Shown here: positions 1 through 64,000 of the stretch, one piece after another
Position numbering within the stretch: position 1 is the stretch's first letter
How the letters are laid out: every line of letters begins with the position of its first letter
Assembly (NCBI GenBank): GCA_008330645.1
Contig: VLTN01000052.1
Location: 124,001-188,000, forward strand
Direction: 5' to 3'
From: Cafeteria roenbergensis
Taxonomy: Eukaryota; Sar; Bigyra; Bicosoecida; Cafeteriaceae
DNA length: 64,000 nt
The notes under the pieces: generated by a model
What the model saw: the letters and a program-made list of their open reading frames with translations, nothing else
Database searches by the model: none
Told to the model about the DNA's origin: nothing
Translations under genes and position numbers: made by a program

Positions 1-815
1 GCCGTGGCGCTTGAGCTTGGTCTCGTCTGGCGAGACGAGCTCCCTGCGCAGCCATCAAGCCTGAGCCGCAACCGCTGCGGGCGCGGCGCAGCGCGTCGGG
101 GGGGGAGTTAGAGGACGCATGCGAGGGATGCGTAGCGGAGAGCAAGCTGCGCATGCTGCCCGACGAGTGCCGACGCGCAACCATTCCTGCTCCGCCACGG
201 GGGGCGCTGTATGCCGCCCTGGCAGTTCGCTCCGAGGGGAGAGAGGCAGAGGGGCGCCGTCGAGCGTCTGAGCAGATCAGCGCTGGCCGGGAGCGAGTTG
301 GTTGCGCAAGCTTGGGCTCGTTGCATGCGCGCGCGCGGTGCAGCCGCCGGGAGCTGTGGCGCGTCGCTGCGCGCGGTGACGAGAGCTGCGCTGTCCGGGA
401 CGCCAGACCAGCGAGCGCCACGCGCAGCACGCAACTGGTGCGCCATCGACCGTTCCTGGCCAGTGCTGTCGGTCAGGATTGCACGGACTTGCACCCCCAC
501 TGTTCGCGTGGTTGCTGCATTGGCGTCTGACCGCTCGTCACCCAGCTCGCTCTTCATCCCGGCAGCCACGAGCTGGCGTCCACCTCGGGCTCGGCGCCGA
601 CCTCCCCGGCCCCGCGCCCCTCCCAAAGGCCTCTGGGCGATTGTTCGCGCACCGTTGGGGGCCGAGCCGGCTCCTTATGGCGCGTGCCGGGGCAGAGCGG
701 GCAGAGGGGGCAGAGGCTGCTGCAGATGCAGGGCAGGCGCCAATTCGGTCACTCTCCAACCTGACAGAGACTGCCCCGAGCAGCCTCTGCCCTCCAGCGA
801 CCAGCAACAACAGCT
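1..815. other. Upstream non-coding region, nothing recognised
   Basis: This GC-rich stretch precedes the first gene. Open frames exist on both strands, but they are Arg/Ala/Pro-rich, start and stop at random and show no domain or signal peptide. That is what out-of-frame reading of 70% GC DNA gives. I see no tRNA, repeat array or convincing promoter box. It probably holds the 5' regulatory region of the secreted-protein gene that starts at 816, and perhaps the end of a gene lying outside the window. Confidence 0.5.
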
Positions 816-2927
816 ATGCAGCATCTTCTAGCTGTCCTGGCGTGCGCCACGGCAGCAGCAGCGTCGACCCAGGTGAGGAGCCTGTTGCGCGCTCCGGGCA
901 AGGCTGGACGGATCCGTCCGGAACAGACGCGCTGGCTGTTTTCGTGGTGTGTTCCTGGCCAGCTCGCCTCTCTCCCGTTGGCCCCCTCCCCAGCCGCCCC
1001 CTCGCCCCTCCTTGGTCGTCCGCCCGCCCCTGCAACCCGCGACATTGGGCCGAGCGGCGCCCGCCGCCCCGGCAGACGGGCTCCGGCTCGCGGGCCGCGG
1101 GTTGAGCGCGCCACGTGCTCGGAAGCCTTTTGGTTGCTGCTCAGCGACAGTTGACGCGTGCCGTGCCCGTGTGCTCGCCCATCCTGCGCTCCCGCGTCCA
1201 CGCCTCCGCCCCATCCCCCGTGCTTCCGCGCAAACGTCGCCCTGTGCGCTGGCCCGCCGCAGATCATCGCTGGCGGCACGGCCACGACCACCATCAACTC
1301 GGACACGGGCAAGATGAGCGTGCAGACTGCCGGCAGCTCCTCTGCAGCAGTCAGCGCAATGCTCGCGTCTGTTGTCGAGCTCGACTCTGACGGCCAGGAG
1401 CTCTCCTCTGGCACCAGCACCCAGCACAAGGTGTCCTTTTCGGCGTCCGGCTCGGGCGCCTTCTCGCTGGGCTCCATCACGGCGGACGCCTCGTTCGGCG
1501 TGAGCGCCCAGGCGTCCACGTCCACCAGCACCGGCACGCTCATCACCGGTGTGCCCAGCCTCTCCGTGTCGAACCAGATCCTCGTGTACCAGGCCGAGGG
1601 CACCGCTATGCCCGAGGGGTCGGGCGGCCTCTCCGTGCTCGTGTCCAACGGCACGGCCGAGATGCGCACCAGCATCAGCGGCTGGCCCTGGTGCCTCTCC
1701 AGCGGCGGCGACCTCCTCAACAACTGCGTGCTCGGCACGCTCCGCAAGGCGGGCGCCTTCCTCGAGCTCGAGTACCAGTTCGAGACGCGCAAGGAGGCTA
1801 TGCTGTCGCAGAGCAGCGATCTGATGGTCGCGTACGACATCGGCGGCGGCGCCGAGCTCGTCCTCAGCAAGCGTGCCAAGGTCGCAGGCTCCTACGTCGC
1901 CCTGGCCGAGGGGTACCCCAAGGTCACCGCCTCGTCCGCCACGTCCCTCACGATGAAGGTCCGCATCCCCAAGGGCAGCGCCACCGGCACCGTCGACATC
2001 ATGTACGACCCCATCACGCGCGCATCAGGCGCCGGCTCGCTCAGCTCCCGCACCATCGTCAGCGGCGACACCTCCGTTGAGATCAACAGCGCCGGCAAGG
2101 CCGCCTTGACCGCCGTGTCTGGCGCCCGCACCGCCATCTCGGCGCGTCTCTCCGGGATTAGCGAGGTCAACTCCAACGGCCAGGCCCTCACGGACGGCAA
2201 CGGCAACAGCCACTCCCTCGGCATCAGCGGCTCCGCCTCAGGCTACTTCGGCCTGGGCGTCATCCGCGTGGACGCCTCCCTGAGCGTGCAGGCGAAGCTC
2301 GTGCTGGCTTCCGCAAACTTCCTCAACCGCGCCTCCATCGACCAGGATCTTATCGTCTTCACCGAGGCAGGCACCGTCAAGCCCGAGGGCGAGAGCGGCC
2401 TCTCCCTCTCCGTTCGCGGCGGCACGCTCAAGACCTCCACCAAGATCGCTAACTGGCCCTGGTGCGGGTCTGGCAGCAACTCCGCCCTCACGTGCAGCAC
2501 CGCGAGCCGTCGCTCCCTCGTCGGCAGCAGCGGCCGGGCGCTCTCTGGCTCCGCCGGCGCCTTCCTCGACCTCACGTACCAGTTCGACACCCGCGCCATG
2601 GCCACGATGACGTCATCCGACGCGTCCTCCGTCGCCTTCAACCTGGGCGGCGAGGCCAACGCAGTCTTCTCCAAGCGCGCCAAGATCGGATCCACGTGGA
2701 CCGCCGTCGCCGACGGCTACCCCAAGCTCGACGCCGACGCCACCACTGCCTCCTCGGCCGTCGTGATCGTGCGCATCCCTAAGCCCAGCAACTCTGAGTC
2801 CGAGATCATGTACGACCCAGCCGTGGACGAGAACGGCAGCGCCAACTCGGCTGCCGGCTCTGCAGTGGCCGCCGTGGCCGCGCTGCTCGTCGTTGCGGCG
2901 ACCGCCCTCTCGGCCCGCACCGCCTGA
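816..2927 (+). CDS. Secreted or surface protein with two tandem WPWC-containing repeats
   Basis: Two exons, 816-872 and 1263-2927, give about 573 residues. Exon 1 encodes only a signal peptide (MQHLLAVLACATAAAA-STQ). The intron (873-1262) begins GTGAGG, ends GCAG and joins in phase 0. The mature protein is an internal duplication of a domain of about 265 residues. Copy 1 (about 20-283) starts IIAGGTATTTINSDTGK and copy 2 (about 284-550) starts TIVSGDTSVEINSAGK. Both contain LDSDGQ/VNSNGQ, a WPWC motif followed by a second Cys, a Tyr-Gln-Phe-(Glu/Asp)-Thr-Arg segment, KRAK, and a closing (D/E)IMYDP. A hydrophobic C-terminus (SAVAAVAALLVVAATALSA) could be a membrane anchor or GPI signal. I do not recognise the domain; the two Cys near WPWC may form a disulphide. 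Secretion is inferred from the signal peptide. The splice model is firm because signal peptide and repeat only join after removing this intron. Confidence 0.85.
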
Positions 2928-3409
2928 GCGGCCGGCTTTGTCAACCACAGATGCACAGCTTGCGTCAAGTGACGGCGCCCGTTTAGGGCCCCTCTCTGTT
3001 GCCCCTGCAAGCCGCCGGCGTTGTGCTGGCGGGCGCCCTGTTTTGGGGCTTTGCAGCGCAGCGTTGCCAGCCTGGCGTGCGCTTGAGTGAGGTGCGCCAG
3101 TTTTTGCAACCATCGCTCCGATTCGCGACACCATCACACGCCCTGCCCCTGCCGCCACACGCCGCTGATCCCTGACGGTCATGGCCGATCAAGCCACACT
3201 TGTCACGGATCAGGCCGGCAATGGACCGTCACCGCTGCCCGGCGCATGACACGGCCGCGACGGCGCCAGTAGCGATGCGTCTGGGAGCTTCGCGGCGTGG
3301 TTTGCTGGAGGGTGCGATGAGGGAGCGCAAGGCCGGCAGAGCCGCTGGTCGTGGCACCTCACACCACGCCGGGGGGCATGCCGAGGGGTAGCGGCGGGAG
3401 CAGCGCGGC
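2928..3409. other. Convergent intergenic gap
   Basis: This 482-bp gap lies between the stop of the secreted protein (+) and the stop of the FUSC-like protein (-). It should hold both 3' ends. I see no further gene, tRNA or clear AATAAA-type signal. Confidence 0.5.
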
Positions 3410-6400
3410 CTAGACGAACCGTCTCTCGCGCTCGAGCCGCACCCAGTCTGGCAGGTCGTCGGCGGGCAGGAAGTGCGCAGACACGAGCTCCACTGTTGCG
3501 GCAAGCGCCAGCGAAGCCTCCGCAGCCTGCCGGGCGGCAAAGACAGCGCTGTTGAACATAATGATGTCCGTGGTGTCGATGACAGGCGCCGTTGGCCGGG
3601 CCACCACCTCCACCTGGAGGGCGGCCGTGGCTGCTTGGAACGCCCCGTCGAGCCGCATGACCGCCGAGAGAACCTCAGGGATGATGAGGTCGAGGCGGTC
3701 CAGCAGAGGCCCCGCCTTGGACCTGCCGTAGCAGGAGCCGCAGAGCGAGTCCCGCTTTGCAGCGTCGTTCTCGGCCAGTGTCCGGAGCGCCGCCGCAGAG
3801 CACAGCGTGACCTCGCGAACGCGCGTCGCCACGCGCATCAGCGGCTTGCGGAGGGCGACCAGGCGCTGCATCCCGGAGTCGTCGTCGGCCTTGGCTCTGC
3901 CTGCCGCCGCCGCGCGCAGCGTCAAGCGGCACTGGTTGATGCACCGCACCGACCGCACAAGCTTCCACAGCTGCCTGTCCGTGCCAGTGAGCGCCCTTAG
4001 GCCGTTCATGCGAGCCTCTGCAAGGCCGAACTCGTTCCGGGCATCGGCCAGGCGAGCGCCCAGCCCGCGGGCCACGGGCTGCATGCGATTGACCAGCGCC
4101 GATATGCGGCGCGAAGGGCCGTCGTCCGGGCTCGCGCCCCCGCCTGCAGACTGCGTTGCCGTTGCAGCGGCATCCGAAGCCGCCTCGTCCGCCGGCGCGT
4201 CGCTGCGCAGAGCTGCCGTGAAGTCTGTCAAGGAGCCGCAAACGGCTTCGGCCGACGCCTCCAGCGCCCCAGCTACCGCCATCAGGCTCTCCACAGAGCC
4301 GTGGTTCGGCCACGCCAGCTGCGACACGGCCAGGTAAATGGCCGCCCCAACGCAGTTTTGCAGCATTCTCGACACCGCCACGAGCGTGATGCTGCCGTGG
4401 TCGCCCCTGTTGCTCATGGCCACGATGGCAGCCGTGAAAACCGCAACGCTGGTGGCGTACGAGGTGCGAGCCGAGACCCTCAGAGGCGCCAGGGCGGCAG
4501 CGAACACCCCGAGGCCGACCAGCACCGCCGTTCGGTCTTCCTGGCCGAGAATCACCAGCAGCAGCGCAAAGACTGCGCCGGCCACTGTTCCTGCAATGCG
4601 CAGCATCGCCTGCCGCACCGACTGGCCGCTTGCTGACATGAAAATGAACGCCACTGACAGGGGCGTCCACACTGACCACGACAGGGCGTCAACGGCACCA
4701 GCAGCCCCGCTCGACGATGAAGCGGCCGGTGCCTGCCCGCCCGATGTCACGGGCGGGCTGAAGGCCAGCAGTGACGCGATTGTGATTGCGAGCGACACCT
4801 TCAGCGCCTGCCGTGCCCGAGGCCACTCTGCCGTCCGCACGCACGCTCCGCAGCAGCACCTGCCCCTCCGCCGCTCGGCAGCTGCTGCAGCAACGCCCGA
4901 CACCGCGGAGAGACTGCGACCGCCGGCAGAGCCGGAAGTCGAACCGGTGCTGTCCCTCGTGGACGCGGCGACTGCAGCGGACGCGGGTCGAGCGGAGGCG
5001 GCGGTTTCACCGGCACCCTCGTCGCTGTGGTCGATGCCGCGGCTGTCGCCACCATTGCCGCCCTTGTCTACCCCGCTACCACCACCGTCGTCGTCTTGGT
5101 CGTCTTGGTCGTCGTCGTCGTCGTCGTTGCTTGGCCATGCACCGCAGCCGGCGCAGGCGCAGCACCGGTCAGACGACCGCCAGCGGCCCTGCCGGGCCGT
5201 CAGCTCGCCCCTGCTCCAGCTGTGCCCGCAAGCCAGCGCAGCCCAGCTGAGCGACGCAAATTGGCTCATCGCCCCCACCCCCACGAGACCGCAAGGGCAG
5301 GCGCCGCGACAGCACCCTCTGCAGCTGGAGCAGCTGCTGGCTGGGCTGCCGCCGCACGTGCCCGCTGCTGGGGGCGCGACCGTGGCCGCCGCCCCATGGC
5401 CCGCTGCCGGAGTCACTGCCTTGGCCGGCGAAACCGCCGCCCCCTTCCCGGCTGCAGAGCCGATTTCTGCGAGGCCCGCTGCGCCCTCCCCTGTCATGTC
5501 TTCCACCGCGTCAATGCAGTTTTGCGCGAGTCGCACCAGCCCGAAGAGGGTCGCGTTGATGGGAAGGAGCTCGACGATCGACCAAGCGGGAGGGAGGCGT
5601 TGAGGGCTCTGCAGAGGCCCGTCAGGTGAGTGTATGAGTCCGTACAGGATGCGCTGTCTCGCCACCGTGAAGGCCTCCGTCAAGGCAGAGACTCCCTCGC
5701 GCAGCGTGGCGGCATGCAGAGCCAGTGGGATTGCAGAGCTGCGTCTGGCTCTGCCGTGGGAGCAGCCACAGGCTCCTGCCAGCGAGCAGCGGGAGCTTCG
5801 GGTGTCACGGCCCGAAGCGCCTCCGGCTCTGTCGCGGCGTTGGTCAGCGCAGCTGATTGCCTGAATGAACGCCGCCCCGGGCCCCACTGGCGCGGTTTCC
5901 GCCACCAGCGCGGCCATCGTGGCTGTGATGGCTGCAATGAGCGACTCCATCGGTTCACGGATGTGACCCACAATCAGCGCCTGCATGCGGCAGGCAGGAA
6001 CTCCGCGCTCCGCTCCGGCCAAAAACCGCGCGAGGGACCCGAGCTTCTCAAGTCGCGAAACCGCCACCTGGGCCAGCTCTACCGACCCAGGCCGAGGCAG
6101 AGCTGGCCTGCTTGCGAAGGTGGCAAACCCAGTCGGCTGCCGGTGGGAGGTGTCGCCGGGCTGCGAGGCACTGTGAGCTGCGCCAGTGCTTGCCGGCGGG
6201 TCGCCTGCCGACCCGGCATCGCAGCAACTGCAGCCACAGCTGCGACTGCAGCAAGAGGCTGTGCCCTCTGTGCTGGCCCCTGGCCGGCTGCCGGCGGCGC
6301 CGCACCGGCAAACGCTGAGCTTGCAGCACGCTAGCCGGTACGCTTGCCGGCAGAGCCAGACGACGCATCGCAGCGGACGGCCGATCCACCAGTCCTCGAT

Positions 6401-8915
6401 TGCTGCCGATGCTAGGGCCGACTTGAGCGACACCAGTTCGCTCACTGCGGAGTCCAGAGCAGCCAGCGATGCCGCGGTGAGGTTGGGTGCCCTGAGAGAC
6501 GCAGGGCCCGCGGAAAAGGCCCCCCCGGCAGGCCCAGCTCGGCGACGAGGCGTCGCTCCACCGGCTGCCGCGCTGCTCCTCGGCCTGACGACGCCGGCGC
6601 CATCAGACACGGAGTGGTCACGCCAGGCCGGACCGGGCTCTGCCCTCGCGCCCCCGGCAGCCATCAGGCCGTCCGTTTCAGACGCCTGGGGGTCGCTGTC
6701 AGGGTCGCCGACAGCGCAGTCTGCTGCCGCTGCACCAGCACCAGCCCCTGCTGCGCTGGGCTCCGCTCCGCTGCTGGCTGCGCCTGAGGCGGACGGCGGC
6801 GCCCTGCCGGTGGACCAAGTGAGCTGCACCAGCTGCTGAGACTGAGGGCCGCCTTCAACGCCGTCCGCGTCTCCATCGCGAGCCAACGGGTGGGTGCGGG
6901 TCACCGTAACGTCAACGGCGGTGCTTTGGACGCTGTCTGAGCCATCCTTGCCGTGGACGTCGTCGTGGACGTCGACGTCGTGGATGTCGACGTCGTGGTC
7001 AGACTCCAGAGCAAAGTCTTGCGGCGAGACCATCGGCGACGGCGGCACCATCACGGCAGGCGACCCGACAGGCGTGAAGGCTGGTGATGCCGTTGACACT
7101 GAGGGCAGTGCAGAGCCGCGCACGCGGCGGCCGTCACGAGCGCCGTCCTGTGCCACGGGGAGGACGCGGAGGCGGTCGACGGCAGCGGCGGCTGATACGG
7201 CGGAGGCAGCTGCGGCGGCTGATACGGCGGAGGCAGCTGTGGCGGCTGATACGGCGGAGGCAGCTGCGGCGGCCGCAACAGGGGGGCAGCGGGGGGGCAG
7301 CGCCGTCGAGCTGCGGGGCGCGAGGCTGAGAGGCGAGGGCACCGGCAGAGCTGGCTGGGGGCTCGCGCGGGATGGTGCGTCCCCGGGGGACGGCTGGTGC
7401 AGACGGGACGGCCCGTTGACTGGAGATGCACCGGCTCTGCCGTGGCCAGCCGCAGCAGTCTGGGCGGCCTCGGCTGCTGACGGCGGGGAAGCCACCAGGC
7501 CGCCGCCGTTGCTGCTCGGGGCAGAGTCGGCCAGCGCGATGTCCGAATCAGCCGCGCTCGACGCTGCGGCTGGCTGGACGGTGTGCTGCTCCAGCGAAGG
7601 CCCGTCGACGGCAGTGGCGAGGCCTGCCTTGGCTGCTGCAGCGCGGCCCTGCCCGAGTGAAGGCGGGGGGGCGCCTCCGGCATGACGCGGCCCGTGTCGC
7701 GCGATCTTGACCCGGCCGAACGCCCTGACGGACATGCGGGCTGAGTGGGCGATGCGCATTGCCACCCGCGTCATCCGGGAGGCTGCCTCGGCCGCAGAGG
7801 AGGACGTTGACATGACGACTGAGGCCGCCACCCCCGCAAACAGTCCCAGCACTACCGTTCCCATGAGGCCGCCGACAATGCGCCACGTTGTGACGACGTG
7901 CTCTACCCGCATGCCAAAGTCGTTCCCCGAGGCGCAGAGGCCCGTCACCGCAGGGGACTGCGTGATGATGATCACGACGATGGTGCCGTTGCCCAACCGA
8001 TCCAGAAGGGGCGATGCTTGCGAGAACACCACGAGGTAGCAGAGGACGGCGATGGCCACGATGGAGACCAGGTCCACGAACGGGCCCGCGCCGGGAATGA
8101 CCGTCGCGCACGAGGCCGACGTCAGGTCCAGCATTCGCACCAGCGCCGCGGCAACCCCTGCCACCAGCGCGGAGAGGAACACGGGTCGAATCGTCGCCAG
8201 GGAGTCCCCGCCCCGCTGGCCGACGATGACCACGGCGATGACCGGCACAAGAATCGTTGCCGCGAGGAACTGCGCAGGCCACGGCGATGGGTCACGTGCC
8301 AAACTCGGGAACGGGACAGTGGCGGCGAGCAGCGACGCAGCGCACCTGCCTCGCGCGGAGACCCGGGCCGCGCCCTGTCTCATGAAGGCGTGAGCCGCAA
8401 TGCTTGGCGGGACCACATGGGCGGCTGGGGCGGGGGGCGGCCGGCGCGCACGGGCGCGGCCAAGGTGCGACAGGCGACAGCTCGACTGCCGCCACGTCAT
8501 GGGCGGGGAAGCCCGCCTCGGCGCCGGACGCCGTGCCACCGCCCGCATCCCCGCCACCAATGCGCACACAGGTTGCTGCATCCAGAATGGTCGCGTTGCA
8601 GTCCCGGGGGATGCGGGCAGCGGCGCTAGCGAGGCAATGCACGACGTTTGCGCCAGAAATGCTCCGCGAGCGCCGGTCCCCGCAAGCACTCGCAACTGCG
8701 CGGCAGCGCTGGCGCTGTGACGCAGGCGCGCCAGGGGTTGCACTCACCGGCTGGAGGGAAGGGAGGGAGGTGATAGCGAGAGCTCCCACCAGAGAGGCCG
8801 CGTTCTTCAGCGCCAGCACGAGCAGCGACGAGCCAGGGACCGGGCCGAAGCCGAGCCACCCTGCCGCTTCCTGCAGATGCCCGCGGGCTAGGGAAGAGTC
8901 CTCGTCCGCGTACAT
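3410..8915 (-). CDS. FUSC / aromatic-acid-exporter-like multi-pass membrane protein
   Basis: The preferred model has two exons, 8915-8748 and 8269-3410, and about 1,675 residues. The 478-nt intron starts GTGAGT, ends GCGCAG and joins in phase 0, linking ITSLPSLQP to FLAATILVPVIAVVIV. Five or six membrane helices fall at about residues 57-215. A long, probably cytosolic Ser/Ala/Pro-rich stretch follows, with an Asp-rich patch near 1100-1130. A second membrane block at about 1200-1385 includes WTPLSVAFIFMSASGQSVRQA and the helices AVLVGLGVFAAALAPL and SYATSVAVFTAAIVAM. Two membrane halves, each followed by a soluble part, with a W-x-P-(L/I)-(S/T) helix start, is the layout of the FUSC/ArAE family (fusaric-acid resistance, plant ALMT, yeast Bre4-like). 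These proteins move organic anions or aromatic acids across membranes; substrate and membrane here are unknown. A start at 8990 is possible, and further introns inside the linker cannot be excluded. Confidence 0.7.
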
Positions 8916-10284
8916 GTTCCCCGTGCGTCTTGCACCGCCAGGGGAGTGCCGACCCTCGCGAGAGCGAGCGCTCGTGCGCTGAAGCGGCAAGCGACGGTCG
9001 CCCAGCTCCGCCGCGAGTGCGCCTGCTTTCCAACTGATTCAACGCCTGAGGGGCTGAGGCGGGTCCGCGCGCAGCACCGGGCTGGCAGCCCAGCAGGGGG
9101 GTAGGCGAGGTTCCGGGCCTGTGTGCGCCCTCCCTGCGACCGAGCGCGGGGAGTCTTCGTCCCAGCGCTTGTGGACTCTGCCGCGGCCATTCCTCAGTCG
9201 GCCCAAATCTGGGTGTTTTTGCAGACGGTGATTCAGTCCCGAGCCGGCATCGGCGAAGCAATCGCGCGAACCAACGCGCCCCCGGCCAGAATCCGGGCAT
9301 CACGCCAGAGCGCTATCCTGTCGAGTCGGAATACGATCAAGCTAGGCTCGGCGCCATTCGGATTTGCGGCGTCACTGGAGCGCGATTCCTGTGCGCGCTC
9401 TCAAGGCAATTCAGCCACAGCAGCCGCGCGCCACGCTTGTCCTCTCCCCTCCCCCCGCCCTTCGCAGCACAAGCGCACGCCGCGAAGCGGGGCCTTCCTC
9501 GGGTTGCTCTCCCCTTGGCTGGGAGCCGGGATTGGGCCCGGTGGAGCAAGCACGTTTGCCAATGCACCTGCGCCGCAAAGAGGCTGACCCGGCACGACTT
9601 GTCGCGGTCGATTGCCGGTCCGACCGCCTGCATGAGACATGCATTTGGCCGGCTGCCCCCCGGCCGCTCTCCAGAACCCGCAGCCTGAGGCAGATTTGCG
9701 GCAGCGGGCGCGAGCGCTTCACGTGGCCGCCAGGATCGGCGATGCCCTGCACTTTCGTGGCCTTCACTGGCCTTCTTCCCGAGGCGACACGCGCGGCGCC
9801 GCGCCGCACCTCGCCGCGAGGCCCACGTCGCAAGCATGCGAGCCACCCATCCCAGGCCGGGGAGTCTGGCGACCAGGCGCGAGCGACTGCTGTTTGAAGC
9901 CTCTGGCGCCCTCGCGGCTGGCGTGCTTGGCCCTTTTGGGGACGGCTCCTGTCCGACGATGCTCGGTGAGGTTTGCTTGATGGCATCGGTTGTGTGACCT
10001 TGAAAATCGGCTCTTCCCCCTCTGACGCAACATTGGGAGTGGCCCGTTGGCCGCACACACGCGCCTTTGCCCAAGGCGGCGCCCCCGCGGAGGAGCAGCG
10101 CTCGCCGCCGCACCCTGGCAGCACCGGCGCGGCTCTCGCAGCCCCGAGCTGCGGCGCCCGGGTCGAGGCAAGCTTGCCAGTCGTTTTCGCGGTCGCACCC
10201 CAGCTGCCCCGCCCTTCGTGGGCTGCAAGCCTTGGACTGTTGCCGCCGCTTCCCCCTTCGCCCCCCAGCTCCCTCCGCTGAGCC
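8916..10284. other. Divergent intergenic region, likely two promoters
   Basis: These 1,369 bp separate the starts of the FUSC-like gene (-) and the TmcB-like gene (+). It is the largest gene-free stretch in the window. Long open frames run across it on the minus strand (roughly 9337-10695), but they are low-complexity, overlap the start of the TmcB-like gene and show no domain. I looked for a tRNA T-arm and found none. I presume it holds two promoters, but no element can be named. Confidence 0.5.
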
Positions 10285-13200
10285 ATGCAAGCGTGCGATG
10301 ATGCCGACGAGATGGTGGCCAGGCTGCAGGCGGCCACCTCGCGCCCTGGCGGCGGCGTGACCTGGGAGCGCGTCCGCTCCGTTGTTTTCCGAATGCTCCA
10401 CCTGATGGCCCAGAAGCGCGACAACAAGGGGCCGTCGAAGCGCCAAAACGCCACGTCGGCCTTTCTGCTTGCGTTCGATGGAATTCAGGTCGTGTCGGTG
10501 CTGTCCAGCCCGGAGTTCGGCTATGCGTTCGATGGGTTCGGATGGCTGAACGCTCTCTCGATTTCCCGCGCATTGAGCATCCGCGTCATCGGCCTGACGT
10601 GGGCAATGGCCCTGTGGGTATTCAGCTCGTGCGTGCTTGCGCTGGCCGTGGCCAACGCCATGCTGGTAGCTTGGCAAGTCGGCTCGGGAGGCCATTCTGG
10701 GTCGTTGTGGCCAATGCGAACGCTCCGGGCGTTCGTGTCAGTGGTCCTGACTGCCCTGTACGTGCCCCTGGTCCAGTCGGCGTCACGATTCCTGTCGTGC
10801 GAAAACATGACCAATGGAGCACTGGCCGCTGGTGACGAGCCAATCGTGTGCTGGGGAATCTCGCACGCCGTGCTGTTTGGCGCCTCCATCTTGGTTTTGG
10901 CGCTCTTCGTGCCGTTTGCCATCATGGTGCGCGCCATCTACTTTGACGACGCGCCTACGGGCGGGAGCATCGTGGCAAAGCCGCTTGCCCGGGCGGACAT
11001 GCTTGACACGTTTTGCAGGACGACGATCGTGTTCGGCGGACTGTTCATCAACGACTCGAACCGGATGGCAATCCTCGTGGTCGTCACGCTGCTGTACACG
11101 GTGAGCGGACATGTCCCGAATCTTGCGAGGGCTGGGGCACGCTGGTGCTCTTTGCAGGGGCGTTGCCCTGTAGCGTTTCGCGCTTGCAAGCTCAGGCAAA
11201 ACCTGCGCCATCGACGGCCGTTCCGCGCAATCCCCGCGCCCCGCCTGCCGCCGCATCGCCCCTTCCCGCAGTGGCTGCTCACGGTCACCATTCACCACCT
11301 CCCGTTCTACAAGCGAAGCATGACGATGATTCGTGTGGGGCAGGTGTTCCTGTACGCCGAGCTCGCGGCTTGTGCGGTTGCCCTGGAGGTTGCCAAGAAC
11401 AGCGAGGCCGCGTTTTCCACCCGCCTGGCCATCGCGCAAGGCGCCCTCATCGGAATGCCGGCTGCGGTGGCAATCGGGGCATTGCTCGCGTGGAGAAGGC
11501 TCCGCCGCATGCGCGCAGTGGCCATCGCTGCAGCCGAGTCGGCAATCCGCGCAGCCATCAAGAAGGCCTCGGCCGACTCTGGCGCCGAGGACGGCCGCAG
11601 CGATGTCCGCGGTGGCGAAGACCAGCCGTCGGTAATCGCCCTGGGCACCGCTCGCCTAGCGAGTGCCCGCAAAGAGGCCAGCGCCGAGGCCGACATGTCG
11701 GGCAGGCTGGCGCAGGCGCTACCGATGCTGGACGGCTCGCTCGCCGGGAAGCCTGCCTCGCAGCCCGCCAGGTATCTGCAGTCCAGCAGCCGCGTGAGCG
11801 CCGGCGAGGACGCGAGCGAGACTGACGAGGACGTGACCACGGGCAGAGCAGCACCTCAGACTGTGCTCGGGGGGCTGCTGCAGGGCCTTCCGGAGGAGCG
11901 CACAGCCGAGGCCGAGGAGTGCGAGGACAGCGACGGCGACGACAGCGAAGCACTCTTCTCTGCCGATGGCAAGGCCGACCCTGGACCCACGGGCAAAGGC
12001 CCTCCTCCCAGCAAGCGAGGCTCCAGCAGCGTGACGCCCTTTTCGCAGCCGATGCGCAACTCAGCACCCATCGGCAGCCCCGTCGCATCTGCCAGTCGGC
12101 GCACCGAGCCCTCGTCCGCGACTGCCCCCAAGTCCGGCTCCTTGGCTCTGCCTGGGCCTGCAGCGGGCGGGAAGGCCGCGCCTGCGGCCAACGCCAGGCG
12201 CGACTCCATGCCGGCCGCGATTGGCGATGGGCGGTTCAGCCAGACTGTCGCCGGCACCAGCACGCGCGCATCCACCACTGCCCTGCTCACGTCCTCCCTT
12301 GGCCGGTCGACCGGTGCGGGGCAGCCATCCCGCTCTGCCAAGCCGCGCGAAGGCGCCGCGGCCTCCAAGGACAAGCCGGCAAGCGCCACGGGCTTTCTCG
12401 ACGCCGTCAAGTCCTCAATGGGCTCCCGCGTGTCGACCACCATCATGATGCCCCTCAAGAAGCCCCGCGGATCGCGCCGCCCCAAGCGCAAAGCCCTGGA
12501 ATCGTCTTCAACTCGGGCGGGCGACCTGGACTCCTCCCGAGGCAACACCGTCACGAGCTCCCGCCCCCGCGGCGCCGAGTCGGGCCCAGACGGCCACGGC
12601 GACGGCGCCCCCCACGGGAGCCATGCTAACCCCAAGGCTCGGCGGATGGCCGAGCACGACACGCGCAGCGCGCCTCACGGGTCCCCGTCGAGGCCCTCGC
12701 CGCAGGTCGGGCCAGCGCCAGCCGACCCTGCGCTCGAGATCTCGCTCGGGGGCACGATGAAAGTCGACGCCCAGCGGCTCCTCGACACCCCCATCGACCC
12801 AGCGCGCTCCCGCCACACCGCCGCTGGCGACCATCGCCGCTTCAGCTCCGGCTCCGGCAGCGGCATGCCCGCCCTGTCCGACTTCCTCGACAAGGAGCTC
12901 TTCACCGCGCCCCAGGAGGGCTCCCTCGCCGCCCACGCGCGCTCTTTCCTCGCCTCCGAGACTGATGTGGAGGTGATGGTCCGGAGCCTGCTCCGTGACT
13001 CGACGCCTCGCCGCGTCTTCTACGCCAAAGCGCTGCTCGAAGACGCTCTCACGGTGTTTCCCGACTCAGTGTACATCCGCATCGTGTACGCCACCTTCCT
13101 GTTCAACTGGGCCAGCGAGGAGGAGACGTTCCGTGCGGTGTCCTTGCTGGTGGAGGCGGCCCGCCTGCCTGCGTCGCTCGACTTGCAGTACGCCCTCTTC

Positions 13201-15876
13201 GCGCGCATCACGACGGTGCTGGAGCTCCGCCGCAAGCTGCAAATCGGCACCACCGGCGCCGACGTGGACTCGATCGGGCTCATCGAGTTTCGGAAGGAGT
13301 TCCGCGAGGCCGAGCGCAAGCACCTCCTGGCCATCAAGGGCCTGTCGGCGTGGTGGGGGGCCGTCGCGGCCGCCGAGACGGACGGCATCGTGATGCGCGA
13401 AGGCACCGTCTCTGAGCGGCTCGAGTCCATCGCCACCGACTGCCACGACGCCGAGCGCATCTACCTCAAGCTCAAGGACCGCTACCCGCAGGCCAAGGCC
13501 CTCGCTCGGGCCTACGGGATCTTCCTCATCAATGCGCGCGTGGACGAGCTGGGCACCACCTACACTCGCGCTGGCGAGGACGTTGACGAGGCTGTGGGCG
13601 GCAGGCGCGCGTCCGGCTTCGGCGGCATGTTTGGCAGCGAGGCGGCGAGCCAGTCGGGCATGTCTGGATCCGGCCCGTCCGGCACGGGCTCGGGGACGTC
13701 CGGCACCGAGGTCACTCGCCGCCGCCAGCAGCGCCTCCAGGAGCGCCTGGCCGTGGAGCTCCCCATCGTCAAGTCCACCACACGCGGCTTCCGCATGGCC
13801 CTCGTGGGCCTCGTCCTGGCGCTGGTCGGGATCTTTGTGTCCACCTCCATCGTGTTCGACACGCTGCGTCTCTCCGTCGAGACAATGGACGCTGCCGGCC
13901 TCCGCCGCAAGCTCACGGAGAGCGCGTGGTACGCCGCCCGTGGCATGCAGCTCTCAGCGCTGGAAGGCGACGCGGCTGGCTTTGCCAAGCTGCAGGCGCA
14001 CATGCTGGCGGAGATGCAGACGCTCGGGAAGAAGCACTCGTTCCTCTTCTACGAGGGGCGCCGATTCCCCAGCATTGACACGCTGTGGGGCGGCACCGAC
14101 ACTGTGTCGCTCAGGGAGTTCAACCCCGACGTGCCGCTCGCCCGGCGCCGGTGGAACTCCTCTGCGTCCCTCTGGGTGGCCGGGAACCTCTTCATCGCAA
14201 CGGCGTCGCGCCTCGCTCGCCTCAACATCAGCGAGTTCGAGGCCGCCCCCACCGTGCCCGAGTGGCGCTTCGTCATGGACAACGCCCCGACAAGCCTGCT
14301 GAACGCGTTCGAGACGGCCGTGCGGCTGTACCAGAACGAGGACCGCACGCTCATCCTGGAGCAGACCATGGTGCAGGGCTCCCTGCTCGCGGTCAAGGTG
14401 ATCATCCTCACCCTGCTGGCCGGGTGCGTGTTCTGGCCAGCCCTCCGGTCCGTCCACAGCGGCAAGAGCAACATCAGGAGGCTGGTCATGTCCCTTCCCA
14501 AGCGCCTCGGCAAGCACATGCACCGGCGCTACAAGAAGATTGAGCGAATCCTCACGGAGCTGGAGCAGGCGGGCATGACCCTGGAGGACGTCGACCCCAC
14601 CTCGCAGCGCTACCAGGTCCTCAAGGAGACGAGCTTCCTCCTTCGCATCCAGACGCACGGGAAGAGCCTGCCCATCCAGGTGGTCGGGGACGACGAGGAC
14701 GAGGCTGGAACAGGGCTGGCCATCGAAGACGGCAATGCGGCAGACGGCGCCAGGGCCGGTGCGACGGACGCTTCTGCATACCTGAACAGGCAGAGCCTCA
14801 CGCACAGCGGCCGCAGCGGCGGCGGCGGCACAGGCCCAGGCACCTACCGCAGCTATCTGGACTCCACCGACGGCGGCGAAACGAGCGACCCGTCGAGGAG
14901 CAACCGCAGCGACTCTCGCGGCGGCGCCGGCCGCGCCTCCAGGGGCACGACCGCCGCCGGCAGGAGGGACCGCCCGACGCCAGCATCGCCAAAGCACCCA
15001 CCGCGGCGCGCCCCGCCCCGGCCCAGTCTCGGGAGCCTCAAGGCTGCCTCGACCACGGGCCGCACCCTCACGGACGGTATCAAGTCCAGCCCTGCGCTGC
15101 CAGCCCGAAAGCCTTTCGGCGCAGACATGGTGGACAGCAAAAAGGTGTTTGCGACCGGGGACGCCGCCGCTCGGGCTGGCGGGGCCACGGTCGGCGCCGG
15201 CGGGGAGTCCGTCGCCGGCAAACACGCCCTTCACGGTGCAGGCGGCGGAGCCAAGACGGCGACCCCAGGGCTGCGCTCTCCTCCCAGCGGGAGCCCCGTG
15301 GCGCCGGCCGGCACAGCCAAGCTCCCCAGGCAAGTTGAAGTGGGCGACGAGGATGAGCCGGAGGAGGGCGGGCCGGGAAGCGGAACTCCCAGCGACATGA
15401 GTGCGCACAGCGGTGGAAGCAGCGGCAGCGGCAGCGGCAGCGGCGGAAGCGACGGGAGTGGCAACCGTCGTCGTACTGACAACGGCAACGCTGAAGACGA
15501 AAGCGCGGACGGCTTGCTGGGGCGCCGGCAGGCTCGAAGCCGCGAGCGCGAGGCCTCAGGCTCGGCCATGGCACAGCAGCCGCAGCAGCAGCAACAGCAA
15601 CAGCATCTGCCGCTCGCCAGCGCCCCGGAAGGCCGACGACAGAGCGCCATTGAGCGAGAGGCAGCCGAGGCGAGCGACGCCGCGTTGCTCATCACCGACG
15701 GCGATGTCCTTCAGGCAGTGACGGACGCTGAGGAGCTCTCAAGCCTGATGCGTCAGCGGCAGTCCGCGGTGTCACGGGGCGTGCCGAGGCAGCAGGCCAT
15801 GCGCTCGGGACTCGGCATTGAAGGGGTGACGGGCATGGGTGCGCGAGCAGAATCCATCGACTCGGGCGGAGCCGTG

Positions 15877-15918
<42 letters not shown>

Positions 15919-17844
15919 GGAAAGGTGGGCGAGGACGAGGACGTGGACGCGCTGCTCATTGCCGACGGCCACGCGGTGCGGAGCGGCGGCAGAGCCGTTC
16001 CCGGCCGCCGGAAGCGGCCATCGTCCCCCCACCCCGGCTTCGGCAGGGGCGGTCGACCAGCACCCTCGCGCCCTGCCCGCGCGACCGTCCTCAAGCATGG
16101 CGACTCGCCGGACGACCCTTCCAGCGGCGCCTCCACCCCTCAGGCGGACGGCAGCGTCGATGGCCGGGCGCTGTCCGTCAGCGAGGCGGAGCCCAGCACC
16201 GGCGACGGCGCCGATCTCGCCGACGCGCTCATGACGCAGGAGGACTCTGTTGCGGACTCCCAATCTGCCAGCAGCGGCTCTGCGCAAGGCGACGACGATG
16301 ACGACGACGACGCCAGCGGACATCATCACCGCAGCCGTTCGGGCATCGAGGGGGGCGCTTTTGCGGGCGCCGCGTCCGGCTATCGCAAGAGCGGGACTGC
16401 CCGTGACGCCGGAGGGCCACCCCTCGCGGCGCCTCGCCGGGACAACGGCAGCCGCGCCGGAGCCGCCCGAGGCCCTCACGAGCCCTCGCCGCACGCCACA
16501 CCGCCCTCGCCCATTCTCAGGGGCTCTGCCAGACGGAACTCCAGCTGCATGCGCCTCAGCCAGGGCTCGGGCTCCCTTGCACCGCTCCTTTCAGGCAGCA
16601 AGCTCGGCTCCGGCGCCGAGTCGTCCGCCGTCAAGGTGGTCACGATTCAGCCCAAGCCCGAAATCGAGCCTGAACGCATCAAGCGGAAGAGCTCGCGAAC
16701 GCTCAACGGACGAGGGTCGTCTCGCCGCGGCGACAGCGGGAGCAGCGAGCCCTCGGGACAGTGCTGCCGCTCCTGCTGCCCCTGCTGCCGCGGTGGCGGC
16801 GACAAGGGCGACTCTCAAGGAGGCTGCTGGCCGGTCGTCCTGCGCGTGCTCACGTGTGGCCTGTGCGGCCCAGCCGCGAGCGACGCCACCCGCAGCGCCA
16901 CCTCCATTTCAAGTATGCCCTCCAACAACACCGTCGCGTCCGTGGTCGGAGACCCGCAGCTGAGGTCCGTCACCGTTCGCGCTCTTGGCGTCCTCTGCCT
17001 CCTCGTCGTCGCCCAAATCGTCAACTTCTTCCTCACAATCAACATCTCCGAGTCCGGGTCCACCAAGCCCGCAGAGCTGAACAACGCCGGCCGCCGGCGC
17101 TACCTCGCACGAGAAACGCTCAACACGGCCCGCGAGCTGCTCATCAACGACGACGAGATCGGGACGGCGGCCGAGCTCTCGGCGCGCCTCAACGCCTACG
17201 TTGAGTTCTACGAGCAAGTCCACGACGGCCTTCGCCACGGCAGCGAGGAGCTTGGCCTGCCCGGCTCAGAGCGACGGCACCAGTCGCTGGAGGATCTCAT
17301 GTACGCCCAGGACACGACAGGCTTTGTTGCCTCAAACACAGCCAGCCTGCGGGAGCCCGGGGCGACTGTGCCCGCCGACGCGCTGGCAGCCTACGGTCTC
17401 GACCCGCTGTTCCGGCTCTACACCACCACCATCACCGAGCTGCTCCAGCAGTACTCGAACAAGTCGGCTGCGCGCCCCGGCCTGAGCCAGAGCCGCCTCC
17501 TGGCCACGCCCAAGTTCAAGCTGGCCTTTGAGCTCGAGAGGGGACCCCTCGGCGCCGGCTTCGGCACAGCCGTGAAGCTGTACAAGGAGGAGGGGCTGCA
17601 CGAGGTGACCACCCTCGAGACGTTGCAGAACAGCCTGGTGGGCGTGGAGCTGCTGCTCGTCCTCCTCGTCTACGCTGTGGTGCACCGCATTGTCCGGCAG
17701 GCCCTGCGGAAGGAGCACTTGCGCGCGGTTGACGTGCAGTCGCTTGTTCCGCCGACGATTGCAGGCACCAGCCCGCGGCTCGCCGCGTGGAGGCATGCCG
17801 TGAGGCACCACGCGAAGGCCCTGGTGCCAGCCCAGCACCACTGA
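10285..17844 (+). CDS. TmcB-like TPR transmembrane protein with two membrane-bracketed modules
   Basis: Exons 10285-11100 and 11272-17844 give about 2,462 residues. The 171-nt intron is GTGAGC...CCGCAG, in frame and stop-free; removing it restores a continuous membrane segment LLYT|WLLTVTIHHLPFYKR. Order of parts: an N-terminal multi-pass membrane block (about 50-400); a disordered charged region; a TPR-like helical segment (about 845-1035), including SVYIRIVYATFLFNWASE, that resembles Dictyostelium Tiny macrocysts B (TmcB). Then comes a membrane helix (about 1110-1138), a roughly 170-residue outside domain and a helix (about 1311-1331). A very acidic linker follows, with 13 consecutive Asp (15877-15915). 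A Cys cluster CCRSCCPCC (about 2100) precedes a second pair of helices (about 2170-2198 and 2394-2412) bracketing another outside domain. The two bracketed modules look homologous. TmcB-type proteins are common in amoebae and ciliates, often with signalling domains; none is seen here. A sensor role is inference. Confidence 0.8.
15877..15915 (+). repeat. (GAC)13 microsatellite coding poly-Asp
   Basis: Thirteen consecutive GAC codons lie inside the acidic linker of the TmcB-like gene. The tract encodes a run of aspartates flanked by further Glu/Asp. It is in frame, and length changes by whole codons would keep the gene open. Confidence 0.9.
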
Positions 17845-18239
17845 ATGCTTGCTCGCGACTCAGCGAGAGGTAGTGCAACGCCTGTTGTTTTCGGGCCGCT
17901 CATGTTTGCAAGCGATTGCATGCGGTTTGTGTGTGGCTTACGTGCGGCACGCCCAAAGAGTTTTCAGTCGCCGCACGAGCCTCTCTGCCGAGGCTCTGCC
18001 GAGCCGGCCGAGCCAGAGAGGGCGCCTCCAGAGCACTCTTGGACGTGCAAAGCACCCGAAAGAGTGAGTTGGCGTGCTGCAAGCACCAGCCCCGGGTGGG
18101 AGGCGACTGTCTGGCGCGCACTCGGGCCTTCTCGTTGCGTCCCGTTGTGGGCCGATGACCCGCGCAAGCTTGAGCCCGAGAAGTTTTTCAGATTTTTCGT
18201 CTGCTCTCGTCATGGGTATTTCGCGCCCCCCGCTGGCTC
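17845..18239. other. Short intergenic region with a possible 5' exon of the VWA gene
   Basis: About 395 bp lie between the TmcB-like stop and the clear VWA frame. An open frame beginning at ATG 17902 or 17920 runs to a GTGAGT donor at 18064. Splicing in phase 0 to the CAACGCAG acceptor ending at 18278 would join it to the VWA frame. I see no other candidate gene here. Confidence 0.4.
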
Positions 18240-19526
18240 ATGCCTCCCCCCCCCCCCCCCAACGCTTTCACAACGCAGGTGAACGCATCCATGCGCTTCT
18301 CGAACCTCAAGTCTGTGAATGACGTTGACCCAGCGGTGGCTGCGGGCAGCCGGAGGGCGGCGATCCGCGGAAGCGCACCACTCTCCGCCAGGGCAGCTGG
18401 CGCCCGCTCACATGCAGCCGCGGCGCACGCCGCCTGGGCAGCTGGCGCCCGCTCACATGCAGTCGTGGCGCTTCCCACTGGAGCGCTGGCAGCGAGCGGG
18501 GCAGGTGCGCCACTCGTTGCAAGTGACGGTCGCAGCACTGTGACGACTGCGGCGACCTCCACGACCACCATCCATCGCTCGTCCCGGGTTGCAGTGAGCC
18601 CGAGCCGCCGCGGCCCGGCAAGGCAGCTGCCCATCGACGTCATCTTGGCCGTGGACGCAAGCGGCTCAATGGCGGGCAGCCGCGCAAAGATCGCTGCTGA
18701 TTCCGTCCAGGCCATCGCCGACGAGGTGCTGCGCGACGGCGACAGCGTATCTCTGTTGTTGTTCGACACTACAGTCACATGGGCGCTCCGCAAGATCGGC
18801 GCCAAGAGCTACGACCACGAGGCCGTGATGGCTGCGCATGGCGATGGGCGAGGCGGGTTCCGCTGCGGAGGCTGCACCTCGCTCTACGACGCAGTGTGGT
18901 CAACGCTCGAGTTCTGCCACGCTCGCCGGCCCTTCCACGGGCAGCTTGCCGTGCCCTATATCGTCATCATCAGTGACGGAGGAGACAACGCCAGCTCCAA
19001 GTCGGGCAGCGACATCGAGGCCGCGCTTGCAAGCCCCAAGTCTGTGGGCCTGGGAGGGCGGTCGATGGCCAACCTGCAAGCTCGCTTCCTCACCATCGGC
19101 AACGAGGCGTCTGAGGTTGCGGAGAGGTACTTCGTCCGGGAGGGCTGTCCCAACCTGAAGCACCTTCCAGCCACGGACGCGTCGTCGAGCTCCATTTCCG
19201 CGGCGTTCCGGCGCATGCAGGCCGACCTGCGCCAGGTGGTGGTGCAGTACACTGTGTCGACCACCACAACGACCAGAACCGTGACTGCTGCCGGACCGGC
19301 CGCTCGGGGGGGACGGGCGGACGGCGTGCCGCGCGCCACGGGGCACGTGCGCCTGCTGCACGATACCAGCGACTCTCATCGCGGAGGTGGTGGTGGTCGC
19401 GGAGGTGGTGGTGGTCGCGGACGTGGAGGTGGTCGCGGGCGTGGTGGTGGTCGCGGGCGTGGTGGTGGTCGTGGTCGCGGTGGTGGAGGTCGCGGGCGCG
19501 GTGGTGGATACGTTCCCTTCTGCTGA
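18240..19526 (+). CDS. von Willebrand factor A domain protein with RGG-repeat tail
   Basis: The open frame from ATG 18240 gives 428 residues. A VWA domain spans about 130-340: beta strand LPIDVILAVDASGS carrying the MIDAS DxSxS, a Thr in GGCTSLYDAV, and an Asp in YIVIISDGGD. All metal-ligand positions are present, so it should bind a divalent ion and a protein ligand. The N-terminus is Ala-rich with a 45-bp tandem repeat; the C-terminus (about 380-425) is pure RGG/RGGG repeat, a kind of tail that often binds RNA and is a target of arginine methylation. VWA plus RGG without a signal peptide suggests an intracellular protein. The start is uncertain. The sequence before 18279 (15 C's, then CACAACGCAG) looks like a splice acceptor, and an upstream exon ending at 18063 fits in phase; ATG 18291 is another option. 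Confidence 0.75.
   Translation: MPPPPPPNAFTTQVNASMRFSNLKSVNDVDPAVAAGSRRAAIRGSAPLSARAAGARSHAAAAHAAWAAGARSHAVVALPTGALAASGAGAPLVASDGRSTVTTAATSTTTIHRSSRVAVSPSRRGPARQLPIDVILAVDASGSMAGSRAKIAADSVQAIADEVLRDGDSVSLLLFDTTVTWALRKIGAKSYDHEAVMAAHGDGRGGFRCGGCTSLYDAVWSTLEFCHARRPFHGQLAVPYIVIISDGGDNASSKSGSDIEAALASPKSVGLGGRSMANLQARFLTIGNEASEVAERYFVREGCPNLKHLPATDASSSSISAAFRRMQADLRQVVVQYTVSTTTTTRTVTAAGPAARGGRADGVPRATGHVRLLHDTSDSHRGGGGGRGGGGGRGRGGGRGRGGGRGRGGGRGRGGGGRGRGGGYVPFC
18246..18260 (+). repeat. Poly-C tract (15 C), possible polypyrimidine tract
   Basis: Fifteen consecutive C lie 17 bases upstream of a CAG|GTGAAC junction. If the VWA gene has an upstream exon, this is the polypyrimidine tract of its last intron. 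If translation begins at 18240, the tract encodes prolines. Confidence 0.6.
18391..18462 (+). repeat. 45-bp tandem repeat, two copies
   Basis: A 27-bp core (18391-18417, beginning GGGCAGCTGGCGCCCG) recurs exactly at 18436-18462, so the unit is 45 bp or 15 codons. It encodes two copies of an AGARSHA-containing segment in the N-terminal region of the VWA protein. A weaker third copy may follow. Confidence 0.75.
19381..19507 (+). repeat. GGTGGTCGC-type repeat coding the RGG tail
   Basis: The DNA is a degenerate repeat of GGTGGT(C/G)GCGG units, read as RGGG/RGRGGG at the C-terminus of the VWA protein. It is a G-rich strand with many GG runs. Confidence 0.85.
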
Positions 19527-20042
19527 GGCCGGCTGGTCTCAGCCAGCCTTGCAAGATAGTGCTTTGGGAATGGGTATCCTGAACATGTTCTGAGGTGTTG
19601 GTATTGTTTCAAATATGGGCTCAGCAATCGTTGGTGTGGCACGCCAACGCTTGCACAGCCGTTCGCACTCGAACCCGCCCCATCAAGCACCGCGCAGCAG
19701 GAATCCAGCGGTGGAGCCCGGCATGGGCTTGCTCCCGTTTGAACCGCATGAGCCAAAGGTGGGCAGCAGGTCCGGGCGAGCGAGGCGCTTCGGATTGGAC
19801 AGTTCCGCGCGTAGTTGCCGGAGGCATGACTCTCTTGAGAGCCGTCGTGCAATTGGCAAACAGCTTTTCCCGACTCTGCCCGCAGTCAGCGCCTATTTGA
19901 AGCGACTGTCAAGCCTCGCCGTTGCAGTATTTCGTTGCGAGCACACGCGCCCGGCGACCGTGCATCGCGCCTTGGCGACCGCATAGCAAGGGGAGGGGGG
20001 CGGGGAAAACATCGCACCCTTGGCCCGATCCCGTCGTGCTCA
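19527..20042. other. Intergenic region
   Basis: These 516 bp separate the VWA stop from the first ATG of the giant LRR gene. This is the least GC-rich stretch nearby (around 19580-19620 there is TTGGTATTGTTTCAAATATG). It should contain a 3' end and a promoter. A GGGTTCGAGT box on the minus strand near 19670 suggested a tRNA T-arm, but no matching stem follows it. Confidence 0.45.
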
Positions 20043-23000
20043 ATGTCTGCGCGGCCTCGGCCCAGGGAGCGGCGGGAGCGGCCGCCGCAGCTGGCACTTG
20101 CAGCGCAACCGGGCTCCAGCACCTCCCCCAGCGGCCGAACAGAGTCGTACCCGGACCTTGTGCGGCGGCTTGGCTCCCACCAAGCGGCCCGCGACTATGT
20201 GCGAGCCCAGACCCGGGAGCACGAGCAGCTGGCGGCCCGAGCGGCCTATTTGGCCGAGCCGCCCGCCACCAATGCCGCCCACACCGAGACGAGAGGCCGG
20301 CCCGACTACCGCATCACCGCAGCTCCCTTCCAAGGAGAGAGCGGGGCGGGCCCACTGTCCCAGATGGTGGCAGCTGGCCTCCTGAGCAGCTCTGAGGCGG
20401 AGGCGGCGGCTCAGCGTGCTCTGCGACAGGCAACTGTCCCGCCTTCGCTGCCCAGGCCGGCAGGCGGCCCCGTGGCCGGTGCCTGGTCCGCAAACACTGC
20501 CAACGCGCCCCCGCGCGCCGCCAGGGAGCGCGCAGGCGCCAGCCTGGCAGGCAGCACTGGCAGCGGCGGCTCCGCCTCCACCGGAGCCCTGCGGCAGGGC
20601 GGCGTCGCTGTCCCCAGCGAGGCGTTGCCTTTGATTCATGGGGTCACTGGAGCCGGTGCGGCGCTACATTCCTCCGGGATCGGATCAGCGGTGGTCGATC
20701 GCAGGGGTCACTTTTACACGCAGGCACTGAACCCAAGAGCCCCTGGGGCGGCAGAGCCAGTCTGCGGCGGTTTCGCAACACTGTTTGCGAGCGGAGCCGC
20801 GTCGACTGCAGGAGCGTCTGCGGGAGTGACGGCTGCCGGGCAGCACACCGGATCCGCCTCCGGCGCTGGCGCGTTCAACGCTGGTGCTGATGTTGAAACC
20901 GTCGCTCGCCGCGGCAGAGCTGGATCGCGAGGCCCTTCGAGCTCACTTCCGCCGGTTTCGCCCAGGCAGCAGACGGGCGCAGTGGTTTCCAGATCGCTTC
21001 CATCGGCGGAACCTTCCACCGTTCGGCCCGTGCCTGCCCTGGCGCCGCGCCCAAACGCCTTCCAGCGGCGCGGAGATCGTGCCGCGGCCGTGACGGAAGA
21101 CGACCTGGCCGATGACGTCATCACAACGGCGGTGCGTCACGCGCTGGTCACCGGGGTGTTGGCTCTGCCACGCGTCGGGCTGACGTCGCTTGTGCCTCCG
21201 TCGCTGGGAGGCAGACAAGTGACTTCGCTTCCGTTGCGGGAGCCGGCGCAGCCTGCCGGAAGGACAGGATCTGGTTCTCTGAAACCGAGGCCCGTGGCCG
21301 CAGCTGCCGCGGGAGAACGATTGGCCGCGGAGCCGCGGGGCATGGCCACCGGGGGCAACCCTTCTGGGTCGGCCGCCACTCCGCGGTTTCGTGGCTACGG
21401 AGTGGCGAGCTCTGCTGCTGTTCCAGCGGCTACCGGCTCCACCGGCGGGGCTGCGACTCTTGCTGGTCCGACTCGTGACCCGGGCCCGAGCACCAGCGGC
21501 GCGCCTGCTCCTGGCCCGAGCACCATGCCTTCAGCAGCGGTTTCGCGTGGTGGAAGGGTGAGGTGGGAGGAGCAGCCCCAGGCGGGATCGCGTCTCTCAA
21601 CGCCCATCCTTCCGTTGGACGCGGAAGGCGATCTTGGAGCGACGCACCAGGGCTTGCTTGGCTCTGCCGGTGCAACACTTCGCGACGTTTCGTCTTCGGG
21701 CAGAGCCGCCACTCCCCTCAGCGCATCGCACGGGCGTGGCGTCGCCGCTGCCGGGGTTGACGGCCAGTCTGGTTGGCGTCCGGGCTCTGCTGCAGCTCTG
21801 CCGTTCGACACTTCGGTTGCACTTGCAGGAATGGGGCTTGCGGATGAGGCGACGTCGAAGGACGCGGCTGCGAGACGCGTCACGTTTCCCGTTTCCGCCG
21901 CTGAGGCGGCGTTGCGGCGGCTGCTGGAGGCCAATGTCAGTGGCTCTGCCAGGGTCACTTCGCTCGACCTGTCCCACAACCGGCTCGCAGCGCTGTGCCC
22001 GGCGGGTGGCGACGCTGGGGCGGCGCTGTCGCGATTCCTGCGGTCTCTGCAGTCGGCTCAGGGGCCCCCAGTGGGTCCTGTTCAGCCACTGGCGCTACAG
22101 CCGGGAGCGGGAGTCGCACCGGCGGGCGCGGGCGGGGGCGCTCGCGGACCGGCGGCCTGGACAGCGGGAGTGGCCAGCGCCACGGGCGGCGCCGCTGCCG
22201 ACGCCGCTGCGCTTCGCGAGGCCGCAGGGGCTGGGCCGCCTGAGGATAACGAAGTGACCCGTCAGCTGATATGCAGAGCCACTTCGATTCAGTTGTCCAG
22301 CAACCGCCTCCGAGGGATCACGACGTCTCTCGCCGAGCTGCCACTCTTGACGGCCCTCGATCTGAGTGACAACCTGCTGACTCACTTGCGCTCGCTCCAC
22401 CACAAGTCTTTGACTTCACTGGACTTGGCGCGAAACCGCATCGTGACGATGGATAGCCTTGCAGGCTCGCCGCATGTGAAGTGGCTCTGCCTGTCCGGAA
22501 ATCGCCTGTCGGCTCTGCCAGTGCATATCCGCTGGATGAGGAATCTCGTGCGGCTTGACGTGTCCGGCAACGGGCTTGCCACTCTTGCCATGACCGGTCC
22601 TGACTCGCCACCGACCCCCCCTGCCAGCGGGTCGCTGCGGACAGGAACTGTCAAGGCCCCCCCAGCACCAGGGGCAGCAACCAAGGTCGCCATTGCGGCG
22701 TCGAAAGGTGGTCGGAGTCTGACCCTGGATGGCAGCGGACATCCTCTTGCACCATCAAGTCGTGGTCAGACCGCCGAGCCACCCGCTCTTTCGTGGGAGC
22801 GGGTCACTGATGCATCCACCGGCGAAACCGCATTCTTTTGTGCGGCGACGGGCGACATTCGCCGCACGAAACCGCCAGGAATGTCGATCGACGAGCGGCC
22901 CATCGGCACGGCATCAGCCGCGGCGCCAGCGGCCACGGCCTCACGGGTGGCTTCCACCCGCGCTCCCGCCGAGGACAGTGCGCGCGCTGGTAGTCAAGCC

Positions 23001-26000
23001 GGAAGTGGCGGAGGCGAAGGCGAAGGCGAAGGCGGAGGCGGAGGCGGAGGCGGAGGCGGAGGCGGAGGCGGAGGCGGAGGCGGAGGCGGGGGCGGAGGCG
23101 GAGGCGGAGGCGGTGCTGTTGTTGCTTCTGGTCCTGCTGTTCGTGAGGAGTCCGTCGCCGTGGAGGCGAGCACGCAGGCCGATGCAAGCGAGACCGTTGA
23201 TGGACTGGCTTATGATGGGGCCGTGATTGGGGACTGGGCTCGTCAGTGGTCGGCAGATCACGTCGCGTGGTACTATGTCCGTTGCAGCACGGGTCACTCG
23301 CAATGGGAGCCGCCTGAAGAGTGGCAGGCAGTTGCAGGCACGCCGGCATCAGGGGACTGGCGCGCGATGGGGGACGGAGCCGGCAGCTGGCATGCCGGCG
23401 CCAATCCTTCCTCCGCGGTTTCGCAAGGCCTGAGCCACTCTCCAGCGCTAGGCGGGCCGGTGTCGCTCACGGAGATACTGGGGCCCGACGGCGTGTCATG
23501 TCTCACTCCAGTGACTCCGCACATCCCAGCCTCGTCCGCCGCCTCAACAGCAAGCGGAGGCGGGGCGTTCTCTGGCGTTGCCGGGGGCACGGTTGGCGGC
23601 GCGAGCGACGGCTGGGCTCGGAGCGGTGCTCAGCCGTGGTATGACCCGCACCTGACTGGGTGGGAGGCAGCGTCAGCTGAGCCTGACTTCACATTGGGGT
23701 CAGACACCGCCGCACGGACCGGCCACCATGGGGCACAGGCCCAATCGGCGGCCGCCTCGGCAGAAGCGACCCCGGACGGCAGGGTCTCTTCTGGGCACTG
23801 GGATGTGGTCTGGGCCTCCGGCTCTGCCGTTGGCTCTGCCGTGGAGTATGCCACGGACCTTCTCAGCTCTACATCGGGCTACGACGGCTCTGCAGCCGGT
23901 TTCGCGTCCGCTCTGCAGAGCGACGCTGCGCTTGCGGCGAGCGACATTGCCTCTGCTGCCGAGGGCTGGCCAGCTGGCAGCCGCGGCCACAGGACCGCGG
24001 GTTCCAAGTCCGGTGGCGGTTTCGTTGGCGACTCAGGCGCACACGCTGTGTGGGACAGCTCGTACAACGGCCACGGTGGTTTCGCGTCCGGGTGGAGCGA
24101 CCGCGACGCTGATGGTGGTGCGGGCGCAACGGACTGGCTCTTTGCCATTGGCGGGCCCAACCACGGCGAGGGGCGCGGGGCTGGTCCGAGCGCGGAGCAT
24201 CCAGGTCGAGGCGGCGTCGACGGCGCCGATCTGCTGCGCGGGCGGCTGGACCGCTCAGCGTGGGAGGAGCAGGGCGAAGGGGGACTGGAGGGCGCAGCTG
24301 GCTGGTCAGCTGACTGGTCAGCTGACGCGGACGGGAAGCACGGAGACGTCGACCACACACGCAAGCCTCAAGAGTGGTACACGGCGGTTTCGCGTACCGC
24401 AGCTCCGGTTCCGATGGGCGCCGCCTTGCCGGCTCTGCCTCCGCTGTTTGAACTGCCCGAAACCGCCGGCCGAAGTGTGGAGGGTGGAGTGACGAGACTG
24501 GCGGGCCCAGCAACGGGCGCTGACTCGACCTCACCTCCAGCGCGCGGAGTGGTCAGACCCGACCGGGTGATGGTCTATGTGAATATGCAACTGCAACTGG
24601 CGTCTCTTTCCGTTCCGCCGTCAGCTGACCGTTGGCATCAGCTCCACTGCCTGACGGAGCTGGACGCCAGGCGAAACCGCTTGAGTCACGTTCCGGCCGG
24701 GCTGTTTCGCATGCCTGCCCTCCGGAAACTCCTGCTTGACCGCAACAGGATCGTGGCTCTGCCGCCAAGCATTGGGGAGGCAGGGCGATTGGTCGAGCTG
24801 GCGGTTTCGCAGAACTTGCTCCGGCGGTTTCCCGACGAGCTCTGCCTGTGCACTTCGCTGGAATCCCTGTCAGCTGACTCGAACAGGCTGGAAGCCCTGC
24901 CTGCCGACCTTGGCGAGCTGTCCGGGTCGCTCAAGTCGCTCCGGCTGTGCGATAACGTGCTGACTTCACTTCCGCTCGGAATGGCTCGACTGACCCGGCT
25001 GGCTGACCTCCGTCTGGACAGGTGTCCGTTGCGCTTTCCCGATGCCGCAGCGGTCTCGCGCGGAGTTGAGGGCATCCGCTGGGCATGCAGACAGGCGCTC
25101 AGGGTGCACGAACTGGGGGCCCCGCCGTCACTGGCCATCGTGAGGGGAGGAGTCGCTGGCGAAACCGGCGCGCCAGAGGCCCACGCAGCCAAGGCGGTGT
25201 TCCAGCGGCTGCAGCTGGCGGCGTCGGGTCTGACGCGGGGCGTGGTGCTGAGTCACTCGTTCCAGCGAATCGCCTCCGTTCCGGAGGCTGTGCTGCGACC
25301 GCTGTGGCAGAGCTACGGGCTGACGTCTCTCAACCTCGACTTTTGCGGCCTGGAGGCGCTGCCGGCCGGCTTGCGGGGTCTGACCTCGCTCACGGAGCTG
25401 TCGCTTCGAGGGAACAGCATCACGCAACTCGCGGCCGACGTCATCGGACAGCTAACCGACCTGCGGTCCCTCTTGTTGCCGCGAAACCGCCTCGTTAGGC
25501 TGCCGCCACAGCTCTTGCTGCTCACGCGAATGACCGCTCTCGACCTCACGAGCAACCGGCTGGATCGGATTCCGTCGGCTCTGCCGACAGCGATGCCTGC
25601 CATGCACGCCTTAAGCGTCGCTCACAACAGCCTGCGGGCCCTTCCCGTCAGCATCGGAGCGATGCGGCGTCTCTCGATCCTCGACGTCTCCCACAACAAG
25701 CTCACCCAGCTGCCGTGGTCGATCGGCGGGATGGTGTCGCTCACGGCCCTGTCCGCCAGCCGAAACCGCTTAGGTGCAGCCACGCTTGGATGCGGCCTCC
25801 CTGGCACCGTGGGACTCCTTCCACGCTTGGCGGCGCTCAGGCTCGACGGCAATAAGATGCGCCGACTGCCGGCGGGGTTTGCTGCTCCCGCTTCTGGGCT
25901 CTGCAGCACTCTCCAATCTTTGTGGCTGCAAGGAAACGACCTACCGGATCTCGGAGACTTGGCCCTGCGGCTGACGTCGCTAGCAGAGCTGAAACTGACC

Positions 26001-29000
26001 GGAAACCCCCGGATGCGGTCGCCGCCCGCGCGCATGCATGGAGCCAGCATCCATGTTCTTCGCGATTATTCCCGGAAACGCCTGATGAGACTTGAGGCTG
26101 CTGCGGCTGCGCTGGAGGCTGCTGGGCTCGACGTTGTTCGGCACAACTTTACGCCGGCGGCCGGGTGGTCAGACCGCGGTGCGGGATTCGGCGGAAGGGA
26201 TGGCAGGGCCCCCGTTGCCCCAGGCGGAGGGGAAGTGAGAGACGCGGTGTTGCTCGGGCTGAGGGACCTCGGGCTCCCAGGCAGGCCGGGCGGGCTTGGC
26301 GTGCAAGTCGGAGGATCAGACGGCGACGACGACGGCACGGCGGGCGGCCATGGCGGTCGCAAAACCGCTGCAGGCAACGCGCTTCGCTATCGTCCGCGGG
26401 GGCACGTCACGTCGATGGGCGGGAAATCGGCGCATCTTTTGCCCGAAGACCGCATCGCGATCGACGCTGCCGTGGACGTGTTGGTCAACGGCGACTTCGA
26501 AACCGTGCCTGCAACCCCTGCGTCGCTCCAAGAGCTCGCTAGATCCTTGCTCGAGCGGCGCCGGTTCGGATATTTGCAGGCGCAAGTATTTGCGTTTCAG
26601 GATGTGCTGGACGTGGCCTTCCAGCAGAGCATCCTTGGCGACACGCACATCGACGACGCGCTGTGGCGGCCGTGGGGCGAGGCCGGGGAGATGGTGCCGT
26701 GCTGGGGTCTTGATTTGGACGGGGTGTTTGGAGCGACGCTGGTGCCAGCTGGGGTCGCTGTGGGGTGGTCTGACCCCGTGCGGGTGCCGCTGACCACTCT
26801 GCTCCGTGGCGGTCACCGCCGCATCAACCAGGCCTCGCTCGACGGAAGGGTGGTTTGGCCGGTGAAGGGGCGGGAGGAAGAAGAGTGGTGGGACAAGCGA
26901 TCGACCAAGGCGGCGGAACGTGCCGCCGCTGCAGCAGCTGACGCCCTCATGGCAGCCGCAAGAGCGGAGGAGGCAGCGACAGCCGGCAGATCGACCAGGG
27001 ATGGCGGCCAGACCACCAGCGGTCACCACGGCGATTCAGAGGCCAAGGCCGACGGCGATAGCGACGGGAGCAGCGTCGACAACGACGACGACGACGGCAC
27101 CGGTGGCGGCACCGGTGGCGGCAGCGGCGGCAGCAGCGGCAGCGGCAGCGGCAGCGGCAGCGGCAGCGGCAGCGGCAGCGGCAGCGGCAGCGGCGGAACA
27201 GGCAATAGCGGTGGTGTTGGCAACGGCTTCCGTGAAGACGTCGGCCCGCATGCTCGTGGCTCTGCCACTGGCTCTGCCCCGGACGCCGCAGGTGATCCCA
27301 CTTCGGCACCCGCATCCGCCTCTGGTCAGCCGTCGGCTGGACGTCAGCAGGCGGGGCGACGCGCTGGCAGAGCCATGAAGTCTGACTGGCAGAGCCGCAT
27401 CTCTTCGACGTTGCCTGGTGAGGGCGAAACCGCTCGCGACGAGCTTGGCTCCCAGCCTGCCATTCCGACCACTGCTGGAGGCGGCGCTGGCGCTGGCGCT
27501 GGTGGTGAGTTGCAGGCAGTGGTCGCAGGGCCAGTCACCGGCCCATCACGAGCGGCGCTTCCGCTGGCAGCCACTGCCACTCGTCCTGATGCGGAGTTGC
27601 CTGCGTCACTGGATGCCGCCGCTCCGACTCCCCCGCCACCAGCAGCTGATGCGGCCAACACTCTCCGGCCCGAAGACGTGGCCGCGATTGGGCGGGGAAA
27701 CTATCCCCCGCCCCGCCCGTCTCTCTCACTCGTGTTCCTGCGTCCGCCGGCTCTACCGGAAGGATCGGATTGGCTGTTTGCACTTCCAGAGTCGGCCGAT
27801 TATTCTCCCGAGGTGGAGCTGCAGCCGGGAGTTTCCGGCTTTGACGCGCACGAGGCGATGGCACCCATCAGAAGGAGGGTCGGCCTTCCCGGACCCGCGG
27901 TCAGACCCGAGGCAGTGTTGCGATCGGTTGCAAGAGTGGTCGCTGCGGTCAAAACCGCAAGCGGCCGACGTCGTCGGGCAGAGCAGGATGCCAGGGACGG
28001 CAATGACCAACATCAGACTGAGGCTGACGACATCAACCCGCCGACGTCAACGGCAGGCATCCCGCAGACGCTGCAACCAGGTTTTGGCCATCGCAAGCCC
28101 GGCAAATCCGCTGGCAGAGCCGTGGACGGCGCGATTGGGGGCGTGCAGTCCGGGCCAGCCTTCGACTCACAGGCCGAGCTGCTGTTTCGCGGTCACGCGC
28201 GGGCGGCAGAGCATGCAAAGCGAAGGCAGGAGCGACGTCGGCGCCGGGAAGTGAGACGGCTGGCAGAGCTGGAACAGCAATCCATGTCAGCTGGACACGA
28301 CACCAGCGCCCGGTCACGCCCTTCGGCACGTCATGCCGAGAGGTCGAGCGGCAACACCGCCTTCGCCACCGCTGCCGGCAGAGCCCTCGCCGACGGCGCG
28401 GTGGCATCGGCGGTGGAACGCGCGAACGCGCAAAACCGCGCCCTGTCGGCGCTGGGCGGCAGTGTGGCAGCTGGAGCGGGACTCGCAGCTGATGCGCTGG
28501 GGAGCGACTCGGAGTCTCTCGACTCGGGCTCGACATCGACGTCGTCGGGTGGGTCTGCGATGAGCGGTTTCGCTGACTGGCGTACCGGCACCCGGAAGCC
28601 AAGGCGATCGACCAAGGGCGGTGGAGGCGCTGCACCCGTGGGCCCGGCAAAGGCACGCAGGGGTCGCTCTGGGTCAAGGCGGCGAAACCGCGCAGGTGAC
28701 GGTCCCCGCGGAGACCGGCCTCGGCGCCGGGGGTCGGACGAGGACAGCGGAGAGGGTGCTGACGTGGCAACAGACGCCTCGAGCGACGCGAGCGACGCGT
28801 CGTCTCTCACCTTGTCTGCGCCCGAGGAGGACGACGACCTTGGAGGCAACGCCAGATCCTGTCTCCTGGAATACTCCAAGAAAGTTCCTGCAGAGCTGCA
28901 GAGCGCGCACACGATGGCACTTCGCGGGATGGTGGAGGAGGCGGAGGCAGTCACTCAGGCAGAGCTCGATGCTGATGCGAAACTCCGCAGCAGAGCCATG

Positions 29001-32000
29001 GTGGCAGGAGGCTCTGCCGACTCGAAGGGCTCTGCCAGCTCGAAGAGGTCTGCTGCAACTGCAGGATCAAAGGGCTCTGCCGGGCGGGCAGCGGGCGTGC
29101 TGTCAGCAGTCGCCGGAGTGGCTGCGTCTGCGGTGCGTGGGGCTGTGGCGGCAGGCACTGCAGCTGTTGCAGCGGTTTCGGGTGCAAGTGCTGACTCGGG
29201 CGACGAGCGGGAAGCCAGTGACTCGGGCAGAGCTGGTGGCAGAGCCGGTCGTCGGGCGGGTGCGGGACGCAGCCGCGAAGACGCCGGCGCCGACGTTCGC
29301 GGTGATGACGAACCCAGCCCAGCGTGGTTCTACGCGTCGCTGGAGGAGCTGGAGCGGCGTCTCTTTCCGCCGGGGCCTGCGCTCGCAGAAGTGTTCTTCG
29401 AGCCAAACTCGCTCAACTGTTTGGCGAGACTGCCGATTGACGTGGAGGCGATGCTGCCCGTTGCGCCCACGAAACCGCAGCTGGCTCCACGGGGCCGGGG
29501 GGCGATTTCGGCCAGGAAGCCGACTTCGGCGGCGCAGCCGCAGCGTGGCGAGGGCGAGCGGGGTGAATCCGCCTCCGGGTCAGGCGCCGTTGCTGGCGCT
29601 GGCGCTGGCGCTGGCGCTGGCGCTGGCGCTGGCGCTGGCGCTGGCGCTGGCGCTGGCGCTAATGCTGGCGGGGGTGGTGGCGAGGGGGCGCCTCCGCCCG
29701 GCGCGCCGCGCATCCGCCCTGACCGGCGCCAGTTCCAGCGCGACCACCGCTACTACCGCAGGCCGGACTGGCGGGTGCGTGGCGGGGCCGTTGTGGACGT
29801 AAACCACCCGGAGGAGGCGGCGGCAAGGCGCCGCTCTCGCCGGCACGCCATGCCGCTCATCACGCGCGTCAAGTTTGACCTGGACCGTGCGGAGCTGGTG
29901 CGGGTTTTGAGCGAGTTCTCGGGCCCGTATGGGCCTGTGGCCGAGGTCGAGGCGGCTGTGGCCTTCCCGGACTGTCCTTGCGACGTGCTCGCGGAGCGGC
30001 TGAACGTCAAGGTGCGGCAGCTGGTGGCGTACAGGTCCCGCAAGCGTGACGGCCAGCTGGTGTGGGGGCCCCTCCCGCAGGAGGTGACCGCGGGCCTTGC
30101 CGAGCAGCGCGAGCTGCAGGCGTGGCTGGCCGACCAGGAAGAAAAGGAGGCAGCGGGGGGGGGCTGCTTGCCCGGTTTTGCAGGCAAAAGCGACGTTCGC
30201 AAACGATGGGAGGCTGAAAAGCGCCGAAGGCAAAAGGTGCGGGCGCGCGCACGCCGCCAGGCCGTGCAAGAGGTCCGGGAAAAAATCCGGCAAGCCAAGG
30301 CCGAGGCCAAAGCAAACGGTATCGACCCGAGGGCGGCAGTGGCAGCCGCGCTTGCGGGGGCAGACCTGGACAGCATGGGCGAGCTGGACATCGAGGACAT
30401 GGACGTGAGTTTTGCGGCGCGCGCCTTGGCTGCAGCGGTAGCGGCGTGCGCCCTGGCTGCTGCGTTGGTTGCCGTGGGCTTGCCAGCGTGGGCCCGGTCA
30501 CTGCGCGTCGGGGGGCCCTGTGCCACCGTGTCACTCGTTTGGGCACCGCAGATTGAAAAGGCAGCTTCGGCCGAGGCCATCGTGGCCCGCATCGAGGCCG
30601 AGCAACGCGCAAAGGAGGCGGCCGCGTCCTACGCGGCAATCGGGCAGCTGCCGGGTGAGGAGGACGACCTCGGCACGCGCATCGCCTGGCCTCGCCGGGA
30701 CGGGCAGGGCCGCTGGGTGCGCGTTCTCAAGGGGGGCGACAACGGCATCGGCCGGCACCTGCCTTCGTGCATCCGCCCGGGCATCGTGGTCCAGCAGCGA
30801 ACGCTGTCCCGGCTCGACTCCGTGCGCAAGCGAGCCGAAATTCGAGAGATCATCGCCCTCGGCCAGCGCCTCATTTCCATGCTCCGGCACTGGACCATGT
30901 CGGCTGCGGGGCGCCGAGCCATCGAGATCGAGGCCGAAAGGCGGCGCGGCGAGGCCCTGGTCGAGACAGCGGGCCAGCTGCGGCGCAAGGAGGTGCTTGA
31001 CCAGCGCGCGCGCGTGGCCGAGGGCGTGGCCCGCAGCGGGGCGCGCGAGGTGAACAAGCTGCGCGCCAAAGTCGACGCTCTGAAAGAGAGCAACGCGTTC
31101 GACCAGGCCGTCACGGACGGACTCGCAGAGGCGGAGCAGGAGTTCAAGCGACGCACCGCGTCGCTCAGGCACGCCAGGGACAGGCTGGCCAGGGCAGAGG
31201 TGAGCCTGCTTCCGGCATTGAAAAACCCGCCGATGCGGCCAACGAAGCGGTCGGCGCGGCCGCGGCTGGACGCGAGCAGGATGAATGATTGCGCCTGCGC
31301 GCTGCGCCCGCCAAGGCGCCCGTGCGCCGCGCCGCGCGTCATTGCTCCGTGCTGCCGCTCTCGGTTTCGCGTCGACCCTGCCATCGCAGCGCAAGCTCGC
31401 GGTGCTTGAAGAGCGGTCTCGCCGCCCCCTCAGCATGTGGCGGCTGGCCGTGCTCAAGGCGCTTGAAAAGCGCCAGCGGCGCACTGCGCTGAACCTGGTG
31501 CTTGAGAAGAACCGGCGAAAAGCCTACCGTAACGGCTGGCGGCGCCTGTGGGACGGCGACGGTGGTGAGTCGCCCCTCGCAAGCGCAGGGCAGCTGGAAG
31601 CGTGGCCGCCCCCCGTCTCGAAACACGCGCCCCCCACGCCCCGTCCCCACGCCCCGCGCCGCTGCCCCGCCCCCGCGCCGCGCTCGGTGGCTGCCCGCAG
31701 GCGAGGACTTCCTGGCGTGGGTGGAGGACATGCTGGTGCGACGCACCGGGCTGGCGCGCTCGCTGCTCAAGGCAGCGCCCGCAGAGGCCGAGGACGCCGA
31801 GGGGTGGGGCGGCGGCGAGGGCTCCACGGTGTCGGAGCGGGTTCGCGTTGCCAAGGAGCTTGCGGCAGGCGGCGCCCGCCGCGGTTTCACAGTGGACCAG
31901 GACGGCCAGGCGCTCGTCCGGGAGCTGACCAGGACGATGCTGAGGCTGAAGATGCGTAAGGAGCGAGCGCGCCGCCGGCAGGCGGGCATGGATGCGCTCA

Positions 32001-33286
32001 GCGGGGAGGAGGACGAGGAGGACGAGGAGGACGGCGAGGGGGGGGGCGGCGGCGCCCTGGACGGCGACTCGTCGGACGCCGATGGCGAGGTTCCGGCGGG
32101 GGGCAGCGGCAGAGCACCCTCCATCGGCAGCGGCGCGGCCTCTAGCCGGCCCGACAAGCCCGTGCCGCTGGAGATTGACGGGAAGCCGCTGGAGTCGAAC
32201 CCTGTGAAGCGCGCGATTCAGCTGCGCCGGGCGGGCAAGAAGACGGGTCAGACCCCCGAGGAGGTGCTGCAGGCGGCGCAAGAGGACGCGCGGCTGCTCC
32301 GGGACGGGGCGCTGGCGGCAGCGCGGGCGGGGCCGGAGGGGTCTGCCGCTGAGTCGCAGGCGGCGCGACGGCGGCGGCGCAAGGAGCGGGACAAGGCCCG
32401 CTCGGGCGGCGCCACCGCGCACCCTGCCGCCAAGTACGTTTCGGAGGGCATGGGGGGCGAAAACGCAGACCACAGGTTTGTCGGGGGCGACGTGGAAGCA
32501 GCCACGGTCAAGGGCGAGGGCGTCGCGGGGCTCAGCGGCAGCGGCAGCCAAACACAAACGAAGCGGCTCGATACAGTGGGCGGGGGCGCCGGCGGCGCCG
32601 GCAGGTCCGACAAGGCGCCTGCAGGCACGATCGACACGGCCGCGGCTGCGGCCGCGCAGGCAGCGGCCCTGGCCCCAAAGCGTGGAGGGGAAGCAACCGC
32701 GCGAACTGCTCGCAGCAAGGCCACGACCAGCCGAGGCAAGGCCACCGCTCGGAGTGACGCTGCCGGCGGCAAGGCCACCGGCCGAAGCACAGCCAGCGCG
32801 ATGGCTCTGGGCAGCGAGCGCGCTGCAGAGGCGCTGGACCAGCTCGAGGCCACGCTTACCGCAGCTGGGGCCAAGGCCGACGCTGTGATCGACGCGGCTG
32901 CCAAGGCGGCTGTGGCCGGCAAGATTTCAAAGGACGAGGCAATGCGGCTTGCGCTGGGCGCAACCTCGGCCATAGGCGTTGACCTGGACGTGACCAAGGA
33001 CGGCGGCGAGCTTGGCGCGGCTGTCGAGCAGGAGCTGGTGCGCATGAAGGTCCTCAAGGGGCCCATCACGCAGCAGCGGCGGTACTCGTTTGCGAGCGAG
33101 AGCTCCGTCGACTACGAAGGCAGGGATGTGGACGAGGATGAGGCCGACGCCGAGCGCGAGGCAAGGGTGCTTCGGCTGCGGCAGGCGTCAGAGAAAGCGG
33201 CCCAGGCCGCTGCGGCGGCCGAGCAGGCAGCGGCCGCGGAGGCGAGGGGCGAGCTTGAGCCGCAACCGCCAGAGTTCGAGGCGTGA
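20043..33286 (+). CDS. Giant leucine-rich-repeat / WW-domain protein
   Basis: Four exons, 20043-30404, 30552-31199, 31390-31564 and 31701-33286, encode about 4,256 residues; all donors are GTGAG(T/C), all acceptors CAG, and phases agree (0, 0, 1). I chose ATG 20043; the frame is open a little further upstream but without ATG. Order: disordered N-terminus; LRR block 1 (about 636-852, e.g. LTALDLSDNLLTHL); WW-like domain (about 914-945, SWERVTDASTGETAFF); poly-Gly; second WW (about 1060-1094, WYYVRCSTGHSQWEPPEEW); LRR block 2 of a dozen or more LRRs (about 1510-2013, L-x-x-N-x-L-x-x-LP type); long low-complexity stretches; then a basic, helical C-terminus rich in Arg/Lys/Glu/Ala that looks coiled-coil. 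LRR and WW domains bind proteins (WW: Pro-rich ligands), so a scaffold role is likely. No signal peptide or membrane anchor. It could be two genes, but I find no stop inside. Confidence 0.75.
23007..23113 (+). repeat. (GGCGGA/GGCGAA)n coding poly-Gly
   Basis: About 105 bp of six-base repeat starts as GGCGAA and turns into GGCGGA. It encodes first alternating Gly-Glu and then a long glycine run between the two WW domains of the giant LRR protein. One strand is almost pure purine plus C. Confidence 0.9.
27098..27196 (+). repeat. (GGCAGC)n coding Gly-Ser repeats
   Basis: Roughly 100 bp of GGCGGC/GGCAGC hexamers in the giant LRR gene read as Gly-Gly-Thr and then alternating Gly-Ser, a typical flexible linker. 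It is followed by GGAACAGGCAATAGC, which ends the pure repeat. Confidence 0.9.
29592..29660 (+). repeat. (GGCGCT)n coding Ala-Gly repeats
   Basis: Eleven or so near-perfect GCTGGC/GGCGCT hexamers read as alternating Ala and Gly in the C-terminal third of the giant LRR protein. Confidence 0.9.
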
Positions 33287-33369
33287 TTTCTCCTCGAATA
33301 CGCGTTGCTTAGTTGCACGGAGCAGACCCGTTGCTTCGCCACTCGCTCGCACGCACAGCGGCGCGCGCC

Positions 33370-34994
33370 ATGGCCGGAGCGACGCGCGCCGAAATCGAAG
33401 AGGCCTGGGGGCTAACTGGCACAGTGAGCCGGCGCCGTTTGCGCCAGCACCACGCGGCCGCGACCGCATCGAGCCGCGTCAACCGCGTTGCGACCGCGCT
33501 CCCCGCCGCCGCGACTGCCGGCACCGTCCGACCTCGCGCTCCGCCTGTTGATCACCCCAGCCTGGACACACTGACATGCACGTGGCGGTTTCTTCCGGCG
33601 ACCCGGCGCGCGTCCGGGAGCTGCTGCTTGCGAGGCCCGACGCGGTGCACGACCGCACGCGCCTCGGGGAGACGCCGCTGCACATCGCGGTGGCCCGCGC
33701 GCCCCGAGAAGTAGTCCAGATGCTGTGCGCGTCCGGGGCCGACCCTAACGCGCGGAAGAACGTGAGGTTCGGGCGCCGCCACATGGCTTGCGCAGCCGCA
33801 CCGCCGCTTGCCGCAGCCCTGCCCGCACCCTTGCGCGCTCCGTCGCACACGCCGGCGACTGGGGCCGGCCCGTGGCGCACGTCCCCTCCCATACCCCGCA
33901 GACTGGCGGCTCACCGTTGCACGAGGCAGCCTGGATGGGGCGCGACTCCGCTGTGGGCATTCTGCTCCGGTTCGGCGCCGACGTTCACGCCCTCGATTCG
34001 GTGAGCGCACCTTGGCAGATGCCACCCCTGTCTGGCGCAGCCAGCGGAGCAGAGCGCGGGCGGGCGCGAGGATCGCTTCGCCGGGCGCCCGATGGCTGAG
34101 GCTGGACGGGTCGGCGGCCGGCGCGTCAGCCTCGGGAGAGGCGTCCCCGCCCCGGCCCACGCTCTCATCACTACGGGGCAAATACCCCTGTATGGGCGCT
34201 TGGACGGCCAAACACGCGGCCCCATCGCGATGCCCCTGCCACCCGCGCACACCAAGCCGCGGAAGCCCGATACCTCCTGCCGGCCCGCGGGCCCCAGCTC
34301 CGCCCTCCGAGGGCCTACCAGTGACACCCTCCTCCTCCTTGTCATCATCATCCTCGCCACCGCTCGCCCCTTGTCGCCGCAGACTGGCGCGACCCCGCTG
34401 GATATGGCCAAGGCCCACCGCCGGGTGTCAACGGCAGAGCTGCTCGCCGGCCGCGCCGTCCAGCTCAACGAGCTGCGCACGGACGCCGCCAACCAGGCTC
34501 GTCGCCGCGAGTGGCAGACGCTCGTGGCAGCGAAAGCCAAGGCGGCGCGCGAAACCGCGGCCGTGGGGCCAGCGCTGTGGGAGACGTCGGCGCCGCCGCC
34601 GCGCATGAAACCGCTGCCCTTCTTCGAGGCCGATGCCAGGGGCGGCCACGCCACGGGCTCCCCCGGCGGCGGCGCGTCGTCGAGGGGCGATGACGGGGGC
34701 GGCTGGTGGGAGGCTGGCTCGGCAGCGGGCTTGTCGGGCCGGGGTTCCGTGGCCAGCGGGTGGTCGATCGCTTCGTCGCGAGCAGCCGTTGCCGAGGCTG
34801 GGTCCGAGGCGGGGGCAGCCGGGCACCGGGGGCGCGGCCCAGAGGCCGACGAGGTGGATGCGCGCTCCGTCGGCCGCGTTGCTCGGGACGCCGATCGGGC
34901 GGCGCGGCTGCTGCTGCCGCAGGACGAGGGGCCTGCAGGGGCGTACAGCAGAGGAACCTCGGCCAGGGGCACTGCGGGGACCCACCGTGGCTAG
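33370..34994 (+). CDS. Small ankyrin-repeat protein
   Basis: Four exons, 33370-33423, 33561-33761, 33902-34000 and 34383-34994, give about 321 residues; all junctions are phase 0, with donors GTGAG(C/G) and acceptors CAG. Joining exon 1 to exon 2 creates GTPGHTDMHVAVSSGDPARV, a good first ankyrin repeat. The second reads GETPLHIAVARAPREVVQML, the third (one whole 33-codon exon) GGSPLHEAAWMGRDSAVGIL, and the fourth starts TGATPLDMAKAHRRV. The exon borders follow the 33-residue repeat unit, which strongly supports the model. The remaining 170 residues are disordered and Gly/Ser/Ala-rich. Ankyrin repeats bind proteins; no catalytic domain is seen, so the partner and role are unknown. It starts only 83 bp after the giant LRR gene, so its promoter is either very short or inside that gene. 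Confidence 0.8.
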
Positions 34995-35112
34995 TTTTGC
35001 ACGCAGCTACGGCGGCTGTGTCGCATATTCCGCGCCTCCAAGCATGCAATCCGTGGCAGTTTCCCGATGGCCATTGCGTTTGCGCACACGACCGCTGCGA
35101 GAAAAGGCACCA

Positions 35113-36586
35113 ATGTCGGCGCTGAAGCGCGTTGTGCTGGTTACCGGGTGCACCGGAATGGCAGGCACCCGAGTGCTGGAGCAGATGGTCGCCCTGACGC
35201 TGGCGAGCAGGCGCGCGGGACGCCCGTTGCCGTTCACGCTCCGGGCCGCCGTGCGCGACCCAAGCTCGGCCATCTTCCCCGACGGAATGAAGGGCGTTGA
35301 GAGCAAGCGACTGGGCATGCTGGATTCCGCCACCTATGGGGAGGCGCTGGAGCAGGTGGAGCGCGTGTTCGTTCTGTTCCACCCGATGTTTAGCAAGGCC
35401 ATCCCCGGCTTCCTCGACGCCTGCAGGGAGGCGCGCGTGCGCCACGTGGTCATGATGACGGTGAGAGCGCGGTGCCGTGGCAGCGTGGCCGCGCGAGGCC
35501 TCGGCTGCGGTGGCGCGGCTCCCGGCTGCGCTCGCTGAGCGTGCGGGAAAACTGGCTTTGTCGCCACGCTTCGCTCCTGCGCAGGTGATGCACGCGGACA
35601 GCATGACCGCGCTGCCCCACCACACCGCCGAGAAGCAGCTCATTGCAGCGTGCGCTGGCGACAGCGGGGCCATCCAGGAGGTGATGCCCGTGGCGCACAC
35701 GGACACGCCGTCCGCAACACTGGCGCTGTGGGAGGGCGAAGACCTGAGCATCCATCACGCCGCAGTCACGACCCTCAGCGACGAGGATCGCGCCGCGCCA
35801 GCCGCCGCAGCACCCACGGGCGAGGCTGCACCTCGCAGCTACGCCGCGGCGGCGGCGGCGGCGGCTCCTGCCGAGTCGCACAAACCGGGCGAGGCCGATG
35901 CCTCCGCAGAGGCATCGGCACCGGCAAGCGACCCGGGCATGACGTACACGGCAGTCCGCCCCGCATGGTTCATGGAGAACCTCACGCGCCCGGGGATCCA
36001 CCTGCCGGATATCCGCGAGCACTCGCAGCTGTACATGCCGGCGGGGGACGGGCGCGTCCACCTTGTTCACGGCTCGGACGTTGGCGAGGTGATTGCGAGG
36101 CTGTGCCTCAACAACCCGGAGGGCCCGCGCCCGCTGCCGGACCACCTTGGCAAGGCCTACGCCCTGACTGGCACGCAGCTGCTCACCTTCAGCGAGGTGA
36201 GGCTCTCTTGCGGGCGCGCGGCATGCAGCTGGTCCCCTGCGCAGCGACGCCCTGCGCGAGCTTGCTCACCGAAGTTGAACCGCGTTGGCGTGCTGATACG
36301 TGCGCAAGCGCAGATCGCGGAGCGCATGACGGCTGTGGTCGGCCGACCCATCACCTATGTGAAGGCCTGGGCGATTCCTTTCATGTGGCACATGATGCGC
36401 ACGCGCGGCCACTCCTTCTTCTTCGCCACGCTCATGGCAGTCGAGTACTCGTACCTCATCTCGGGGGGGCGCTCGACCACGATGTCGCCGGCCGTGCGCA
36501 ACCTGACTGGCGGCCGCGACCCGCGCACGATCGAAATGTTCCTGGATGAGAACAAGGCCGCGTTCGCGCCGCTCCCTGTGCGGTGA
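35113..36586 (+). CDS. NmrA-like / atypical SDR NAD(P)-binding protein
   Basis: Exons 35113-35460, 35585-36196 and 36314-36586 give about 410 residues, with donors GTGAGA and GTGAGG and acceptors GCAG, all phase 0. The start RVVLVTGCTGMAGTRVLEQM is a Rossmann beta1-loop-alpha1 with a TGxTGxxG dinucleotide-binding motif. It is followed by LRAAVRDPSS, VERVFVLFHPMF and a strand RHVVMMTVMHADSMTA. There is no clear YxxxK catalytic pair, which points to the NmrA/HSCARG type of redox sensor or isoflavone-reductase-like enzyme rather than a classical dehydrogenase. An Ala/Glu-rich insert (about 165-210) separates the Rossmann part from a C-terminal substrate-domain-like part with MTYTAVRPAWFMENL. An in-frame upstream ATG at 35044 would add 23 residues rich in Arg and hydroxyl residues without acids, which could be an organelle targeting peptide. 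Substrate unknown. Confidence 0.75.
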
Positions 36587-36860
36587 CCGGCCTCGACAAG
36601 TCCCGTGGCCCCGCCGTAAGCATTGTATCTTCGTGTTGCATGTGTCAGTGTTATCTGCACGCCGCCAGGGTGGGACAAGCGCGCTTCGGAATGCGCCAAC
36701 CGCCACGCGCAGCAGCCTTCCATACATCCGAAGCGACAGGGGCACTGCTGTGGGCCGCATAGTCCGGCCAGAGCCCCTGGCCAAACTGCCGGTTCGCGTG
36801 CCTCAACCCAGGGCCCAGCTCCTCGCCGCCACACGCACGCACATCGCACAGCAGCCCCGC

Positions 36861-39800
36861 CTAGCGCCTGCGACGCCTGGCGGCGCGCGCCACGGCGGCC
36901 ACACCACCCGCTGCCGACTGAGATCGCAGGTGCGCTGGCGCTGCAGGCGCAATGCTTGCACCGCGCTGGGCTCCCGACCGGCTTGTGCTGGTGCCGCCCG
37001 CGGACCCAACCTCGGCCTCAGATCGCGAGGAGCCGCCGCCGCTGGCCCGGCCTGCCCCTGAGCCGCCACCAGCACGACCCCCTGCCCCCCCGCTGCTGAC
37101 GCTGCCACCTGCCGCCTCCGCCGCCCATTCCGCCGCCAGCTGGCCAACGTCGCGCTTCCCCCGGGGCACCTGCGGGTGCCGCGCGAGCCCGAACTCCTCC
37201 GCTTCGGCCCTCGCGGCCTCGGCTGCTGCAGCCAGCGCTGCTTCGCGACGCTCCAGCTCGGCCCGGTCGACGTCTCCCCCCTGCTCCGCGAAGCACACGC
37301 TGGCTTCGCTGGGAGCCGCGCCCAGGCGTCTGGCATGGGCGACTGCAGGCGCAGTCGCGGCGGCGAGTGTTCCCGCCAGCGCCGCCGACCCCGCCTGCTG
37401 CGGGGAGGGCTGCCGCTCAGGCGGAGGCGGCGTCGCCGCCTGCATGGCGCGGCTGGCGGCCCCTCCCCGCCCCGCCGCCCTCGTGCTGGATCTGCTACCG
37501 CTGCCGGCTGGGGGGTCTGCCGGAGCTGCTGCCCCGTACGGGGCCGGCCACACCTTCTTGAACAGCCGCCCCGACGGGCCGACGCTGCCCTGCCCAGCGG
37601 CGACTCTGCCGTAGTAGTCGACGACGTCGTCCGGCTCTGCGCGAGTCAGGCCGCTGCGCGCAGACGACCCGCTCCGAGGAGGCGCATCGCCCAACACGAG
37701 CAGCTCTGCAGGGACGTCAACAACCTGCCCGGCATGGGCGGTTTCGCCACTGACACCGTCTGCGCCGTCCTGTTCGTCCCTGTGATCGGAAGCGGCAGAG
37801 CTGCTCGGCGCCCCCCACGCGTCGCTCACTCGCTCGCCGCGCAGGTCATCGGAGCCAGACCTGGCCACGGGCGCCGCTTGCCGCGCCGCCAAGCCCCTTG
37901 CGCCGCCGGAGTCGCTGCTGCTGCCGCTGGCCCTGCTGTCTCCGGTGCGGTCACCGCCGGCTGAGTTGGCCTCAGCCGCCAGACCGCCGCCAGAGCCTCT
38001 GGCCGCTTCGGCCAGTCTTCTCGCCGTCGCCCGCAACGGCTCTCCTGGCAGGGGGGCAGCGAGCAGCGCACGGTCGGACGGCCTGCACGGATTCCCGGAA
38101 GGATCGACGTCGTCAGCGCAGCCCTCCAGCCACTCGGCATCCTTCCCGTGTGACACTGACGGCGCGAAGCCTCGAACAAGCAGAGCCGGCTCTGCCACAT
38201 CTGGGCTGGGCGGAGACTCCAATGGGCCGTCGGTTGAGGCGGCAGGGTCGGCTGTAGCCTCCTCCTGATTGAGCGATGACTCGGCTCTGATGCGCAGGCG
38301 ACCGGCCTCCACCGCGGCTGTGAGCTCTGCCTGCGCCGCCGCCCCGCCTGCCCCGATCCAGCCGGTGCTGCCCTGGCCGTGCGGCGCGTCGCCGGGCCAA
38401 GGGCCCTCGGCGGGATGCATCGCCGAGTCAGCCGGCCCGTCCTCTGGGCGGCCAGCTTGGGAACCAGCACGCTGCTCGTCCGGCCGCTCAGCCGGCCCGT
38501 CCTCTGGGCGGCCAGCTTGGGAACCAGCACGCTGCTTGTCCGGCCGCTCAGCCGGCCCGTCCTCTGGTCCGCCAGCACGCTGGTCGTCGCGCCGGGCCCG
38601 CTTGGCTGCCGTCGGGTGCGGCTCCGGGTCTGGGCCTGCCACCCCCGACCCGCCGCCCTCCGCCCGGGCGCCGGCCACGCTGCATGCCGCAGCGACGGTG
38701 CTGGGTTTCACGCCGCCAAGCGGTTTCGCGGGTCCAGGACCAACACTCCGCGAACCACCAGGCGCTTCGGCTCTGCCAAACGAAGAAATGTGGTCTCCGC
38801 CACCGCCGCTAGCACCGTCGCCACCGCTGCTGCTGCTGCTGCTGCTGCCAGTTGCGCTCGCAGTCACAACGAGCGGCTCTGCCAGCGACACGGGAGGCGA
38901 CGGCGATCGACCCCGTTTGCGCGCCCGAGCGCTGCTCCTGGGCGAAGCGGCGGCGCCGGGGAGCTCTACCTTCACATCGGATCCTTCCTTCTTGGGGGCC
39001 GCGGCAGCCCTGCCGAACATTTCTGCTAGCTTTGCCTGCCGGGGACCAACACTCCCCGGTGCCGCAGTGCCCGCCCGGGCGCGGGCGGCAGACTCTCGAA
39101 GGCGCGGGGTGGTGGGTGGGGCCGCCGTGGGGGGCGCGCTGGATGTCGCCTGCCCTGCGTGCGTCGGAGTGACGGCGCCGGCGCCGGCGCGCCCCTGAAG
39201 AGGCGGCAGCGCCCCTTGGGCCGGTGGCGCAGCGGCCGTGGGTGCCCCTGTGGCTGCTGCGATCACTGCGGCGGACGCGGCGCCTGCTTTCACAGGCACG
39301 AAGGAAGGCACGGCCGGAACGTGATTGACTGGCCGCTGGTTGGCAGCTGACCCGGGCTGAGCGCGCCCTGCTGCCCTCTTCAGCGCCGATGCAACCAGCT
39401 CTGCCGCAGCCGACGAAGTGGTTGAAATCTCGCTCGGCACGGCAGAGCCGCGGTCGCTCTCGCTTCGTCGAGACACTCTTCGTCGGTCTGGACCCGACAC
39501 GTGATCGGCACTCTCTTCGCGAGACACTTCTCGCTCTGCAGGCCGAAGGCTCTGCCGTGCCGAGAGGTCCTCTGTGGTGTCGCCCCGCGCCAGCTGACAC
39601 GTGATTGATGCCTCGGGCTGTCGGGAGCCTGCAGGCGCTTGACGGGCGTCTGATGCACTTGCGACTGACGGGTGACTGGCAAGGCGGGAGCCCTCCAGTG
39701 TAGCGGCTCCACGGCCGCCGTCTGCGCCGGCAGCGGCCGGGGCTTGGCTCGCGGGGCGAGACACGCGGCCCGCCGGCGCTGCATCGCGCCTTGCAGCTGC

Positions 39801-41695
39801 AGCCACGGCGAGTCGGGGCGCGCTGGCGGGGAGGCTGGCAGCATCTGCAGGGAGCGTTCCGTCGGCATCAAGTGTGGCCGACGTCATCTGCGAGGAGGGG
39901 AGCGACGCGTCGCTGAGCGTCCCGTACTCCTCGTAGGGCTTGCCCGCGGTCAGCGCGTTGGCCAGCGTGCGAACGCCGACTCTGAGGGCTCCCGCTGCCT
40001 TGGCCGCCGTCACAGCTGCGCGCGTGGCGCGCAGGGCTGCGCGTGCAGCCTGGGATTTGACGTCTGCCGGGATGACCACGACGGCGGGCGGCATGCCGGG
40101 TCGAGGCAGCGACGACGCGCAGCGACTCCTGATGACGTCAGCGACTTCCGCGATGTCCGCGGGGTCCGACGTCAGCATGCGACACTCCGCACCGGCCAGC
40201 TCCAGCAACGACGCGAAACCGCTGTGCGTGGGTTCGTCGAAGAAGAGGAACAAGTCCTTCCCAAACAGCGTTCGCCTGGAGCCAAGGCGGACGGCGGTGC
40301 TGCCCACGGTGACGGCGTGTCGCTGCGCCCCAGCGATGGACCTGCGGCCAGCGGATCGAGCGCGATGCCCCGGGCGGAGAGGTGGAGTGGCTTGGGAGAG
40401 TGGACTGGAGCCTCTGGCGGGGGGAAGTGTTGGGAGCGGTCGCTTGAGCGGCTGGCGCGCTGCGTACGCACTGCTGAGGGCGGGGCGGCGCCGACGAGAG
40501 TGGTGGGGGGGGGCGGCGGGGGGCGGTGCTCACGTGAGTGGGTGGTCAGCGGCTGCTGCGCTGTCCAGCCTTGTGTTGCACAGGGCCGTCGCGGCGTCCA
40601 CCGCAGAGGGCAGCACCACCGGCAGCCCCCTGACGATGCTTGTGAGGGCGCGGACAGAGAGCCTCCCTGCGCGGCAGACGAGCACGTCGGCGGCCGCCGC
40701 TTCGGATCCGGGCGGCGCCAGGCCGATGCCTGCGCAACACGAAAACGCCCGTGCAACGTGCGCAGCAACGAGCTCAGCAGAGGGGGGGGTGCAGTCTTCG
40801 TCGGCAGCTTGGCGAGGCGAGCGACGGCCGGTGCCACGCGCAGGTTCGCTGGCCGGGGGGCTCCTGCGCCGGCGCGCCAACGCCATGCGATGCGCATTGA
40901 TTGTGTCGAGACTGCGCGAACGCCGATCGCTGAGGCAGTCTGGTCTGGGCGCGCTGCCGGCGCCACGGCTGGACCGCGCGCTCCTCACACATGGCCTTGG
41001 CTGCGAGCTCGATGGACTCTCTCGCAGAGGTGCTCAGAGACGCCGAGGTTGCCAAAACCAAGGGAACTCGCCGAACTCTGCGCCGAACTCAGTCCGTCGC
41101 GGGCACAACTGGGACGTCGTTGTGGCAAAGTGCCCAGAAAGCTCGCCAACTCCCTGCTGCTCCCGGCAGCCCCCTTTCGGCACGGGCTCACGTGAAGGTT
41201 GCTTCCGCGCCGAGCCGAACCGAGGCTCCGTCCGGAACCACAGTGGCGGTGCCATCGGGCGGGCAGCGCGTGCCGTTGACAAACGTCTGCGCAGCGCAGG
41301 GAGCAGCCGCGAGGGGGCGCGCAACCGCTTGGGTGCAAGAACATGAGCAGTACGAGCTTGGCAGGCTGCGCACCAGGAACTGCCGGCTGTGCGCTGCTCA
41401 CTCCTGTGCGCGATTTGTCCGCGATGCGCAGCGTCCCACTCGGCTCCAACGAGAGCTCCGCGTGCAGCCGCGAGACGTCGGCCTTCACGACGACGTATTG
41501 CGCATCTGCACGTTGGCGAGACGGGGGGAAAGGGGGATACCTTCACGGCGACAAGGCAACGGCGGGCAAGGACAAGCGGCAGCCGGCACACTGGAACGAC
41601 GCGCTCCCCTCACCGCGAGCGCTGCGTCCGACCTTCACCGAGCCCACGGAAATCCACATGCATTCCTTATTGGTTCCTCCCTCAAGCAGCCACAT
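36861..41695 (-). CDS. NBS1: Nibrin/NBS1 homologue (FHA-BRCT-BRCT, MRE11-complex subunit)
   Basis: The MRE11-RAD50-NBS1 subunit that senses DNA double-strand breaks. Exons: 41695-41614, 41505-41402, 41286-41192, 41077 to about 40990, about 40911 (or 40863)-40534 and 40299-36861, roughly 1,390 residues; phases match throughout, only the exon 4/5 junction is ambiguous. It starts MWLLEGG, like human MWKLLP. The spliced FHA domain reads VKVGRSARDAQYVVVK, VSRLHAELSLEPSGT, IADKSRTGTFVNGTR, then RLGAEATFTVRRVPLVLA, keeping the Gly-Arg, Ser-Arg-x-His and Thr-Phe-Val-Asn phosphothreonine-binding signatures. BRCT1 has ADVLVCRAGRLSVRALTSIV; BRCT2 starts RRTLFGKDLFLFF. A very long disordered linker contains a 60-bp tandem repeat. 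Near the C-terminus GRLFKKVWPAPYGAA resembles the MRE11-binding KKFKKVTYPGAG of human NBS1. Length is nearly twice the human 754 residues, because of the linker. Identification rests on domain order plus motif. Confidence 0.85.
38430..38567 (-). repeat. 60-bp tandem repeat, about 2.3 copies
   Basis: Two nearly identical 60-bp units (38430-38489 and 38490-38549, differing at one base) plus the start of a third lie in frame in the linker of the nibrin homologue. They encode a 20-residue unit containing GRPEDGPAERPD and QRAGSQA. The near-identity suggests recent duplication or ongoing homogenisation. Confidence 0.9.
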
Positions 41696-42223
41696 TCTTG
41701 CATCAGCTAGCGCAGTGCCCTGAGGCGCATCCAAATGGGGGCGCGCATATTTGCGTTATGGGGCAACATCCGTGACGTGGAGTGTGCCCTCGACAACCCC
41801 GACTTCGCAAACCTGCACGCAGCCCGACTGGAGCTTGTGCAGACCAGGGCGGCGTCCTGCCTGGGTGGCGTCACCAAGCGGGCCAGCACCGGGCGCACGC
41901 CTTTTCTTCACGCGCGTCGCTGCAGTCGCTGCAGCTCGACTCGGGTGCAGCTCTGCCGACGACCAAGGGCCTGCCTGCCGGCACCAGGTACGTAGCGAGG
42001 CAACTGGGCCGACCCGCGTTGTCCGAGCCGCCCCCAGACAAGATGGCGCCTGATGAGGCCACCATCGCGGCCTCCCCCAAGCCCCAGGGCTGCACGGCCT
42101 CCCCGCTCGTCGGCACACAACTCTGGACGAGGTTGCAGGCCATAGATATTTCCGCGATCCGCAAAGATTGCGCGACCGGCCGCAAAAGCATCACCAAAGC
42201 ACTGCTCGAACGCAGCTGTCACC
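41696..42223. other. Divergent intergenic region
   Basis: 528 bp between the start codons of the nibrin homologue (-) and the PQQ-propeller gene (+). It presumably carries both promoters. No clear TATA or initiator element stands out; CATATTTGCGTTATGG at about 41747-41762 is an unusually AT-rich spot. Open frames on the plus strand are shadows. Confidence 0.5.
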
Positions 42224-43856
42224 ATGCGCTGCCTCGCCGGGGTCCTCGTCGCCATCGCCGCGACGGCAAGCGCCCAACTGGCCACGAGGGACTGGCCCCA
42301 GGTGCGCGCCGCGGTGGCCCATGGCGCGGTGCCAGGCGCTGCGCAGGTTCAACAGCTGCAGCTGCCGGCTGCGACATGCCCGCCTTGCTCCGCTGCTACG
42401 CTGCCCCCCGGCTTTGCGACGCTCGCAGTTCGGCAAGTCGCCCTCGTTCCAGAGCTACTCCACCGCGGGGCCGTCCGCGTCGCCCTCGCACTCAGAGTGG
42501 ACGTTCAACGCCGGCGACCGCGTGGTCGCCTCGCCCGCCGTCGTCGGGGACATGGTGTACGCGGGGAGTGACAATGGCAACATCTTCGCGCTCAACGCAA
42601 CCTCGGGAGCGCTCCTGTGGGCCTATGCCACCGGCGGGCCGGTTCGCTCGAGCCCGGCCGTGCTCGCCGACGGGTCCGTCATCGCTGGCAGCTACGACGG
42701 CGCCGTGTACCACGTGTCCGCCACGGGCGCTCTGCTAGGCAAGGTCCAGACGGGCATGTCCGTGTACGCGCCCGTGTCCGTCGCCAACGGCACCGCCTAC
42801 GTCGGTTCCATGGACAAGCACCTCTACGCAATCACCATCGACGGCTTCAGCACCAAGTGGAGCGCACAGGCCACCAACGTGGTCAACAGCGGCACGGCCG
42901 TCAGCGCCGACGGCTCCACCGTCTACTTCATGGACTACAGCGGCATCGTGCACGCCGCCAACGCAGCGGACGGCTCCATCGCATGGACCGCGAGCACCGG
43001 GCCCAACGGGGCGGGGGGTTCATCGCCCGTGCTTGTGAGGCTGCTGAACCCAAGCGCGCCCGCGGGCGCGCTTGGGAACCGGCCTCGTGGTGCGCAGGGC
43101 GCCGCAGTTGCACCCGCCGCCACTGCAGCCGCCGCGATTGCACCCGCCGCCACTGCAGCTGCAGCTGCTGCTGCTGCCATTGCCGCCACCGACTCCGGCG
43201 AAACAATTGCCCGATGTTTGTTGCGCCGGCTCTTCCGTGTGCCCGATGCCCGCCCGCCGCCTCCGCAGGACAACCGCGGGACGCTGTTCATCGGCAGCTG
43301 GTCTGAACACGCTTTTGCGTTCAACGCCACCACCGGCGCCCAGATCTGGTCGTTCGACACCCAGGGCGAGGTGGAGTCCCACGGCGCATGGGTGGACGGC
43401 ACCGTGTACTTCAGCGCGGAGGAGTCTCGCACTCTCTTTGCAATCAACGCCCGCACCGCGCAGCCGCTGTGGCAGTGGAGCGGCAGCTCCCAGGAGCTCA
43501 ACGGCTCTCCGACCCTGACCCCCACCCTCGTCTTCGTGGGGAGCAACGACCACTCCATGCACTGCCTGCGTCGCTCCGATGGCAAGCACCTCTTCGCTGT
43601 GCAGGCTGCCGCCAACGTCTTCGCCTCGGCCGCCGTGGCGGACGACGGGTGGGTGTTCTTCGCCGACAACACCGCCACTCTCGACGACATCCGCGCCCAG
43701 AACTCGGACATGATGGTCGCGGCGGAACGCTGCGCCGGCGATGCCGACTGCGCCCTCGCTGGCGCCCGCGCCGTGTGGAGCCGGAGCCTGGACGCTGAGC
43801 GCGGCTCCGGCCGCCTGGGCAACGTCTACGCCATCAACCCCTCCCTCCACCTCTGA
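42224..43856 (+). CDS. Secreted PQQ-like beta-propeller protein
   Basis: Exons 42224-42301, 42429-43034 and 43269-43856 give about 423 residues, all phase 0. Exon 1 encodes a signal peptide, MRCLAGVLVAIAATASA, and ends ATRDWPQ; it joins FGKSPSFQSYS to give DWPQFGKSPSFQSYS, the typical start of PQQ-type/PD40 propellers. Repeats follow in the usual pattern of a VYAGSDNGNIFALNATSG blade with an (L/I)W strand: VYAGSDNGNIFAL, VIAGSYDGAVYHV, AYVGSMDKHLYAI, VYFMDYSGIVHAA, LFIGSWSEHAFAF, VYFSAEESRTLFAI, LVFVGSNDHSMHCL. That makes about seven or eight blades, the number that closes a propeller. No catalytic residues of a quinoprotein dehydrogenase are evident, so it is probably a secreted binding protein or a BamB-like scaffold. 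The first donor is GTGCGC, the only non-GT(G/A)AG donor in the window; the second intron (234 nt) is in frame and stop-free. Confidence 0.85.
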
Positions 43857-44479
43857 GCGGGGCCCTTCGCCCCCATGCTCGAGCACGCAAGCCTCACAGA
43901 GCGCGTCCCGAAAGGGCTTTGTCTGGAGCGGCGAGGCTGGCACCTGGCCGATCAACACCCCCCCCCTGCGCCCAGGCCCCGCCCCTCGCGCAGCGCGCTT
44001 CCAAGGGCGCCACACGGCAAGCGTGTGCCGCCCGCGCGCCACGGGCAGAGTGCTGCCCGCGGTGCGCCCCGGGCCAGGCGCGGTCTGCGTTCCCAGCAGT
44101 GGACCTCCGCGGGGCTAGCACTGCGAACCGACCGGGCGCAGCACCGAGCGGCTAGCGCGTCTTCTGGACGACGAGTTGTCCCCGCCACCATCCAAGATCG
44201 TTTCGTGCTTGTGTGGCTGCCGCTGCCGCGCCGCAACCCAATGACTATTATTCTCTCTGCCAATGACGAGCACTGGCGCCCACGCCCGTCCAAACACGGC
44301 CAACGCAGCAGCGGCTCAAGACACACTGCATTCAGGCTGCCCACCGCCCGAGCCGTGCTTGGCAAGGACCAAGCCGGCGGGCGCAATGCAGCCGCGAGTG
44401 AGCTCATCGGCGCTTGGCGGCAAACGCTGGCAGAGCCGGCCGCCGCGGCGGCCTTCACCTCACCTTGCCGACCGGAGCC
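43857..44479. other. Intergenic region
   Basis: 623 bp between two genes on the same strand. It is GC-rich with a small less GC-rich patch (CAATGACTATTATTCTCTCTGCC near 44240-44262). No RNA gene or repeat was recognised. It should contain the 3' end of the propeller gene and the promoter of the AATF gene. Confidence 0.45.
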
Positions 44480-46308
44480 ATGGCGACGCTCCGCGATCTG
44501 GCCCGCATGAGGGAGGCAGACGCGCCTTTGGACTTGGACCCGGAGGCTGACGGCTTCGGGGACGACGCCCGGACGGGTGAGGCCTTGAAACAGGGACATT
44601 GTGGCTTTGCGCTTCGGAAACCCGCCACTTGCACCCGCTCTGGCCACGCTAGCTCGCCCATGGGGGAGAACGCCAAGCGGCATAACCGCCACATGTCGGC
44701 AGTGTGCGGCTTTCCTGGCCTTGCCCCGCAGACAGGCAGGAAACCGATGGGCACGAGGCGCTGGCGCTGAAGCCGTCTCGCCTGAGAGGGATGGGCCGCA
44801 AGTTCCAGTCCGGCGCGTACGCGGGGAGCCGCGCAGACTCGAGCTCGCTTTTTCCGAGCATGGCCCCCGATGCCGCGGACCTTGCTGGCTCTGAATCTGA
44901 CTCCGACGGCGAAGGCGTGGACGATGACGACGACGACCAGTTCCGCGCAGCAATGACGGCGGCAGCAGCCTCGGCCGGCCCTGCTGGCACCTCCAGCGAC
45001 GATGACGACGTCAGCGAAAGCGAAAGCGACGAAGACGGCGATGACGACGACGACGACGACTCAAGCAGCGATGGCGGTGACGCTGGCAGAGCTGGTCCCG
45101 CCGGCGCGGATGACGTGGTCGCCCAGCTGGAGCAGGAGGAGCGCTCCGGCCTCGCACTCGTGTCCAGGGCGGCGAGAGAGGAGGCAGCCCGCGGCCGCTC
45201 CGCCATCGAACAGCTCCGCACGTTCGACCGGCTCATCGAGACGCGGATCAGGCTCCAGCCGCTCCTCGTCGCCGCCAACACCCTTCCCCGGCCCGGATAC
45301 TTCCAGGAAATTTCTGCTCGTCGGACCAAAGTGGCCGACGGGGCGGCCAGGGCCCGAGCCGAGGCGGCGGGCCTGACGGCGGCTCTGCTTGCGGTTTCGC
45401 GAGCCCGGGCGTCGCAGTGGCCGACGGTGGCGGCGTCGCTTCGCAAGCTCGACGCGTCTCTGGGCGTGAGCGACGTGTCAGGCCACGACGCCAGCGACCA
45501 GGAGGCGGCCTCGTCCGCCGCCGCAGCCGCCAAACGCAGCCGCAAGAAGCGGCAGCGGCCCCACGACGACGTCGTGGCCGCGCCTGGCGCCTGTCTCGAC
45601 CCCTACAGCGTGGACGCCGCCCTCAGGCGCGCGGACGCCAGGCGCAAGCGCGCTCGCCCGGCAGCCGCCGCAGCTGCGGCCAGTGGCGCCGGCGCCGCCG
45701 TCGAGACGCCCACGGACGCCCTCTGGGCCGCCCTCTGCTGCCAGTGGGACGCCCTCCTTCCTCCGGCAGAGCTGGCGATTGACCAAGCGTTTGAGAGCGT
45801 GGGGCTGGTGTCGGGCCTGCGCAAGGGCGGCGGCAGTGGCGGCGCTGCGGGGAGCGCTCTGTCCAAGGCGCCGTCGGCCCAGGCAGCGGAGGCAGCCTCA
45901 AACGACAGCGTCGTGCGGCGCCGCGCCCACCCGCGACAGGGAGACGTGAAGGTGGTTGGCCACGCTGTCGTCGCCCCCACGGCCACGAGCAGTGACGACG
46001 CCGGGGCTGTTGACGAGGAGGCGTACGACGACACGGGGCTGTACCACGCACTGCTGAAGGACCTGACGGCGGCAGTCACCGACGCCTCGGGCCGGGGCTC
46101 CACCGTGCAGGCGAGCGCCGCGGCCGGCGGGCACAAGGCGGGCATGAAGCGAGTGACGCGCGACGTGGACCGCAAGGCGAGCAAGGGCCGTCGGCTGCGG
46201 TATACCACGCTGGAGCCCATCGTGTCCTTCTTGGCGCCTCGCCCGCGGCACGACGCGCCCGTTGAGACGGACGCCATTTTGGCCTCGCTCTTCCAGTCTG
46301 ACGCGTGA
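44480..46308 (+). CDS. AATF: AATF/Bfr2/TRAUB family ribosome-biogenesis protein
   Basis: Exons 44480-44576 and 44732-46308 give about 557 residues, with donor GTGAGG, acceptor CCGCAG and phase 1. The N-terminus MATLRDLARMREADAPLDLDPE is followed after splicing by ALKPSRLRGMGRKFQSGAYAG, then a long acidic stretch (about 75-145). A helical middle with EQLRTFDRLIETRIRLQPLL matches the AATF leucine-zipper domain. The C-terminal VDRKASKGRRLRYTTLEPIVSFLAP ending in ILASLFQSD is the TRAUB domain, whose VDxKASKGRKxRYxVHxKLxxFMAP and SLF signatures are almost complete. In yeast (Bfr2) and animals (AATF/Che-1) this nucleolar protein works in the early 40S (SSU processome) pathway; animal AATF also touches transcription and the DNA-damage response. 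An essential nucleolar role here is inferred from orthology. Confidence 0.92.
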
Positions 46309-46504
46309 GAGGGAGAGAGTGCGTGCGCAAAGCGTCTTCAGAGGGTTGAACGTGTTTTTTCTCGCCCCGCAGCGCTGTCGCTTGGGGCAGGGCGTGCGGG
46401 TAGCGCTGTGCGCACACGGGCAATGTGAGCAGCCTCCAGAGGCGAACATTTGGCTTGCGCGAAGGGAGCAAATGGGCGCTCCTTGCACACAGAACCTGCG
46501 CTGA

Positions 46505-49096
46505 TCACACGCTGGACGTGCGGTCAGGTGCCTCGGCGGCTTGCGTGCCCGCGGTGGACTGGATGGCCGCGGCCGGGGTAGCCTCGGTCGCAGCGCCGTC
46601 AGTGGCCGCCGCTCCCTGGACTGCATCAGCGCGGGCGTTGCCGCCGTTGGTCCGGAAGCAGTGGACCGCGACCATGAGGAGCCCAAGGCCCAGTACCGAC
46701 CCCGCGACGATGGCAACGATGGCTCCACGATCGTCGGCAGGGCTGGAGATCAAGTGCGTCTGGCCCGAAGACAGAGCCGGGGAGGCACTTGCCGAGGGCG
46801 TCATGCTGGGCGTTGCGGATGGCGTCATCGAAGGCGTCGGCGTGTTGCTCGGCGTCTGCGTTGGTGAGCTCGAGGGCGTGGGAGTCGTCGTGGGCGAGGG
46901 CGAGGGAGTCTGCGACGGCGTGACTGATGCTGAGGGAGTGATCGACGGAGTCGGGGTGGACGACGCCGTGACGGAGGGAGTCGGGGTCGGGTCGGGTTGC
47001 ACTTTCCAAAGAGTGCCGTCTCCGTTTTCCGAAGTGACGAAGTACAGCTCGCCATCGACAACCGTCAAGTCTGATGCGTCTGCGCTTGCCATTCCCGCGC
47101 CAACGTTCACAAGCGTGCTTGATTCCTCCGTCAGTGCCCATGGCTTGCTCCCGTGAGCGCTGTCGTACAGCACTGCCACGAGCGAGCTGGCGTACACCAC
47201 CATTTCAAACGTCGCCTGCTGAACGTTGGCGGGAAGGTCCAGCACCTCAATGCCGCTGAAGTCATCAGTCAATCGCACAAGCGAAGGGCTTGTTGCCTCA
47301 GGCTCGACACAAGAAAAGAAGATCTGCTCGTTGAACTGAGTGAGGTGGTCAGGCTCGGCGCAGTCGTAGTACACTGGCCTCCCGCCTATGTTGATGATCC
47401 CCATCCAGGACGAAAATGCGAACAACTGCATCTTTCCGGCGTCGGACGATGCGAAAATGGGCGCGATTCCGTAGTCCAGTATGGAGGGTCCCACGTTGAC
47501 AAGGCTGTCGTAAGAGATCTTGGGACGTTCCATGCCGAAGTCGAATTGCCACAGGGTCCGGTGTCCGCCGGTGCCATTCAATTGCGACAGGTAGACATTC
47601 GAGCCCATTGCAATCATTTCCGTGCGCAAGCTCAAGTCCCAGAAGGGCTGTACAAAGTCTGCGTACTGGAAAACATTTCCAGTCTCCTCAATTGCGTGCA
47701 ATTCTGCGGCGTCATCACCTGCAGCCGCGAGCACAAGCAGCTCGGACCCTGCTGACGCAAGGGCATATGGCTTCGTGGACGCGTTGCCGGGGGCCAAGTC
47801 TGCAACCAGCGCGGCTGTCCCGTCGCCCTGGAGCCGCCACAGCTCGTTGCCCACCTTCGGCATGCTGGCGAAGAAATACAGGGTGTCCTCATGCATGTGG
47901 AGGTGATGAGGAGCAGACAGGGGGGTGGTTGTCTGTGCTTCGTCCGGCTCGACCTCGTTCAGAACCGAAGGGTCAGCTTGCGTCACAAAAGCGGCTCTGC
48001 GAGATGAAGTCCCGGCATCCACAGCAAAGAAGAGACGCCCGTCGACAGCTGCGAGGCTGGCTGGGTGTGCACTGGCCTCGCCTGGCTTCGTTTGCAGGAA
48101 CACTGTGACGTTGTTTCCGTCGATCGCCCACAGCTCGAGACCGTTCTCTTCGTCGTCGTTCACGGAGATTAGCCGGTCTCCAAGCATGGTTGCCGACCCT
48201 TCGACCTCGACCTGGAATGTGAATTGCCAGCCCTGCGTTGACTCTGTCTCGAAGCCAGAGGCGTTGTAGCTGACAAGTTTGCGCATTCCATCGTCGCGCC
48301 ACAGGGACACGTAGAGCACGGTTTCGCCAGCAGCAAAGAATCTGATCTCGTTGACGTACTCGCCCCAGTCGTCAGACTCCTCAAGGCTTTGGAACAGCTC
48401 CATCTGTCCCGAGCCGTTCGTTCTCCAGATTTGACCCTCGATGTCCGCATACGAGATCAGGGTTTCAGGGGCGAGCTCCGTGGTGACGTACAGCTGGCCG
48501 CCCATGACGGCAAGGCGGCGAGGGTCTTGAGCGGGATCGCCAAAGTCGGCCATGACAGTCACGTTGCCGTCGCTGTTCATGTGGCAAAGTCTGTGGTTCA
48601 GGCCTTGGCCAGCGGCAGTGGGGGGAGCCGCCGAAACGATTGCGCTGAAGTAGAGCTCGTTGTTGTACACAACCAGCTCCTCGACGCCCGAATCGCCGCC
48701 GCTGTTGAGCACCTTGGTGGTCACAGTGGAAAACGAGGAGTCAATCCAGTGCAGGTGGCGCTCGTATTGCGAGCGCTCTTGCACAAAGACTTCGGCGGTG
48801 AAGAAAATGCGGTCGTCGAACTCGACGAAGCCGTACAGGTTGGTCAAGCCAGAGCGCGCCAAAACGCGCGAGGTGTTCACCTCGCGGCCGGAGGCCGGGT
48901 CGATGAAGCCGAGGGTCATTTCCAGGCTTGAGCTGGGGCGCAGATGGCCGACCAAGCCCTTGAAGGCGAAGAAGTGGCTCGGGTCACCAAGCATTCCGCT
49001 CGCCTCGAGCGTCACGTTTTTGGCGACGCCCGAGTGCGTGTCCTGCGCGGCGGCCAGGGCCGCCCAGCCCAGTGCCAGCGCGATGATGCTCAACAT
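46505..49096 (-). CDS. Type I membrane protein with propeller-like ectodomain and Ser/Pro/Thr stalk
   Basis: A single exon of 863 residues with ATG at 49096. A signal peptide ([18 protein letters not shown]) opens a large ectodomain (about 20-695) of repeated strands, including [66 protein letters not shown] and [18 protein letters not shown]. The (N/L)ELWRxxGDGT pieces match the ELWxxDGT repeats of bacterial and protist surface proteins, so a beta-propeller-like fold is likely. About 12 NxS/T sites are visible. A 70-residue stalk made only of Ser, Pro, Thr, Ala, Gln and Asn (about 700-768, e.g. [15 protein letters not shown]) leads to a membrane helix [20 protein letters not shown] and a short cytosolic tail of about 50 residues. 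Adhesion or sensing at the cell surface is inferred. Its start faces the 3' end of the glycerol-3-phosphate dehydrogenase gene. Confidence 0.8.
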
Positions 49097-49927
49097 GGCC
49101 GTCGCTCCTTGGCTAGCCAGCTGCTGTTTCTTGGCCTGCGGTGGGTATTGGCGGCGAGGGCACGCGGATGAGCTGTTGACCGGCCAAATTCCCTGCCCGG
49201 GTCAGCTCGACACGCCAGGAAGGCATGGTGCCGCCCCGGCGCCCGCGGCTGCCTCGCGGACCGCAAGCCGCCTGCATCTCGGCTTTTCTGGCCCCGCACT
49301 CACCGCTGCAAGCGCCAGCACGCGTTCAGGCGCTGCACAGAGTGCAAGTGTGCGCTCCCGCGTTGGCTCTGGCCGCGAAGCTGCGCAACAAAGATTGGCC
49401 GACCGGCTGGCATCAGGCCAGCATCAGCTCTAACAGGCAGGCGTGCCAACTGGCGGACAGCGAGGGCTTTCGGTGCGTGTGGTGCTGCTCAAGAGCTTCG
49501 GCTGGCAACTTGCGGCTGCCAGGCAGGCGTCTGCTTGCCGTCGATGGCGGCCCGCGCTGAGTCACGCGCCCATGGCTGGCTGTGTCGCTCTCGCTCTCCG
49601 CAGGAGTCCCACGCCCGGCAATTTTCGTCCTTGCTCACGCGGGCCGCCCCTGCAGCGCCGCACCGCAGCCACCGCCAATCTCGCCACGCCCATGAATTGC
49701 CGGAACGCGCCAAGCACGCGGCGCTGACGCCGGCCGACGGGGCCAAGCGCTGTGGCTGGCGGCTTGCATCGCCTGGTGCATTCCGCTTGAGTCACGCGCG
49801 TGCTGTCGCGGTTCGCTCGTGGACGGCAAGCTCCCAAAAGCCGAAATGGTGGACCCCACGCTCGTTTCAGTTGTGCCAACGCAAGACAGACCCTCACTCA
49901 ATGGTCCCAGCGAGGTGGCAGTCACGC
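49097..49927. other. Intergenic region between two minus-strand genes
   Basis: 831 bp hold the promoter of the type I membrane protein and the 3' end of the glycerol-3-phosphate dehydrogenase gene. No RNA gene, repeat or conserved frame was seen; open frames on both strands are low-complexity. Confidence 0.45.
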
Positions 49928-52614
49928 TCAGCTGCTCTCGTCGTCGAACACTTGGTTCATCGTTGCAAGGAACGCCAGCGCCGCAGCCTCCTCCTTGCTG
50001 CGCCGCGCTGAACTCCAGCCCGCCTCGGCTTGCATGGCGTCAAGCACCGTCGGGAGGGCCTTTCGCGCGTCATCGCTGTCCAAGAACGCCAGGCGCAGGC
50101 GCCGCGCGATGACGTCCACAGCCGTGCACGCGTACTCCTGCCGCATGGCGAACACAATCTCCCCCTTGATAAACGGCCAGCGTCGGCTCAGGCGGTTGCG
50201 GAGGGTACGGTCCTTTTCGCAGAGCTCGGCCACCTGGAGCGCGCGCGTGCCGTAGTTGCGCAGCAGGTGCTCAGACACGTCCTTGTGCATGCCGTACTTC
50301 TCGCGAAGCGTGATGGTGATGCGGTCAAACTTCTGGCCAACGACGATGCCGGCACGGTCGGCGCCCAGAAGTTGCATGCGCTGCGTGGAAGATGGGCGAA
50401 TAGGTTTCATCTCCGCCAGGCGCGGGTGCGACTTGAGAACGGCATCGATGCCGTCCTCAGCCATCTGGCGGTACGTGGTCCACTTGCCGCCCATAACCGA
50501 CACCATGCCAGACGGAGACGTCTCTACCACGTGCTGCGCGGGCCTTTGGCCGGGGGCACGGGGTCAAGCGCGCGGCGGGAGCGGTGGAACGACGAGCCGC
50601 ACAACTCTGTCCTTCGGCCAGCATGCAACGGCGGCAACACCCGGGGCACCTGCGAGACTCAGCGCGCGCCTGTGCGTGCCTTCCCTCGCTCCCGTCCCCC
50701 CGGAAGCCACCAACGGGAACCCCGCAAGCAATCGCACCGAAGACACTCACGTTGCGGCTGAAGCTCTTGGTGTCCTTGGCCTCGAAGTCGCGCACCAGCG
50801 GCCGGATCCCGGACCAGGCCGCCTTGACATCGTGACGGGACACCTTGGTGTTGAGGAAGCGGTTCGCCTCCTCGAGAATGAACGAGATTTCTTGCTCCGT
50901 GGGCTTGGGCATCATCGTCAGGTCCGTCTCGGAGTCCGTGGTGCCGCACAGGGTGGAGCCCTCCCACGGGAGGAAGAACAGGACGCGGCCGTCACGGGTC
51001 TTGGGCACGATGAGCCCGTGGCGCTCGGGGCAGCAGTGGTCCGGGAGGATGATGTGCACGCCGCCTGCGGGCACAATCCGGTCCTTGGCCTCGGGCGCGT
51101 CCATCTTGCGCAGCTTGTCCGCGAACGGGCCAGTGGCGTTGACCACGGCGCGAGCGCGGATGACCCACGATTCGCCCGTCTGCTCGTCGCGCACCTCCAC
51201 GCCGCACACCTTCCCTTCCTTGTCGTGCTTGATGCCGACCACCGTGATGTGGTTGGACACCGCAGCGCCGTGCTGCGCGGCCGTGAGGGCGATGAGGAGG
51301 TTCATGCGGGTGTCGTTGTGCATCCCGTCGTAGTACACGACCGCGCCCTTGAGCCCGTCAGGGTTGAGCATCGGGAAGCGGTACATGGCCTCGTCCTGCG
51401 CAGGTTGGGCATGGAACGCGACGCGCTCTGCCCGGAGTTGCGCTTGGGCGATGCGGAGACAAGGCCCTCTGGCACTCGCTGCGACAGCCGGGGCAATGTG
51501 CGGCTCGCTGAGACGCTCCCCGCGCCCATTGCGTTGCGGATGGAACGCAGAGTGCGAGTTGCGCGGCGGCTGGCCAGGCGGCACTCTCGCGCCAGCGCAC
51601 GCGCGCGCCACTGCAAGCGCCGCTTACCTTGAGGATGAGTGTGCTCGCCGGCACGGCCCTGCGGCCCCACGCGAAGATATCGTACGCCTTGGCGCCGGCG
51701 TACATGTAGGGCAATTCCCACCACTTGTACAGCGGGATCATGATGGGGACGGGGTGTGCCATGAAGGGTGCGGCGTTGAGCAGGTGTGCGCGCTCCGCAA
51801 GCGCCTCAATGACCAGCTCAAGCTTGGTCACGTCGGCCGAGAAGACTGCCTGCTCGAGATAGCGAATGCCGCCGTGGATGAGCTTGGTCGAGCGGCCGGA
51901 AGTTCCCGCAGCAAAGTCGTCGCCGTCGAGCAGCGCGACATTCAGCCCGCGTGTTGCGCCCTCCATGGCGCAGCCGGCGCCCACGCAGCCGCCTGCAGCA
52001 AGGCCAAGCCGAGGCAGCGGGCAGGCGAGTCAATTCGACCGCCACCAAACAAAGCGAAACGCGCGGCCACCGGGGCACCTGCGCGATTGGGGCTCGCCTT
52101 CGCGGCTGGCCGGGCGCCGTTCGATTCTCACCGCCAACCACGACCACGTCGAACTTCTCCTCCTTGAGCCGTTTGAGCTGGGCGGAGCGAGTTGGGGCAG
52201 ACCAGGGCATCACCGAGGTTCCATCCTTGCACCTGCGGTGGCGGCGACCGCGGGTGCGCGCATGTCCGTGGCGGGTGCGGGGCAGTTGGTGCAGCTGCCG
52301 GTTCCGAAGGCGGCAGGCTCGCGCGACCGGTTCTCGGGGCCCTCAGTGCGGCGGGGGCGAACAACGCCGGCTGGCGAGATGCCCTCAACGTTGAGGCCGG
52401 GCGCGCACGCGCGCCGGAGCGCCTGGGCAGCGGCCATCCCAATCTTGATCGAGGGCGTGGAAGGCGCTTGTGTTGTTTGCAGTCGCCCCGCTCACGTGAT
52501 TGGCGACAAGTTGGACCCAGAGTCGGTTTTCCCGGACGCCAGGACCACGTCGGTGCTGACCAGGCCGACAGTCGCGCCCACAAGCACGCGCGCGGCGTTC
52601 GAGGCCCGCGCCAT
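49928..52614 (-). CDS. GPD2: Mitochondrial FAD-dependent glycerol-3-phosphate dehydrogenase
   Basis: Oxidises sn-glycerol 3-phosphate to dihydroxyacetone phosphate and feeds electrons to ubiquinone. Five exons (52614-52496, 52232-52132, 51992-51628, 51395-50751, 50533-49928) give about 611 residues with all phases matching. N-terminus MARASNAARVLVGATVGLVS resembles the human targeting/anchor segment. PTRSAQLKRLKEEKFDVVVV runs into the spliced FAD-binding motif GGGGCVGAGCAMEGATRG; then DDFAAGTSGRSTKLIHGGIR, VYYDGMHNDTRMNLLIALTA, VVNATGPFAD, FFLPWEGSTLCGTTD, AAWSGIRPLV and VMGGKWTTYRQMAED, all near-identical to the eukaryotic GPD2/GUT2 family. The C-terminal alpha domain with EYACTAVDVIARRLRLAFL is present. 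It ends there: the EF-hand pair of animal GPD2 is missing, as in yeast Gut2, so Ca2+ control is not expected. One donor is GTAAGC; the other three are GTGAG. Confidence 0.95.
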
Positions 52615-52929
52615 GCTCAGCGAGCCAGTGGGAGAACACTCGCGATGCGCAGCTGCGTCGGCGGCTCTGCCGCGGGGCCGCTCGACTCCCGCCAGAGACA
52701 GACAGCATGAGTTGCCCTCTGCATCAGGGCTGCTTTGGCCGCCGGCCGGCACTGCAGAGCCGCCTGCCGACGCACAACCGGTGGTCACGACCGCCGGTCG
52801 CGCTGTCGCGCCGCTCCCGCCACTTGCTGCTCGGGGCACCCGGGCGGGAGCGTGCGGGCGTTGGCGCACACACCGCTCTCGGGGCGGAGGCGCCTGTGCG
52901 CGGGCGCGCGCTCTGGCCTGGCGGCCGGC
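52615..52929. promoter_or_regulatory. Short divergent promoter region
   Basis: 315 bp separate the start codons of the glycerol-3-phosphate dehydrogenase (-) and the ABC transporter (+). Both promoters and 5' UTRs must fit here. The plus-strand frame is open through it but lacks ATG and any signal before 52930. It contains CGGCTCTGCCG at about 52661-52671, one of few non-coding copies of a word repeated in neighbouring exons. Confidence 0.5.
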
Positions 52930-54783
52930 ATGCGCAATGGCATCTTCAATCGGCAAGCGACCCCGCTCGCTGCCGCCCTTGCAGCGGCCGTGGCCGTGCT
53001 TCTGCAGGGCGCCGGAGCGCAGGCTGTTGTCAGGTGCACAGAGGCCGACCTGGCCTTGGCAACGCCGGAGGGCGCGGGCGAGTGCGCCTTTGGATTTGCC
53101 GAGCTCACGGCGCTGGCTGTTGACCCGCGCGCGTCCAGCGTCTGCGCCGGTCTGGGCGGACCCCTCGGGCTCAGCACCCAGACTGGCGTGTCGGAGCGCC
53201 CCCCCGCCTGTATGGCTGGCTGGTACAGCCCTCTCGGCGAGAGCGCCGGATTCGGGGCCGCCGAGCCGCGCTGCTGCCCGGCCGGCTTCGTGTGCCCGGA
53301 AGGCGTGGCTTGTGCGCTTCGCTGCGTCGAGGGCATGGTCTGCCCCATCCCGGGGCGCGCCCTGGCGAGCCCCTCCGACCCCTCCACGTGGCCGCAGCAG
53401 CCGGCGGGCGTTGCCCAGCAGTGCCTGGCCACCGACTCTGCGCTGACCATCGGGCCCTTTGCCATCGGGGCCCGCGACCAGCTGAGGCAGGCGCGGGTGG
53501 ACTCGGCGTGTTGGTCCCCGCTCCTGGTCGATCGCCTGGGAGTCGCTCCGGCAATGGTTTCGCGGGAGGACGTCAACCGCACCATCGCACTTCGCATCCA
53601 GAGGGCGGCAGAGGCGGCAGAGCGGCAGGCCAGGGCCCAGGCGCAGGAGGACGGCCTGCCCCCGCTGCTGGTCAACGCGGCTGGACAGCAGGCCTACGAC
53701 CAGGCCTATGCGGCCGGGTGGGCGGCGGTGCCCGACCTGGGGCCCCAGACACAGGTCCCCGCCGCGGGCCCCGTCAACGGCCCCACGACCAACATCTCCC
53801 TGGCGGCCACCGGCACGGCCCTCTCCTGCGGCGGCGCCTACGCGGCAGCCCTCTGCCCTAACGGGTGCACCTGCTCGCACCCGACCCGTCCGCCGCAGCT
53901 CTGCCCGGAAGGATTCTGGTGTGACGGCGGGAAGGCGCGGCAGTGCTGGCCGGGGCAGCGGTGCCCCGCGGGGTCGTCGCGCCCCGCGTCGGCGGAGGCA
54001 GGCACGGCCGTGTTGGTCAGCGCGCTCGCGGTGGTGCTCCTTGTAAGCGTGGCTGACACGCTGCTGATGTGCTTCCGACGCGCGCAGGCCCTGGTGCTGC
54101 GCACGTGGCCCGGGCTCGGCGGCACGAAGCGAAGGCTCCGCCGGCGGTTTCGCGGATGGTGGGTTGGCGCTGCCGACTGGTGCCTCTGTCGGATCCACGA
54201 CTCGCCGCCGCAAGGCCACAACTACGACGGCGAAGGCGGCGGCGGCCACGGCGGCGGCGACGGCCACGGCGGCGATGCGGCCATGCACGCTGGGAAACAC
54301 CGCGCCGGCGGCTTTGCGGCGGGAGGGGGCGCGCAGAGCGGGTTCGGGCCCACCATCGACTCCAGCGCCCTATCCGATCCTTCCAGGAAGGAAGGTTCGG
54401 GTGCAGTCACGCCCACGGCCCCTCTCGGAGCCCCGCCCGGCGCAGCGGGCGCCGCAGCGGCCGCGGGCCATGAATCCCCCACCGGTGTTGCCGCGTCCGG
54501 GGCCGGCGCCGCCGTGCCGGGGCTGAGCCGGGCGCTGTCTGCCGGAGGCACGCTGGCTCCCAACCATCTATTTGGCTCTGCCAGCACGCGGCTGCCAGTG
54601 GCAGGCACTGCAGACGCAGGGCGTCGGGCGCACGCCCCTCAGGTGAGCGGTTTCGCACCAACGTCTGCTCGGGGTCACTCGCGAAACCGTACCACGCAAA
54701 CGGGGTCGGGGCCGCGTCGCAGCGTGTCGGGCGTTGGGGGCATAGGCGGCGTTGGTGGCGGTGGCGGCGGTGGCGGTGGTGGC

Positions 54784-54814
<31 letters not shown>

Positions 54815-57800
54815 CTGTGATGTCCTCGCGCGCCATGGCCGCGCGGCTGGGCGCGTCTGCGTGGGGGGGCGGGCGCAGCATGGCAGGGCTGCTGCATGGG
54901 GGCCGGGGCGCCCCAGCGTCGTTCCTTGTCACGGACGACACTCGGGAACAACCCTTCTCGGTCAACGGGGAGACGTCTGTGCGGTTCCGCGCGGCCAGGG
55001 CGAGGCACGTGCGCAGAGCCACGGCCATGCCGCGCACGGCGCTGGAGGGGATGGGGTCGCCGCTGCCATCGGTGTGGAGCCCGCGCGCGGAGGGCAGGGG
55101 CGGCGACGCTGGTGCCGGCGCTGGCGCTGTCGGACGGGCAGATTCCAGGCACGCTCGTCGCCCCACTGAGTCGATGCCAGGCACCCCAGGCGTGTGGAGC
55201 CCTCGGAGCGTGCGGAAACCGGCGGGTCACTCAAGGGCCCCGTCTCTGGCAGTTTCGCCGGTCGGGACGCCCCACGGCCCCGCCCCGGGCACCGGAATCG
55301 GCTGGGTGCCCGCCACTGACGACGCGGCAGAGCCGGCTGCCGGGGGCGCCGCCACCCGTGCCCGCGGCGGAGACGGGCCTGGCCTCGACGCGCGCGGCGG
55401 CAGCGAGGAAGGCGGCGCGGGGGCTGGCGGTTTCGTGGGGACGATGAGCGACGCCGGCGCATCGGAGAGCTCTGCCGCGTTTGAGGAGTGGTGGGACTCG
55501 TTGTTCGCGCCGGACACCCCGGCCGGAATCGGAGTCACTGGGGTTGACGTCGGGATTCCCGGTGTCAGACCCGTCGGAGGCAAAGCAGCAGCGACTCCCA
55601 CCGATGAGTACGGCAACCCGCTTCCCGACGCCGATGGCGACGGCAACGACTTGACTGCATCTGCAACTGCAACTGCAACAGCTGCCACCAGCCCCGTCAC
55701 GCAACTGCCGCTGCCCCCAACCCGGGCCACGGCGCTCGGCGGCAACCCAATGGCCATCGTGTCGGGGGTGCAGGGGGCCTTCCCGGCTGGAACTGCAACG
55801 GCTATATTGGGGCCCTCAGCCTGCGGCAAGAGCACGCTGCTCAAGACTCTGTTCCTGCGCGCTGGCGACGCCCGGGCGCTGAGCGGACACATCCTCGTCA
55901 ACCCGGACAAGCGGTTTCTCAGCCCAGCGCAGCTCAGCATGCAGCAGCAGCAGCGGCTCCAGCAGCAGCATCGCGAGCAGCAGCAACAGCAACAACAACA
56001 GCAACTTCAACCGGGTCGAGCGTCGTCGTCCTCTCAAGCGAAGGACCCTGCCCAGCCGCCGACGTCCTCGAATCCTGCCGGTGAGACGAAGGCGGCGTCA
56101 TCCCCGAATCCGGTCCACGTCGGCACACGCGCATCTCCGACGTCACCGTCAACTGCAACCTCAGCGTCGTCTGGGCGTTGGCGGTCTGGCGGCGCTCCCC
56201 CTGGTGTGTCCGTTGCGAGCATGCCTCACAGCGTGGCCTTCTGCCCCCAGCGAGACGACCTCCACGACGACCTGACACCCTTCCAGATCCTCGCCCTCCA
56301 CGCGCGGGTGAGGGGTGCTGCGGACGCGAGCGACGCCGAGCGACTCAGCCTCGTGAGCGACGTCATCGCCGCTCTGGGCCTGCAGCACGTCGCTCACAAC
56401 AGGGTCAGACAGCCCAGGGCCTCAGGGGGCGGGCTGTCCGGAGGAGAGCTTCGCCGGCTCAGCCTGGCCTGCGAGCTGGTGACGCGGCCCACGCTGCTGG
56501 GCGCCGACGAAGTGACCTCTGGCCTGGACGCCTCTGCGGCCCTGAGCCTGGCTCTGCTGCTGAACCGGCTCTCGAGGGCAGGCATCCTGGTGGTGTGCGT
56601 GGTCCACCAGCCCCGCGTGGAGGTGTTAGCCGCGTTTGACAGGGTGCTGCTGCTCACGCCGTACGGCCAGCCGGCCTTCCTGGGCCCCCGGGCGCTGCTC
56701 CGGCGGTACGTCACCCACTGCCTGGGCATCACGGTGCACTCCTCCTGCAACATCGCCGACGTGGCACTGGACGTGGTGTCGGGCGTGGCCACCAGCTGCC
56801 CCGAGGATCGCATGCCCATCACTGCGTGGTCACAGCGCTGCCGTGAGGCCTCCATGCCCCGGTCACGAGCCTATCAAGCGCTAGTCAGGGCGGGCTTGCA
56901 TGGGTCCAACGGGTCCTTTGGCGTGTCCAGCGGCACCTGCATCCCTCACGCTGCCGTGCCTGCCCCCGTGCCTGCCATCGTGCCTGCACCGGTCGAGGGG
57001 CAACCGGCTGCCACTGCTGCCGGGAGCGGGACTGCCGCCGCAGACGCCGGTGCCACAGGCCCTGGCGGGCCGAGCAACTCCGTGGCTGAGCAGAGCCAGC
57101 CCCGCACGCTGACGTGGGATGGCCGCGCTGGCTCTATCGGCGCATTCTTCGCCGCTGCTGGCTCTCGCTGGGTCGTGATGCAGCAAGCCCGGGCAGAGCT
57201 GTCTGCCGCCGTCGCGACGGCTCGGGCTGCGATCGCTCTGCTGGCCATCGCTGACTCGCGCGTGACTGCCACGTGCAGCATCACTGGCGCTCTGCTGGCA
57301 GGAGCGGGCTCAGACACCCTGCCACCCGCAGCGGGCGCAGGGAGTGCCCGTAGGGGCGCCGCTGGCACCAGCCAGCCGCCAAACTCCGCCCCAGCCGCCG
57401 CAAAGGACCAACACTCCGCGGGGCGGCACACGGAGCGGGGCGCAGAGACGGCAGGCGCCGATGGAAAGTCCGCCCCGACTGCCGCAACCGCCGCAACCGC
57501 AGCACCGGTGGCTGGCTCTGCCGCCGGGAGCGGCCCGACCAGCGCTGTGGGTGCCACCGCGGCCGATGGCGCACCACGGCGGTCAGGTGAAACCGCTCGC
57601 GAAACCGCCCGGGCGGCGCCGCGGAGCCCCGTCCCTCACCCGCCGCACGCCCCGTCGTCCACGCTGGTTGCGGTGGAGGAGGCGGATGAGGAGGCTCCCG
57701 CGAGCGACTCGGCGACGCCTTCGCTCGAGAGCGGCCGAGGCGGCAGCCGCGCTGGGAACAGCGACAACGACGTCACCGCTGCCTCAAGCGCAGGCGTCGT

Positions 57801-60528
57801 TGCTGCTGGTACTGGCGGCTCCGCCACTGCTGCTGCTGGTGCTGCTGCTGGTGCTGCTGCTGGTGCTGCTGCTGATGGCGTAGGTGCAGCTGCTGGTGCT
57901 GCTGATGGCGATGCTGCTGCTGCAACTGACGAGGCCGCTGCTGGTGGCGGCGACGGCAGAGGTGATGGCATGGCGATGGACCGGCGATTGGGACCTGATG
58001 CCGCTGTCGCGCCGCCTGCACTCTCAGCTGCCCGTCCCCCCGCACCCCTCCGCATCTCGCTGTCAGCAAACCACGCTGACGAACTCGCCGGTGAAACCGC
58101 TGGTGAAACCGCTGGAGCCGCCGGGTCATCGCTGCCTCCGCCGCTCGTTGGCTCCAGCTCGGGTTCAGCGCAGGCCGCCACCTCTTCGTCGTCCTCGTCC
58201 TCTTCGTCCTCTTCGTCGTCGTCGTCATCGTCATCGTCATCGTCATCGGCACCGGCGCCGCCGCCGGTGCTGGCAGTGGCGCCCCTTGCAGGGGCGGCGC
58301 ACGATGGCATTGCGTCTGGGCCCCGCCCGACGGACAAGCAGCCCGTCCTCGGGGCCACATGGCCCAAAGAGCGACACGCGTCGCTCATTCCCGCAGCAGC
58401 AACCGCGGCTGCGGGCGGGCCCACCACGTTCGGCAGAGCCGAACGCCAGGCCGTGTGGCGGTGGCTCTGCCACGCCCCCAGGGACGAGCTGCCCGCCGCC
58501 ATCGCCCTCGCCCACGACGTGGCGCGTGCAAGGGGGGGCGTGGTGGCCGCTTCCGACGCCAGTACGGCCCACGCCATCACAGGCATCCCCGTGTCGGAGT
58601 GGATCGCGGCGCCAGTGGCGCTGGAGCTGCTGGCGGCCGGCCACGCCGCAGCGGCGGCCAAGGCGGCTGCGCTGGCGGCAGCGGCTGCGGCAGCGGCCGG
58701 ATTGGCCTCGTCAAGCCCCGCGGCGCCAGCTACGGCCACCAACGGCGTCGCCTCCCGCCCGCGCGCTGGGTCAAAGGGCGGCAGAGCCAGGACTGGAAGT
58801 GGCAGAGCCAGGGCAAGCAGTGGGAGCACCGGCTCTGCATTGGCAGCGCGCGTTCTCAGCAGAGCCTCCGCCACATCAGCTGACGATTTCTGGCCGGTGG
58901 AGCTGCTGGGCACAGTCGATGAATCGGACGCCGAGGCTGTAGACGCCGCCCACGCCGCTGCTCGAGCCACGGCCGCCGCCATCGTGGCAAGCGGCGGCAT
59001 CCCGTGCCGCCCCACAGCGGCCGCAGGCGCCTCGGCGACGGCAGCGCAGACGTCGTCGATGGACGGATTTGCCGCTGATGCCGACGGAGCCCCCGCGAAA
59101 CCGGGGCCCGATCCTTCCGAAACCTGGCAGAGCCGCTCGCAGTCGGGTGGCATGCACCGGCTCATCTTCCTCGCAGCCATGGTGGGCGTGCAGGCCGCTC
59201 TTGCGGAGCGACGGCAGGCCCTGGCAGGCACTGTGGCTGAGCCCACTGCGGCCGCCGGCTCTGGCGATGCCGTCCGGGCAGGCAGGGTCAGACCACTGCA
59301 GCTGCCTCCGTCGTTCCCGACCAAGTCAGCGAAACCGCACAAGCATGTGCCAGAGTCAGCTGCCCCGGAAGCTAAGCCGCGGCTGGGGACCGGTGGCAAG
59401 CCAGCCGTCTCGGCAGAGCGCAAGAATCCTTCCGAATCGGGATCGATGGGGCACGGTGGCCAGGCCGCGAGCACTGGCGCCGGAGCCAGCGGGGAGGCTG
59501 CTGCCGGAGCAGGTGCTGCCTGGGACGACGGCGTCGAAGCCGGCGCCGACACCATGGCCGCCGCGGCCGCGCAGCTCGGGGACGAAGTGCCTTGGCAGAG
59601 CCGAGAGCCGGTACCATTCTGCACCCAGCTGATGTGGATGCTGCTCCGTGACGCGTGGCTTGTGTACGTCGCGCGGCCCAGCCGGCTGGTGCTGTCCTTC
59701 GCGCTGGCTTGCTTCTTCGGTGCCGTTCCCGGCCTGCTGTACGACACGGCAGACCTCACGGCCATCTCACAGTGGATTTGGGTCATGTCCCTGGCGGCAG
59801 GGTTTTTCGCCATCACGGCCACTCTCCCGCACATCAGGCGCGAGTCAAGCATCGTTGCCCGTGAGGCCGAGTCGGGCACGTCCCAGCTCGCCTACGCGCT
59901 GGCAAAAATTGTGTCCGTTGCGCCGCTTGTGGCGCTGCAGGCGGCGGTCATGGCGGCATCCAGCATGGTGTACGCCGACCCCGCGTCGCTCACCTTGGGA
60001 GAGGTCACCCTCATCTGCTGGCTTGTGATGCTGCAAGCCACCGCGGTCGGGAACATCATCGCCTTCACCATGCCCGACGCCTCGGGCGCGCAGCTGCTGG
60101 CCGTGCTGATCGCGCTCATCAACCCGCTGGTGGCGGGGCTGCTCCCCACGCTCCGGGAGCTCGAGGAAATGGGCGGCGGTTTCGTGGCGGTTTCGCGTCT
60201 GTCCTGGTCGTACTACGCGCTGTCGCTGGGGTGGTGCTGGGAGACAAGGGACTTTTACCTGCTCAGCTCCTTCCCGGGGCAGTCGGCCGAGGACGTGTTC
60301 GGGCACGACTGCCAGGCGGTGCGCGCGAGCCCGTGGGGCGCGGTGATCGGGCCCCAGCTCGCAGTGACGTTTGTGGCCTTCGCGGTGTTTGTGCTTCTCG
60401 TGGCGCGCCGCACAAAGCGAGGGGCGGCTGAGGGGGGCGTTTGCGGCTGCTGCGGGCTTTGCCAAGCGCTCGGCGGGTGCTTCGCGGGCGTGTGGGGCAG
60501 GTGCCGCGCCGCGTGCGGCCGCACGTGA
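52930..60528 (+). CDS. ABCG-type half ABC transporter with Cys-rich ectodomain
   Basis: One exon, 2,532 residues. ATG 52930 starts a signal peptide (TPLAAALAAAVAVLLQGAGA). Then a Cys-rich outside part contains CCPAGFVCPEG and LCPEGFWCDGGKARQC; the CPxGxxC modules are typical of plant ABCG24/28. A membrane helix follows (about 357-381). The nucleotide-binding domain has Walker A GPSACGKST (about 962), Q-loop FCPQRDDLHDDL, signature LSGGELRR (about 1174), Walker B-type LLGADEVTSGLD (about 1189) and His loop VVHQPR (about 1224). About 120 residues with poly-Gln separate Walker A from the Q-loop, and DEV replaces the usual DEP. A further 950 or so low-complexity residues precede the ABC2-type membrane domain (about 2230-2500, six helices, with a large loop carrying ETRDFYLLSS). 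ABCG proteins export lipids or lipophilic compounds as dimers; substrate unknown. Confidence 0.88.
54745..54815 (+). repeat. (GGTGGC)n coding poly-Gly
   Basis: About 70 bp of GGTGGC/GGCGGT hexamers in the ABC transporter gene. It reads as uninterrupted glycine between the first membrane helix and the nucleotide-binding domain. Confidence 0.85.
55941..56010 (+). repeat. CAG/CAA repeat coding poly-Gln inside the ABC domain
   Basis: A mixed CAG/CAA tract encodes two Gln-rich runs separated by RL and HRE. It sits between Walker A and the Q-loop of the transporter, where most ABC domains have only about 40-50 residues in total. Confidence 0.85.
57828..57924 (+). repeat. (GCTGCTGGT)n-type repeat coding Ala/Gly
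   Basis: Imperfect 9-12 bp units of GCTGCTGGT encode AAAGAAAG-like sequence in the linker between the two halves of the ABC transporter. A GATGGC variant appears near the end. Confidence 0.75.
58182..58248 (+). repeat. TCG/TCC/TCA repeat coding poly-Ser
   Basis: More than twenty serine codons in a row, all of the TCN family, lie in the linker of the ABC transporter. The minus strand of the same stretch reads as poly-Asp. Confidence 0.85.
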
Positions 60529-60615
60529 CTGGCTGCGTGCTGCATCGGGTGAATGTTTGACCGGATGCGAAGATATGCGAGCTGGCCTGGTATCCGGTCG
60601 TGGGCTGGCTTGGCA

Positions 60616-60628
60616 CCCCCCCCCCCCC
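60616..60628 (+). repeat. Poly-C tract (13 C) in a convergent gap
   Basis: Thirteen consecutive C followed by ACACACGCG in the 196-bp gap between the ABC transporter stop (60528) and the stop of the LRR/IQ gene (60725). Possible 3'-end element of one of the genes; no function can be read from it. Confidence 0.7.
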
Positions 60629-60724
60629 ACACACGCGTGCGGCACATTGGCAGCCTTGCTCGCAGCCGAAGCCGCCTATACGAGTCCGCCCCTCTCTCGG
60701 TTTCAGCCGGCAGCCTGCGAACCG

Positions 60725-63550
60725 TCAGGCGTCGGCTCGCGCCCGTTGCCCGGCAGCGTCGGCGTCCACCTCGGCGACCAGCCCGTAGAGCCCAGCGGGC
60801 CTGGCCGACGACCGCCGGGCCGCCCGCCCGGGCTGGTCTGCGTGCCGAGCCGGCGGCCGCCACTCGCCGTGCGGCAGAGCAGCAAAGGGCACCCATGCGT
60901 CCCCCGCCCAGCGCACCTGCACCCGCTTGTGGTCCTGGTGCGCCGCGAGGTACTCCACGTCGCCGTCGTCGTACTCGACCTTGAACTTGAGCTTGGAGGG
61001 CACCCACCGCACGAACCGGCCCTGAAAGGAGCGGCGGCTGAGCGGCCAGTAGACGAGCACGGGCGCCTGCTCTGCCACCAGCCGCCGTTCCAGCGCCCAC
61101 TGCGGCCTCCTGAGCGACGTGGCGTCTCTCGCCGCGCTGTACCACCGCTGCGCGCCCGCGGCCTCGTCCCAAAAGGGTTCCCAGTCGTCCTCGCTCGGCT
61201 CGTCGCTCGCGCTGTCCTGGTCAGCCGCCCCTCGCTGCCGCATCCGCGTCCGCCGCATGGCGGCCCGCCCCTCGGCCTCCCGTGCGGCTCTGCCGCGCCG
61301 CACCATCGTTCGCACGCGATCCAAGGCGATCTCGCGCCAGCCCTGCACCCGGCTGCCCCGCCACACCCGCTGCACGCGGCTGGCCGCCATGTGCCTCATC
61401 TCCGCCCCCCTCCGCACCTCCTCCGCGTACCTGCGCCCCACCATGCCGCGGTAGAGCGCCTGGATCAGGGCGGCGCTCCGGTGAACCCAGCCCCGCACCA
61501 CCGGCGCCCCGAACGCTCGGACCCAAGCCGCCCACCTGCGCCCCACGTGGCCCCGGTACACGCGCTGCGCGATCCTCGCCAGCGCCTCCACGGCGGCAGC
61601 AAACTCCTCGAGAGCAAGCGCTCGCGCCGCCGCCCGCTGCCGCGCGATCCAGCCGCGCCACGCGCACTGCACCGCGAGCGCCGCGTCCTCCAGATCAGCC
61701 CTCCGCTTGAACAGCTCCCACCGCAGGCTTCCCAGCACCGCGTGCGCCCTGTATTCCCGCAGGATCGACTGCATGCCCAGCGCGGCCACCGCTGCAGCCT
61801 CAGCGCGGCGCGCGCGCCGCTGCAGCAAAATCGCCTCAAACACTCGGCGCTGGTGGAGCCTCGTCGCGTGCGCTCTGTGCCGTGCCTTGATGCGGTTCAG
61901 CACCTGGCCCGCCGCCTCCTCCACCGCCTGCCGCTGCCTGGACCGCCTCGCGCGGGCCCGGGCAACGAGGTGTTTCGCGCGCACTGTGAGCAGCAGGGAC
62001 GCGTCAAGCTGCAGCTGCCGCTGCTGGGCCGATGCCGCCTCCCACTCGCTGAGTCGCTGGCGGCCGACGGCCGCGGCGTCAGCTGACACAGCCGCCAGGT
62101 CCCGCAGCCGCCGCATGCGCTCAGTCAGCTGACGCGCCCTCCAGCACCGCACGGCCCGCTGCACGGTGCTCGCCGCCTCGCCCCTCAGGCGACCGTACTG
62201 CCGCTCCAGCCGCAGCAGCGCGCCCCCGGGCGCAGGCTTCAGCCCGTGCCACTTCGTCGCTGGCTCTACCAGGCCCCGGCCGATGCCCCGGGCAAGGTTG
62301 CTCAGCCCTCGCGCCGTCACGAGCGGGTCGCCGTCCGCGCGCAACCGCTGCAGTGCCGGGCACCGGACTGCGAGGAAGAAGAGTCCCAGCTCTGTCACCT
62401 GCGGACACCCTGCAACGTCGATCGTCTGCAGAGCCCGGCACCCTTGCGCGATGTGCCAGAGGCCCGTGTCCGACAGCCACTCAAGCCGGGTGAGAGCTAT
62501 GGATCGGAGGCGCGAGCAGCGGTGCGAGACAGCCCGGGCAGAGTCGTCCGTGAGCCGGCCGCAGTGTCGCAGGTCCAGCACGCGCAGGCGGCGGCACCCG
62601 GCCACAATGTGAGCGACTCCGTCGTCAGTGAGTGACTCGAGGTCGCTCACGTCCAGAGACTCCAGCCCCGAAAGGCCTCCACTTCGCAGGTAGAGCCACG
62701 CGCGGTCGTCCAGGGAGGGATTCCTTGCCGCACGAAGAGTGCGGAGGCGTCGGCAACGCGGGGCGTTGGCCTCACCAAGGGCGCCCGCCAGCCAGCCGAT
62801 GGAGTCAACGGACAGCGCGGGGCATGCGGAGATGTTCAGCGACTCCAGCGTCCTGTTGGCACAGCCTACCACGCTTCGGATGCAGGCATCGTCAACCACC
62901 GTGCAACCGCTGAGGTCGATGCTTCGAAGCGACCAGAACCTCGCCCGCACGACCTCCATCGCCTGACGATCGACCAAGGAGGACGAGACGTCGAGAGCCG
63001 TCACGCCCTCGGCCACGCGCAGAGAGAGAGCTCGCAGGGCCGTGTCGACAGGACGCCGCCACCCTGCCAGCCGCAGCGTCCGCACCGCGACACCCCTGGC
63101 CTCAAGCTCGCGCCCGCACTGGTCAAGCGTCGCCGTGTCAAGCGGCAGAGCCGGGGGGCGCAGCACGACTGGCCGACCGGCGCCAGCTGACGCAGCCACA
63201 GCGCTGGCGCCGGCGCCGGCGACTGCGGAGCCGCCCGCGGCACCAGCCCTCACGCCGCGCTCCCCCACCGGCAGCGCGGCAGATACGGTGGCGGCGCCCG
63301 CGAGAAACCGGCCAAAATCCAGCGTGGTGCCTGTCAGCGCGGCATCAACGAGAGCCGCGGCACGCCGCTGCAGCGACCCGAGCTCGGTGGCAGCGCGCGG
63401 CGGCGGCGCAAGGTCGCTGCTTGCAGATGAAAGCAGAGCAGACGCGCCGGTAGAGCCATGCGGCGCGCCACGCTGCGACCGCGCGGCCTTGGCGGCCGAG
63501 TGCGCAGGCGCAACCGCCGCGGCTGGAGTCGCTCGAGAGACGGTCGCCAT
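60725..63550 (-). CDS. LRR (AMN1/FBXL type) protein with IQ motifs, WW and Tudor-like domain
   Basis: One exon, 941 residues from ATG 63550. The frame stays open further upstream but without ATG. An Ala-rich N-terminus leads into cysteine-containing LRRs (about 160-395): LRSIDLSGCTVVDDACI, LESLNISACPALSVDSI, LRVLDLRHCGRLTDDSA and LQTIDVAGCPQVTELGL, the pattern of FBXL and AMN1 proteins; no F-box is seen. A long Arg-rich helical part (about 460-775) carries about five IQ-like motifs, such as VQRAVRCWRARQ, VQCAWRGWIARQ, AQRVYRGHVGRR, IQALYRGMVGRR and VQRVWRGSRVQG, which bind calmodulin-like light chains. Near 785-815 lies a degenerate WW (WEPFWDEAAGAQRWY), then a Tudor/chromo-barrel-like segment (about 828-870, RFVRWVPSKLKFKVEYDDGDVEYL). 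The combination is unusual; a Ca2+/calmodulin-linked adaptor is a guess. Confidence 0.8.
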   Translation of the reverse strand: MATVSRATPAAAVAPAHSAAKAARSQRGAPHGSTGASALLSSASSDLAPPPRAATELGSLQRRAAALVDAALTGTTLDFGRFLAGAATVSAALPVGERGVRAGAAGGSAVAGAGASAVAASAGAGRPVVLRPPALPLDTATLDQCGRELEARGVAVRTLRLAGWRRPVDTALRALSLRVAEGVTALDVSSSLVDRQAMEVVRARFWSLRSIDLSGCTVVDDACIRSVVGCANRTLESLNISACPALSVDSIGWLAGALGEANAPRCRRLRTLRAARNPSLDDRAWLYLRSGGLSGLESLDVSDLESLTDDGVAHIVAGCRRLRVLDLRHCGRLTDDSARAVSHRCSRLRSIALTRLEWLSDTGLWHIAQGCRALQTIDVAGCPQVTELGLFFLAVRCPALQRLRADGDPLVTARGLSNLARGIGRGLVEPATKWHGLKPAPGGALLRLERQYGRLRGEAASTVQRAVRCWRARQLTERMRRLRDLAAVSADAAAVGRQRLSEWEAASAQQRQLQLDASLLLTVRAKHLVARARARRSRQRQAVEEAAGQVLNRIKARHRAHATRLHQRRVFEAILLQRRARRAEAAAVAALGMQSILREYRAHAVLGSLRWELFKRRADLEDAALAVQCAWRGWIARQRAAARALALEEFAAAVEALARIAQRVYRGHVGRRWAAWVRAFGAPVVRGWVHRSAALIQALYRGMVGRRYAEEVRRGAEMRHMAASRVQRVWRGSRVQGWREIALDRVRTMVRRGRAAREAEGRAAMRRTRMRQRGAADQDSASDEPSEDDWEPFWDEAAGAQRWYSAARDATSLRRPQWALERRLVAEQAPVLVYWPLSRRSFQGRFVRWVPSKLKFKVEYDDGDVEYLAAHQDHKRVQVRWAGDAWVPFAALPHGEWRPPARHADQPGRAARRSSARPAGLYGLVAEVDADAAGQRARADA

Positions 63551-64000
63551 GCCGACACTCGGCGCGCGCCGCCTCTGCCGCAAGGAGCAGACAGCGACGG
63601 TGGCCGACACCGGACTGGCGCGTGGGCTGTGCTGGCCCGGCAGACGGGGAAGACGGAGTGAGGCGGAGGGCTTCTCGGCGCAGACAGGCGGCCCTCGGCG
63701 GGCCGGGACAACGGGACGGCGAGAGAGGGGCCCACGGACACTCGGATGCAGCAGCCGCGAGCGCCGCAGAGGCTCCCGTCGGCGCAGTGGTCGGGCTGGC
63801 CAGCGCCGTCGACGGGGTGCAGTTCCGACAATGAGGCCACGCAGGCGATGGCCGCCCCGAGCTGGCGCCGCGAGCAGCAGTGACGACCGAAGGGCGCGGT
63901 GGGGGGGAACAAAGCGAGCTTCGCTGCACTCCCCGGGTCGCCCTGCGCACCAAGCAGGACCTCTTGCGCCTTCCAAGGCAGCAAACGCTGGCAGTCGGAT
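63551..64000. other. Upstream region of the LRR/IQ gene
   Basis: The last 450 bp are GC-rich. The minus-strand frame of the LRR/IQ gene continues through them without a stop or ATG, so an additional 5' exon or an N-terminal extension cannot be ruled out. No signal peptide, domain, RNA gene or repeat was recognised. Confidence 0.4.

Follow-up and report, generated by a model that had tools for sequence, protein, structure and literature searches.

What makes one short DNA word recur, in different frames and orientations, along a giant leucine-rich repeat (LRR) gene? The first-pass annotation had listed 16 positions of the 8-mer GGTTTCGC/GCGAAACC in this gene; all 16 carry it, the usual extension to the 10-mer GCGGTTTCGC/GCGAAACCGC holds at 12 of them, and the codon readings given, which span several frames and both orientations, are right. 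In the window (the whole 64-kb stretch of DNA analysed) there are 33 8-mers and 24 10-mers, against 3.35 and 0.50 expected from an order-3 Markov model of the window. As seen from Table 1, 17 of the 33 8-mers lie inside the LRR open reading frame (ORF) and 16 elsewhere. Nowhere in the window are the words denser than in the LRR ORF, which has these 17 8-mers and 22 copies of a companion word, GGCTCTGCC. An Rfam scan of the window gave 0 matches.

Table 1. Positions of the LRR ORF and of the words in the 64-kb window
Feature	Coordinates	Strand	Remarks
ORF, 3824 aa, leucine-rich repeats	19935..31409	+	Pfam LRR_8, E 2.3e-39
GCGGTTTCGC	5428..5437	-	not in LRR gene
GCGGTTTCGC	6055..6064	-	not in LRR gene
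GCGGTTTCGC	20767..20776	+	LRR ORF
GGTTTCGC, 8-mer only	20954..20961	+	LRR ORF
GCGGTTTCGC	21537..21546	+	LRR ORF
GCGGTTTCGC	22430..22439	-	LRR ORF
GCGGTTTCGC	22822..22831	-	LRR ORF
GCGGTTTCGC	23415..23424	+	LRR ORF
GGTTTCGC, 8-mer only	23898..23905	+	LRR ORF
GGTTTCGC, 8-mer only	24078..24085	+	LRR ORF
GCGGTTTCGC	24384..24393	+	LRR ORF
GCGGTTTCGC	24671..24680	-	LRR ORF
GCGGTTTCGC	24801..24810	+	LRR ORF
GGTTTCGC, 8-mer only	25159..25166	-	LRR ORF
GCGGTTTCGC	25481..25490	-	LRR ORF
GCGGTTTCGC	27424..27433	-	LRR ORF
GCGGTTTCGC	28564..28573	+	LRR ORF
GCGGTTTCGC	28682..28691	-	LRR ORF
GGTTTCGC, 8-mer only	31363..31370	+	close to LRR ORF end, beyond the 20769..28689 span
GCGGTTTCGC	34549..34558	-	not in LRR gene
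GCGGTTTCGC	37738..37747	+	not in LRR gene
GCGGTTTCGC	38720..38729	+	not in LRR gene
GCGGTTTCGC	40213..40222	-	not in LRR gene
GCGGTTTCGC	45391..45400	+	not in LRR gene
GGTTTCGC, 8-mer only	48320..48327	+	
GGTTTCGC, 8-mer only	53556..53563	+	
GCGGTTTCGC	54144..54153	+	ABC-transporter ORF
GCGGTTTCGC	54647..54656	+	ABC-transporter ORF
GGTTTCGC, 8-mer only	54681..54688	-	
GCGGTTTCGC	57599..57608	-	ABC-transporter ORF
GGTTTCGC, 8-mer only	59095..59102	-	
GCGGTTTCGC	59329..59338	-	ABC-transporter ORF
GCGGTTTCGC	60187..60196	+	ABC-transporter ORF
Companion word GGCTCTGCC/GGCAGAGCC, 22 copies	20750..29246	15 +, 7 -	first 20750, last 29238-29246
Minor word GTCAGCTGA(C), 6 distinct LRR-gene sites	22261..24878		22261, 23672, 24305, 24317, 24620, 24869
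Minor word GGTCTGACC, 6 LRR-gene sites	22764..27907		22764, 24551, 25377, 26167, 26767, 27899

When synonymous codons of the LRR ORF were shuffled 200 times, the 8-mer appeared 1.2 times on average (maximum 5) versus 17 observed, and the 10-mer 0.33 times (maximum 2) versus 12; together with the Markov expectation, this rules out chance or codon composition. The word is thus not equally frequent in codon-matched sequence, the comparison that the first-pass annotation had itself proposed; the excess is real, but for the 8-mer in such sequence an expected count 'well below one' was too strong. Among 10 ORFs, several of them chosen as word-rich, the tripeptide GSA is spelled as GGCTCTGCC in 29 of 72 cases (1.5 expected) and AVS as GCGGTTTCG in 13 of 29 (0.4 expected), and in the same ORFs, in several frames, the words come together with amino acids more often than composition predicts. 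The uncommon codons TCT, AGA, GTT and CGA are used within the words far above their own frequency, and the words occur in all six frames of the pooled ORFs (which may overlap, one copy per word being double-counted by frame). The shuffle, the frames and the codon usage support the view of a dispersed DNA-level word, regardless of frame and strand.

The pattern extends over the whole genome and is not a feature of one giant gene, as had been thought; it is especially dense in the LRR gene (span 20769..28689, 22-fold above the genome mean). In the 36.3-Mb nuclear genome of this eukaryote, with a GC content near 70%, GCGGTTTCGC occurs 2,499 times versus 249 for the reversed string, and GGCTCTGCC 10,998 times versus 994, so that each exact word is in very high genome-wide excess. 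The strands are used almost equally (1251/1248 for GCGGTTTCGC, 5445/5553 for GGCTCTGCC). Both main words are exact, 9-10 letters long, and scattered in genes on both strands and in every reading frame, with thousands of copies, many of them intragenic. This scatter hints at a cellular factor or process by which the two words are recognised or propagated. Each differs from its own reverse complement; GTCAGCTGAC, a minor word with 428 sites versus 43 for its control, is palindromic. A literature search for four of the word strings as whole words found none (strings within longer printed sequences would escape it), and broader searches on such words found nothing relevant.

We sampled the genome as 19 unselected pieces of 10 kb at round coordinates, and added selected pieces: three taken for word clusters, one adjoining the window and one for minor-word clusters. 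A twentieth round-coordinate piece, consisting of N only, was left out, although its letters entered the k-mer tables. The pools for near-copies, duplications and frames combined the word-cluster pieces, the window-adjoining piece, the window and the 19 unselected pieces; those for third-position GC (GC3) and protein order and for hairpins also took in the minor-word piece, with unselected ORFs reported apart for GC3 and length. GCGGTTTCGC and GGCTCTGCC co-cluster at the 10-50 kb scale, and their densities co-vary among the 19 unselected pieces (rho 0.54, p 0.017). A 10-kb piece picked for the minor word GTCAGCTGAC and the near-copy GCGGTTTCAC holds 12 copies of GGCTCTGCC and 3 of GCGGTTTCGC, versus genome means of 3.0 and 0.69. 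On contig 1 a third word, CAACGGACA, is unclustered (variance/mean 0.8), and it does not track GGCTCTGCC (rho 0.14, p 0.61). The fixed spacing or alternation with GGCTCTGCC that had been proposed did not hold: in the pooled pieces no class of distance plus orientation recurs among exact words within 400 bp, and the commonest class of 7-mer cores takes 4 of 45 pairs, pair counts that are inflated because the pool for these cores also took in further pieces, some of which repeat stretches of the window, of one round-coordinate piece or of one word-cluster piece. Orientation is mixed in the LRR gene, and on contig 1 the runs are longer than random (17 runs among 50 sites versus 26 expected, p 0.007).

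The words are sharp, with flanks near background in a 294-kb sample (the window, the 19 round-coordinate pieces and four selected pieces), and window positions 23500-25700 match only themselves genome-wide, which rejects copies of a longer repeat. Near-copies with one change, reported as common, are so for a few changes and not for most. In the same sample (observed/expected), GCGGTTTCGC has excess for last C to T (13/0.8) and G9 to A (7/0.6), and GGCTCTGCC for first G to A (44/8.9), last C to A (31/6.7) and last C to T (25/8.7). Counted as excess copies, these lie mostly at outer positions; the inner exceptions are GGCTCTACC (10/1.1, the highest ratio among GGCTCTGCC near-copies) and GCCTCTGCC (42/19.5). 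Simple CpG or C-to-T decay is contradicted by two observations: the two products of deamination at a single CpG differ by a factor of five (GCGGTTTCAC 539, control 103; GCGGTTTTGC 105, control 79), and GGTTCTGCC, a C-to-T derivative of GGCTCTGCC, occurs 293 times, below its control (615), beside 10,998 exact copies. The near-copies therefore point to a sequence-specific recognition step behind the creation or upkeep of the words. Because their spectrum is position-specific, a bound protein, as first proposed, is plausible.

The explanation that we favour, tentatively and at somewhat under even odds, is molecular drive. The two main words would belong to a small set of exact words, with GCGGTTTCGC and GGCTCTGCC as its main members, spread over the nuclear genome of a flagellate resembling Cafeteria, and would act or arise in double-stranded DNA by way of sequence-specific recognition rather than via encoded protein or mRNA. 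A recombination or repair event would recognise the word and favour the copy carrying it, and exact words would pile up until coding constraint balances the drive, densely in some islands and in weakly codon-biased genes and sparsely in strongly codon-biased ones. Word density drops as GC3 rises (rho -0.42, p 0.016, 32 ORFs), a trend that is not significant with the window excluded (rho -0.32, p 0.12, 25 ORFs). Long ORFs (longest open frames, not annotated genes) cover 84% of the 19 unselected pieces, in which 33 copies of GGCTCTGCC fall in ORFs and 6 outside (84% in ORFs), and 11 copies of GCGGTTTCGC in ORFs and 0 outside. Non-ORF DNA is thus not the richest in words, contrary to what weak constraint alone would predict, which counts against the favoured explanation. 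A dependence on gene length is uncertain: it appears in the pooled pieces (rho 0.33 and 0.25; 105 ORFs, in a pool that includes the word-rich selected pieces) and is not significant in the round-coordinate pieces alone (rho 0.22, p 0.30, 25 ORFs). In favour of drive, the genome has two matches to TP6A_N (Spo11/TopoVI-A family), which may include topoisomerase VI-A rather than Spo11. Against it stand the behaviour of CAACGGACA, the negative search for a cytosine-C5 methylase described below, and the available part of PMC6972860, which gives no known sexual cycle for C. roenbergensis. A search for paralogues of the window-adjoining piece that could show word gain yielded none, just a 65-bp repeat and a single 75% match.

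Known word systems offer partial parallels. Chi, KOPS and similar oriented recombination or segregation words are short, asymmetric and recognised at the DNA level, as the present words may be, and follow replication direction, whereas here the strands are nearly equal genome-wide and orientations run long on contig 1 and mix in the LRR gene. We know of no process like natural transformation in this flagellate. The DNA uptake sequences of Neisseriaceae and Pasteurellaceae are likewise short exact words in thousands of copies, but are bound to natural transformation in bacteria; in the parts of PMC3630211 and PMC1939737 available to us, molecular drive plus selection in constrained regions is argued for them, and PMC1939737 extends the drive idea to other overrepresented sequences, prokaryotic and eukaryotic. 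HIP1 (GCGATCGC), the highly iterated palindrome of cyanobacteria, is, as far as the available text of PMC4390886 goes, an exact short word with a high observed/expected ratio genome-wide, is replaced or accompanied by other words in some genomes, and has near-copies that deviate mostly at the ends, as does much of the excess here apart from the inner exceptions. The same text makes it a perfect palindrome, bacterial and tied to CGATCG/GATC methyltransferases, whereas here the main words are non-palindromic, lie in islands of a eukaryotic host, and a six-frame genome search, blind to introns, found no match to the cytosine-C5 methylase PF00145.

The strongest rival, possible yet given somewhat less credence than drive, sees in the words sites bound by sequence-specific DNA-binding proteins, with a role in gene-body regulation, chromatin or replication, that ordinary selection keeps and that cluster like cis-regulatory modules. 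Sharp words, position-specific tolerance and the co-clustering of the two main words suit it, as does non-ORF DNA being no richer, which implies more than drift in free DNA. But selection would have to reach very widely to maintain roughly 11,000 sites of a single word, the words bring amino acids in excess of composition in several frames, spacers, the usual home of regulatory sites, are not preferred, and spacing grammar is absent. Unlikely, we judge, is a functionless by-product of mutational or repair bias, such as the modification-directed mismatch repair proposed for HIP1, which has a precedent and a ratchet model (as far as the available text of PMC4390886 goes) and fits the outer position of most excess near-copies; against it stand the missing PF00145 match, the non-palindromic main words, non-ORF DNA that is not enriched and the inner position of the top GGCTCTGCC near-copy.

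Tiny mobile elements that left footprints or remnants, or end joining that copied scraps, are a disfavoured and very improbable source: the units are short, near-palindromic and dispersed in both orientations, but in the pooled pieces target-site duplications showed no excess at four word boundaries (k = 2-9), a longer ancestral or conserved unit is absent, and C-to-T derivatives at two tested positions are not raised or barely raised. A DNA or RNA hairpin element, its stem changing with pairing kept, is not borne out by raw stem counts taken without expectation (137 for GGCTCTGCC versus at most 17 in 12 other same-loop stems; 53 for GCGGTTTCGC versus at most 4 in 9 other stems). A protein-level cause, in which ordinary codon bias and preferred motifs (RNR and ALP among the LRR residues, GSA and GRA as linkers) yield the words, deserves almost no credence: some LRR-domain copies do encode RNR and ALP, GSA and GRA are the commonest frames of GGCTCTGCC, and protein stretches at GGCTCTGCC are slightly less ordered (mean 0.222 versus 0.253, p 0.002; those at GCGGTTTCGC show no such difference, p 0.67), but the shuffle kept the protein and lost the words, and the six frames and overused codons likewise rule out LRR-encoded motifs as sole cause.

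Why bacterial genomes carry highly iterated words is still a puzzle. The present ones are best read as a eukaryotic nuclear analogue of bacterial HIP1 or DNA-uptake words, perhaps spread by molecular drive linked to recombination or repair. It is possible, at about one chance in three or slightly less, that a eukaryotic nucleus has selfish or self-marking words of its own, the recognition by a recombination or repair factor rewriting thousands of codons and lending genomic islands word mixtures of their own. A eukaryote in which two exact words dominate (~11,000 and ~2,500 copies) and prevail over codon choice would offer a culturable test system, with four sequenced strains if the source is C. 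burkhardae, in which word gain, loss and recognition could be tested directly. It is also a warning that DNA words can steer codon and protein evolution in such genomes.

All 16 of the sites listed for the word in the giant LRR gene by the first-pass annotation were confirmed, 12 of the 16 as the full 10-mer GCGGTTTCGC. Within the window (64 kb, C52:124001-188000, 69.5% GC), this 10-mer occurs 24 times and its 8-mer core GGTTTCGC 33 times, against 0.50 and 3.35, respectively, expected under an order-3 Markov model. Codon-matched random sequence had been named as the control that might abolish the excess. We therefore permuted the synonymous codons of the LRR ORF (window 19935..31409, plus strand, 3824 aa), keeping the protein and its codon usage. 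Over 200 shuffles the mean was 1.2 copies of GGTTTCGC (maximum 5), against the 17 present, and 1.7 copies of the companion 9-mer GGCTCTGCC (maximum 6), against 22; the excess thus survives codon matching. The span 20769..28689 is a dense spot, with 12 GCGGTTTCGC and 17 GGCTCTGCC present against 0.55 and 2.4 expected at the genome-wide rate. Some long ORFs lack the words: a 2,519-aa ORF at window 10285-17844 has no GGTTTCGC and four GGCTCTGCC, and the open frame filling one 10-kb genome piece (L015) has neither main word. The LRR ORF also contains hexanucleotide tandem repeats, encoding Gly-rich, Gly-Ser and Ala-Gly stretches.

Hexanucleotide tandem repeats in the LRR ORF
Feature	Window position
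Hexanucleotide tandem repeat	23007-23113
Hexanucleotide tandem repeat	27095-27194
Hexanucleotide tandem repeat	29592-29660

The words occur genome-wide. Exact counts on both strands of 36,303,456 bases (167 contigs), with each string read backwards as its control, gave 2,499 GCGGTTTCGC (control 249), 10,998 GGCTCTGCC (994), 689 copies of the minor word CAACGGACA (171) and 428 sites of the palindrome GTCAGCTGAC (43). When the non-periodic 8-, 9- and 10-mers of a 294-kb sample are ranked by overrepresentation, the GCGGTTTCGC and GGCTCTGCC families come first. In a 304-kb sample, GGCTCTGCC is joint first with an overlapping word among the 1,256 same-composition 9-mers seen, and GCGGTTTCGC ranks third of 3,044 same-composition 10-mers seen, behind two triplet repeats. 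A passage of PMC8547959 uses the name C. burkhardae for the Cafeteria roenbergensis of the CrBVI assembly.

The words override coding. In ten ORFs, several of them picked as word-rich, Gly-Ser-Ala is spelled GGC-TCT-GCC in 29 of 72 cases (1.5 predicted by codon usage), Gly-Arg-Ala is spelled GGC-AGA-GCC in 21 of 60 (0.69) and Ala-Val-Ser is spelled GCG-GTT-TCG in 13 of 29 (0.4). Compared with shuffled proteins, some of the peptides are raised (GSA 72 vs 49, GRA 60 vs 44, RFR 10 vs 2.6, RNR 9 vs 1.9) and others lie near expectation (AVS 29 vs 24, ET 38 vs 35, QS 58 vs 56, AL 273 vs 285). This places the cause in the DNA and not in the protein. All six frames are used in long ORFs, and the two strands carry nearly equal numbers of GCGGTTTCGC and of GGCTCTGCC genome-wide. 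In long ORFs (one copy of each word counted twice in overlapping ORFs) GGCTCTGCC is found 64 times sense and 51 antisense and GCGGTTTCGC 35 and 16; the sense excess of GCGGTTTCGC is absent in the LRR ORF (6 and 6). In a piece chosen for word clusters (L029), a 2527-aa ORF with CC2D2A C2 and CEP76 domains (1565-9145) has 5 of 5 GCGGTTTCGC copies sense, though its GC3 is 0.90.

Counts of the two main words co-vary across 19 unselected 10-kb pieces taken at round coordinates (rho 0.54, p 0.017). They also do so, among the copies listed (plus-strand only for GGCTCTGCC), over the initial 800-840 kb of contig 1, in 20-kb bins (rho 0.39, p 0.0098) and 50-kb bins (rho 0.50, p 0.048). Both words are overdispersed in this stretch, with variance/mean ratios of 3.0 and 2.9 over sixteen 50-kb bins. 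CAACGGACA is not overdispersed on contig 1 (0.8); there it shows no correlation with GGCTCTGCC (rho 0.14, p 0.61) and a weak trend with GCGGTTTCGC (rho 0.49, p 0.054). On contig 5 (928 kb), 13 of the 15 listed GTCAGCTGAC sites fall at 663-882 kb (C5:663596-882127), a regional word mixture; a piece chosen from this cluster holds 12 GGCTCTGCC and 3 GCGGTTTCGC, in agreement with the co-clustering prediction. The piece adjoining the window (L032) carries a giant word-rich ORF (3-8969, 2989 aa, GAF and cyclic-nucleotide phosphodiesterase domains; 19 GGCTCTGCC, 5 GCGGTTTCGC).

The window and pieces L009-L028 together contain 32 ORFs that reach 700 aa or more, and across these GGCTCTGCC density falls as third-position GC rises (12.7, 6.8, 3.3 and 0.5 per 10 kb in GC3 classes of increasing value; rho -0.42, p 0.016); with the window left out, this is a trend only (25 ORFs, rho -0.32, p 0.12). 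In the 19 unselected pieces (84% ORF) copies inside and outside ORFs number 33:6 for GGCTCTGCC and 11:0 for GCGGTTTCGC. No enrichment in non-ORF DNA is seen there, which argues against a plain constraint model. Two other overrepresented strings in L009-L028 are, in contrast to the main words, spacer-biased: CACGCGCAA (12 of 24 outside long ORFs, 16% expected, p 1.5e-4) and AAGGTGAG (9 of 23, p 0.008). They may represent a promoter element and a 5' splice site.

The words have sharp boundaries. Flanks of GGTTTCGC are near background outside the 10-mer, save a mild purine preference directly upstream, and those of GGCTCTGCC show only Y before and R after. Flanking duplications were sought around the words and not found; nor was fixed spacing, which had been suggested for the two words and did not appear in a comparison of distances. 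Elsewhere, a ~65-base repeat at L032 9516-9589 (C52 ~123.5 kb) accounts for 71 of the 72 genome matches listed (82-94% identical), several copies lying <10 kb from a contig end (e.g. C1:1401, C52:409-583, C3:1165447 of 1167112); it is possibly subtelomeric, with the L032 copy internal. A tandem array at 2725-8682 of another piece (L022) comprises ~15 copies of ~395-base units (shifted self-alignments 83-96% identical).

The words are near-palindromes with 3-bp arms. Variants with altered arms around an unchanged loop are seldom seen, which means that what is conserved is not a hairpin. Simple decay was also rejected as the source of near-copies. If the CpG at positions 8-9 of GCGGTTTCGC were simply deaminated, GCGGTTTTGC and GCGGTTTCAC would arise equally. 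Genome-wide, GCGGTTTTGC lies close to its control (105 vs 79), whereas GCGGTTTCAC is well above its own (539 vs 103). A single C-to-T change turns GGCTCTGCC, with its 10,998 copies, into GGTTCTGCC, which is below control (293 vs 615). Most one-step neighbours in the 294-kb sample are near expectation and a few are raised, the raised copies by number mostly at the ends. This spectrum is the profile of a recogniser tolerating certain letters, and its position specificity implies that the words are either maintained, or were recently made, by something with that specificity.

In behaviour the words resemble HIP1 and DNA uptake sequences, and by membership tests they are assigned to neither. No published report of four of the word strings came up when the full text of 5.39 million open papers was searched by whole word, and topic searches of the literature returned nothing relevant. 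The main rival to the account favoured below, and one that a single genome does not tell apart from it, is that selection for binding sites maintains the words. We favour molecular drive: recognition of the word would be linked to recombination or repair, events of which would spread it, and coding constraint would hold the drive in balance. A balance of a similar kind is argued for bacterial uptake sequences in PMC1939737, and a repair ratchet is proposed in the HIP1 literature (PMC4390886). A six-frame profile search found no PF00145 methylase match in the genome, which weakens the 5-methylcytosine version of that ratchet. Two TP6A_N (Spo11/TopoVI-A family) matches in the genome indicate no more than that enzymes of this family exist; on topoisomerase VI in SAR, a figure legend in PMC11302465 names this species as the bicosoecid examined.
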